From Megalonaias nervosa (lineage: Eukaryota; Mollusca; Bivalvia; Unionida; Unionidae), in NCBI GenBank assembly GCA_016617855.1, contig JAECUM010004340.1, positions 1 through 64,000 on the forward strand: a stretch of DNA of 64,000 nucleotides, written 5' to 3'. The stretch's first letter is position 1. Each line of letters opens with the position of its first letter. Positions 1-64,000 of the stretch are shown here, piece after piece. The position numbers were made by a program, and so were the translations under genes. A model generated the notes under the pieces. That model saw only the letters and a program-made list of their open reading frames with translations. It had not been told where the DNA came from and ran no database searches.

Positions 1-326
1 CTTCTTGCCTCTTCTTCTTCTTCTCGCTGTTTCTGTTCAAGAAGAAATACTTGCTCTGCTTCTTTCTGCTGCTGTAGAAATTTCTCCAATTCTTCTCTCT
101 GTCTTTGTTTAAAATCGTCGACACGTGGTAATGAAGGAGAAAGTGGCGAAGGTACTGGTACCGGAACAAATTCTTGGGAAGAAGATAAAAAATCCACTAA
201 ATCCCAGTTGAAATCAACCTCTTCGGGAAGTAGCACTGTATTCACTTTGGTAGCTGCTGCTGTACCATTACTTCTCGTCTCCACAGCCGGTGCACCCTAA
301 TTCATTGTCTTCTTAGGTTCCGTCAT
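1..326 (-). pseudogene. Glu/Gln-rich coiled-coil reading frame, broken near its start
   Basis: Read on the minus strand, an ATG at 326-324 opens nine codons and meets an in-frame TAG at 299-297. The same frame then stays open for about 98 codons to the window edge. The open part has an acidic stretch with FNWDLVDF, a Pro-rich segment (VPVPVPSP) and then a long Gln/Glu/Lys/Arg run of coiled-coil type that continues out of the window. The ATG lies about 55 bases from a minus-strand TATA box, as expected for a first exon. The stop could be a true lesion, a sequence error, or mean that initiation uses another codon; I see no convincing splice donor before it. I do not recognise the family. The coiled coil is inferred from composition only. 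Confidence 0.45.
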
Positions 327-339
327 GTTTCACAAAACA

Positions 340-545
340 ATACCGCATCGATTCACTGCGCACAGACGCTAGTGTGCCTATATAGGAAATGTGACGTCAC
401 AGGTAGCTCTCTTCGGATTGGAAGACAGACTCAGCGAAGTGACTGAATTTTGTAACGCGTGTTGGGATTGGTGAACAATTTCAATCCGTTTCGATCCGGT
501 CTTCCACTATAAATAAACGCGGTTCACTTCATTCCCTTCACCTGT
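340..545. promoter_or_regulatory. Compact divergent promoter with two TATA boxes and a CRE palindrome
   Basis: A TATATA box at 379-384 faces left and TATAAA at 508-513 faces right. Between them lies the perfect palindrome TGACGTCA (392-399), the cAMP-response element bound by CREB/ATF-type bZIP proteins, and two ATTGG boxes (inverted CCAAT) near 416 and 465. The rightward TATA is followed about 22 bases on by CATTC at 530-534, which resembles the cap-site consensus of animal histone genes. Two more TGACGTCA-type palindromes occur near 1001 and 1042, and a further TATATAAA near 918. Confidence 0.65.
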
Positions 546-561
546 TCTCGTCACAGAGAAG

Positions 562-816
562 ATGTTGATCGACGTAGAATCCTCTACTTTGGTATCCTCC
601 ATGCTGTTCCGTACAGACTTACCCATGTATGTGAAAACAAAATGGACTGTCATCCGGATCACCGGTGCCACTCTTTGGAAAAGAAGATGTTATGTGGAAA
701 GACAAGGCTGTCTTAAGCGGACTCTCATCTACGGACCAGAAGTGAGACACTGTTTAAGACAAACTTTGAGAAATTTGAGGAAGAAAAGAAGACCTATGCG
801 ATGTCCTGTATGTTAA
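562..816 (+). CDS. 84-residue basic Cys/Arg-rich protein, histone-type gene architecture
   Basis: The reading frame has 84 codons, no intron and a leader of about 30 bases after the CATTC cap-like site. The protein is strongly basic, with Arg and Lys concentrated in the last 30 residues (NLRKKRRPMRC), five cysteines and a C-terminal Cys. No histone fold signature of H1, H2A, H2B, H3 or H4 is recognisable to me. However, the gene has the layout of a replication-dependent histone gene: TATA box, CATTC cap, short leader, no intron, and a histone 3' stem-loop 32 bases after the stop. It could be a novel sperm or chromatin basic protein, a very divergent histone relative, or a gene of a mobile element using histone-type mRNA processing. 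Function unknown. Confidence 0.55.
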   Translation: MLIDVESSTLVSSMLFRTDLPMYVKTKWTVIRITGATLWKRRCYVERQGCLKRTLIYGPEVRHCLRQTLRNLRKKRRPMRCPVC

Positions 817-848
817 CGGAATAGTGTTAACATCACATAACAAACAAC

Positions 849-888
849 GGCCCTTTTCAGGGCCACTTCCAATGCCTCGAAAAGATCT
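849..888 (+). promoter_or_regulatory. Histone-type mRNA 3' stem-loop plus purine-rich downstream element
   Basis: GGCCCTTTTCAGGGCC at 849-864 folds into a 6-bp stem with a 4-base loop and fits the histone stem-loop consensus GGYYYU-UHUH-ARRRCC. It is preceded by ACAAC and followed by ACTTCC. A purine-rich CGAAAAGAT at 879-887 is where the U7-pairing histone downstream element would sit. In animals this structure is bound by SLBP and directs non-polyadenylated, S-phase-coupled mRNA ends. Confidence 0.8.
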
Positions 889-913
889 TAATTTTCATTT
901 GGTCTCCACCCTA

Positions 914-1260
914 AACGTATATATAAAACCCTTCCTCTACTAAAAAAACACGAACGCTCTTGATTCGTGTTTGTCAATAGCCCTCTCTCAGGTAGCCTGA
1001 CGTCACAGTACTTCTCTTTTTGCTACATTGTTACCAGTGTGACGTCATGCCACCTGTCGCTTATCGCTATACAAACCCACAGTATACTAGTCGCCACTCT
1101 ACCAAATTTCCATTGACGCTATACAGGCCCAGGGTGTGCTAGTCACGCTACCCAATTTCCATTGACGCTATACAGGCCCAGGCTGTGCTTTTATTTCTTG
1201 GGGCTATAGGGGCCCAGGGGGGGTCTGTAATGCTAATTCCCATTGACGCTACGGTAACCC
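914..1260. repeat. Second CRE/TATA cluster and short diverged tandem repeats
   Basis: TATATAAA near 918 is followed by a small hairpin (CACGAA...TTCGTG, about 949-970) and two TGACGTCA palindromes near 1001 and 1042. From about 1060 to 1260 three or four copies of a roughly 50-base unit containing CCATTGACGCTATACAGGCC follow. No reading frame of note. This may be the start of another promoter of the type at 340-545 or a decayed copy of it. Confidence 0.45.
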
Positions 1261-4200
1261 CTATTACTACTTACATATTGTTGCACTGTTCTTGACAAGT
1301 TTGATAATTAGTAAAAAATTCTTTCATTTATCTAGTGATCTTTCATAATCCTCTGCCTTATTGAGAGAAATGGGGAATTTAAATTGTGCATTAGCATTTC
1401 TGTCCATACATCCTTCCATGCATCAGATGCATCAAAAGTCTGTACAGATTTTATATCCACATTAAAACAAATGACACTGAAAGTAACTGAATTGTTAACA
1501 AAGATTTTTATTCCAACAAGACAAAATTACATAATGGAATGCATTGTGATTATCACAAAATAAAGTCACAACTTAACTAAGATATCTATGTGCAATCATG
1601 TGAGAACATGAACATAAAATTTTGATATTTGATTATGATGAAGCTGACTGACCTTCACAACATTTGAAAATTGGTATTGATAAATTTTGTCAAATATGCA
1701 GAGATATTCTGAAAATTCAACAAATGTGAGAGAAAAATAAATTTAAGTGTGCAGTCTAATTGAAGAGCTTTTCCTGCCTAATTAAATCTATTCCTAAAAT
1801 GATGCAGGGAACTTTTCTGCAATTATTTTAAAAATCCAATGTAGTTGGATTAATGAAGTCTGGATTATATAGATCTCTGTAGGTTAAAGGTCACACACAA
1901 AAACAACATGTGCTAAATATGCGAAAATGACAAGGTTGTATACTTCCTTTTAAAGGCAGAAAAAAATCTTGCAGTAGAGCTCACAAAAATATAATTGAAG
2001 AAACTCAGTAATATCGCTAGAAATCAATAACAAAGTGAAAAGGTTAACTAAATACTAATTAAAACCTGTAAGATGATGAATTGTGTGGCAATAAATAGCA
2101 TTATGACATGTACATAATACTGCTTATGATGGCTGTGTGAAATTTTTTCTTTGTGTTACAAGGATGAGTAACAGTTAGCCATTTTAATGTGACACTTGAT
2201 GCCTTTATGGTTGAGTTTGTAAACCAAGGCTAGAAGGTGCTACACAGGCTAATTACCCTTAGCTGACATTGATCTGTAATTGGTCAGGTCTTGAGTTGCG
2301 CTTGTGAATCTATCAGACATCAATATGTACAAAAGCCCAACCAGATCTTAATGAAAAACCATTTTTCCTGAATGATAGTTAATTTAAGAATAAACGTTAA
2401 GTAAAATTGCCTCCCTTTGACATCAAATCTTACTCTCTGCACATATTTACTACACTTCAAATTGGGAACAATTCACCTCTCATTAAAATATTAATCCACT
2501 GATCCAACATTTTGCTTTATCCAAATTTTTTTTAATGTCCCTTCAAAACCCTTGGCATGGTATCTGTTTTTCTGTCATAAGAAATAGTTGTCATATTTTT
2601 ATACTACATTCAGTAATTAAATTAAGTGTAAAGGGACAGAACTTGGTTTTAACCTTCAGAGGAAATAATTATACAATTATGGTTATCTCATTACAGCTTG
2701 AGAACAAACAATAATTCAGAACATTGGCATTATTATAAGAAATCAAAATCACATATCACTAACCCTGACTGACTGAAGCCCATTCCTCCAGTATTCTCAG
2801 TAGTATGATTGAGTGGAAATCATGGTTTGTGTCAGATTAATGACACTAAAGAATATCAATGCTTGTATGTTCTTTTCTACAGCCTATTTAGTGATACTAA
2901 TAAAATTAAGGAATTTAATCAGCAAAAGACCCAAGTAGGTCTAAGACTGCTCACCTGGTTGACATAGCCTGAAAGCCCAATGTATCAATTCCTAATCGCA
3001 TACATGTAATTGAGATCAAAAGATCTCCATGCAAAGAATGTCACCATGCAATTTGGTTCCGATTGGTTGAACCTTTTTTCTTCTTCTAGAAGTCATTTTT
3101 AGAAGAAATTTTAAAAAGTCAAACTCAGATGTTCATGGATTGACAACAAAGATGCACCATACATAACAAAACACAACAGATGCAGAACCATTGGTCTTAA
3201 TGGCCAAGCTACTGACACTGGACAGAAATAATTGAATAATAATGACATCACCTTCATACTACACAGCATCTAAATGTTTTTGTGTTTATGACGAGCAATA
3301 CCTTACCCAAACACTGACGATAAAATTAAAAAGACTGGAATATCAGCTTTCAGTGACTTGTGTATTGCTGTCTTTGTGTAGTTTGTACATGCAATGGCCT
3401 TGAGATAAAAATCTGACACATGGTAAGAAAGATTACATTGTAAATATAATGGCGAGGAAAATTCATTCGAAGAAGGTAGTAGAGAGCTAAAATTTTGTAA
3501 AACAATAATTGGCAATATTATCTGGAGTATTTAGATCATGGCCACACTGAAACTGTCATGAAGGCTGCTGGTGATCAGACAAGTCTGAGAGATCATAATG
3601 GCTGCAAAACCAGTTGATCTTTAAAGGCAAATAGGGGCTTTGTCTGACATTGAAGATGAATTTAATAGAAATAAAAACAGAATTGTATGTAAAAGAAAAA
3701 GTTTGGAGATATATCTGAGGTAATGGGTACAGGAAATGTTTACATAAAAAGAAAATTGGAAAAGACAAAATAGGTTGAGTTTTGTTGTGAATGGAAGAGA
3801 TGGACTTTACAAGAGTGGAAGAAAGTCATATTTTTGAACATGAGAGCTGAATAGTACTTGGACATGATAACAAGATTTTCATTTTGGAGCAAAAGAAATG
3901 AAGTCATTAAACCAGAATGAATTTGCCAGAGAAAAATAATATAAAAGCCAGTGATCTGATAGATGTTGGCATGTTGACTAGTGTTGAGGGCATGATAAAT
4001 GTATTAAAATGCATCAATGACCTTAAAGACAACCTATGACTTTTGATTGTCAGATACTTCAGATATGATGATTGTTTATAGATGGCACTATGTTGAACCA
4101 TTTACAAAAACTAGAAGGACCAGAACCATCTGAAAACCATGATGTAGCCTTTTCAGAGCCCTATCATAAATCCAATTTTAAAACTGTATTGCTAAAATTA

Positions 4201-4595
4201 TAGCAGAACTTAACGTTCATTCAAAAGAGTTGACAAGCTGAGATGAGAGACCAGTTATATGAATCTTTATAGATTTTAAACAACATTTCAGTGAATTTCA
4301 TTCAGAATTTATATTTGTCACTTCTGGACCTGATTCTTTAAATTCTGGCTGTCTGTGAACATATTGCTAAATAGAAAATTACATGTAGGTAATTTTTTAG
4401 GTTAAAAAACCCCACAAAAAACTACTTTTATATGAAAAAGCCTTAATTTAGTTTGAATTTGAAACAACTAAAATCAACAAATTCCTATTTTAGTGTGATC
4501 TAAGCAGTGCAATTAAAAATCGAAGTGATGATATTGTCCAGAGCCTGTAGTTACTTATAAGACACAACTATTGAAACATAAAAATTACAAGGCAT
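1261..4595. other. AT-rich sequence without recognisable gene
   Basis: I see only short chance reading frames and no domain, splice-consistent exon or clear repeat. Confidence 0.6.
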
Positions 4596-4599
4596 ATAA

Positions 4600-4820
4600 A
4601 ATACTGTATGTACTAGCTTATTAGTGGAGTTTAACTGCATACTGCACAGATCCAGATCTGCCGGCGCATTATGCTACAGCAGATCTGGGTCTGTGCAGTT
4701 TGCTATGGGTAATCAGTAGAACAACAGCATAGACCCTGATCTGCAGGTGCATTATGCTATGGTAGATCAGGATCTTTGTTATATGCTCTTTGCCTTGACA
4801 TATAAGCAAGTGCATACGGC
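4600..4820 (+). mobile_element. Palindromic MITE copy A
   Basis: Two successive hairpins are visible: CAGATCCAGATCTG...CAGATCTGGGTCTG and AGACCCTGATCTG...GTAGATCAGGATC. They are joined by the family spacer (GGGTAATCAGTAGAACA) and end near a decayed TTGACATATAAG terminus. Structure described in the finding on this family. Confidence 0.75.
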
Positions 4821-6900
4821 AACACAAGCTGTTCTGAAATATACTGGTAATGATGAACACGTATGGCATATTCATCATTTTTCTGTAATGCTGATTCTAA
4901 ACTTAAGTTACAACTAATCATTTCTTTATATTACAAAGGATTAAAATTGCAATTTAAAAAATTTGATTAATTGCAATATCTGAGAAAATTATCATCTAGG
5001 CTCATATGTACAAAGATATGTTTGAGTGGAAAGAAAAAATAAAATGATGAAAATGTTATCAATGATAAAACAAATAAAATACAAAATCCATTTAGCAATC
5101 AGTTTTTCAAAGCAAAATATACATACAAGCACCATGTTGAAATCAATGCTTTCTTAGGTGAAAAAAAGAAAAGCAAAAATATAAATAAAACATATATCTC
5201 GATACTTTTTACAACTTGAATAATAAAAATATTAATAGAAAGAGAATGTCAGCATTCAGAAAGATTCTACATTTATCCAACTAGATTTCATTTATGAAAT
5301 CTAGATTTGTGTTTGTAAAATATGACCAGAAAAGTTTAATTCCATAAAAGTTTTCTTAAAAAAATTGGAAAATTGGCAAAAACTGTTATAATGTTCTGAA
5401 ATCTAATCAGGTGATGTCTGGGTATAACTTGTCAACCTCAAGAACTTATTTGCTTACTCATGGTAACAATGTTTTTGTCAAGTCCATAAAGCTGAAAAAC
5501 TGCTTTAACAGCCTGAAAATCTAATGCAGTCATTGACATTTGCATGCAAAATGCCTATTAAATTTAATTTTCCATCTCAAATGGTTTTTGATTGACTGTG
5601 CTAATATGGTTTTAGTCAAAAAATTGCAATTCCAAAGAGCTGATTTGATTAATTGAATTTATGTCACACGTGCCCTATTGGGCATGTGCGACTACGATTC
5701 CAAAGAGCAACAAATGTAGAAAACAATGTGTTATAACATTTTATCAGTCCATCTGCATGTGCACACAAATGTGCCTACATAATTTCATCTGTCTGCCTCG
5801 AATAGTTTTTTGCACAATCTTGCTAACAAGCTTCTTTGAACAGACAGACACATATATGAAGAGAGATGGACAAGACCAAATCAAGATTCCCCATATAAAT
5901 TTTGATACTGACTCTATCAGATAGGTAGACAAACACTGTCTGTTACTTTGTTGGTTATAATGGAAGATAACCCACAATGTTTTAGGAATGGTTGGTATAG
6001 TTTAAATGGAAATAGCACTAATGAGTTATGTCCACTTGTAAATTTAGAATTTTAACTTTCACATGAACCGAAATGTAAAGCACACTGTCAAATCAGAAGT
6101 TTTATTTACCCTCAAACTCAAAAAGAAAAAAAGGAATGCCCCATAACATCTCACCATTTCAAATCCAAACTGCCATGAACAGCCTTTCCTGAAGCTACAA
6201 TGAAGACCAATTAAAGCATATGACAACAGCTGGTAAACTGTAGTCAAACTATGTTTAAGTTAGTGGATTTATCACTGTACTAAGTTTAATTTTGTTTAAA
6301 AGTCAATCAATTTCTCAATATTTGTTGTTTGTAGTTGGAAAGTCAAAATCCATAAGTGCAACAAATAAATTTAAATAAAAAATTAAGTGCAACAAATAAA
6401 TTTAAATAAAAAATAACACAAATTTAAATGGCATCAAAATCTAATCAGGTTATCTGTATATACACATATAAATACACAAAAAGCATTGAAATGGCATGAA
6501 CATCTAATCAGGTCATCTATATACACTATAAATACTACAAAATTATTGAAAATGGCATGAAAATCAAGTCATTTATATACACATATAAACACCACTATCA
6601 TTTGTTTCTCTCGAGTATTTTCTCTGTAATAGGACAAAAAAAAAAATTCAGGACAGATGTGGAGTCAGACTGCAGCAAACAATATATGTTTCCTCTGGCT
6701 CTTGCAGCTGAGGCACAAAACTATACAATCATGCAAAATTCAAATTAATACATCCGGCTCTTGCAGCTGAGGCACAAAACTATACAATCATGCAAAATTC
6801 AAATTAATACAATGTTTTTTATTAATGGCAGCAATGGACCATGAATATTTAGAATATGATTCTATTTACAAAATTATTACTGAAATATGCTTTAACTTGC
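4821..6900. repeat. AT-rich sequence with short tandem duplications
   Basis: Contains AAGTGCAACAAATAAATTT twice (6354-6412), about three copies of a 60-base unit with CTAATCAGGT and TATATACACATATAAA (6425-6595), and a 60-base unit with GGCTCTTGCAGCTGAGGCAC twice (6696-6810). No coding signal. Confidence 0.6.
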
Positions 6901-6904
6901 TTTA

Positions 6905-7113
6905 ATGTATTTGCTTATAGGTCAAGTCCAGCTGCAAACTGCATAGACCTGGATCTACCTTTGCATAATGCGCAATGAGATCTGGGTCCATGAAGTTTAT
7001 TAGGAAAGTCAGTACACCAAACACAGACCCTGATCTGCTGGCACATCATGCAACAGCAGATCAGGGTTTTGTTTGCAACTGGACTTGACACTTAAGTAAG
7101 TATATATGGTATA
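6905..7113 (+). mobile_element. Palindromic MITE copy B
   Basis: Left end reads TTATAGGTCAAGTCCAGCTG and right end CAACTGGACTTGACACTTAA, an inverted pair. In between are the two family hairpins (GACCTGGATCT...AGATCTGGGTC and AGACCCTGATCTG...CAGATCAGGGT) and the spacer. This copy shows both terminal repeats best. Confidence 0.85.
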
Positions 7114-7690
7114 TCGATGGCAAATGAGTACAGATTCGATTTACAAAATTTACAACATATCTAGTCTAGGATACATATAATGACTGAACAATGAATTTTA
7201 TTTACATGTGAAAAAATATTTACATGTGAAAAAATATTACATTGGAAGCAATTCCATTTCAAATTCATGCAAACTTTGTTTACAGCCAAGTAGCTCAGGC
7301 AAGTACTGTATATCAGGCGTTTTTGACATAAGGCTTATCTGGGATTTTTTGGAAGTTGTGTAAAAAAATACAACATCCAAAATTTCCACATTAAATGTAT
7401 CTTACATTGTCATTTTTATGGAACCAAAATGAGCAGCATTAAACATAATACCCACCTTTGACAAGTAAAGTCACCAACACCTCTGGCAATTAAAATTGCC
7501 AACACCTTTGGTGATCAAAATCAATATCACCAAAATTCCTGTACGCAAAAGTACCCAGTAAGTGGTATAAACATATTTACAAATGATTCCCAGTCAACAA
7601 TCTGGATTTTTAGTTTTTATTTTAAATAATGGTATATTTAAGTTTGAGCAGGGAATGTTTATTTGAACAATCAATCTACATCTCACCTCT
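7114..7690. other. Non-coding spacer before the LINE 3' end
   Basis: AT-rich. Short duplications around 7205-7235 (TTTACATGTGAAAAAATATT twice). No gene seen. Confidence 0.5.
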
Positions 7691-8162
7691 TCAATAATAA
7701 TAATAATAATAATAATAATGACTTTATTTAAAGAGGGCAACACAATTAGCTAAGAACTAATCTATCTTGAGGCCCTCATACAAAGGAATTTAATTTTTTT
7801 TAGCTGCATCTCTGAAGCCACTGGATATACTGGGTTTGGAAGAAGGAAATAGAGTGGACATTTCTAATCTCAACTGGAATACTATTCCAGAGCAAAGTTC
7901 CAGAGTACTGGAAACGCTTTTTAAATAATTCCTTATTTGGTTTGGGAATTTTATACTGTTTGGTAGACATGGATCGCAGGTGGGGAGTATTACCAGGTTG
8001 CCTATACTGGAATAGTGATTGTAAATATTTAGGAGCACTATTATTGGATATCATGTACATTAATTTGGCTTTTCTCAAACAGATTCTATCTTTAATAGGT
8101 AATATTTTTAACTTACCAGCTAAAGTTTCCTTGCTTTCTTTCTGGATTAGCCCAAATGCTCT

Positions 8163-9613
8163 TTATTGAAGATGTGCCAGCTTTGCTATGTTTTTATCAT
8201 TTGAATTACCCCATACTGTATTACAGTCATCTAAATAGGGTTGTATGTAACTGTTATAAAACAGTTTTCTGTGCCTTTCAGGGGGAAAATGTCTTATCCT
8301 ACTGAGAAGCCATAAACTTAAATGGACTTTTTTACTGATATGTTTGATACGTTCAGTCCATGATAGGTTATTGTCTACCAAAACACCAAGTAGTCTATCA
8401 TGACAGACCATTTGCAAATTTCTATCCTTCCATGTCAGACATAGTTCATCACTATCAAGTTTTGTCCTTTGTTGCCGTGTTAAGGTAAGTAATATTTTAG
8501 TTTTACCAGTATTTACCACTATGCCATTGCATCTGCACCAGTTGTCCAGTTTGTTCAGGGCATTCTGTAAAGAAATTTCGAGTTCATGCTTTGTGTTTTG
8601 GATGTCTGACAATGTTGTGTCATCTGCATAGAGATCTGTGGATGATATTGAGTCCCTTAGTACAAGTGGTAGGTCATTTATAAATAAAATAAATAGTAAT
8701 GGGCCAAGAATTGAGCCTTGTGGTACTCCACATCTAATTGTTCCAGGTTCAGACAGAACATTATTTATATAAACATGTTATGTTCTCTCACTTAAGTATG
8801 AAGTAAACCATCTAATTGTGCTTTCATTACATTGGTAGATTTTCAGTTTCTTCAAAAGGATTTCATAATCCACCATGTCAAGAGCTTTCCTGAAATCTAC
8901 AAATATAGATTCTATTCTTCTACCATGGTCAAGTGCTTGAAGCCATTTATCAGTTAGGGAGATCAAGGCAGTCTCACATGAATGTTTCTGTCTAAAGCCT
9001 GATTGGTTTGGGTGTAACAGCAAGTGGTTTGGTTAAATATGACATGAATGAGTCATGGACATGTTTTTTCAATCAATTTTGACAAGTTTGGTAGCATTAT
9101 GATTGGCCAGTAGTTATCAGCATCATCCTTAGAACCAGATTTGTGAATAGGAGTTACTTTTGCAGTTTTCCATATTTTGGGGACAGATGAGGTTGCAATA
9201 CTTAAATTGATTATGAATGTTATACTATCTACAATAGCATAAGATTTAATGAGTCGTGGACCAATCTGATCAAATCCTGTAGTTTTCTTGGTATCAAGTT
9301 CACCGAGACATTTTTTAAAAAAGTTTTTTTTTTTGATACTGGTGGGATAGAGAAACATACCTCCTTAGAGATTTTGCTGCTGCAGAACTTTTTCATTTTA
9401 TTAAAGTTGTTTTCTATCACTGGTTCTTTTAACTTTGTGGTAATGTTGGTGAAAAAAATCATTGAAAACATTTGCAATGTCATTGTCATCAGTGACTATG
9501 GTGTCATTCACCAGAAGTGAGTGAATTTTATTTATTTGATTTTTTGTGTGTTCCTCCAGTGAGATCATTGAAGACTTTCCAAACAGAGTTTGTGTTGCTC
9601 TTTTTGTTTTCAA
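8163..9613 (-). pseudogene. LINE reverse transcriptase domain, frameshifted
   Basis: Successive minus-strand frames 9401-9613, 9229-9489, 9053-9358, 8778-9023 and 8163-8770 together give an RT domain in the correct order, with the FVDFRKA and YADD catalytic blocks and the PQGSILGPLLF block between them. The thumb region continues (LGVLVDNNLSW, IRHFPPERHRK). RRPI is changed to WPI and FDMVDHEI to LDMVDYEI, consistent with decay. Confidence 0.88.
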
Positions 9614-10080
9614 GCATTGATTGATAATAATTTATTTAGCTTTTTTAATCATACTTGTTATTTTATTTCTCCATACTTTATATTGTGCATGGTTTCCCAC
9701 AGCCTTGAATTGGTCTCATGTTTTCATAGCATCTAGGATTTCAGTAGTAAGCCAGTTAGGTTGGATTTCATTCTTTACTCGATGTACTTTCAGTGGTGCA
9801 TGCTTAGAGACTACATCCATATATAAGTCAGTCCATACCCTCATAGCATCGTCTATGTCATCCAAATTTTGCATCATATTCCATGGAACTTTATACAGGT
9901 CATTGAGAAATTGTTCTTCCTTAAAAATTTTTAATGATCTGTGAGTGAGTTTTGTGTGTATTTTTCTTATTTCTCTTGCATTTAACCTTTCTTGTCAAAA
10001 AAGTAGGATAGTGGTCACTAAGACCAACTTTTGGTACATTAACACAAGCCACATTGTCTGGTAGGTTGCTATAAATGTGA

Positions 10081-10912
10081 TCAATAAGAGTGCTGAGTTT
10101 CTGTTACCCTTGTGGGCTCATTTACCAGCTGGACTAGGCCTAATGATTCAATAAATTCCATCCAGTCGTTCCTTATTTGAGTATTGAGAAGGTCCTTATT
10201 CATATCACCGAGTATATATGTTTCTTTCTCCTGTGCAAGAACATTTTCCATTTGTTTCAAAAAGTTATCATTCCAAATTGCTCTGGAGGAAGGTGGCCTA
10301 TAAATGAAACCAACTAGGAATGATTTTACATTATTTTGAGAAATTTCCACCCAGACACTCTCAATTTTATGTGACTCCAAGTCAAGTCGCCTTTCTGCAT
10401 TTACATCTTCCCTAATGTATACAACAAGACCTCCCCCTGCTGTCTCTCTGTCCCTGTGTAATGGTATATTGTAGCCTTGACAGTGAAATAGATTATCATT
10501 GTGGTTAGCATTTAATTTGGTTTCAGTGAGTCCTAAAACATGTATATTATTTTCCTTGGAAGACAACATTAACTTAATCTGGTCTATTTTTCCCACTATA
10601 CATTGTACATTTAAGTGACCTATGTTAAAACCTTTTGTATTTAGTTTCATGTCAATTATATGTATGTCATCATGCAATGGGGAACTCACTGAGATTGTCT
10701 CCATGCTACTTTTATGATTCTTACATACAATTTCCATATTTAAATGTTCATATATATTAGTGTCTTCAGGGTCACATACAGACCCTGAAAATCTGTTAAC
10801 ATTTGCATTTACAGTAGTGTCCATTGAATAGTTAGAGTCAAGAGTCTCACTAGGTACATTTAGATTTGTTATAGATGAAGCATTGGCATTCTCCTCTTTG
10901 CCAGCTTCCTAG
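10081..10912 (-). pseudogene. LINE endonuclease domain (APE-type)
   Basis: The frame is open from the truncated edge near 10912 to about 10081. Diagnostic motifs are LNVQ (mutated from the usual LNVRS), TETKLN, GGLVVYIREDV, FIYRPP and LGDMNKDLL. A single-base frameshift at about 10081 moves the rest of the domain (LIDHIYSN, GLSDHYPT) into another frame down to about 9970. The enzyme nicks target DNA for target-primed reverse transcription; here it is a relic. Confidence 0.88.
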
Positions 10913-11029
10913 TATGTATAATGCATTGATTGACAGAGTCTATAATCTACCACTTCATAGATAAGATATCCTAGTGGGCCTTATGCCAAGCACCTGGCCT
11001 GTGTCTACCAAAAAGCATAATCCCAGGAT

Positions 11030-12240
11030 GCTTTGTATCGCTTGAAAATTCTCCAATTCTTAAACATGGTGGCCATAACTGAAGGCTCTTTTATGCAAAG
11101 TTTAGTCAAATTCTATTTCTGGGTTTTTGAGAAAATGTCACCTTCAAGTTTTTCCAGTTTTAGTAGGTGGCCATATTTGATTGCAAATCATCATCATTGT
11201 GAACAAAAAACACCACATGAAAAGACTTTGTGCCAGGAATCCTTTATCAAATTTATTCAAATTCTATTCACTATTTTAGAGAAAAAGTTAGTTTTTCAAA
11301 GTTTCAGTAATGCCCACTGTATTTAATGTTATATCTGCATTGTCTATAAAAAAAAAATGAAAAAAAGCATTTTTACTCTTTAGTGGATTTTATAATGAAG
11401 TGACTGTTAAACATTTATGTTTTTAGCAATTATAACCATATTTGATAGATTGGCATCAAATGTAAAACAAATTTTAAAGGTTTTTTTATGTCAGGATGCT
11501 GTCAAAATTTTGGTCACATTTCATTTACTGGGTTTTGTGAAGTCACTGGATGACATTTCTGTTTTGAGTGGCCATATTGGAAAGTACATGCTCATCATCT
11601 GTATAAAACTAAAAGGCCTGATGTTTTCTGTCAAATTTTGTCAAATTATGTTTGGTATTTTTGAAGAAGTTGAAAGCTATATCTGATGGGGGATTGGCAT
11701 CATTTGTATATACCTGAAAGTCCTTGATGCCAGGATGCATTCTGGGGGCCTAAATTCTGTCTAGCAGTTTGTGAGAAACTGTTTGAAGTTTTACTTTATT
11801 GTTAATGCTCTTACTAAATAAAGATAAAACTTCATCTGCATTTTCGAATGGACCAGCATCATCCATATCAAACTGAGGGGCCTTGTTATACCTGGATGCT
11901 GTCATATTCTGTTTGGTGGTTTTTGAGTGGTCAGTTAAAGCTTTTTCTGGTTTTAGAACTGGTGGTTATGTTTGACGGTAGATCAGAATCCTTTGTATAA
12001 AAATTGAAAGCCCTAAATGCAAGGATGTTTTTGTTGAATATTGTCATATTCTGTTCTGCAGACTTTTCTCTCATTGCAAACAGCAGCCATATTTGATGGT
12101 GCATTGGCTTTAAAGACTCCATACTGTGATGGTCTACACCAAGTTTGTTTAAAACTGCTGCAGAAGTTTTGTTGAGAAGTCTTAAAAAAAGCAATGGACT
12201 TAGGACCTTACCATAAGCTTGCTTGACCACATGGCCAGGT
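11030..12240. repeat. Old, diverged tandem array (unit about 150-190 bp)
   Basis: Recurring words appear in the same order about six times: GGCCATATTTGATGG, a GCATCATTTGTATAAA segment, AAAGGCCTGATGCCAGGATG, TGTCATATTCTGTTTGG and TTTTTGAG. Examples start near 11160, 11440, 11560, 11690, 11850 and 12060. The chance reading frames here are products of the repeat. No coding signal. Confidence 0.6.
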
Positions 12241-12385
12241 GAGGTAAAAAAGGTCCATGCTAAGGATAAATTTGTAAAAAAACATGTTTACAAAATATCA
12301 TTTACAGACAATCTCCTCAGACAGAAGTCCTTATTTATTTGAGACTAAAAACTTAATATATTTTCTTGCGTACAAGATAAACCTA

Positions 12386-12700
12386 CTGTATATACTTACT
12401 TACATGTCCAACTGCAACTAATGCAGACCATGATTTGCCACAGTATGGTGCACTGGCAGGTTAGGGTCTATGCTGCTTGTTCTACCAACTGCCCTTAACA
12501 AACTGCAGATCTGTCAATGCACCATGTGATAGCAGATTTGGGTCTGTGCAGTCTGGGATGGACTTATAAATGAGCATATACAGTGTCTGCAGATAGCATA
12601 GACCCAGATCTACTGTTGCATAATATGCAGGCAGATCATGGTCTACACTGCAGACTTGAAACCACCTGTAGAACAGCACAGAGCCTGAACTGCCAGAACA
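12386..12700. mobile_element. Palindromic MITE copy C plus a partial neighbour
   Basis: Left end TACTTACTTACATGTCCAAC and right end GGACTTATAAATGAGCATAT (to about 12583) enclose decayed hairpins in reverse orientation. A further half copy with GACCCAGATCTAC...GCAGATCATGGTC follows to about 12700. Confidence 0.7.
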
Positions 12701-13975
12701 TTGTGTTCGTATATGCCATTTGCAATTGGTCTACATTATACATGTACAATTAAGGCTTTTCATTTCTTGTAAAATATTTACATACCATTACATAAAAACA
12801 TCTGAAGGCAGTCATCTATCTTAAGTAATGTGATCTAGACAATCAATTATGACATTCTCTAATGCTAAAAGAAAAACAATAAAAAAAACCCAAAAGGTCA
12901 GAAACAAGAGGAAATAAATAAATAAATATATAAAGAAAGAAAGAAAAAACAATTAGTTAAATTTTCTATCCCAAACCAGCACATCTGAAAGAGGAAATGT
13001 AAATCTCTCTTCATTTGGAACTAGTTGTACACTGTACTTATAGGATACTGCTGACTTATTTCATTGAATTAGTTGTATAGTCTATTTCAATTATCCATGC
13101 TATTTGAGGGATACGAGAATGGCTTTGATAGAATTAGCTGTCTGGAAGGGTGAATTTATAGATGTATTGTTAAAATATGTGGGGTGGGGGTGGGGGAAGG
13201 AAGGTAGTGGCTTGGATGAATTTACAATTTGAGATCAGTTACCCGGTAATCAATACCTACTGTATTTTAAATATTAAGATCTTACTAGTCAGATCAATCC
13301 ATATTTCGTCTGAATATTTGTACACTTCTATTTCTTGGATGGATTACAGAATAAAATGTATATCTGAATCAGCTGGAGCATATCCCTTTATGGTCAGAAT
13401 GGCACCCTTTTTCTGTATCTCTTGTATCCAAATTCAGACTTTAAATAGTACAAATGATATCACCTGACTAATGGCAATGGAAAGTGTTGCCATATTGTTG
13501 CCATTCAACATTTGACAGTATTACAGAAATTATGTTCACCTCTGGAGGGTTTCAGAAACACAACCAGACCAACAGAAACACTTTGAGTGCTTCTGCATTC
13601 ATTCCCTTTATTGATGAGGTTGATCACCAGATTGGTAACAAAATTGCTACTTTCAAGTTGTAGCCAGGTTATTACCAAAGGATCTAGTTGCAACTGATGC
13701 CTTGATATGGAAACTCATTTTCTACAAATAGCTCAGAAAAAGCTTATTCTGCCCAGACTCCCTTCTGATGAGAAAGCAGGTTTGGAACCCCATGTACCAT
13801 CAGATTCCTGAAAAATATTTTAAGTTTGTAATGAAATCAAGAAGAGAATCATTATTTCCAATACCATTATCACAAATTACAAAGTAATTTTCACTTCCAT
13901 AATTTTGAAGCTCTCAAGAAAACACATCTTAACATATCCCACAATCATCAATAAATCTATCAAAAGTCATCCATT
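12701..13975. other. Non-coding spacer
   Basis: A-rich stretch at 12860-12955 and a G-rich run (three G4-G5 tracts, 13180-13197). I see no gene. Confidence 0.5.
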
Positions 13976-13977
13976 AC

Positions 13978-14196
13978 CACATACACTCCCTTATAAGTTA
14001 AGTCTAACTGCAAACAACATAGACCCTGATCTACCATTGCATGATGTGCCAGCAGATCAGGGTCTCCTATGTATGTTCTACTGATTACTTCTAACAAACT
14101 GCATAGACCCAGAACTGCCAGCACATAATGAAATGGCAGATCTGGATTTGTGCAGTTTGTAGTTGTACAAGACGTAAAAGGGGGGATATATGGTAT
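13978..14196. mobile_element. Palindromic MITE copy D (reverse orientation)
   Basis: TTATAAGTTAAGTCTAACTG, then hairpins AGACCCTGATCTAC...GCAGATCAGGGTCT and AGACCCAGAACTGCC...GGCAGATCTGGAT, spacer in reverse orientation (GTTCTACTGATTAC), and a decayed right end reaching GATATATGGTAT. Confidence 0.8.
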
Positions 14197-14606
14197 GCAT
14201 TATAATTCTCCTACACAAAAGCTGAAGAAAATTGTGAGTATCCATACATGGATTTATTCAATTCAGTTTACTAAGCAAAATATCACTGTGAGATTGGACA
14301 TATTTACAAAATATTATTGTGTGGTTAGAGCTCATGATAATTGAGAACAAAAGCTTTTCATAAAATCCATAGATACATCACTTTCTGCTCATTTCAAATG
14401 AAATTTGAGAAACAAGTTGATTAATTTCTGTTTTTTTAATATTAGACAAGAAAACAATTTGACCAATTCAGCAAGTTTTTAAAATACACAGATTATTAAA
14501 TACATAAAGATCAACTAGGACAGTGACTTAAAGTCTTTTCTATTCTTTCTGACTGTTTTGTTTCTTGACATGTAAATTTATAAATTCATGATGGTGTTGG
14601 GTAATA

Positions 14607-16592
14607 CAGTGTGACCCCGCTATAGCATGCTCCATTATAACACGAATTCGGATATAACACGGTTGTGGCGTGGCTCCCGAAATTTCATATACATGTATTT
14701 TTCTCGTACACGAAAAAAAAAATTCTTTCTTAAAAATACGAAAAAAGCAGAAAAAGTTTATTATCATTTTAGGGAAGAGATCGACAATCATGGCGTGGCT
14801 ACTGAAATTTTATATGCATTTTTCTCATACACGAAAAAATAGTGTTTTCTTCTTAAAAGTACGAAAAATAACGTGTAAAAATTTATTCAGGAATCGTGCA
14901 GGGCTTCACCAATGTTGCAAATTGCGATTTTTTTTTTCCTTATTGGTGGCAAAATATACCATCTGGCGATTTTTTTTTTTTTTTATTGGCAACATTGTTG
15001 GCTGTTTAAACTTGTATATACAACCATTGGTTTGGAATGGAGAAATTCAGAGGCCCCTTATGAAATGTAGCCGTAATGTTGATATAAAATGCACTGAAAT
15101 TTATCTATTGTTACATAAACAAATTCTTTGTCCATATTGACAAACCATCTTAACAGTGCATTGTTATATCTTAATCCGCTTATGTTGACATCTAGCATGA
15201 GTACTGGATGTTTTGAGATATCCTCTATTTTTCAAATTTACATTTCGGGTAGCGGAGATCAACCAGACGAGGCATTATCTCATAATCTTTTGGACTTTTG
15301 GCCGCTTGCTAGTAATTAACATATTTACATAGACTGACATTTGTATGTGGATGGTAAGTAAAATTCCTCTTCTTTTCACTCAGAATTAAATCCTTCAGAA
15401 CATTCACATTTTCTGTAGTAATCCCTGTCATCAGACCAGAACATCGTCGATTGACCATTTCTTTAAATTTCTGATGCATGCATGGAAAGCAGCATCACTC
15501 CACCACCATAAATGTTAAAAACAAACAAAAAAAACCCAAACATGCTCTCACTTGTCTGTTCAATAGGCAGGGAGGAACAGTAACTACAACTGACCATATG
15601 ACGGCCAATTCATTTTTTAAAAAATGTACCCTGATAAAATAGTAGCTGAAATTTCAAAGAAAACATTACCTTTGAAGCACCGATTGTTAAGAAAACGTAC
15701 TAAGCAAATGGGAAAAAAAATCAGTCTCAATCATGCAATACAATTATTTGATGTTGCTGCCACAATAAGAAATAGGCATTTCTTTGGTTCTCCAAAGTTG
15801 TCCTTTAGCGGTGACTTCAATAATGCATGCACCCTTCATCAAAGAAAGCCGACTACAATCTTCAATAAAAACAAAGAACCTTTCTTCAAAGGAAGTCATT
15901 ACAGAACTTAAATAAAAGCAATGGAATCTGATGGATTGTTTCAATGTGACTGGAACATTTTTACTGTGCCGTGAAAGTTTCCTTTTTACAGGAAAACAGT
16001 TTATGCTTACCAACTCAACCGATGGCGCTTAAAACGCAAACTTTTACCAACTTCGGACGTACTGAAAAGTAAATGTGCTTCATCATTCGTTACGTGATTG
16101 TGCTATTTTTTTCCCCACTGAATTCAGACCTATATGACCTGTGACAAAATTATTGAATATTTTAATCTGTGTGTGTGCATATTTTCGATGGAATTACTTG
16201 TATTGTGGATTCAATGTATATGACGTGATTCGCAGGTGAGTACACAGTGTTGATACTTTATTCACTGCTATGCATTAGACATGTATATATAAACAGTATA
16301 CACGTATATGTACCAATGCGTGGTTCTCTGAATAAAGTAAAATATTATATATGCCTTCTCTGTTTTCACTACAGGTGTATTTCTCATTTAATATGCATCG
16401 ATTTAAGATGATAACTGTGCCAATGAAGCACATATTTTTGCGCCCGCATTTATTACCCTCCCCCGAACATTTTTTCGGGTACATGCATCATTTTCTTCTG
16501 CTAACTGACCTGGTTGCTTATAACACAGTTCAGTCTATAACATGGTCGGGTTCTATGGCTCCCAACTACCGCGTTATAGCAGGGTCACACTG
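14607..16592. mobile_element. Tc1/mariner-pogo(Tigger)-like DNA element, non-autonomous, TA-flanked
   Basis: The left end CAGTGTGACCCCGCTATA and the inverted right end CAGTGTGACCCTGCTATA form terminal repeats, each preceded by TA (14605-14606, 16593-16594), the duplication typical of this superfamily. CAGTG-starting termini with GCTATAAC are typical of pogo/Tigger relatives. Inside, a segment with CGTGGCT...GAAATTTTATA...ACACGAAAAA occurs twice (14665-14740, 14792-14870), giving overlapping chance frames. A 95-codon frame at 15624-15911 and the rest show no DDE transposase motifs, so this is a non-autonomous copy. Confidence 0.8.
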
Positions 16593-16594
16593 TA

Positions 16595-17855
16595 TACTAT
16601 AACTCTAAATGTATGTACATGTACCTTTTGCTAGTTTATTAGAGGACCTCAAGGGATCTAGCTATTAGCTAATAGTGTTATGATCTTTAAATAATAATAA
16701 TAATAATAATAATTATTATTATTATTATTAAGTTAGCAAGGGGTCACAAAGCAGAGTAAAATTGACAGTAAGGTGAGACCCCCCCTAATCCATCTGCCAT
16801 AAACTCTCTGGACAGCAAGGAAAATATATTGATTCATGAATACACTCCAGTTTGGTGACGATGTGTTAACTGTATCATTTGCTGTGTCACACCAGTATTT
16901 GTGAGGCTGTAGATAATTATCAACTTCCATCTTTGAAAAAAGTGTGGAAATTTTATCTTTTTTTTACCCATTATGCACTATGCGAATGTCAAGCTACCAA
17001 TGAATACTGCAGTTCTGGTGGAGTTTTCATGCTTGCCATTAAAGGCATGATGCCACTGACATGTCACAGACTAACCAATCAGGAATCAGATATTTCTATT
17101 TTCTGGCCTATCTTATTGGCTTGCCAATTTAGATCAGTACCATCCAAACTGCATCATAATTATAGCCCCATAAAATCAAATTGTACTGATCGTATGATGC
17201 TACATTGTACATCTATTCCTATCAACTTTACACCCCATTACATTGTCTTGCTTAATGCAACATATTCAAGATGATAAAAATACCATAAACTATGGTTATT
17301 AAAAATACCTATGGAACCCTAAAATTGTATCATGTCCATATATGCTTGGGACTCTTATTTTGATGGCCCCCTGAAAGACAATATCAATATAATGCTAAAT
17401 ATTAAATTAAATTTCTTGTTTTGGAACAGAAATAGTTAAAAAAGAATTTATTATTTTACGTAAATGATAACAGTTCTTTTAATAACCTCAAATTCCCATA
17501 CTGTAACATCTACATTTACATGTTTTTTGCTCTAGTGATGCATTACTTCCACATACAAGTCAGGGGGAGGTAATTACTTCCACATACAAGTCAGGGGTAG
17601 GTAATATCCGAGCCAATGTTTTGTAAAGGTTATACTTTGAAACATGGCTATTCATGAACGATAGATTGCAAGTGTATAATGACCACAAATATGGAGTTTT
17701 CACATATACAATTTTCAAAAGAGTTTGAACAGAAACCAATAATTTTTACCTTTCAGTAAAAATTTAAAGTAAAAAAAGTGAAATGATTAGATTGCAATAT
17801 AAGAAAAATTTCCAATATATTTTTCTTATTTTTTACATGCAGAATTGTTAAAAAT
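16595..17855. repeat. Spacer with (AAT)n/(ATT)n palindromic microsatellite
   Basis: AAT repeats run into ATT repeats at about 16691-16729, a perfect inverted microsatellite. A 30-base duplication with ACTTCCACATACAAGTCAGG lies at 17545-17600. No gene seen. Confidence 0.6.
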
Positions 17856-17859
17856 GTCA

Positions 17860-18077
17860 AACATGAGAGCTATACATGGCAGCCAGTATATTTGATGGAG
17901 GAATAACCTGGGAAGACATTAGGAAGAACCACAGACCACAGGAAACTACTGTCAAGCTTTCTTACATACCCAAGCTGGTCGAGCCAAGACTCAAACTTAC
18001 ATGAACAGAGGTGAGATATGTGAGTAATCTGTAAAGGCGAGCATCTAAGACCACTCAGTCTCCTGGGACCCTGATAA
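17860..18077 (-). mobile_element. tRNA-derived SINE copy (family 1, minus strand)
   Basis: Matches the inverse of the complete copy at 29543-29797 over almost its whole length (CTATACATGGCAGCC, AAGCTTTCTTACATACCCA, GAGCCAAGACTC, TAATCTGTAAAGGCGAGC, CCTGGGACCC). The 3' tail is truncated. Confidence 0.75.
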
Positions 18078-18207
18078 TTTTTAATGTTTTATAAAGATGG
18101 CTACATTCTATGAAGTTAGCAGTAGTCATCCCTATATCATTTTCATCAAAGATTTTTCTGTCAGATTACAAAAAGTTTAGTCATAAATTTATCCAGACAG
18201 TTTAGTA

Positions 18208-18368
18208 CAGTAGAACCCGTCTTGAAAGCCCACACCTTGTGCCAAAAAATCATGGTCTCACAAGACAGGTGGTCTCTCATCACAGGTCATAACACTATAT
18301 AATAAATAAATCCATCCATCAAGATCAGGTCTTACATGACAGAGGGTCTTTGGCAAGAGGTTTAACTG
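18208..18368. mobile_element. Short TA-flanked MITE with CAGT termini
   Basis: CAGTAGAACCCGTCTTGAAA at the left and, inverted, CAGTTAAACCTCTTGCCAAA at the right, with TA on both outer sides (18206-18207, 18369-18370). Size 161 bp and no coding capacity; Tc1/mariner-type by its duplication. Confidence 0.65.
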
Positions 18369-18470
18369 TATATCCATCGATATGTTTATAGAAGGATGGT
18401 TGAATTCTGGGCAAGTATCCTTCTAACAAATATTCCAAACAGCACAGGAATTCTTTTAGGAAAAGAAGAA

Positions 18471-18692
18471 TACCATCTTTACTCACTTATAAAATGAGTT
18501 CAAATGCAAACTACACAGACCCAGATCTGCCATCACATAATGCACCAGCAGATCTGGGTCTGTGCATTTTGTTAGGAGTAATCAGTAAAACAAACAACAC
18601 AGACCATGATCTGCAGGTGTATTTTGCTATGGCAGATCAGGATCTATGTTGTTTACAGTTTTACTTGACTTATAAGTGAGTACATACAGTAC
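18471..18692 (+). mobile_element. Palindromic MITE copy E
   Basis: TACTCACTTATAAAATGAG... left end, hairpins CAGACCCAGATCTGCC...GCAGATCTGGGTCTG and AGACCATGATCTGC...GCAGATCAGGATCT, spacer GTTAGGAGTAATCAGTA, and right end TTGACTTATAAGTGAGTACA. One of the best preserved copies. Confidence 0.87.
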
Positions 18693-18827
18693 AAGAAAAA
18701 TGGAGACACACAGCATATCAATGTATAGAATATGCCATACTGCCAATAAGTTGTTATAGATATACACACAGAAAGAACCTCTAAGTAAGCATAAGTAACT
18801 ATAAATATTAACTATAAAAAAGAAACT

Positions 18828-18991
18828 ACCATATATACTCACTCATAAGTCAAACTGCAACAAACAAAGATCATGATTTACCATAGCAATATGCACCAGC
18901 TGATCAGGGTTTATGGTAATTTTTCTACTGATTACTCCTAACAAAATACACAGACCCAGATCTCTTGGCGCATTATGAGTATATATGGTAT
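18828..18991. mobile_element. Palindromic MITE copy F (internally deleted)
   Basis: Starts ACCATATATACTCACTCATA and ends GAGTATATATGGTATA, so both outermost tips are present. The second hairpin is cut after CCCAGATCTCTTGGCGCATTA. Confidence 0.8.
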
Positions 18992-19098
18992 ATAAAATGG
19001 AAAGCAGTCAAGCCAAAGCCAAATAAAAAAGCCACATGCCACAAGACATGAATGTTAGTAACCAAACCTATGCAACATGGTGCACTGCTGTTAGGATG

Positions 19099-19345
19099 TT
19101 ACAAATGTGTGGTTTCGACAAAATCTGTGAACATGGGTACCTCCACACTAGCATAAACACTGCGTCGCCAATCGGTATGATAGTACAATGTTAGTGATCC
19201 AAGACTGTCTTCACTTCCACCAGGTGAGGCCTCAAATGTCGGGTTATTGACAACAGCATATGCAGGAAATCCAGAGGTCAGTTCACTGCGATGGAGTCTT
19301 GGTACACCCAATTTATCAGCAAGAACAGCCTTGCACTTTCTCTTT
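19099..19345 (-). CDS. Receptor-like gene, cytoplasmic tail and stop codon
   Basis: 247 bases from acceptor TTTTTACAG to TAA at 19101-19099. The tail begins with a basic stop-transfer segment (KKRKCK). It contains NNPTF (an NPxF-type motif that PTB-domain adaptors can bind), the ITIM-like SVYASV, other tyrosines (AYAVV, LYYHTDW), and ends TTHL, which fits a class I PDZ ligand (T-x-L). The motifs are seen; their use is inferred. Confidence 0.88.
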
Positions 19346-22300
19346 CTGTAAAAATAGAGTGAAAGCTAATTATACTCATTTACGTCATGTGTATGGTTAT
19401 ATACTGCATTTCAAATTCTGTAAACTACTATCAAGAACTGTTATCACCTGAGGTGGTGGAATTAAGGAGCACATCAGGTGAAAGACATTAAAGAAGTTGG
19501 AGGAAATAACTGATGGATGGACAGAATAGATTCTTTGTCAAGAATGTGCAATATCTGCATCAAATTTTGCCTTCAATGTCTAAAACCAAATTGATTCATC
19601 TCAATTTTCAATAACAAAAACCCAGAGACTTTAAACTTTCATTTGCTTACTTACAGTGTACTTTGGGAGGATAGTGCCAGAACAACACATGGATGGATGG
19701 ACCATTAGCTGGATGGAGGAGACAGGTAGAATTAAAATGGAATTCTTCCTTATATTAGGGTGCAAAAGAAAAAAATTCAAAATAATGTGCACAAATGTGA
19801 ATGTTACCTGGCCTCAATTTCATCAACACCAGTCTTAAGTAAGACATATGATTGGTCAATTTTAAATCGCACCTAAATTTCAGCAAATGAGGCCTAAACA
19901 TCACCTACATATGCATACAATGACAGAACAGAGAAGTCATAGGACAAATTGGAAGATTTGCAAAATTTGGTCAGGAGTTTGGACTTCAAAAGGAGGATTT
20001 TCAATGAGAATGGCAAATATTTCATTAGAGTACATGTATTTGACTTTTTTATTCCAATCCAGAGCCAAAGCGTGAGTCACAATACGAAGTAGTTTTTGTC
20101 CATTTTTATGAGTGATCTGTAAAGATGTGCACCTTAGATCACTTGGCCTGCTGAGGCCCCACCAGATGCAGGTAATTGCAAGTGTATTTGCAGAGATAGA
20201 TGCAATGAGGCAGAAATGATATATTTTCTATTTGCAAATACAACTTCAAAACTTTGCCTAATTAACAAATGATAGACCTCTCTTCCCAGTCTACACCACT
20301 ATTTCATTGGTTTTTCCTCAGCACTGACCAACACATCTTAACTTGAGAAAGTTATGACAGAAGTCATCAAGACAGAATCTCTAAGTATATCTGTGCGTAA
20401 GTTTAAGACCTACTTAATATATACCAAATTTTCTGTTGAAAGCAGCAACAAATAAAGATATGGGACTTTTAACAATCCTTAGCACAAAGATTTAACAATG
20501 TTCCCATGATGCAACAGGCTTTCTGCTTAAGCAGGAGACACAGGCAAGAAGGTATGTGACCTTTTAAAACTCAGAACTTTAACTTGTTGATAATGATGCC
20601 ATGTGGTGGAATAGTAACTACAAGATCTTACCATGATTATGTATGTGAGACAAAGAGTCCAAAACAACAATATCGCAATATCTCCACATACCTCCAGTTG
20701 TGGTGGTGGTGGGGAATAACCTCATCATGACAAATTAATGTTGCTTATCCAACACAAACCACAACCATTAAACAACAGTGACTTGAATGGTACATAATAA
20801 TGTTTAATCATCCTGTATTTAGACAACTTAATTTTTTTGCACAGAAACTATTTTTCTTTTTCCTTTCGGAATAGCATTGACTGTTGATCTCAAATTAATA
20901 GGTTTCATCATAGCCCTAAGTAAAAGCCATCCGCAAAGTCTGGACCCTATCGATGGTGTTGAACTAATGTCATGGATGGAAAGACAACATTATAGCATAA
21001 TACACTCCACCTTATGGCAGGTGTATAACAAATATCCGATAAACTTCATTGTCTGATAAACCTGTTTGATTATGAATGACTATTAATCAATCATTCCAAC
21101 AAAATTTGTCAGATAAATGGAAGTCAGACAACATGACAAGAGATCAAAGTAGGCCAGAGGTCACTCTCTGATATTGGTTGAATAACTAACAGTGACCATA
21201 ACTGAAAGTAGCACACATGTGACAGAACTGAGAAATCAGCTTAGGAAAAATCAGATTTGCAAAATTTAGCTTGGAGTTTTGACTTCAAAAGAGGGAAGAT
21301 TGTCCATGAGAATGGTGAATTTTTCATTGTGGTAAATGTCATTGACTTACTTATCTTATTGAGAACCAAAAACTTGCATCACTCTTTGAGTAATTTTCAT
21401 CCATTTGCATGAGAACTTTTGTGTGGTTTCAGAGTCAGGGAACGTTATGTTGACTTGATCTGAAAAATGATCTGCTACTGTACACTGGAGATTCTGTTTG
21501 GCTAGAAAGCCAGCAAAGTGCATTTCAGTACATATACCTTTATCTACTTTGGGCGCAGATTGCCACAAACATGGATTTCTGTGATGGAGTATTTAGTGTT
21601 GCATTTAATGTTTTAAGATGCTGCATTACGTGTACTGCCATTCTTGCCACCATAGCAGATCTTAAAAATCACTTTATGGGAATGGCAGAATGCATATTCA
21701 TGTCTTTTGAACTCGATTCCAACTACTTAAATTTCAGCTCCCATCCATTATTAAATATCGTGTGATATTTCTGTTGATTAGCTTTTGGTGTTTTACCATT
21801 GGGAGATAATGGATGTTTAGACATCTCAACAAACTCACCAAAGCCAAACCAAATCCTCTTTTATGCTGATGGAGATCTTTCGTAGTCCAACCATAATCTA
21901 TTAATCTCTAATCCTTTCAGAATTAGATCTGATCACACATTAGTATAATCCATGTCGACAAACTTCAAACACTAAAGCTAACTGACCTGCTGACAGAACT
22001 GAAGGAATGTTAATTGTCTTATGGTGCTAAAAATCGGCAACAGAATCGTCTTGCCCTTCTTAAGCCAGTTCAGTGATATATTACCATAAAAATACTACAT
22101 TGCAAGTAAAGTGTAACAAAAAAAGGAATAAAATTATAAATTTTCAATAACTTTGCATACACTAGTGATTTCAGTGAGGGAGGGAGGGATGGGAGACACC
22201 CTCATCTATGGAGGAAAACCCTCCCATCCAGGAGGTTCACATGCATGAAGTAGACTGGCATCATTTGTACAAATTAGTAAGGTACTTATGTTACAATGTG

Positions 22301-25300
22301 CTTAGCAAATGTATCTTTCATTGGTCAAACAGGTTTCAAAAGAAGCATAACTGGTCAAAAATTGCAAATTTGGATAGACAATTAATGCACAATGATAAAT
22401 ACTGGATACGGTATCATACCATCAACCAATATGGAATGGCTTGGTGAGCTAACTTGATGTATATGAAATATGTAACTGTGACACAATCTTTATGCTTCAC
22501 TGTTACATTAGTAACTGGAACAATCTTTCTGCTACACTGTAACTTCTGTAAGTAGTATAATCATTCTGATACACTGTAACATTTGTAACTGGCATAATCT
22601 TCCTGGTATACTGTAACACTTGTAACTGGTATAATCTTCCTGTTGTACTGTAACATTTTTAACTGTTATAATCTTCCTGTTATACTGTAACATAATGTGC
22701 TATTACCCTAACAAGAATCCTCCAACCCAACTTGTTTTTATGTTTTTACAGATACAGGGACAAAAAAGCTGGACTATTAATACAATTTAAATTCCAAATA
22801 CATGTGCAACACTTCATTATCCCTTTCCCTGCCACATAATGGACAACAGTGCAATACAAATGTCTCAGTCTACATAATGTACTTAGAGAAGCATGCCATG
22901 AGCTCACAATATTCCAATATGGCTGGCTAGGAAAAACTGAACACTCCTCTATGCCCGTTTCAAGTTTTCATTATTTGTTACTTACTGTTTCTTTCTAAAA
23001 TATAAAATGATGAACAGCAACATTCTTGCTTCCTTGTACATTAAAAGTCCCAGGACAGTATGTTATAAACAGATTCCACTCTGACAATATTGGTCTTCAA
23101 AATCATAGATCAATATCGTTGTATAGTCTATTTGTTTGGGATTTTTGTTGTTGATAAAGCAGTTTTAAAAATTACTGACAAGGTCTTGAGATAAATTTTA
23201 AACCTCAAACATTGACATGATAGCCTGGGTTTAATGATTCTACCTGCAAATATGTCAGTGTCCATTTGTATTTTTGAGGTGTTTGTGATGTCCTCTTATC
23301 CTTGATGGACTATGTAGGATTCAATGAATATACCAGAATGTGCTATGACATCAGAGAAACTTCCAGAAAACCTGTTTTACTAGAGGGTATATTCCCATCA
23401 GGAGTGCTATTAACTGATCTGGTGGTTGTTTACCAGGATTGACCAAAAAAGTGCTTTTATGCAGATATGGCAAGGACATCCAAAAGTACTTGTATCCAAA
23501 TATCTCAAAGACATCCAAAAGTACTTGTATCCAAATATTTCAACAACACCCAAAAGTACTTATTATGTATGCAGATAGTTCAAGGACATCCAAAAGTAAT
23601 TGTATGCAAATATCTCAAGAACATCCAAAAGTTCTTGTATGCAAATATCTCAAAGGCATCCAAAAGTGCTTGTATGCAGATATTTCAAGGACATCCAAAA
23701 GTGATTGTATGCAGATATTTCAAGGACATCCAAAAGTACTTGCATGCAGATATTTCAAGGACATCCAAAAGTGATTGTATGCAGATATTTCAAGGGCATC
23801 CAAATATGGCAACAACATCCAAAAGTGTTTTTATGCAGATATGATAAGGGCATCCAAATACACTTACATTGAAATGCAGTAGAGGCATGAAAACCTGGTT
23901 GCAGTGAAATGAAGCAGTGGGTTCCAGATGTGCTTGTATGTAGGAATGAGTAACTATGGGCAATATAATCCAAGATTAACTTAAGATAGCATAGGCTCAG
24001 ATAGGCAATATAATCCATGATTAACTTACTTCATATAGCAAAGGCTCAGCCAAACAACCAGAATAATCAGCAGCCCAACAGCCAGTCCAGTACCTATTCC
24101 AGCTATCTGTCCCGTGGTTAAGTCTTCTAGAAAATGATGAATACCATATATATATTAGCTTATACAACTACAACCAAAATAGACCCAGATCTGCTACTGC
24201 ATAATACCCCAGCAGATCAGGGTTTGTGATGTTCTTTGTTCCACTGATTACTCCTAGTAGTAGCTGAGTCTCCAAAATAAAAATAACTTACAGATATCAA
24301 CAATTCTGATTTTACAAGTCCAAATAAGAATAACTTACAGATATCAACAATTCTGATTTTACACGTCCAAATAAGAATAACTTACAGATATCAACAATAC
24401 TGATTTTACAAGTTCAAATAAGAATAATTTACAGATATCAGCAATACTGATTTTACAAGTCCAAATAAGAATAACTTAAGATATCAACAATACTGATTTT
24501 ACATGTCCAAATAAGAATAATTTACAGATATCAACAATACTGATTTTACAAGTCCAAATAAGAATAACTTACAGATATCAACAATACTGATTTTACGAGT
24601 CCAAAATAAAAATAACTTACAGATAACAACAATACTGATTTTAGAAGTCCAAAATCAGAATTTTAAACATTTGACATCTAAACATTAAGTTATCTGCCAG
24701 CAAGTACATAATGACAAATGTCTGCAAGGGAAAGATGCATTTCTAAATATACTCCAATGTTATTTATCTATTTTGTTAAAATAAACAAAAGAAACATAAA
24801 GTGAAACATAAATAAAAATAAATAACAAAACAATCACTGTCTGACTGCATAAATGTCATCTGGACTTGGAAATTTGACACTTATTTTCATCAAACTAAAT
24901 GATATACACAGGATGATTTCATTTATTTACTTTATTCAAGGCATCTACACCAACATAAGTTATTTAAATTATTTATACAATATTCAGTGTGAAAACAGAT
25001 CATGTTGTAAATCAAGATTTCCAAAATCCAATGGTTCTGCAAGTTTTCAAAAAAACAGCAGTATCTATACAACGCAACTAGTCTATTATTAATCAACTGT
25101 GACTAGAAATGAGTCCTGATATCATGTATTCACCTGTGACTAGAAATGAGTCCTGACATTATGTATTCACCTGTAAATCAGGGGTTTTTTTAGTTAAAGA
25201 TCCAGGGGCAATGTCTATGTCACAGAGGAGGTCATAAGTTACTAAAAGTTTTAAGGATAAATGGTTAAGACTAATGCTGATTTCCATATATATGTGTGCT

Positions 25301-28300
25301 GTAAGTCAGGTACAACTGCAAACGACACAGATACTGCTCTTCCATCTCATAATATACAGCAGATCAGGGTCTGTGTTCTTTGTTCTGCTATTAATCCCAT
25401 TTCCAAAGACCCAGATCTGCCAGCGCATTATGTAATGGCAGATCTAGTTCTAGTCAAGTATATATGGTATGTATTCTTGATGATTAGCCTCATACCATGC
25501 TTGGTTTAATCCATTTAATACTCGTACAGTTATTTAGTGGAAATGGATATAAATGGACATGACATTCATGCATGATGAACATGACCCCTTTACAGAATAT
25601 GATTGGCAATTAAAAGAAAAACATAAATGGAATATTGATTCCTGTCTTACCAAAGGTACCGACATATTTTTCACAATTCAATCCACTGTAGCCTTTAGTA
25701 CACTGACACAAGGGGAAACCACTGCTGTTTTTGTTGCACTGTCCATTTTGACTACAGTAACCTGCACAATTATCTGAAATAAAGAACACTTTTTGTTTTT
25801 ACTTCTGACATTTACAAAAGAAATCAAAATGCTGTGGGTCTCAGTATTTTCTAATGTTTTTGGCTGTTTTAATTTTTTAAGGGTCACTGCCAAGAGATGG
25901 CTTTTTCACTAGGACTGAGTAAGTCATTTGACAACAGTGCATCAAGTAACTGACATCAGAACTAGTGAAGTTGTACTGTATTTATTTTATATTTATAGTA
26001 AAACAAATTCTGAGAACTTAAACAACATGCCTTGAATGATGATGTTATCATAAGGTAATCATCTAAACTGAAGGAACTGATTGATTGGAATTTAATAACA
26101 CATCATTACATTCTAGGCTATTCAGCTCCATGATAAAGGTAAGATTTATAAGAACTGCTAAAATATAATTTTAAAAAGATTTTTAAAAAGAAATATAAGT
26201 ACAAGTTATAAAAGGCAGTGTAAACAAAGTATAAAATGCATACAGATGCATAACAGTAAAAATAAAAATATATATAATAAATTATATATAGAAAGTAACA
26301 TTTTAAAATTTTTAAAAAACAATTTCTTTTAAGGAGTTCAGATATTTCTGTACTTACATGCTATCAAATATCTATATCTACTATAGCAAATCCAAGATAT
26401 TTTTTACCAATGTGATATTGAATTCATGTTTTAAATTCCTTACTACCTCAGGTTATGTCCAGTTAGAACAGTGTGATATCCAATAGAATGTAATATTCAA
26501 TACCTCACTGCCTCAAGTTATGTCCAGTTAGAACAATGTGGTATCCAATACATGCTTTAAGTACCTCACTGCTTCAGGTTATGTCCAGTTAGAACAGTGT
26601 GTAGGTTATGTCCAGTTAGAACAGTGTGATATCCAATACAGTGTGATATCCAATATCTGACTGCCTTAAGTTATATCCAGTTAGATCAGTGTGATATCCA
26701 ATACATGCTGTAAGTACCTTTACTGCTTCAGGTTATGTCCAGTTAGAACAGTGTGATATCAAATTCAGTGTGATATCCAATACCTCACTGCCTCAAGTTA
26801 TGTCCAGTTAGAACAGTGTGATATCCAATATATGCTTAAAGTACCTCATTGCCTCAAGTTATGTCCAGTTAGTACAGTGTGATATCAAATACATGCTTTA
26901 AGTACCTTTACTACCTCAGGTTATGTCCAGTTAGGACAGTGTGATATCAAATTAAGTGTGATATCCAATACCTCCCTGCCTCAGGTTATGTCCAGTTAGT
27001 ACAGTGTGATGTCCGATACATGCTTTAAGTACCTTTACTGCCTCAAATTATGTCCAGTTAGTACAGTGTGATATCCAATACATGCTTTAAGTACCTCACT
27101 GCCTCAGGTTATGTCCAGTTAGTACAGTGTGATATCCAATACATGCTTTAAGTACCTTTACTGCCTCAGGTTATGTCCAGTTAGGACAGTGTGATATCAA
27201 ATTCAGTGTGATATCCAATACCTCACTGCCTCAGGTTATGTCCAGTTAGTACAGTTTGATATCCAATACATGCTTTAAGTACCTTTACTGCCTCAGGTTA
27301 TGTTCAGTTAGAACAATGCACACACACATGCTTACACAGAGGAATACTATAATTCAAGAAGAAGATTATTCAGTCTTCATTTTTGCAGAAAAATGGGAGA
27401 GCACTCTTCCAGACTTATTTGTTGCAGATAAATGAGGAAAGCATTTTTCCTGACTTATTTTGTCGATGAGAAATGGCACTGATTAAGACTTATTTTGGCG
27501 ATGAGAAATGGGAAAACGATGTTCCAGACTTATTTTGGCGATGAGAAATGGGAAAACGATGTTCCAGACTTACTTCTGTTCAGTACCTCAGAGAAACACT
27601 AAGACATCTAGGCTTTGACACCTTAGTGTATAATGGTCATACTTTGGGGCCAGGGATGCAACATCTGCTGTAGCAGCCAACTCTGAAGATAATTTAATCA
27701 AAATACTTGGTTGTTGGTCATCCAGCTCTCACCAAATATACATCTGCTCTTCCTAGGAAACAATATTGAGCAGTTCAACGTGCATGGTGGCTAAGGATAA
27801 TTCATGATGCTGAGGTCTGATGTCTTGGACTTATAATGTAGAACTCTTCATGTTGTCATATGGAATATAGTTTAATTGTTGTTTGTCATCAAGTATTTGA
27901 TTAGTTATCCATAGATATAATTTGTAGACTCTGGTTTTGATTGATCACATGAACAAAAATCAGGTCTTTTTTATTACTGTGCATTTTTTTACTCCTCAAC
28001 ATCAAGTGGCAAGACAAAATCCCAGACAATGAGGTCCTTGCCCAAGCAAGTTTGCCCAGTATTTACACCATCCTGATGCAGTCACAGATGCAATGGACAG
28101 GCCATGTAGCTTGAATGCCAGACCACTGGCTTCCAAGAAAACTCTTATGGCGAGCTTGAACAAGGAAAACTAACAGGACAGCCACAGCAGAACAACAGAG
28201 GCAGGCCAAGAAATCCCAAGCCAGTAACCCTATGACCTGCATTGCTGCCATCCCCTGTCCACAATGCCATGGAACATTCAGGGCACACATCAACCTCTTC

Positions 28301-30974
28301 AACCACCTGCAGACCCACATACCTATTGTTCCCACTATAACACTGGATGACTAAAGTGGTCCTCATCGACTTGATCGACAAACTCGCTCTTAATGATAAT
28401 GTGATTCCAGATTTAACAGTGTCAAGCTATGGAACCCATTACAAATTTTACATTTTTAAAAACAAAAACAAAATAATCAGTGTAATGTGCCATTTTCATC
28501 ACCTTAATGACTTATATAAAACCATTTTATTCAGCACTGGTTTTCATAAAGCTACCGTATTCTGCAATTGTCAGTTACTGTATTCGCTAAGAGATGTGTG
28601 TGTGTGGGGGGATTTTTAATGTAGTTGCTAAGAGGTAATAGGACACCTGAAACTTCCACTGGCACAAAGCCATTATGCCAGACCTGCATTTTAGCAATTC
28701 ATCATGCCTATCACACTGGCATATCTAAACATGCAGTCATTAATCCTGCCTTTACCATATCTATCACATTGGTATTTCTAAGTATGCAGTAATTAATCTT
28801 GCCTTTACCATGCCTATCACACTGGCCTTTCTAAGTATGCAGTAATTAATCCTGTCTTTACCATGCCCATCACATGTATTTTGAAGCATGCAATAATTAA
28901 TCCTGCCTTTACCATGCCTATCACGCTAGCATTTCTAAGTATGCAGTAATTAATCTTGCCTTTACCATGCCTATCATACAGGCATTTCTAAGTATGCAGT
29001 TATTAATCTGCCTTTACCATGTCTATCACACAGGCATTTACAAGTATGCAGTAATTAATCCTGTCTTTACCATGCATATCTCATTAGTATTTCTAGGCAT
29101 GAAGTAAATAATCTTGCTTTTACCATGCCTATTATACAGGCATTTCTAAGTATGCAGTAATTAATCCTGTCTTAACCATGCCTATCACATTGGTATTTCT
29201 AAGCATGCAGTAAATAATCTTGCCTTTACCATGCCTATCACACAGGCATTTCTAAGCATGCGATTAATCCTGCCTAAGATATGATACTGCATATTGTAAA
29301 TAAACAATTTCTAATTTAATCTGCCCATTTTGAGCGTAATATAGTAAATTTTTCTAAGCTAAAGCACAGTATTATAACAGATTCTAGGTAAAAAATTGTT
29401 ACCATGTCACTTTCTGTGGATTGCAAGGTGTTATATTTTGTCAAAGGTTCATTTATGCATCCATATGTACATACCATATATAACTGCTTATAAGTCATGT
29501 CCAACTGCAACTGCACAGACCCATAGCAATCATCGCATAATGAGGGGACCCCAAAGAGGGGGAGTGGTCTCAGGACCTCACCTTTACAGATCTCTCATTT
29601 CTCACTTCTGTCAACATGGGTTAGAGTCTTGGCTTGACTGACATGACTAATTTGAGAAAGTTTGCAAGTAACTTCCTGTGGGTCAGTGGCCCTTCCCAGG
29701 ATTTTTCCCAGGTTCTTCCTCTATCCAATATACTTAATGGCCATCATGTATAGTTATCTTGTGCTGAAATATGCCATTAAACCCCACAAAAATAAATGCA
29801 TAATGTGCCAGCAGATCTGGGTCTTTGCAGTTTGTCACAAATAATCAGTACTACAAACAACAAAGACCCTAATCTGCTGGTACATTATATTGTTTACAAT
29901 TGGACTCGAGAAGCAACTGTAATCCTTAAATACATCCTGCTACTATATGTGAAGCCACATCTGGAAAATAGTGTGACATTTTAAACTGACATGCAGATTG
30001 CTAGTAAACATTAAATGAGCCTCACAAGTGGTATTTAGTAGTTCCTTCTTTACCCATGGCTTTCTGCACCATGATTTCCTTGTTTATCATCAATTTACAT
30101 ACAAAAAAGTCTTCAGTGGCTAATTCAAACAGCATGAAAGGTCATGTTGGGTTATATTCTGAAAAAACATGCTTCTGTACTCCTCAGTGTGAACATCATT
30201 TGTGACAGAATGAAAATAACAACTGGAATGAATATTGACCAAACAGTACTTGTGGTGACCTATTCAGAACTAGATCAGAAATGAACACATGATGGATATC
30301 TTAAAACCAGGTGCCCATTTCCTTTAATGTCTATCATGAAATATAGACCCTTCAAATGACAACATAGAGATTCAAAGAAAATGGTATGTTAATATTCTGA
30401 AGGCTATCTTTATTTCTATCAATATATCTATCAATATATCTATCAACATATCTATCTGAAAGCTTGACAACTTGATTTCAATGAAGTAAAAGGACATATA
30501 CTGTATGCACTAGCATATAAATATTTTAACAATCTTTTCGATTGATATTTTTTGTACACACCTCTACTCCTTCCTCCTCTTTCACATACAACACATGTAT
30601 ATATTCACTGACAAGGTTTTGCATTGCATGTCAGCTTGGTATGTAATATGAACAGCAGTTACTGAAACCAGCTTGCAGTTCACTATAATGAGGATCAACT
30701 GTGGACCCTTTGATGAGAATTTAATGAACTGATTAAGTAAGCTCAATAAGGTATGGTCTATACTCACTTATAAGACAAGTCAAACTGCAAACAAGAAAGA
30801 TCCTGATCTGCCATAGCATAATGCACCTTAAGATCAGGGTTTATACTACTGAATACTCCTAACAAACTGCACAGACCCAGATCTGCTACTGCATAATGCA
30901 CCAGCCTGGCAGATCTGGGTCTGTGCAGTTTGTTAGGAATAATCAATAGAACAAACAGCATATACCGTAGTCTG

Positions 30975-31005
<31 letters not shown>

Positions 31006-34000
31006 GACTTTGTATAGTGCCTAATCTTTAGAAGCTCTAAGCACTTTACAGCATTAGACAACACATACAACATAAAAAAAAACCATATATAATGATATGA
31101 TTACAAAAAACAAACACCATGAAATTAGAAAACATAAAACATGCTGATAATATTTAAGGTAAGGAGACATTATTAGGTCTTTAAGTCTGTTCTAGCAGTC
31201 GAAATAGGTGAGTTTTAAGAGTGCTTTTGAATGAGATCACTTTGTCTTTGTGTCTAAGTTCAGTGGGCAATTCGTTCCACGTTGCTGGGCCCTGGTATGC
31301 AAAAGAACGTTGTCCATATGACTTCGTGTTCATAGTGGGAATAATGAGTATACGACTGTCAGAAGAGGAGTGTAAGTATCTTGCTGGTGTGTACACATAG
31401 GTGAGGTCGGATAGGTATGTTGGACTGGAGCCCATCAATGAAATGTAGCACAGAGAACAAATTTTGTGTTTGATTCTGGATCGAATGGATAGCCAGTGTA
31501 GGGTACAGAGCAGGGGAAGGTGTGCTCTGATCGTGGTACTCTAAGGATGCTCCGAGCAGTTGTGTTTTGAACTTTTTGAAGTTTCTGGAGTAGATATTGA
31601 GATGAACCAGTTACAATAGTCCAGTCTTGAAAGTACTAAGGAACACACAAGTGTTTTAGTGGCATCAACTGAAAGATATTTGCGAATGGAGCTGATGCAT
31701 CTCAGCTCAAGATATGCAGCCTTGCATATGTTTATGACATGTTGGTGCAATGTGAGAGTACAGTCGAGAGTAACACCTAGGTTTCATACTGACTGTGTAA
31801 ATTTAATGTTGGTGTTGCTGATATTTATTATTTGAGGTAAAGAATGTGAATGAGAGTTGCATTATGCTATGGCAGATCAGGATCTTTGTTGTTTTCACTT
31901 TGAGTTGACTTGTAAGAGAGTATATATAGTACCAAGTTTTATAAAAATTGGATGAGAAATATGTTATCTAAATCCAGAAAGGTAACAAGGTCAGCCAATC
32001 AAATGCAAGGTACCTCATTAATATACACTCATCTGACTTACTATGAAACCTATCAATGACAGATAATATAAGCTTAAAGTGGTGTAACTCTAACTGCAAT
32101 TCAGTCTCTTGAAAGATACAAGTGTGGTCAATCATATACAAGACTGCCTCCTTATTATATGTTGATCTTGCTCCTAATTAAACTCATCCAACATCTTGAT
32201 AATATGAGACTACTTAACAAGTTTGATCAAAATCTGATTAGAAATATAGTTGCTAGATTGTTGACAAGCTCAGTCCATCAGATGCAATGTCATAGTAAGT
32301 AATATACAGGAAATGTGCCCATAATTAGACCCTACCAAAATCATATAAAAATTACAGTCTACAGAGAGGCATAAATATCCACAATAAATGCAAGACCACC
32401 TCATAACTATATGCATAGGTCTTGGTTACACAATCATCCATATTGGCCTGTTTACAAGTTGTACTAAAATCAGATCATAGTTTCTCATATGGTTAGGGCT
32501 GTTCCATTAAAACAGACATGGGAATGGGGGAAAGCAGTTTTGAAATTGGGTAGCCACCCTAAGATGTGAATAAGGTTTTTCAGGACCCACTGACAGAATG
32601 TACTGAACAATAAAATCACCCACCGTTATAAATTTTTATATATATTATATTATATATATATATATTACAAGGGTCACAATATCAGGCGAAATGGGTGACT
32701 TAGTTGCCAAAAAAATGAAAACTTTGCCTATTTCTGTTAGGAAAGTGAAAACGACTTTGCCCTGTGACTTTTCAAATATATATTGAGTGACTGTCAATTT
32801 TAGATGCTTCCTTGCCGTAGCCAATTATTTCCAGTGTTGCAGATTGACCAATAACCCTTTCCCGAGTAAGTTATAGCAGAGATGTGTGATAGGGCCTATA
32901 TGTCTCTGGTTATAGCAACTATCACTGGCCAATTTCCGCAAGTTATCATTTGATGATAAAAACATACAAATTTGTGTTTCAGAACTTAAACAATAGTACC
33001 TAAATTGCAATTTGTGTTTTAAGAACAGAATCAGTGACCTGAAGATTTTAACTGCTGCATGTACATTATTTTCTTCTCAAAATTTGGTTGAAACTGTAAG
33101 TGAACTTGTCAGAAGGAAATAATGGCAGACATCTCTGTGTCTGGGAAATACTAGTCTGTTAGACTGCTGTTGTAAATATTTGGATGGCTAAGAAAAATAT
33201 TAAACTCATAGAAAGCAAAGTCTAAATATTACGTTATTCAAGATTTAGCATAAAAATGTAATTATGTAGGTCCCAACATATGGGACAATGGTAGGTTGTG
33301 GAATTAGAGAAGAGCTGTCGGGTCAAAATAGTTTTCACTCATTTTTGTGAAAATAAGGAAAAAAAGTAGCGCAGCAAATACTATTTTTAACCAAAGCTGT
33401 ACATTATTACTACACATATGTAGACAAATAATAAAACCATAAACTTGCAATCCAATCAATGGACTGTTGTAACAAAGCTAGAATGCGAGAGGTTACGTTA
33501 AGAAAGTCCCTCTTTCTAAAAACAGATGCACTCACATGTTGGCGGTTAGAAAGAAGATTTTAGTTCATCCATATACCAACTTTAATGCTTCAATGCATTA
33601 TTTATGAATAGTTACAGTAATGATTTATTGGCAACAAAGACATTGAGACTAACAAAATGGTATGAAGCACGTGTGCATTGGCTCTAATGTACATGTTACA
33701 TGTCAGCAGTAAAGATTATTTATAAATGATTCAATGAAAATGGGGATTGTTTTATAACATTACAGCTGAGGGCTGTTCCATTAAAACATACATGGGACCC
33801 AGGGACAGTACTTTTAACAACATACTGTATATGCCAGGGTGGTTTGGATTCAAAATTGCTTCTGTCCCAGGTTGTTTATTCAATAAAATCACTTCTAGAG
33901 GTGGTTGAAGTAACTGGTTTGGTAGGTCTGTCTAAAATTGTGAGCTAAATGTAATCAAAAACTTCCACTTTAGATATCCAGTCATTAAATTCGTATTTTA

Positions 34001-37000
34001 TGTTATACACGCTGTATTTGTTCCAGTCAAGAGTAGGCCTGTTTCTTTCGAACAGACAACAGACTATAAAATGTTGTCATTGGTCAGCTAAAAATAGGTT
34101 GGGGAAAGTCTACTACGTGACCTGCACTTTGTAGTTTTACTAATCACAAACAAAGTGAAAATCTGTCTTTATTTTCTTAATCATAAGGAAAACTAGCAAA
34201 TTTTTTAATTAATCTTTTATAAAATTAAAGTATAAATTCTGCGGCCACATTAATTTTAGTCTTGTTTGTATCATTCAGATCTGATACGCGCTGCAAAAAG
34301 AACCGAATGTAGCCAGATTGTGACGGTAATGGCAGTGAAACATGTTTTCAATCGGGGAAGAAGCTGGTATTTGGTTGAGAAAGCAAAGCCTAGAGAAATA
34401 ATTGACAACCTTAGAGGTAGGTTCTGGTTTTTTTTCACCAAGCTAATAAAAAAGTGTTAAGAGACTAGTGAAATTCCATTTATTCAATCATTACAAACGT
34501 TGTTGTCATAGACTCATTTTTGTCTGTCAAAAGCCATTGTAACACGTACTTGTCTTGATCCAATTAAGTCAAGATGACTGACATGCACATAATCGGCAAG
34601 AGGCAGGTTTCATGTTAGTTACCTTGTGTTAATTGATTGAACGGGCAGAAATGAATGCTTATGTGTAATGGAGTCTCTGTGGGAAATTTTAACTCCAACA
34701 TGTAATCAATCCAAGTCCTGTTCCAATTGACAATTCCGATGTTTTGGAATACAGCTTCACAAAATTTGATTATTTAATGGTTATCTGAAAAAATCGGATT
34801 GATGGCACTTTAGAGTTGGAATGGAAGAAGTGCAGAGCATAATAACATTGGTATTACTGTTGTATGTTTGTATGGAGCATCTTATGTGACACTTTAAATG
34901 AACTAGTTTCATGGATTCAGTTGCATTTCGTTTAAGAAAGAAGTCTCAGAACTATTGTAATAAATAATGGCAATATATGGAAAGGAAGTTAAAGTTATAG
35001 AACAAAAATGAGAAAATTATCTTGAAACCAATTAGTTGGTGAGTAATAGATCATTATTCACCCATTTTCCAGTTATTTTCTGCATAGAAATGATACCATC
35101 CATACCTAATTAAAATGTACTTTTGGTAATCTAAGTCAAAATGTGTTGAGGGGTTTTCATTGATACTTCAGATTCTTAATAGGTAATAGTTCTTATTTTC
35201 ATTGGTGGCGGTCATAACCATGCAAGTATTTATTAACAATGTGGTCAGTTGTGGCTTGTATACAAGTAGATGATTATGACAACTTTCTGCTTAGTATCCA
35301 GTCATCTAATTTTTTCAACAAAATTGAAGCACAATGATACCATAGTTGCAAGTTGAATTAAACATTGTTGACTTTATGTTTAGATTTTGCTATGTGCATG
35401 TCAAGTTGCTAAACATTTGGACATTACGCCAGTTTTTGGTATATTTATTAACTCCAAAATTTACACAGCATATAACATAAGCGTTGCTTTAGACTGCATG
35501 CCTATTTTTTGTTCACTTGAATAATTTTCATAATGAATGCACTAGTGGTCGTTTTTTGGTTCACACGTGTCAGTTTGTTAATCTTATGTTGGCTTTGGAT
35601 TAAACTTTCTTTTGTTGAGGACTGTCCATTTTGTATGTACACATTGAGGTGGGGAGTGAAGTTTGAATATGTGTGGATGGGGATGAGACAGAGTAGTACA
35701 TACACACCTAATAACAAAAACTTTATTAAAGTTACAATACAACCTATTTGCCATAGTCAACAACAAACAATTGATAGTATTTGCACACTTTCCAATTTGT
35801 TTGTAGCCCCATACCAATTTTAAAAATGAAAAGCATCAAGAAAAGAAGTTGTAAATAAGTGCAGTACATCATTTTCAATTGGCCAATGAGAGGGCAGTCA
35901 ACCATTCAGTGTACTGCAGTTGCATATTAAGTGGGTCTGATCATGGCCATAAAAGTTGTGTGAAAAGGGAGAGAAGTGTCTTCCCTTGTTGTTTTTTTTA
36001 TAGTACATATATAACAGATAAGTTAATTGCAAGCAGCTAGATTAACCCCTGTGCCCTTTTATGGTTTCAAGGATGGATGATGCATGGCAGTCAGAACTGT
36101 GTCATATGCATCCAGTATTTGCAATGTACAGTTTTAATAATTTTAGAAATAATGGACAAATAAAAATGTAACTCCAAAATGTATGGAATTAGTGAGATTA
36201 TCAAACACAATGAATGGTCCAATCTGTTGCTTGAAAACAGGGACTTGATCATGCAAATAAGTAAACCGTGTTACTAAAGAAACTCCCGTTTGATTCGAAA
36301 TGCACACAAATTGACAGTATTTGAAGGGGGTACTAAGCAAATGTATACATTCACACCGGGGAGGGGTTAGAAAAAGAACACCCTGCAAATGAGAGTTTCA
36401 AATGTACTGAATGGACAACCCTTTATCCTCATAAGGAATAATAACTCTTATTAGGCCAGCAGTGATGATGAGACAAAATAGTTTTAATCATTGGGGTTGT
36501 TTTTAATTAATGTTAAGATTAAAATGGCTGCACGAAATTTTAATTATTTTTTTACAAAATTATTATACAGTTTATTTCATTTTAGATAGTACAAAATTTT
36601 ACTCAGAAACTGAATAGGAATTTTGCACCATTTTTAACCATATAAATTTGATAATGGGTAATCCCTTGCAGTATTTATTTAATCACTGGACATGTCCTCG
36701 CACCAAGCTGTTATATCTCTAGCACACACGCACACTTTACACACACACCTCCAATGAATGCCAACTGTGGCAAAGCACTTTATTACAATGCCCTGGTACT
36801 AAATCACTAAATAACCAAATAGTTTCAGCACTCAGCAGTAAAATAGAAGAAATGGTTTTATCTTAGATTCCTAGAAATTATTATTGATCAGTAGAGTGTG
36901 CTTCCCTTTGAAAGACTTTTTTTTGAAGTATAAAATATAGCTGCTCCTTCTATCATAGCATAGATGCCATTTTATTGGGTTTATTTCAGACAGAAATACT

Positions 37001-40000
37001 AGAAAGTGTCAGTATTGTTGTATCAAGCAACATTGTGGTGGACCAATCAGTGACTTTGCTACAAACCAACTGCTATTCTTGTTGACAAATAAGATACAAA
37101 AGCTGAACTTTAGGTTACTGAGGAAGAAACTGCCATCAATGATGCAAGCGACGCTCTTAAAAAAGGCCACCAAATGGAGTTCCGTACTTGATGCAGAATG
37201 GAGTGATCCAGAAAGTAGCCAACAGGTACAAAGTCAAACAGCAGTTGGTTTATTTAGGTGATGTTACTAAATTGTACAAAATATCAAAAATTTTCTTTTG
37301 AAGGATTTCCTGTTAAAAATTTTACAATAAAAACTGGTATGTGTATGTATCTCAACAAAAGTCTGTATGGTATTACTCAGATTGCACTATCAATCCAATT
37401 GGTGAGGGGATTCATGTTTATAATACAAAGGTGTTGACAGAGTTTCTTTCAACAGCAGGTAGTTTTAAAAGCCATTCAGCTTGTACATTGAAATGTTATG
37501 TCACATGTAGATAAATTACAATGAAGAGTGTGTCATTTGTCATATATTTCAAGATCTTGGGGGGGGGTCACATTTTGGTATCACAACATGAAACATAGTT
37601 ACAACACTAGTAACCATTACAGAACACTGACTGATTATGTTCAGGATTTAAGTATGTGTGTCTTAGGGGTTATCACATATAGTTCAAATTTTTAATAGTG
37701 CTTATCAGTTCTTTTCTTATTTTACAGACATCTACCTCTGTGAGCCCAAGGCATTATAAGATGTATGAAAGGGATTTCCTGAAAAATTTGCCAGTTTTAA
37801 AAAGATCTTACTTTCAATTTAGGAATGATGAATCCCTTAAAATTGTCAAGATAAAAAATGAAAAAAAGAAAAAAGGTTTATTGGTTCTATTGTTATTTCT
37901 GTTATCTTTGTTTCAGCAGTTTAAATTACCAGAGTACATGTTCATAGATGAAATTATGCCATTTATCGATGTTTATGGAACTTCAGATTGAGCATTTGTC
38001 ATCGTTGTACATATTAATGTCAAACATGTAACTACCAACATGTCAATTATCCAGAGCATTCAGTTTTCAAAATCAAATTTGCTGCCACGAGCCTGTTGCT
38101 ATGATCTAGGTACATGTACTTGTATTTGTGATCTGTAAGATGGCAAATGTGGATTTAGATACAAGGGTTAGGGTCAACACTGCTGGTGTTAGCTTTGTTT
38201 CAGATGGAGTTGTCATGAACAACATCTTTTGTTCAAAGTTTGTTGGTTAACTTTACTGCGTCTCAAATTGCAAGTGGTCATTCATATTCTTGACAAACTT
38301 GAATTCATTAAGTGAAGTTTGGACAATTTATTGTCTTTATCCTGTTAATGATTGGAACACAACATTTTAACAATGATTTTCATTTTGGTAATATATTTTG
38401 AAATAAAGATGTTAAGTTAAATGCTGTTTTGAAGTATTATTGAGACCACTTCCCAGCTATAAATAATAAGGCATATAGAACCATGCATAATTTAGTAGAA
38501 TAGATCAGTATATGGTGACCTTTTTCATCTCCTACAAACAGGAATACAGAGTGGTTGTAGAATAGCTTTTAAGGCACTGGAGTGACTGTCCATGCTAATA
38601 GCATTTCAGATGTGCTAAATGTTATGGAAAAAGACAAGAGTAAAGTAGAATGTAGACACTGTAGCAATCCTGTATGCAATGTCATGGTTTTGCACCTTGG
38701 CATGTTAACTCTTTACCATCTGTAAGTACTTACTGCCTGCCTACTAAGCCTGATAAGCAACCTGCCTTCTAGCTGCTGTTGGTAGGCTGAACCCCTGAGC
38801 ATCATAATGGCTGCCTGAGTGAGAGCTTCTTGAGTTAGTGCACATGCTATCTACAATTTCTATATCAATCTTGTCCCATGCAAACTATGCAATTTAATAA
38901 AAATGAATATTTTAAACACTTAGCAAAGTTTTGTGCCACTCATTCCACCAACAAGTACATATAATCCTCAGGAATCTATGTTTATATTCACATATTCATA
39001 ATAAAAAATATACCTCAAGATATCTGCTGTGTTTATAATGTATATCAGACTACTTTTCTCACCACTATTTTGCACAACTGGAATATTTCTTTGAGAGAAA
39101 ACTATAAAAAGAAATCTATCTCCCTTGCATTTTCATCTAAATTAAATGCTGGCCCTGAATCTGCTGTAAAGTTGTCCACATGTAACAGTCCCACATGTCC
39201 TGACCAGAAAAGATCATCACACGTTTCATCCTCAGATTCAGATAAATCTGAAATGTCAGGTGTCGAAACAGGACTTACACTAATGTCCGATACTTCGTCT
39301 TTAATCGGATCATGAAAGGCAATGTCATCAATTTCAAATCCTTCAAAACTTTTGTTGGAATTGTCGTCGGAATATATGAATGTTGCCATTTTGTTTCACT
39401 TTGACAACTGACCTCGTTTTCAAAAGAAATTCCTGCTTTTATGCTGTAAAACTACTAATAGAACACTTTCATCATTTTATCTAAGGATTATTATCATTGG
39501 CTAAATATTGCTAAAAAGACCGGATGTTTGTGATTTCATCCAATGCAAGCTTTAATATGAAACATATATATGTGTCTCGTGGGTTTCCCAAACCATGGCT
39601 GGAAACGCATGTATGAGACGAGCCAGCCGGGACAGAAAGAATATTATTAGCAGCTTGTATATGCATCTCTGGGGTTACAAGGCTATTTTTAGCATCACAT
39701 ATATGCGTTAGCAGAAGGTAAAGAGTTAAATACTCTTTACATAGCCCTAACAACTTTTGTAAGCACCAGTCATCATTCAAATGTGCCAGTTTTTGACTCT
39801 CAGCCAGATATGCACATACTTAACAAAGCCTAATGTTGCAACCAAATTTCCATTTAACATGCTGACCAGAAAGGTAAACTCGGTATGACAACCAGATATT
39901 GAAACACTTTGGCTATATAATCTGGCAATGGACCCAGCCCATGTACACCATGACTAATAAAAACATGATGACTCGATTGGAGCTGGTCTGAAAAAGATTG

Positions 40001-40253
40001 TCCTACAGAAATGCACATTAAATTTAAAACTATAATCATGAATACAATGAATACCAAAGTAATATAAGTGCAATTTATAAACTTTAATTAGTTACATATA
40101 TATACACACCAGGGTTTTCATCATTTTCTGGCATAAAGGTCCAAACAACACATGATAATTTGATAAAACAAGCTGTAATGACCTTATTACAATATTGGCT
40201 AAAAATATTTTCTTTGTTAGAAGGTTCAAGTTTAATTTTCATGGCCAAATTCC

Positions 40254-40334
<81 letters not shown>

Positions 40335-42920
40335 CAAAAGGCTTTGCTATAATTTTCTTTTTGTTACCAGGTGATAAAAATATGATAATTTGAGCTTATT
40401 TTCTCTGATGGACCACACAAACTCAAAACCAATTAAACACGGTAACAAAGGAAAATTACAGCAAAGCATTTGGAATACATAACAATGAGGAATTTGGCCA
40501 TGAAAATTAAATTTGAACTTTCTAACAAAAAAAAACATTTTAGCCAAGACTGTAATAAGGTCTTTACAATTCACATATCTCAACAAAATAAGTTATTTTA
40601 TCAAATTATCCTGTGCTGTTTGGACCCTTGTGCCAAAAATGATGAAAACCATGGCATATATATACATACATCTGTTATCAAGTTTTAAAAATTGCACTTA
40701 TTTTTCTTTGGTAAACATTGTGTTGAAGATCAGTTCTAAATCTAATGTGCATTTCTGTTGGACTATTTCCAGCAGACCAGCTCCAATTGTCATCATGTTG
40801 TTGCTGTTGTAGGGTTTAACGCCATTTTTCAGCACAAGATAGGCTATACATGGTGGCCAGTATAAATAGTGGAGGAAGAACCCAGAAAAACCACAGAAAG
40901 AACCAACAACCCACAAGAAGCTACTGGCAAGCTTTCTCACATACCCACACTGGCCAAACCTGATGTCATCATGTTTATGTTGTTACAGTATGCAAGGGCT
41001 GGGCTCATTGCCAGACTATATATATCCAAAGTGTTCTAATATAAAATACGAACCAAAATCTGGCTGTCCGACAGAATTAACATTTCTGGTCATCATGTTA
41101 ATTGGAAATTTTACTGCAACATTACGATTCTGTTAAGTATGAGCATTTCTGGCTGAGAGTCAAAAACTTGCACAATTGAGTGACGACTGGTGCTTATAAA
41201 AGTTGTTAGAGCTGCAGAGAAAGAGTATTTAACATGCCTAGGTGTATATTGTGAAACCATGACATGCATACAGAATTGCTACAATTTTTACATTATACTT
41301 TATATCTTCTCTTTCTTCATTACATTTAGCACATCTGAAATGCTATCAGCATGGACGGTCTCTCCTCTGCCTTAAATGCTATTCTACGACCACTCAATAA
41401 TCCTGTTTGTAGAAGATGAAAAATGTGATAGACAAGGTCGCCATACACTGATCTACATTATATGAAATATTTCTACAAAAATTATGCATGGTTCTGTATG
41501 TCTTGGTACTTATAGTTTGGAATGGTCTACATAATACTTCAAAACAGCATTCAATTTAATGTATTTATTTAAAAATATAATACCAGAATGATTTCTTACA
41601 TCATTGTTAAAATGTTGTATTCCAATCTTTAACAAGATAAAGACAATAAATTGCCCAAACTTCACTAAGAAATTCAGGTTTGTCAAGAATATGCAAGACT
41701 ATGTGTAATTTGACACCCAGCAGTTAACCAACAAACTTTGAACTCGTATTTTGTTCATGACTACACCATTTGAAAAGAAGCTAACACAAGCAGTGTTGAC
41801 CCTTGTATCTACATCCATATTGTCATCTTACAGATCACAAATACAATGACATGCTCCTAGATCATAGCAACAGGCTCATGGCAGCAAATGTGATTTTAAA
41901 AACTGAATGTTCAGGATAATTTACATGTTGGGACTTCAGTTACATGTATGACATTAACATGTACATCAATAAATGGCATCTATAAATGGCAAACTTTCAA
42001 CTCTGAACATGCGCTCTGGTAATTTAAACTGCTAAAACAAAATTAACAGAAATAACAATAGAAACAATAAACTTTCTTTTCTTTCAACATTTACATCTTG
42101 ACAATTTTAAGGGATTTATCATTTTTAAATTCAAAGTAAGATCTTTTTGAAACTGGCCAATTTTCGGAAATCCCTTTCATATATCTTAATGCCTTGGGCT
42201 CACAGAGGTAGATACCTGTACAATAAGAAAATAACTGATAAGCTCTATTAACAATTGGAACTATATGAATTAATCCCTAAGACACACATAGTTAAATTCT
42301 GAACATAATTAATCAGTCAGTACTATAATGATTACCAATGTTGTAACTATGTTTCATTTTGTGATATCAAAATGTGACCCCACCTTTGTATTATAAACAT
42401 GAATCGTCTCACCAACTGGATTGGTAGTGCAATCAGAGTAACTCTGTCAACACCTTTGTATTATAAACATGAATTAAACCTTTAATAGCCTATAAATACT
42501 ACTATGGCACTGAAATATCCGGGATATAATTTGCGCTTACATAAATTTACAAAAAATAACAGATGTCGTTATGGCTCATCGATTTCTAGGTCAATAAAAA
42601 TATTTTCAAGCATCCGCAACAAGTTGAAATAAACTAGTTGAAACATGATAAATTTAAAGGTTTAATTCCTGTAGAAACAGCCATGTAAAGTTTTGCAAAC
42701 ACAATGGTTTTTGTGTTTTATTTGTTTGTCTTGTCTATGTTTTGTATTTGCCTTTGAAAAAGACTTATTAAGAGTCGAAAGCGCTCAGGCAAGTTAGATA
42801 CTAGTTTTGCACTGTTCGTTGTCAGTTTATTGCATTTATCTTAATCAATCCCTGACACACACAATCCCTTGCTGGATCCAGTGCACTTGAAAGGACTGTT
42901 ATTTGCATATGATTTGTATT

Positions 42921-42998
<78 letters not shown>

Positions 42999-43189
42999 GA
43001 AACATAATATATTTGGAGGTTTAATTCCTGTAGAAACAGCCATGTAAAGTTTTGCAAACACAACGGTTTTTGTGTTTTACTTGTTTGTCTTGTCTATGTT
43101 TTGTATATGCCTTTGAAAAAGACACATTAAGAGTCGAAAGTGCTCAGGCTAGTTAGATACTAGTTTTGCACTGTTTGTTGTCAGTTTAT

Positions 43190-43230
<41 letters not shown>

Positions 43231-46200
43231 GTGTGTGTGTGTGTGTATGTGTACCAGAGGTATAACAGCTTGGTGTGAGGTCATGTCCAGTGATTAAATA
43301 AATACTGCAAGGGGTTACCCATTATCAAATTTCTATAATTAAAAATGGGTCAAAATTCTTATTCGGTTTCTGACAATAACATTTTGTACTATATAAAATA
43401 AAATAAACTGTATAATAATTTTATGAAAAAAAAATAAAAAAATTCATGCTGCCATTCCAGTCTTTATATTAGAAAAAAACAACCAAACAGACTAAAAACT
43501 ATTTTGTCTCATCATCGCTGGCCCAATAGGAGTTATTATTCCTATTACTACTGCACTAATTTATTCTTTCTTTGATGCTTTCATTTTTAAAATTAGTAAA
43601 CAGGTACAAACAAATTGAAAGACATGCAAATACTATAGGCTGTTTGTTGTTGGCTATGGCTAATAGGGTTTATTGCAGCTTTAATAAAGTTTTTGCCACT
43701 ACACACAAAATGGACAGTCCGTAACAGACAATAACATCAAGGCCACTGCTCCGGTGGCCTAGTGGTTAGAGCATCCACCTCAGATGTGGAAGGTTGCAGG
43801 TTTGAACCCTGGCTGAGTCATACTAAAGACTTATAAAAATGGTTCTAACAGCTGCCTCGTTAGGCGCTCATTAAGAGGTTAGTGTTAGGACTGGTCGGCC
43901 TGGTGTTGGACTTGGGGGGGGGACATAATGTTACATGTCTGCGGCATGATGCCCCAGTGCTGGTCATCACTATAAACTGCCATGCTGTAGACATCGTAGT
44001 GATATTATTGAAAAATTGTTAAAGCTATGTTAAAAATCCAAATCACACACACTCTCTCCCCCAACAAAACAAAGTTTAATAGAAAGCCACCATAAGATTC
44101 ATGCTGAAACTAACACATGTGAACTCAAAAAGACCCCTAGTGCATTCATTATGTAACTTATTCATGTGAATAAAAAAAACAGGCATGAAATGCAAAGTAG
44201 TGATTATGTTATATGATATGTATATTTTGGAGATGATGAACTTACCAAAACATTGATGTACTGTCCAAAAGTTTAGCAACTTACATAAAGTCAGCAATGT
44301 TTAATTCAACCTACTACTATGGTATCATTGTATTTAAATTTTGTGGAGAAAATGAGATGACTGGATACTAAGCAGAAGGTTCTAAAAATCATCTACTTGT
44401 ATACAAGCCACAACTGACCATGTTGTTACTAAATACCTATTAAGAATCTGAAGCATCAATGAAAAATGCCCAACACATTTTGACTCAAGATCACCCAAAG
44501 TTACTTTTAATTAGGTATGCGTAATATCATTTCTATGCAGAAATAATTGGAAGATTGGGTGAACAATGATTTATTACTCACCAACTTAATGGTTTCAAGA
44601 TAATTTTCTTAATTTTGTTTTATAAATTTAACTTCCTTTCCATATATTGCTATTTATTACAATAGTTCCAAGATTTCATTTAAACTATCACAGTAGTTAA
44701 CCAAAATTAATGCAACTGAATCCAGCTAGTTAATTTAAAGTGTCACATATGTTACTTCATACAAACATACAGTTGTAATGCCAATGTTATTATGCTCTGC
44801 ACTGCTTCCATTCCAACTTCAAAGCATCTCAATCAGATTTTTCCTCTGATAATCATTTAACAGGCAAATTTTGTGAAGCTGCATTCCAAAACATTGGAAT
44901 TATCTATTGGAACTGGGCTTGGAATGATTGCATGTTGGAGTTAAAATCTGCAATGGATATTCCATTACAGCATTCGTTTCTGTCAGAAAAAAAAAGGAAA
45001 ACAAAAAAAGAAAACTGGTAAACACCCCTTCAACCAATTAACACAAGGTAACTAATGCAAAATATGCCCCCCTCGCCAATTCTGTGCATGTCAGTTATCT
45101 TGAGTTAATTGGATGAGGAGAAGTACGTGTTGTTATAACGGTTTTTGATTGACAGAAATGAGTGGCTATGACAACAACATTTGTAATGATTGAATAAATG
45201 GAATATCACTATTTTTTACCACTTTTTGATTAGCTTGCTGAAAAAATAACAGAACTTACCTCTAAGGTGGTCAATTAATTCTCTAGTCTGTGCTTTCTCA
45301 ACCAAATACCAACTTCTTTCAGGGTCGAAAACATGTCTCTTCACCACTACTGTCACAATCTGGCTACATTCAGTTCTTTTCGTATTGCGCATTGTATCGG
45401 ATCCAAATGATGCAAACCAAGTCTCACAAGACGAAAATTAATGTGGCCGCAGAATTTATACTTTCATTTTGTAAGGAGATTTATTCAGAAATCTGCCAGT
45501 TTTCCTTATGGTTAAGAAAATAAAATAAGGGCATAGATTTTCATTTTTGTTTATGATTAGTAAAACTACAAATGCAGTTTCACAAGTTAGGGTTTCCCCG
45601 ACCTATTTATAGCTGATCAATGGGAACATTTTATAGTCTATGTCCAATCCAAGTAATTGAAATGGAAATACAGCTTGCATAACCAAACAGAACTGATGAC
45701 AGGAGATTGTTGATTAAAGTGGAAGTTTTTATTACATTTAGCTTGCACTTTTAGACAGATCTCCAGAGTCAGTTATTTCAACCACTTACAGAAGCGATTT
45801 TATTGAATAAACAACTAGGGATAGAAACTATTTTGAAACCAAACTACCTTAGCATATATGTTTTTAAAAGTGTCGTCCCCTCTCCTATGTATTTTTTAAT
45901 GGAGCAGCCCTTAGAAGCTCAGCCAATCATATGCAAGATTACCTCATTAATATAAACAGGTCATGGGAAAAACCAAACATTATATATCTACCTTAATGAT
46001 ACCAGCCAAAATCAGATCAGAACAACGAATTCAGGGACGTAGTAAACTCTGTCAATCAGGTATGAGATCACCTCATTAATATGCATGGATCATGCTCATC
46101 AATACCTAAATACACATATACTGAATGTGCAAGACTCTTTAGAAACAATTTTTTACTGTCCTGATAAATAATTAACATAACAATGACCAATTTTTTATTT

Positions 46201-49200
46201 CATATCTGGTTATTACTATTGTAAAGGTTTTGCATATCTTTTTGTGCAGAAAATGATTAAGAAAAATGTTACCATTTTTGTGCTGATTATGGCAAGATTA
46301 TGACATGCAAGTCAGTATTGAACATAAACATATGCAATATTTTTAATGAAAATGAAAATACGTGTTATGGGTTGTTGATCATACTTATAAACATGCAATT
46401 TAAACAATGTTGTGGAAACCAAAAGCAAGTTCTATTGATACTATCATCAACCGTTATACACATTCAAGTTCTATTAATGCTATTATCAACTGCTATGCAC
46501 ATTCAAGTTCTATTATGCTATCATCGACTGTTATGCACATTCAAGTTCTATTGATGCTATCATCAACTGTTATACACATTCAAGTTCTACATTGACTGTT
46601 ATACACATTCCAGTTCTACTGATGTTATCATCAACTGTTATATACATTAAAGTTCTACTGATGCTATCATCAACTGTTATACACATTCAAGTTCTACACT
46701 GATTGTTATACACATTCAAGTTCTACTGATGCCATCATCATGTGTTATGCACATTCAAGTTCTATTGACAATATCATCGACTTATGCAAACTGTGACAGT
46801 TTCTCCACTAAAATTACAAATTCACATGTGCATATCAGGCTGTTTACAAAAAGTTACTGGGATGTTTCTGTAGGCATTGCATTTTGGTGGTAATTAAACA
46901 GTTATACCTTGTTGATCCAGTACATGAAACTGCATTGCAGGGCATATACAAATTAAGATTCCTGTTTGTATTATACAGCATTCTTATCCACATTTTGGTT
47001 TGATTTGGTATTTTATGACCCAGCCAAACAAGTAGGATATTTGGTGCTGAGGCAGTTGGATTAAAGTGCTTTGCCCAAGGACACACCATGGTAATTGACC
47101 TAAGCTGATCTGATGGTAGGATTCAAAGCTGCACTCTTTCAGTTGCAAGTCTGGCATCCTAACCAATGAGCCACTGCAGTTCCTGTCTCCATTTATTGAC
47201 TCTTTAGACATAAGGGGGGTGGGGGCACATTAGGTTTATTCTACATCCAGAGCCAGCAAGAAAATGATATTATTGAGTCAATAAAATTAAATCATGCCAA
47301 AAAATGTTGCCATTTACAGTGTCCTGAATGACTATGTGATAGTACAAATTCATACAGGTCACATCTAACTAAAGTCAATAAAATTTTCATAAAAAAATGC
47401 AAGGACATTATTATTATTATTAAAACTTGAAAATTTCTGACTGAACAACAATTCAAAACCTTGTTAGTATTTAAATTTTACAATTTATGACAGAACTCAA
47501 ACACTTTAAATTAATTATTTCTGAAGGTAGACATGTAATAAAGGCTCTGAGCTGCTTGAGTCTGGAATGTAAAAATATGAGAACTATCAGCCATAGCAAG
47601 CAACCACAACTGGATCTGAACCAAGGTACTAAATATCCTAAGCAAATGCTTTACCCTCTCCACCTTCCCTATCTCAGCAAATTTACCTTTGCAGTAAGTC
47701 CCATTTCCTGTGAAACCCAGCTTACATTCACAATTATACGAGTCCTCTAAATTTGTACATTCTGCTTCAGTGTCACAGTCATCAATCCCAAGCAAGCACT
47801 CATCCACAGAGCCATTGATGCATGTCTCCTTGGAGATGGCACCAGATGAGGGAGTTGTCTGCCCTTTGCCACATGGGAGACATCCAGTCTGATCTGCCAG
47901 GGGTTGGTAGGTTCCTTGGAGGCATGGCAGACAGGTGTTGTTGTTATTTCTGTATTGCCCTGCTGGACACAAGACTGAAATAAGAAATGTCAAGAGTAAT
48001 CTAGAAATGAAACATAACCCCCGAAGTCTCCCAATTATGTAAACAATCCTAATGAAAGTACCCCATAGTCCAGCTAGAAATGGCACATCCAACCCCCAAG
48101 TCCCGCTTATGTAAAGACTCTTACTGACAGTCACACCACCACCAAGTCTCACACTTATGTAAAGACTCCTACTGGAAGTACTGAAGAGTCCAGCTAGAGA
48201 TGACACATCCCCCCCAACCCAGCACCAGTCCTCTGCTTGTGTAAAGATTCCTATTAAAAGTACCCATGGTCCAGCTAGATATAACATATTCCCCCCACTC
48301 AGCTGTGTAAAGATTCGTACACACAGTACACCATGGTCCAGCTAGATATAACATATTCCCCCCACTCAGCTGTGTAAAGATTCGTACACACAGTACACCA
48401 TGGTCCAGCTAGATATAACATATTCCCCCCCACTCAGCTGTGTAAATACTCGTACACACAGTACACCATGGTCCAGCTAGATATAACATATTCCCCCCAC
48501 TCAGCTGTGTAAAGACTCGTACACACAGTACACCATGGTCCAGCTAGATATAACATATTCCCCCCCACTCAGCTGTGTAAAGACTCGTACACACAGTACA
48601 CCATGGTCCAGCTAGATACAACATATCCACCCCACTCGGTTGTGTAAATACTCCTACATACAGCACAATATGGTCCAGCTAGATGTGACATATCCCCTCA
48701 CTCGGTTGTGTAAAGACTTCTACACATAGTATACCATGGTCCAGCTAGAAATTACATAACCCCCCTGAAAAAGTGAAAAAGTGGGAAGTGGGTACTTGGA
48801 AGTGGAACAAGAAAAAAAGATAAACCAGCAGATCTCATAGAGATTTAAAATGAACTCCTGACAGAAGTAAAGAAAACTCAAAACATCAAAACTCTGGAGA
48901 ATGGTCTCCAGAGGGAGAATCAAATCTCATAAAAGGAGAACCCTAAAAAGATTCATTAAACCCGAATCACGCCACAGAAAAGTGCTATCTTAAGTTACTT
49001 GAAAAAGAAAAAAATTTCAGTGTATCAATTTTGGAGATATTGAAATGATTTTGGAGTTTTGTCTAAAAACTGAAAATGTGGATAATGGATGGATGGACGG
49101 AAGGACAGAAAGACAGACAAAAACATCTTTTTTTTTTTTTAATATCAACTGCAAAAAGGCACAGTTGGACCACAAATTTAATAAGTGTACAAAGTTACAT

Positions 49201-49714
49201 AGTGACACCTTGAATGGTCTGAAAATTTTGCTATGGAAAAAAAATGTGATAGCAATGTGGCTATAATAAAACCATTTTCATATTGAACACAAACTCACCT
49301 TAGCTGTACAATCAGTAGAGGTAGAATCTGCTTTTCTAACTCATATTTTCTTCAGCAGTATTCCAGAATAATGTTGAATAACTGTTTATGTCTGAGTGCT
49401 TGTGTAACTCTCTCTCCCTCTCTCTTTCTCTCTCTCTCTCTCTAGCAGGAGCTTTACAAAATCACGTTCTAATGAATTAGTCAGCTACAAGTAAGACCTA
49501 GTCATTCTCTGGGATGTGCCAGTTGAAGTTTATTATTGCTGCTATGATAGCTGGATTGGTAGGAGAATGAAAGGATGAATACGGAGACTGACACTCTTTT
49601 ACTTACATCTGCCTTTCCTATCATTACTCTCTTGACTGTCATATCGTTACCTTCTTTATCCTCAGCCATGCACCAGCTACCAGCTATTGCTTAATAGTAG
49701 AGTGTGTCTGTGTC

Positions 49715-49747
<33 letters not shown>

Positions 49748-52700
49748 CAACTGATCGATCGATAGACAGACAGAAGATAGCAACAACACTAACCTAAGGA
49801 GCATGATTCAAGAGAGATAGTCCCATCACTTTTTGTTGTGAACCCATAAGGGCATGACTGGCACTGTTCTAGATCCATTTTGTCCTTGTATGTCCCCTTT
49901 GGACACGGGTGACATCCCCCTAGTGGGTTCATTTCATAACCTTTACTACAATAATCTACAAAAGACAGAATGGGTACAGTCAACACCTGCTACATTTTCT
50001 TGAATGAAATATTCAGGTGCCAAAAGAAAATGTACATGAATAAACACTGAATGGAAAATCTCACCTTTAAAAGAAACATTCAGCTTCTGACTCTGACTGC
50101 AATTTCACAGAACAAATAATACATATTTAGTTTATATGTCATTCTTCACCATGACGTTATATCTTCATGGGATTTTACTTTTACCAGGATTATGTCCACT
50201 GACATTACTGCATGTCCTCGCTTGTAAGTCGAATCCAACTGCAAACTGCATAGACTCAGATCTGCCATTGCATAATGCAGTTTCAGTCAGGGTCTATGCA
50301 GTTTGTTAGGATTAATCAGTAGAATAAAAACATCATAGATTCTGATCTCCAGGCATGATCAGGGTCTATGTTGCTTGCTGTTGGACTTGACTTATAAGGA
50401 AGTAAAGATAGTATGTTAACATATTATTGAAAGAAAAATTTTAAAATGCAGAAAATATGTACAAGATTTTAAAAATTACGATATCATTATATATGAAGTA
50501 CATGCAGATTTATATTTCTGACTAGTTTTTATACAAGCTGGTTCTACAAGGGCACTAACTCTTCAAACTTAAAGACATTATCTTTACAATTTAAAAAAAA
50601 ATTGTTATTAGCACAAAATATATGGAAAACTCTTGATCTCTAGTTTTCAGCCTGAGCAATCACAAATATGTTACTTTTGGAAGTTCATTTCTGACTGGCT
50701 GAAAGCAGAAAGTCAATCTCCAGGCTTGATCAGGTGGCAGTACATTATACAGAAAATCAATCTCCAGGCTTGATCAGGTGGCAATACATTATACCGCAGA
50801 TCAGTGTCTGTCCTTGCTACAGCTGGATGCATTTTATGCATTTGATCAGGGAAAAATAAACAGAATGCCACTTAGACTGAATCTGCTTCTAATGGATTTC
50901 TTTGGACAGAGGCAATGTGGGAAGATGCACACAGATAAAGTCTAGGTTATGTAAAGTTTGTTGTTTAACTTAATTATCCTTGGAGAATATCCAACTACAA
51001 ACTGAAAGATTGCAAATTCATGAAGTGAATTACATTCCAACTTGAAAAATTGTCGAAGTTTGACAAGAAAAAATCCTTGCGTGTGTACACCACAACTACA
51101 TTTTATAATAGAACAAGGTCCCATAATTGAGGCCACTTTCTTCTTATATATAGATCTGCCCTTGCTGGTGCAGTTTTGCTTTTCTGCAGTTTTCTATCTG
51201 CAAGGTCTTTCCAACCTCATCCTGGTATAGTTCTCAAACTACTCACATGACCTATTCACAACCCATGACCCTTCTTAATACTGTAAATTGCACAATTTTA
51301 GTTTGCATAACATTTTAGCAAATTTGGTGAGGATACTAAAATTTGTGAAAATATTTGTAGCCAAAGAAAATTTGATAAAGTCCTGGGAATCAGTTGCTTG
51401 TGAAAATTGCTAAGATTCTGAATATATGCAAAATTTCAAATACACTAAAGTATTTGCAATATCTGACTTTTGCTTCAATAAACAGTACCCTGCCATTAAT
51501 ATTTCACATCTTGACTGATGCAACATAAATGAGAGCAAACTATTGCCAATTTTTATAGGATAAAGAGCGACTGAAACATTTGTGCACTTACCTTATTTTG
51601 TTGCATATCATTTTACTCTTTATAACTTATTCTTCTGGGTATGGACCAATGTAAATTTCCTAAAAAGACTGGAGAAATTGTGTTCCAAACTGAGTACACC
51701 TTCTGCACTAAATACTGGGTTCTTATGCTGTATTATTTCTTTTCCAGTCAGACTTTTATAAATCTCCATATGTTGTCAATAAGTTTAAGGATGGGAGATT
51801 AGAAGGCCATGAAAGACAAATAATTTGATTTACTGTTTTCCATTGTAATGTTTCTGATGACTGGTATATAGATGCATTATCATCTGAAATAATCATGGGC
51901 CATTTGAAACGAATTCTCCCTCTATAGGCGACAAATATGAATCCAACATTTCAATATAATAAATTCATCGATGGTAACAGTCCTACTGTGACAAATGCAC
52001 CTCCAAAACACTGAAATCACTCAGCATTACAACTGATGTAAGGTCCAAGGGATTTAGGTTTAAAGTTTTCATCAGCTTTTCTCCAGAAATAAATTCACCT
52101 ATTTTTAACCAACACCACTTGAATTTCATCTGAAAATATAATTTTATTCACATGATCTCTGACTGTCCAAAACAGTGGTCTCTAATACATACCACATTGG
52201 ATTTTTTTTTATTTCTCAATGAATTTGTCAGTTTCTTTCTGACAATTCTCTGATGAAATTATTGTAAACTTAATCTTCTTTGAATTGTTTTTTGGACAGA
52301 GGTTTTGGAATAGATGAATTAAATTTGTTGCACAAATTCCAAGAGATTGTTTACAATGACTCCGAATAAGACAAAACAATAAGTAATCTCCCTGCTAACT
52401 TGTTAATCTGTGACATTCTTGTCTAGCTTTGTTTTCCACAGAACCCCATGGATTAAAATATTTCAGAAATTGTGAAATTTTCTATCCACAAAAGCCTAAC
52501 ATTTAACTTCTTTCATTTTTAGAATATTCTTCTTCTTTTAGCTTTAAAGACTGTTATTTCTTGTATGTGTCATTTCCCTTGTCTTCCATGGCATTGTTGT
52601 TGTGTCAGTCAATACTGTTCTATAAATAGATCCACATGCTCTATTTTGCAACAGTAACAAGGTGAAGGACAGGAATGTTGACTGGTTAAAATAACCTTGG

Positions 52701-55700
52701 TGATGGATGTCAGTTGTAAATACTATAATTTCAAAGTCATCTGTAAAATTATGCATTGCATTTTAACATCAAAACATGACAAAAAAAGTTTATGTCATGG
52801 TACTGTACACAAAAGAACAACAGTGATGCAACTCTTGATGCAAACTATCCAAATTTGCTTTAGATGGGGTCTGGAGTGGCTGAATCAGCATATTTTCTGC
52901 AAGAGTTCAATTTTGACAAGAGTGGTTTGTTTTGGCCTAAACTGATAAATTACTGTTTTTCAATGAAAAGTATATTTATCTGGGGAGGTGGGGATGACCG
53001 AAAACCTCAACATGGTGACCGTGAATCCCTACTGGATCCAAAACTGGTTTGGTCCATTTCATGCTAATAAAGTTTTTCCAGGAATAGTTTCTATTCCTTC
53101 AAACCTTTATCCATCCCACGAGAATCTGATGTATTTACTTACAAATACACTGCTGTATAGATGTGCTGCCTTTTGCTGGTGTAATCTTGCCATTAGGGCA
53201 TGGTTTACAGGATGTCTGCCCTACCTCATCCTGGTACTGTCCTGCCTCACACCATTCACACAACCTCGTCACCCTGTCCCAGAAATGTCCTACACTGCAA
53301 ACACCTGAAAAATCAAGTGTTAAAATTCACAATTAACAAGAGTCCCTCCGTGGGATTGATGGTCTACTTGGTGAAAAGAATTTCCAGGAATTCAAGATAC
53401 ACTGTATAACCATTTCTTCCTTTTAACTGTTCAGTGTTGAAACCATCTCTGATATTCTTCAGCAATAACAAGATTTTCAAATTAGCTACTCTAGTACACA
53501 TATTGGGTGTCAGCTTATAAGTCTTTTGGTGAAAACCCCATGTTGATATGTCCATCTATTCCAGAGAAATAACAATAACAAGATGCTGAAGATGACCATT
53601 AGTGGCCATATTGGCTGTCCAAGCAATACCATTTTCATTTAGGACCAACTAGATCAAGTTTCAAGGCATATGTAACAGTACTTTAGGAGAAGTAGTGATA
53701 ACATACATGTGTAATGGACCAATGGATGTCGGATGACATGACAGATGATAGACTACAGATCATCGCATAAACTTATGGTCATAAAAAAAACTGCAAAGAA
53801 ACCCTAGTAATCTCTGCACATAAAACATATCTATGGATAAGATTATAAAAATGCAATAATGATAAATTTTGGTTTAAATCTTAAAATGAAATTTTATATA
53901 TATATATATATATATATTGCATAAAATAAATTCCAAACACATTATCATAATACCACATTTCTGAGTGTATAACGTACACTAATGTATAGCATACACCTTG
54001 ATTTTCAGCCCAACATGACAGAAAAATATTAGTTCTGCCATATAGCATGCATGTGATATCCTACAAATAAAACTCATTTCATCATGAAACAACATTTCAC
54101 CATTTTGTAATGTGCACTGATCATTATTTGCTACATGACATATGACTGGTTTGCAATAAAATAGTGCTTGACTGTTTCTCTGTTCTTTCCTGTCAGTATT
54201 TAATACTTGAATGTGGCAATGTGGCACATTCAATGTAGCACAGCTTGTCTCTCATAGTGTAGGAGTTTCTTGCACAGTCCATGTTGATACTTTGAATATA
54301 TATTCATTCAGAGTCACAACCGAACACAAGATGCTGCTTTATAGTTCAGGTTCAATATAGAACGACACCTCCGAGAAAAATTTTAGTGTCAAAGCTGGAA
54401 AATGTACTTAGACAATGCATCATGTTTGACATATCAAAGCTTTAGTCAGTGCAGATTACCTTTGAAAATACCATGCTGAGTTAGTGAAGCATGGATTACT
54501 GTGTAGTCACAAAGTGGACCACTGTGTAGTCACAAAGAGGATCACTGTGTAATCATAAAGAGTATCAAACATTGTGATTTAAGATCATAAATAAACAAAG
54601 AACCATATTTATTTTCCCTCCAAAAAGGAAAATAAATTGCATATTTGATATATTAACTTCTTTAGTTTAACAAAATAGAACAGTGTCACTGGGATGCTTT
54701 ACTTTACACAGCTTGAAAGCATCTATAACAAAGATGAACGAATTACTAGTCTCTCATTTGTATCTTTGGTCGAGTCACTGAATAAAAACTATGCCATGGT
54801 GTCTTATGAAATGAATTTATTAAAATCAGCAATCAAAGAACAGAATTACTGAGATATGTAAGCTTCATTTATTTTTCAAATAAGTTTAGTAACAATAAGG
54901 CATTTCAACATACTTAATTTTCCATAGTGAGTGAATGTAATGTGTCAATTATACATATCCAAATACAGTATGAATGCAGGCATTACTAAAATGTTTTATT
55001 GGTCCTTGACTAAGATTGTAAAATATTCATGCTTTCATAAAGAATGAAAGAAATAAGCAAATCCCATTAGGTCTAATACATTTAAGTGTGTTGACGAAAA
55101 CCAAGGACAGATGAATTTATTTGTGTTGATGAAAACCAAGGACAGATGAATTTCTATGTTCAATAAATGACTAGAACAACCTTAAGATAGTCTGTGATTA
55201 GTGAATGCACTCGTTTGACTTGAAATGTGATGATGGAACACGAATGCCACCACCAAAGTCTCAGACAAGTTACCTAAATGAAAAACTCACCTGGATGGAT
55301 GGACAGACAAAAAGATGGAAAAAGGGCTACACTATATACACCACTATAATTCCCAGTTGTGGATAAAAACTCTCTAATAAGAGGGAAATTTTACCTGTCT
55401 ATACTAAGATATTTGATTTATAAAATAATTTATAAAAACAACTAAAAACCCTTCATAAGCAAAAAAAAAAAAAAAAGAAGAAAAAAAGAACTCCAACTTT
55501 TACTCTTCTGCTTATGCTTGCATTTCAGGTGAAATGACAAAAACCTCCAGGGGTTAATGAGTCAATATAACTGTAAACCCTTCATACAGACGTTGACACT
55601 TACTGTAGCAATCTATTTCACTGGTAGCACCAAGACTTTCAGTTGTCTGACCCTCTGGACATTTGGAACAATTCAATTGTTTCTCTTTAGCAGTATAGTA

Positions 55701-58700
55701 ACCAAGGGGGCATAACTCACAGCTGCCACTGGTATTATTTTGGTAGGTTCCAGGTTGGCAGTTCACTTAGGAAATGAAGGAAAAACAAATCTTTAAATTT
55801 CAGGTCTTTATTAATAGATGACAAATTTAAAAGAATAACAAAAATTATTACCTGACCCGATCCTTTCACAATGGTTCATGGCTGGGAAAAATAGAATATG
55901 ATGTAAACAAACCTATCAGTAGTGCACAATATTGTATCAAAAGTTATTTTTGCCTGTGATGTGGTCCTAAAAAAAATTATGACATGTCATTTGAAATAAC
56001 AAGATATTAGAAGCATACCATTTTGTGCTTTTGTGTTTTGTGTGTTTTTTCTTCATTTTGGAAGCACAGTCACAGAAATGAAAAGTTAAAATAGTAAGAA
56101 AAATTGCTTTATTGTCTGCAAATCAAGATTCATGAACAAATACCAAAAATGTTTAATCTAATACTATATTTCTCTGATGATATGCCCATACTCAGAAGTA
56201 AACCAACCTCTCATTTTGAGAAATTTTTGCAGATGGGGTAGAGTGGGTGGGAGGCAGAATCTCCCAAAATCACACACACACACACACACCAACACATGAC
56301 CCAGGGATTAACAAAATGTCTGCAAAGATTCATAATATTTTGCAAAACAGATGACAATTTTTCCTGTATTTTTATACTCTAAGCAGCATGAAAAATGCTA
56401 TTAATTCAATAAATCATTGACAGAATTGTCACAGATATTGTTCTTAAAGTGACATTCAAACACTTTATTTAAATCAGTTACTAATGAGAATTTGATTTCA
56501 AAATCTATCAGCTTTATGTAATTTCTTAAATTTGACTGAAGCACTGATTTTTTTACATCATTTTAGTATTGATCAATAATGTACCAGAGTGATCCTGTAT
56601 TGCCATGTACCAGTTTATTGCCATCAAAAGATTGGGATCATTTCCTGTATTGCCTTGTACCAATTTATTGCTAGCAAAAGTTTGGGATCATTTCTGGTAT
56701 TGCCATGTACTGGTTCATTGCTAGCAAAAGATTGGGAACATTTCCTGTATTGCCATCTACTTCAAATTTGGAATTTCAAATCGATAACCAAATTCAACAT
56801 GAGTAATGATTCTGAGATCATTGTGCTTTCTCAGCTAACATGCTGTTAGGTTACAGTCAAGTCACATGCTGTTATGTTACAGTCAAGTCAAATTTTCGTA
56901 ACAGAAGAAATGAACCAATCCTGTTTTGTGTGGTCTAGTACTGAAAGGCTTTATAAAAAAAAAAATCACAAAAATAATTACATTCCAATACTTGTAAATT
57001 CTAAATAATACAAAACACAAATGGACTGAGTGTATTTGTCAATGCTAATCCAGCATTTATTTAAAACAAATATTTTCTAATGTAACTGATCCTATGATCC
57101 ATGACCTATGAATTGTAGTTTTAATTACAATACAATCAGACAATAGTTGCTTGACTATGGCTTGTGAACCTGAAATGATATTTTTAAATAAAATGTTATA
57201 TGTTCTTTGAATGTTTTATGATGAAGAGATTTCACGTCTCTCAAGCTGCTCTAACTGACTTCAACCTAATGAATAGTGAAGCAACGTACACACAATAGTT
57301 TATAACTAGAATCTAATATGATATGGTCACATCTGAGATTAAGGCCATCACCACTTATTGGAAATTGTATTTGACTGTCCCACTAGTCTTTTTTTAAAGT
57401 GAAATATGGTTACTGTCTGGGTCAAAAAATGAAATCTGAGTGACAATAAAACTCAACATACCACACTTGTTGTTAAAATTAAGAACCTGGTCAGGGTTAC
57501 AGGAGAGCTGTGTTTTGAAGACTGTCTGACTGCTGTCAAGAGTAAACTCCTGTGTGTCAAATTTCCCTTCTTTTACATAGGACTGGATCTGGTTTATGGC
57601 ACCATCTACTTCTCCACTGCCAAAAAAAAGAACTTAATATAATATCGGTAGTTGCAATTTAAATGGAAAGAGAGGTACTCACCAAAACCATGGGATCATT
57701 CATCAAAGGAAATTTTCACTAAAACCTTTCAAATATTCATTCACCCAATCATGCATAATGCTATAATAATTTATGATACAACCAAAATACAGGAAATATT
57801 TCAGTGTATGTATCTGCATTTGTCAACAAAGGTTCATTATTATTATACTTAGCAAGGCCATCGTACTTACTATAATTAGCAAGGCCATCATAGTTACTAT
57901 ACTTAGCAAGGCCACCATAGTTACTATACTTAGCAAGGCCATCATAGTTACTATATTTAGCAAGGCCATCATAGTTACTATACTTAGCAAGGCCATCATA
58001 GTTATTATACTAAGCAAGTCCATCAGAGTTGATATACTTAGCAAGCCCATTGAGATGGCAAAGGCAAGCATGACCAAACCGAATTGTGGAAAATAAAAGA
58101 ATAGTTCTAATTGTGTTGTAAACCATCCAGCTTTAAGGCATGGATAGTTTTCTATAACTTTTAAAGATCACTCCCAATAAAATATATGCAATTCTAACTA
58201 AAAGTCAAAATAGTTAGCACTTTACTGTATATATAAAAACATCCTCCATCCACTAAAGTAGATAGGCAGTGGTTAAACCAATAGAAATTTTATTCAGATG
58301 GCCATGCTTAGTAATTATCACTGTATACTAGTATGCTATATTATTTCATCTAATGGATGTAAACACAGTGTTGGTTAATAGAAACCCTTGTATAACAATG
58401 ATCTGGAGATGGCAGATGGGAGATAAATTATCAAGCTCCTCTCCGAAAAATGGTAATTTCAGGCATGAAAATGTCAATTTAGACCCAAAGTTTTCTTTAC
58501 ATGTCAGAAAAGGATACCTGTCTTTATTCTGATGGCTAAAATCTTTCACCTGCCACAAAGAATAGGACAAGTAACATTTCTAACTTACAAGTTACCATTT
58601 AATATTTTGTCTAGTCTGCAACAAATTCAAAATAGCTAGCCACACACTGGTTAAAATGTAACACAAGTAAGCATGACTACCACATTCTCCAAATACCTGT

Positions 58701-58949
58701 TGAAGGTAAAATTAAAAGAGACTTTGTATTCTGATGATCCTGTTTCTCTTTTTCTCCTCCCACTTTGTAGATTACTTGAACAGTCAACATAGATGGCACT
58801 GAGATTGCAAGCACATTCTGAACCAAGTGATAATTGTGCCAGCACCTGGTAAACACTGCGTGTAACATTGATCTTCTTGTCTTCAGGGCAGTTGTCTGGA
58901 CCCAAAAGAGTCAGAGAACCATATAGACTGATGGATGGATCACTGACCT
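19099..58949 (-). CDS. 3' part of a large type I membrane protein gene: ephrin-receptor-like Cys modules, two EGFs, TM, short tail
   Basis: Nine minus-strand exons (58949-58697, 57616-57462, 55765-55604, 53304-53143, 49955-49794, 47974-47687, 25773-25651, 24126-24030, 19345-19099) join with consistent phases (2 once, then 1 six times, then 2) and GT-AG borders, giving 548 residues in the window. Order: N-terminal conserved region (1-135), four six-Cys Ephrin_rec_like/GCC2_GCC3 modules (136-350), calcium-binding EGF (about 355-393), second EGF (394-434), transmembrane helix (about 441-464), cytoplasmic tail (467-548). Similar modules occur in SVEP1-, SCUBE- and Eph-related proteins; none has this exact end, so I give no symbol. 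Likely a surface adhesion or signalling receptor (inference). The N-terminus and signal peptide are not in view. Confidence 0.88.
20107..20165 (-). mobile_element. SINE fragment (family 1)
   Basis: GAGTGATCTGTAAAGATG...GATCACTTGGCCTGCTGAGG matches the 5' (tRNA-like) end of the copies at 17860-18077 and 29543-29797, inverted. Confidence 0.55.
22472..22692. repeat. Minisatellite, unit about 38 bp, about 6 copies
   Basis: Repeats of GTAACTGGTATAATCTTCCT followed by GTTATACTGTAACA. Confidence 0.8.
23459..23880. repeat. Minisatellite, unit 35 bp, about 11 copies
   Basis: Unit GATATTTCAAGGACATCCAA plus AAGTACTTGTATGCA. As 35 is not a multiple of three, two overlapping frames stay open and look like repeat proteins; they are intronic shadows. 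Confidence 0.88.
24030..24126 (-). CDS. Receptor-like gene, transmembrane exon
   Basis: 97 bases, incoming phase 1 and outgoing phase 2, acceptor ATTTTCTAG and donor GAA|GTAAGT. It encodes a short linker EDLTTGQ and the hydrophobic helix IAGIGTGLAVGLLIILVVWL, followed by SLCYMK. A GxxxG-like small-residue pattern (GIGTGLAVG) could support helix pairing (inference). Confidence 0.9.
24141..24260. mobile_element. Palindromic MITE copy G (half copy)
   Basis: Starts ATACCATATATATA, then one hairpin (AGACCCAGATCTGC...GCAGATCAGGGT) and the spacer in reverse orientation (CCACTGATTACTCCTAG); the second half is missing. Confidence 0.75.
24265..24655. repeat. Minisatellite, unit 47 bp, about 8 copies
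   Basis: Unit built from AAATAAGAATAACTTACAGA, TATCAACAATACTGATTTTA and CAAGTCC. Confidence 0.88.
25283..25470. mobile_element. Palindromic MITE copy H
   Basis: Begins ATTTCCATATATATG...GTAAGTCAGG and ends GTATATATGGTAT, with worn hairpins (GCAGATCAGGGTCTG; CCCAGATCTGCCAGCGC...GGCAGATCT) and spacer in reverse orientation. Confidence 0.75.
25651..25773 (-). CDS. Receptor-like gene, second EGF-like domain
   Basis: 123 bases, phase 1-1, between TTATTTCAG and TTTG|GTAAGA. It encodes DNCAGYCSQNGQCNKNSSG...CQCTKGYSGLNCEKY, a six-cysteine EGF without calcium-binding residues. It lies 21.9 kb of intron away from the previous exon. Confidence 0.9.
26440..27320. repeat. Composite minisatellite, unit about 60 bp, about 14 copies
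   Basis: Units of CTCAGGTTATGTCCAGTTAG, TACAGTGTGATATCCAATAC and ATGCTTTAAGTACC, with a shorter variant that repeats GTGTGATATCCAATA inside the unit, giving a higher-order alternation of long and short units. Confidence 0.85.
27440..27575. repeat. Short tandem duplication (44 bp)
   Basis: GACTTATTTTGGCGATGAGA followed by AATGGGAAAACGATGTTCCA occurs twice, with an additional partial copy upstream. Confidence 0.75.
27995..28350 (+). pseudogene. C-terminal fragment of a second LINE type (zinc-finger tail)
   Basis: On the plus strand the order IKWQDKIPDNEVLAQ, LPSIYTILMQSQMQWTGHVA, MPDHWLPRKL and CPQCHGTFRAHINLFNHLQTH is typical of the post-RT tail of a LINE group widespread in animals, with a C2H2 finger near the end. 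Stops and an internal deletion show it is dead. Opposite-strand frames here are shadows. Confidence 0.72.
28672..29275. repeat. Minisatellite, unit about 54 bp, about 11 copies
   Basis: Units of TTTACCATGCCTATCACA, a CAGGCATTTCTAAGTATGCA segment and GTAATTAATCCTGCC. Confidence 0.87.
29472..29905 (+). mobile_element. Palindromic MITE copy I, interrupted by a SINE
   Basis: Left end ATACCATATATAACTGCTTA and CCAACTGCAA...CAGACCC up to 29542. It resumes at 29798 with GCATAATGTGCCAGCAGATC, the spacer, and the second hairpin (AAGACCCTAATCTGCTGG), then a truncated right end CAATTGGACTCGAG. Confidence 0.8.
29543..29797 (+). mobile_element. tRNA-derived SINE (family 1), complete copy with GCATAATG duplication
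   Basis: Flanked by GCATAATG on both sides (29535-29542 and 29798-29805). A tRNA-like head has an A-box-like segment (GAGTGGTCTCAGGACC) and a B-box-like GGGTTAGAGTC. The tail TGTGCTGAAATATGCCATTA, ending in an A-rich stretch, resembles the conserved 3' tails of mollusc SINEs. Other copies in the window: 17860-18077, 20107-20165, 40800-40964. Confidence 0.82.
30755..31935. mobile_element. Palindromic MITE copy J, three-hairpin form, split by a LINE fragment
   Basis: Left end TATACTCACTTATAAGACAA, first hairpin (GATCCTGATCTGCC), reversed spacer (GAATACTCCTAACA), central hairpin (CAGACCCAGATCTGC...GCAGATCTGGGTCTG), forward spacer, then GCATATACCG at 30973. The LINE fragment follows, and the right part resumes at about 31859 (TGCATTATGCTATGGCAGAT) to end GAGTATATATAGTACC. 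It shows the full symmetric form of the family. Confidence 0.82.
30974..31858 (-). mobile_element. LINE 3' fragment inserted in MITE copy J
   Basis: Minus-strand fragment with an (ATT)n tail at 30974-31003 and a 5' truncation near 31858. Frames 31541-31850 (NLGVTLDCTLT, LVLSRLDYCN) and 31181-31438 (YGQRSFAYQGPATWNELP, FKSTLKTHLF) are the RT thumb and C-terminus of a CR1/L2-type LINE, separated by a frameshift. A different family from the 7.7-10.9 kb element. Confidence 0.85.
31937..32492. repeat. Diverged tandem array, left part (unit about 130-150 bp)
   Basis: Units share AAAATCAGATCAGAAATA, GCTCAGCCAATCAGATGCAA and ACCTCATTAATATACA, with copies near 31991, 32120, 32266 and 32368. The last unit stops at the TTA at 32493-32495 and continues at 45914. 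Confidence 0.75.
32496..33770. other. Left unpaired segment of the foldback insertion
   Basis: Starts with its own copy of the terminus (GGGCTGTTCCATTAAAAC) but has no partner in the right arm. AT-rich, with TA repeats at 32638-32665 and no gene recognised. A second copy of the terminus opens the paired arm at 33771. Confidence 0.6.
34284..37991 (+). pseudogene. Arm gene, left copy: three exons, start codon lost
   Basis: Exons 34284-34416 (133 bases), 36990-37225 (236) and 37728-37991 (264) have GT-AG borders (AGAG|GTAGGT, TTTCAG|AC, CAG|GTACAA, TTTTACAG|ACA) and phases 1, 0 that fit; together 633 bases make 211 codons including the stop. The position matching the right copy's ATG is ATA (34284). 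Exon 2 has a cysteine cluster (CQYCCIKQHC) and a Lys/Leu-rich stretch; exon 3 has a Lys-rich run and the hydrophobic LLVLLLFLLSLF. An AATAAA lies at 38402-38407. I recognise no family. Confidence 0.6.
38709..39725 (-). mobile_element. piggyBac-like element, internally deleted, TTAA-flanked
   Basis: CTCTTTACCATCTG at the left and, inverted, CTCTTTACCTTCTG at the right, each next to TTAA (38705-38708, 39726-39729). The other arm has one TTAA at the matching place (about 41232) and no insert, an empty site. At 39389-39102 on the minus strand lies a 95-codon frame starting MATFIYSDD, rich in Asp/Glu/Ser, ending EIDFFL at a stop, with FSLKEIFQL following in frame; this is like the acidic N-terminus and the FF..eLfqLIv start of piggyBac transposases. 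The catalytic part is absent. Confidence 0.82.
40260..40332. repeat. (AT)n microsatellite in the left arm
   Basis: About 36 AT units near the centre of the inverted repeat; the right arm lacks it at the matching place. It yields a chance Ile-Tyr frame. Confidence 0.95.
40369..40440. other. Central spacer of the giant inverted repeat
   Basis: 72 bases between GTTACC (40363-40368) and its inverse GGTAAC (40441-40446). No feature seen. Confidence 0.75.
40800..40964 (-). mobile_element. SINE fragment (family 1) in the right arm
   Basis: Inverse of the family 1 tail and body (GTAGGGTTTAACGCC, CAGCACAAGATAGG, AAGCTTTCTCACATACCCAC), 5'-truncated, flanked by GTCATCATGTT at 40789-40799 and 40965-40975. 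The left arm has no insert at the matching place. Confidence 0.78.
42635..43255. repeat. Two copies of a 200-bp unit separated and followed by (AT)n
   Basis: Units at 42635-42837 and 42998-43190 share TTTAATTCCTGTAGAAACAG, TTGCCTTTGAAAAAGAC, TTAAGAGTCGAAAG and TAGTTTTGCACTGTT. (AT)n runs lie at about 42924-42994 and 43192-43228, then (GT)n to 43250. The GAGTCGAAAG motif recalls the 3' ends of some Penelope-like elements; this is a guess. Confidence 0.6.
43741..44030 (+). mobile_element. tRNA-derived SINE (family 3) in the right arm
   Basis: The head GGTGGCCTAGTGGTTAGAGC has a perfect A-box region, followed by GCAGGTTTGAACCCTGG (B box), as in a tRNA gene. The body runs through CAGCTGCCTCGTTAGGCG and a CCAGTGCTGGTCATCACTAT segment to an A/T-rich end. 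The anticodon stem is not intact, so it is not a functional tRNA. Missing from the left arm. Confidence 0.85.
45914..46150. repeat. Diverged tandem array, right part
   Basis: Continues the array of 31937-32492: GAAGCTCAGCCAATCATATG...ACCTCATTAATATAAACAGG and, about 130 bases on, GTCAATCAGGTATGAGATCA...CTCATTAATATGCATGGATC. Confidence 0.75.
46425..46795. repeat. Minisatellite, unit about 39 bp, about 9 copies
   Basis: Unit TTCTATTGATGCTATCATCA plus ACTGTTATACACATTCAAG; some units lack the middle. Confidence 0.87.
47000..47182 (-). mobile_element. tRNA-derived SINE (family 2), minus strand
   Basis: Inverse reads GCAGTGGCTCATTGGTTAGG (A box) and GCAGCTTTGAATCCTACC (B box), then ACCATGGTGTGTCCTTGGGC. 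The same body appears at 63222-63410. Confidence 0.75.
47687..47974 (-). CDS. Receptor-like gene, Ephrin_rec_like module 4 plus calcium-binding EGF
   Basis: 288 bases, phase 1-1. First a fourth module (CPAGQY...CLPCLQGTYQP...CLPCGKGQTTPSSGA...TC), then a calcium-binding EGF-like domain: VDECLLGIDDC...CTNLEDSYNCECKLGFTGNG..C, with the D-x-E start and aromatic residue expected for Ca binding. Reading through the acceptor into the intron makes a longer open frame, but the splice site CTTATTTCAG fixes the start at 47974. Confidence 0.9.
47975..49793. other. Intron with the 66-bp minisatellite
   Basis: Holds the array at 48055-48750, a T-run near 49127 and a (CT)n at 49409-49443, then (GACA)n at 49720-49745. 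No exon seen. Confidence 0.7.
48055..48750. repeat. Minisatellite, unit about 66 bp, about 10 copies
   Basis: Unit: CCATGGTCCAGCTAGATATA, ACATATTCCCCCCACTCAGC, TGTGTAAAGATTCGTACACA, CAGTACA. The middle copies are nearly identical and the edges decayed, as in recent amplification from the centre. Part of it reads open into the neighbouring exon. Confidence 0.9.
49794..49955 (-). CDS. Receptor-like gene, Ephrin_rec_like module 3
   Basis: 162 bases, phase 1-1. Module: CSKGYEMNPLGGCHPCPKGTYKD...CQSCPYGFTTKSDGT...SC, six cysteines. Acceptor TTTTGTAG; donor TAG|GTTAGT. Confidence 0.9.
50215..50413 (+). mobile_element. Palindromic MITE copy K
   Basis: TGTAAGTCGAATCCAACTGC at the left, TGGACTTGACTTATAAGGAA at the right; hairpins worn (CAGATCTGCC..., GATCAGGGTCTATG), forward spacer TTAGGATTAATCAGTAGAA. 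Confidence 0.8.
51149..51290 (-). pseudogene. Decayed duplicate of module 2 exon
   Basis: The inverse strand keeps YQDEVGKT in place of YQDEVGQT and the flanking bases align with 53150-53290 (for example CCAACCTCATCCTGGTA against CCTACCTCATCCTGGTA), but stops and frameshifts break the frame and the cysteines are lost. A dead exon left in the intron. Confidence 0.65.
53143..53304 (-). CDS. Receptor-like gene, Ephrin_rec_like module 2
   Basis: 162 bases, phase 1-1. Module: CSVGHFWD...CEWCEAGQYQDE...CKPCPNGKITPAKGST...QQC, six cysteines. A decayed copy of this exon lies at 51149-51290. Confidence 0.9.
53305..55603. other. Intron between modules 1 and 2
   Basis: A (TA)n of 12 units at 53894-53917, a 24-bp triplication with CACTGTGTAGTCACAAAG (54498-54560) and a duplicated GAAAACCAAGGACAGATGAA (55097-55150). 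No exon seen. Confidence 0.65.
55604..55765 (-). CDS. Receptor-like gene, Ephrin_rec_like module 1
   Basis: 162 bases, phase 1-1, one module: CQPGTY...CELCPLGYYT...CSKCPEGQTT...DC, six cysteines. C-x-P-G-x-Y and C-P-x-G-x-x-T are the family hallmarks. Donor ACA|GTAAGT. Confidence 0.9.
55766..57461. repeat. Intron with a 54-bp minisatellite
   Basis: (CA)n at 56272-56288 and about 3-4 copies of TTGCCATGTACCAGTTTATTG plus CAAAAGATTGGGATCATTTCC at 56590-56755. No exon seen. Confidence 0.7.
57462..57616 (-). CDS. Receptor-like gene, second exon
   Basis: 155 bases, incoming phase 2 and outgoing phase 1, acceptor TTTGGCAG and donor GTG|GTATGT. It encodes SGEVDGAINQIQSYVKEGKF followed by a strand-rich segment ending in CNPDQVLNFNNKC. 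It completes the domain begun in the previous exon; the two cysteines precede the first cysteine-rich module. Confidence 0.85.
57617..58696. repeat. Intron with a 27-bp minisatellite
   Basis: About 7 copies of TAGCAAGGCCATCATAGTTA plus CTATACT at 57845-58045. Because 27 is a multiple of three, frames stay open on both strands; these are not genes. Confidence 0.85.
58697..58949 (-). CDS. Receptor-like gene, exon with RRKR site (first seen)
   Basis: The acceptor TTTATTTTCAG precedes 58949 and the donor is CAG|GTATTT at 58697. It encodes 83 residues starting VSDPSISLYGSLTLL, with two close cysteines (CAC), a third (DCSS), and SGRRKRETG, a furin-type RXXR site. It is followed by an alternating-hydrophobic strand (YKVSFNFTFN). 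N-glycosylation sequons NVT, NLS and NFT suggest an extracellular position. The shape (strand after a basic cleavage site) recalls a SEA-like or similar cleaved fold, but I cannot assign a family. More 5' exons must exist because the incoming phase is 1. Confidence 0.85.
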
Positions 58950-61900
58950 CTGAAAATAAATACAGAAAAGGAAATTATAATATAAGAAAAATTCAGATAA
59001 AAACCAAATGTCTGTTCTGATCAGCTTATAATTTCATTGCATCTCTATGGTTTTAGTTTCGATCCCCAACTCTGACATATATGAGGGGCAAACCTACATC
59101 ATCTAATTGTGTGAGGAACATTCAAACTGATGTTTTGACCATCTTACAGTCTTAATTTCTGAGATTCATTTCTCACACAATAATAAATTTCTTTTGCTAA
59201 GATATTTTCTGGATGATATTTTAAACCCAAAGGCTGTACTTTTCAAGTCCTCTCATAACATAATGAGGTCTGAGTGAACATACTCATGGGATGAAACTGA
59301 GATCACTTCCATGTACCTATTCCATACTAACTACAGCTCATTAATACAAGTGAACCAATCAATAATTGGTTGCATATATTTTGTATCATGGATGGCTTAT
59401 GAAAAAAATCAGATCCTATAGAATTTACTCAAATCTCACTGACTGGTTCTCTGAAAGTATCACAGGTAAGGAGGGTAAATGGCCAACTATGAAAAGCCAG
59501 TGGATTTCTCCAGGTTTTTGAGTTTCCTTTGCCTCAAATATCATCCCATGTCAATGTCTGAGCTGACAAGTGTATATAAATTGTGAAAAAATCAGCTTAA
59601 AATAAAAATATTAAATAGTTCAGGTAATGCAGGGGAAATTTAAGTGAAATAACTTCCCTTGTATGTGAAATTTTGATTCAGTGCTTCAGGAAAACGAGGT
59701 TGACAATGCCCTGCCACACTAGATCAACTCATCTTCCCTTCATACCCTCATGAACCCATTGATATTCTGCCACAAATAATCAATCTATGGTTTTAATAAT
59801 AAAATTTATAATTATAGATGAAGCAGCAGAAACACACTTTAAAATCAACTTTTGTGTTAATTTATAAAACTCTGTTGCCTATAACATTACACAGTTACAA
59901 TTCTATTACCAAATGTTAAAGTCAAGAGTGAAATCCTTTTTCAACCCAAAAACCAAATGCTGTATCATTAAATACTTTGAGAATTAAAACTTTAAACAGA
60001 TAAATACATTTATCCAATATTTCATAAAAAAAATGTAGATGAATGAGCTAACTTTAACTGTTTACATGTTTGGTGTCTTATGGCACAACAACACAAGTTA
60101 TTTAGTGTGGAGACAATTGGAGCAATGTGTCTCACCCTAGGATGCATCACAATAGCCTTTCATGGCAAAGTAGACACCTATTAAAATTATATGTTTTAAA
60201 CTGCAGTAAGTTCATTCTACTTAATATATTAGTATAGGTATTGCTAGCAATCATTCATGTAAGTCAGCCTTGTAAACTGTATGTAATTGGAGTGCTCTCT
60301 ATCCTTCCATTCACACCATGTGACTGAATAATTGCAATGGAACTTGTAAACATTAAAGGTCTACTATAGTACAATACACACTATATATCAGAATGTTCAT
60401 TTTTTGCTAAATAACTCAGAAATGTGCATTAAAATGCATATTTTAACTCACAGAGAAGAAAATGAAGATAATGTGTGCATTTATCAGTTTTATGGAAAAG
60501 CTGATATGCCATAGAACCCACAATATCAAAGGAAGCTGCCATAAATGGTTGGTCCCTGACATTACTGATATTTTGCTTCAGCAACATAATTACAATGATG
60601 ATGGTTATGACAGTGATGATGATAGCAAAATCAAATTGTAATTATGTTGTGCTGATTACTCTTTTGACTTGTTCTTCAATACTTTTGCTACCTCATGGTC
60701 ATGTTTACTTTCTGGTGTATTGATTGTTGACTTGTACCTCTGGTGATAAGTGATACCCAGATGTAACGTGATGACATCATGTCATCTTTTCCTAAAGCGC
60801 CTTTTACCATAAATATACTAAGCTGGAACCAAAATGTGGACAAAAGGGGAAAAATTACTTTTTCAATAGTAATTTTGTGTACTCAGGAGATTTCTGGGAG
60901 GGATGGAAGATAACTGTAACAGCAGGAGAAAATTTCTTCTGTGTATGTAGAAAGTCACACCAGTTTGGCACACCTGACCAGTTCAAAACAGGGAAAAACT
61001 GGTACCAGAGTCAGGTCACACCTGATGATGACACACATTCTGAGTCAGTGTGCTTCTCTACAGAAACAGAAGAATAGCTTGATTCTTAATGTAGTATTTC
61101 TTGAAAGTAACATTATCTTGACCCTCTCTGTAAACTAGCTGTTAACTAGAAATTGATTCCCGCAATGATGTTTTATAAAGGACTTGTGTTGAAATTGCTA
61201 ATTAAACAATAATGATAACAGAACAATAAAAACTGAACATAGTTTATTTCTGAAGCTATCACAAGGCTGACAGGTCTAATGGTCAAGTCACCAAAGCAGT
61301 CAGTAAAGCTTACATTGATAACAGTTATTAGCTATAATCATCTAGTAAAATCATTCCACCTAATATTTTAATATAAGGGTCACTAGCAATTATTCATTCA
61401 AGTCAGTCTGTGATCTGCATGTAACCAGTTTGCTCTCCCTCTTCATTAGGGATGAAATGATTCATCAATATATTAATGCATCAATACTTTTCCCATCCCA
61501 ATACACAAATCAATAAAAGAGGCAGAGAATCAGCAGTTATGAATAATTATTTGTCACTTGCTTTGTTTTTCCTGCAACTGTGAATTCATCTGAGACAGTT
61601 GTTGCAGGTGGACACACTAATTTTTTGTCAGTTAAAAGAAGAAAAACCTACTGCCACAAATTAACACAAGGTGACATGGTTCATAATCTGTCCCCTCTTA
61701 CCAATATCATGCTAATTATCTTATCCTAACAGTATGATCAGTATAAAAGAGACATTGCAAATGTGTTCCTCATGTATAATGGAGTACATTACTCATCACT
61801 TTTATGCAAAATTCCTTTGTTGATTCATATCTGGTCTACTTCAAGTGAAATCTGATAGCTACACTTCTGGTGTGTCAAGCAGTGAAAAATGTTACATTCA

Positions 61901-63215
61901 TTGGTGGTTACTGTTTGTTCCAGTCCAGGGTAAACAATAAATACCAATCAGAATTTAGTGTAGCTTATTCCATGCTTGACACACAGGAAGTATTAGCAAA
62001 GCAACAGAAAAACTTTGCACAAAAGTGGTCATAATGTGGAGCAAATTTGAAATGCGTCTTGTTATGCTGAGATATTTAATCAGTGACTGAACATGACTAC
62101 AAGATAATTAAAATCAGCAGAGAATTATCTCCTTGCATACGTTTTTATAATTTTTTTTTATAGAAGGAGAGTTGGTGTTATCAACATTTTTCCTTCTTCA
62201 TGAGCAATAACGTGTGTATGGCTGTGGCAGTTATTCTGTATCTGCAGAAAGTACAATGTGATAGATTTTGTTTTAGTATTCATCCCCACTCCCATGCTTG
62301 GACTTGTTCTAGACGAGATTTTCCATGAACAAGGCAACTGCATCACTTCTGCTTTGAAGATAACATCAAAATGTCTTCCAAGTTTAAAGTGGGACATAAG
62401 ATTGTTAACACAATTTTTTAAAGCATTTATTGCAGTGCAAAACCAAGGGCATGGTGCCAAAGTGAGTCCTGCATTTGATCAAATGGAGCAGTCTTAAATG
62501 GCCTAAAATACTGAATAAAAATCACTCACAACTAACTGGCAGTCTGTTTGAAACTATTTCTTGTTATCAAATCGTGGATGAGAACGGCATATAAGATGCT
62601 AAGTCTATGTCTTTCAGTCCACAGCATACTGGAAATACAACCATTATGTCAATACACAGCACCAACTACCACTGACAGACCTTAAAGAGATGGAAAGACC
62701 ATCAAGTTCATATTTTTATCAATAATGTATCATATCAATGACTGTGTATCACGAATCATATCGATATGGGGCACAGTTGTATCATTTCACCCCTACTCTT
62801 CATGCATATGATGTGTCTGAATAAATGTACTGCATGTAATGCGTCATCATTTGGACCTGAAATATCCTTTCACTGTTAATGAAGATATCAAGCACTTTTT
62901 TTTTATTCAAGGTAGAAAGTTTGCAATATTTTCATAAATGATAATGATTATTTTGTCTATATTAATATCAATTTATTATGTAGAGCCAATACAACACCTG
63001 ATGTTGATGAAAATATTTTTGCCATTACAAAATCTGACTTTTAAAACTCTTCTACATACTTTCCCATAACTATGACCAACATACACAGAACCAAGTCACT
63101 TCTCAACTTCTAACTGGAAGCAAATCAATTAGCAACAATTAAAATTGGTAAAATAAAACACAGACTACAGTATATACAAAAGCATCATGTTATTACTGCT
63201 ACTACACTTATTCTG
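58950..63215. other. Upstream intron or 5' region, no exon identified
   Basis: AT-rich DNA. The incoming phase of the first exon seen shows the gene continues upstream, so this is intronic. Frames at 60877-61138 and 62158-62497 show no known domain. Confidence 0.5.
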
Positions 63216-63221
63216 TGTGGA

Positions 63222-63410
63222 GCCATAGTAGAACAGTGGTTAGTGTGCCAAACTTGCAAATGAAAAGGTGTTGAGTTCAAATCCTGTCAGCAGATCTGTC
63301 TGGATCAGCCACCATGGTGTGTGCTTGGGAAAGGCCCTTTACTTTAAATGCCTCTGTACTAAAAAACCTATATGTGTTACTGAGCAATAAAACACCAATC
63401 AAAAGCACTC
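63222..63410 (+). mobile_element. tRNA-derived SINE (family 2), plus strand
   Basis: GGAGCCATAGTAGAACAGTG and GTTAGTGTGCC (A box region), GTTGAGTTCAAATCCTG (B box), CACCATGGTGTGTGCTTGGG, then an A-rich end. Same family as 47000-47182. Confidence 0.75.
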
Positions 63411-64000
63411 ATTCTCCATACCTATTAATGATTTAAAAGCAAAGTAGGGAGATTGAATTTTTAAAAAAAAAGGGAGATTGGAACTTAAAATAGGTATTTC
63501 TAAGCATCATTTTCACTAAATATAGCCCATTTTCGACAAAATACCACAAAACACAGTTAACTTCAAATAGTTTTTTATCAGTAAAATTATGATTATGGTA
63601 CAAAAATACATTTTAGAAAGATATTTAATATTAATAATCAAATATTATGAATAACTATATTTAAGGCACATATAAATTACAACAAAAATATAACACTTAC
63701 AAAGGACAAAGGACAGACAAAACTGACAGCACATGATCCTAAGTTAAAAACCGCTCAATCTTCATATTGGTAAATTAACCTCTGCATCAAAGTGGTCTGC
63801 CATGATCTCTGCACTTGGGTAAAAATGAATGTGATGTGTCAATGTTACTGTAACAGGCCAACAAAAAAAATATGTCTTTTAACTGTGTTTCTGATAGAAC
63901 ATTAACACTGCTTGAATTCAAAATATTATATTTCAATTCAACCAAGAACAAATGAAGAAAAAAAATGTATTTATCCACAGTTATGGAATACTCAATATTT
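63411..64000. other. AT-rich sequence to the window end
   Basis: No gene, repeat family or exon recognised. Confidence 0.5.

Follow-up and report, generated by a model that had tools for sequence, protein, structure and literature searches.

A 13.4-kb insertion at 32496-45910 of the window, our term for the whole 64,000-nt stretch of Megalonaias nervosa contig JAECUM010004340.1 analysed here, seems to be an old, decayed, transposon-like element. It has the structure by which foldback transposons are recognised, long inverted arms making up most of its length, and it carries three element ends. The reading we favour, at about even confidence, is that of an extinct, non-autonomous, PHIS-like foldback element which became inverted before insertion and then jumped as a composite together with an extra outer end. 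The parts of the palindrome are as follows.

33770-40368, plus strand: left arm (arm 1), 6.6 kb including later insertions, from BLAST and global alignment
40441-45910, minus strand: right arm (arm 2), 5.5 kb including later insertions, from BLAST and global alignment
40369-40440, no strand: spacer (loop) of 72 bases separating the arms, from self-comparison
36749-37372, no strand: arm-1 stretch unrelated to the arm-2 stretch that faces it (42475-43230), from alignment
42475-43230, no strand: part of arm 2 with no relation to arm 1, containing two copies of 205 bp (94%) as well as extended AT runs, from alignment and self-comparison
35867-36428, no strand: 562-bp segment present in arm 1 only, from alignment

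The inverted repeat is confirmed and greatly exceeds anything that chance would give. An earlier sequence-only reading had proposed two arms of about 6.6 and 5.5 kb in inverse order and suggested a self dot-plot of the window; run as a BLAST self-comparison, this gave a series of inverted matches linking 33766-40368 to 45914-40441, with blocks in inverse order that include 1966 columns at 75.5% and 1209 columns at 80.6% identity (gap columns scored as differences), and a global arm-to-arm alignment confirmed the layout. At the centre 40368 pairs with 40441, leaving exactly the 72-base spacer that had been proposed, and at the outer ends 33770 pairs with 45910. Identity is 78.9% over the 4617 columns in which neither arm has a gap. 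When 698 of these are left out (35613-35714 and 36736-37376, which are unrelated or insertion-shifted and lack credible homology), the arms are 84.5% identical over 3919 retained columns, with 347 transitions, 259 transversions and a K2P distance of 0.175, a divergence that measures age only if the arms were identical when inserted. Homology along the entire length of the arms, as first described, holds for most of it and fails where the two unrelated stretches face each other. Among the matches listed, no further copy of the arms occurs within the 64,000-nt window.

The ends of the element and its immediate borders are these.

32496-32541, plus strand: outer left terminus (third end), 83% identical to 33769-33815 over 47 bp, from this match and the terminus pattern
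32542-33769, no strand: 1.23-kb segment from outer to inner left terminus, without an arm-2 partner, from BLAST comparison
33767-33769, no strand: TGA at the inner left terminus, possibly an older target copy, from the terminus scan
45865-45910, minus strand: right terminus, from terminus pattern and scan
32493-32495, no strand: TTA, left copy of the presumed 3-bp target duplication, from direct reading and joined flanks
45911-45913, no strand: TTA, right copy of the presumed target duplication, from direct reading and joined flanks

On both outer sides the arm homology ends no more than 4 bases from a GGGCTG terminus. The element ends are GGGCTGTTCCATTAAAA, and the pattern GGGCTGTTCCATTAAAANANACATRGGA, with at most 3 mismatches allowed, has three matches in the window, at 32496 (+), 33770 (+) and 45910 (-), and 0 matches in 100 shuffles. 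A scan of the window with the 20-base terminus at up to 5 mismatches returned the same three ends with 0-2 mismatches and a weak site at 44954, inside arm 2, with 5 mismatches in 20; it found no terminus-like site near the centre of the element. Searches of viral, bacterial and archaeal contig collections with the terminus pattern gave 0 matches, a miss that the nature of those collections makes little informative. In literature text, a match to the terminus string is listed in an Oncopeltus paper.

GGGCTG...CAGCCC ends bordered by TTA on both outer sides had been claimed, and direct reading bears this out. The left arm had, however, been taken to end at 32496, whereas it ends at 33770; 32496 is indeed a terminus, but a third one, set 1.27 kb beyond the edge of the left arm, and next to the inner left terminus stands TGA instead of TTA. 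The three ends have about 46 bp in common: outer and inner left termini match at 38/46 of their first bases, and the right terminus, compared without gaps, matches the outer left end at 32/46 and the inner left end at 31/46. The ends are directly repeated over no more than about 47 bp, and the segment between the two left termini has no credible match to either arm among the matches listed, AT repeats apart. The outer flanks read GTTA on the left and TTAG on the right. Seen from outside inwards, the bases next to the arms are C-TGA at the inner left terminus and C-TAA at the right, with G-TTA as the outer left flank.

Taken alone, a 3-bp TTA match is weak. Here it is joined by the spacing of the surrounding host DNA, which holds a degenerate repeat with units of about 130 bp.

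31996-32424, plus strand: four host-repeat units preceding the insertion, of which that at 32275 scores no better than shuffles, from consensus scoring
45924-46095, plus strand: two more host-repeat units right of the insertion, from consensus scoring

The six units score 13 to 30 against a 42-base consensus built from the same flanks that were scored, and shuffling the joined flanks 100 times gave scores of 13 at most. The weakest unit (32275) is discounted because it reaches only this top shuffle score. Outside these flanks no unit scoring at least 17 was found, whether elsewhere in the window or within the element. When the flanks are joined at one TTA, successive units lie 133, 146, 107, 124 (over the join) and 129 bases apart. 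Because the joined flanks keep the host spacing, 32496-45910 was inserted without evident loss of host DNA, although with spacings of 107-146 a gain or loss of some tens of bases would escape notice. The TTA pair and the kept spacing mark a mobile unit with a presumed target site duplication, of 3 bp only, and 32496-45910 entered as one unit, or as nested units with one TTA pair left. The outer ends and TTA pair look like the traces of a cut-and-paste transposase whose target is 3 bp long. Minus-strand EGF-type coding stretches flank the insertion, at 25673-25768 (below the Pfam cut-off) and at about 47691-47957 (above it), and it is plausible from these that the insertion sits in an intron of an animal-type gene. 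A protein search with the EGF exon gave 2 candidates, neither with E ≤ 0.001.

Each arm carries insertions of its own.

38705-39729, no strand: TTAA, a 1017-bp arm-1 insertion (38709-39725) with ends CTCTTTACC...GGTAAAGAG, TTAA, from alignment
40790-40964, no strand: SINE-like insertion, arm 2 only, between TGTCATCATGTT repeats, from alignment
43726-44058, plus strand: arm-2-only, SINE-like segment with a tRNA-Leu-like head at 43747-43821, from alignment, Rfam and ARAGORN

The ends of the 1017-bp insertion are 14 bases long with 13 matching, and arm 2 has a single TTAA at the aligned place, an empty site. We call this insertion piggyBac-like because of its TTAA flanks and because its open reading frame at 39105-39395 (-) presumably resembles piggyBac; a Pfam scan of that frame gave no match. 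The SINE-like unit at 40790-40964 has relatives elsewhere in the window, at 17869-17978 and 29650-29789, and the tRNA-Leu-like head of the other segment was recognised by Rfam (35.6 bits to the tRNA family) as well as by ARAGORN.

The arms show no sign of coding constraint since they parted, neither their differences nor their indels following a codon pattern: the strongest three-base pattern in any of 27 windows of 300 bp has a chi-square of 6.0 (2 df), and just 8 of the 70 short indels between arms are multiples of three. The element holds 67 stop-to-stop reading frames of at least 50 aa; Pfam scans of 25 of these 67, including 21 of the 29 with at least 65 aa, gave no match at the curated cut-off, no transposase and no Myb/SANT frame. 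Continuing conversion between the arms, which would leave some parts more alike than others, is supported neither by the pattern of identity nor by stem lengths. Identity does not follow distance (Spearman -0.13, p 0.44, 39 blocks) and is 0.832, 0.860 and 0.844 by thirds; the longest perfect stem is 34 bp, one of 3 that reach 30 bp, and is not longer than independent differences predict (mean 40.7).

A sea urchin element that reportedly has long terminal inverted repeats is cited in the literature compared here, as are the Drosophila foldback elements. Among foldback elements in this literature, Tetris of Drosophila virilis has inverted arms of up to 1,735 bp, a target of 8-10 bp and ends in common with DAIBAM (PMC4079207); Galileo of D. 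mojavensis has arms of up to ~1.26 kb and a 7 bp target, some copies consisting of two terminal repeats (PMC3573991); and Tm1 of root-knot nematodes is a foldback element with a 9 bp target (PMC3169594). The mussel element is like all three in having two long inverted arms around a middle, in a copy in which no transposase was found, and like Tetris with DAIBAM in having ends common to another sequence. It differs from all three in its TTA target, and from Tetris and Galileo in arms of 5.5-6.6 kb including insertions. These are several times longer than the maxima of 1.0-1.7 kb given in the consulted parts of PMC4482050, PMC4079207 and PMC3573991, a comparison limited to those papers; no longer inverted arms appear in the accessible portions of the compared literature, which mostly leaves out subscription papers.

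The ends and the TTA duplication suggest that the element is PHIS-like, of the PIF/Harbinger or NuwaII group. In PMC4482050, PIF/Harbinger has the target TWA and NuwaII most likely TNA, with C preferred before and G after; the ends usually start with A or G, or with GG. ISL2EU targets AT and NuwaI targets CWG. The TTA at both outer sides is a 3-bp duplication of the TWA or TNA kind, the ends start with GGG, and C-TGA at the inner left terminus and C-TAA at the right fit the C-TNA-G preference of NuwaII, with G-TTA as the outer left flank. Unlike in the PHIS families surveyed there (inverted repeats of 5-1042 bp in PIF/Harbinger, 13-46 bp in NuwaII), the arms here are of 5.5-6.6 kb, although length is no strict criterion. 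Kolobok, according to PMC9587614, has RR...YY ends and a usual target of TTAA; its KolobokP branch has solo repeats with targets of 3-5 bp, and composite structures with more than two termini and long terminal direct repeats. The composite structure, the more than two termini, the RR...YY ends and a TTA within the 3-5 bp range would all suit KolobokP as so described, but the long repeats here are inverted and not terminal direct repeats, and GTTA and TTAG flanks differ from the TTAA target of Kolobok at large. We are unsure of the superfamily because RR...YY ends fit Kolobok too, including this branch with short targets, and a Kolobok-like source stands as the alternative. The element is filed only as PHIS-like because its arms exceed the surveyed range and a Kolobok-like source still fits its ends.

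The order of events, the inverted copying and the use of the outer terminus in a single jump, which we infer from the sequence, would be as follows. A transposase from elsewhere would have moved a non-autonomous element. Before it landed, one element end and about 5 kb of adjoining sequence may have been copied inverted, giving two arms and a 72-base loop, and another terminus, at a distance of 1.27 kb from the left arm, would have acted as the left end. Extra end and foldback would then have jumped as one composite into the TTA of a ~130-bp host repeat, probably in an intron. Afterwards the arms would have drifted apart, while the piggyBac-like element and the pair of SINE-like units inserted, each into one of the arms. 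Inversion before insertion is the simplest reading because homology reaches no further than the termini, leaving the host flanks out of the palindrome. More tentatively, a PIF/Harbinger-type transposase may have moved the composite, with its ~5-kb arms and captured outer terminus, and it may represent a giant foldback class of its own with more copies in the genome.

A possible though less favoured history is one of nested insertions, in which an ordinary element with its left end at 32496 entered at TTA, a foldback with its start at 33770 was subsequently inserted into it at TGA, and recombination between the two right termini deleted what was left of the outer element while keeping its TTA flank. 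The inner terminus has its own 3-bp TGA after a C, fitting the NuwaII C-TNA-G, the three ends share their ~46 bp, and the right termini would lie in the same orientation; this history would also account for the preserved host spacing and for the lack of a right half to the outer element, but at the price of an extra deletion. The right terminus, which matches both left ends almost equally (32 and 31 of 46), does not discriminate between a composite jump and a nested insertion. Inversion in place, in which an ordinary element whose ends were 32496 and 45910 broke or excised after insertion and repair copied its right half back inverted from the terminus, is unlikely: it would also yield an inner terminus at 33770 and a single TTA pair, but the copied tract must stop at or near the terminus.

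The sequence-only reading had offered two explanations, a foldback-type DNA transposon, which the termini, TTA and host spacing support best, and two 6-kb elements fused head to head, which we regard as improbable. Such a fusion would place a terminus on the outer side of each arm, as seen, but there is no terminus near the centre at up to 5 mismatches in 20, the site at 44954 being the only weak one besides the three ends. Fusion of complete elements is rejected within the limits of that scan; a variant in which the elements were truncated at the inner end, or their inner end is more decayed, would still fit. An assembly or fold-back read artefact hardly deserves consideration: the arms differ at 15.5% of 3919 columns, and a read artefact is ruled out because both arms carry private later insertions, in one case with an empty site opposite, much as had been argued from substitutions and private insertions. 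A false join between two distant copies is harder to exclude, but is made less likely by the preserved host spacing.

A foldback or fused element of this kind had also been expected to extrude or form hairpins and perhaps to produce long double-stranded RNA. Folding of the minus-strand RNA predicts a strong hairpin in the central 511 bases, at -214.6 kcal/mol against a shuffle mean of -91.4 (sd 5.75; z -21.4, 0/100 shuffles as good), an energy that includes a long self-pairing AT run. With minus-strand EGF-type stretches flanking the insertion, both arms could be contained in a single transcript.

The single copy described here is of value chiefly as a fossil: it preserves three ends and flanks that come together again at a single TTA, and each later insertion is assignable to its arm. 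If further copies exist, a transposase whose target is 3 bp would be able to mobilise a palindrome exceeding 10 kb and to acquire external DNA that brings a spare end. This would be relevant to the growth of inverted repeats and to the spread of DNA that forms hairpins.

The part of arm 2 (the right arm of the 13.4-kb foldback) that is absent from arm 1, its inverted left-hand copy, carries two direct 205-bp copies, at 42635-42839 and 42994-43198, which are 94% identical and separated by a long AT run. Within the stretch found only in arm 1, 36819-36882 gave a weak inverted match to 53376-53446, outside the element (73% over 71 columns, E 1.6e-4).

The following features lie around the foldback:

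4600-4817, 13985-14168, 18469-18687, 18832-18977, 30761-30932, 50212-50403, both orientations: dispersed family, unit about 200 bp
8166-8777, 10084-10908, minus strand: LINE-like remnants
22471-22693, 23447-23804, 24275-24661, 26408-27315, 28703-29275, 46426-46782, 48238-48765, 57840-58050: minisatellite arrays
25673-25768, minus strand: EGF-like coding stretch, below the Pfam curated cut-off
about 47691-47957, minus strand: coding stretch with Ephrin_rec_like and EGF_3 domains, above the cut-off

Copies of the dispersed family matched one another at 71-80% identity when the window was compared with itself, and none of the matches listed in a separate comparison joined the family to the foldback. 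In the LINE-like remnants the reverse transcriptase domain RVT_1 is matched at E 2.8e-13 and the endonuclease domain Exo_endo_phos at E 2.4e-6. Numerous minisatellite arrays surround the insertion between 22471 and 58050. The minus-strand coding stretches on either side of the insertion suggest that a single minus-strand gene may span it.
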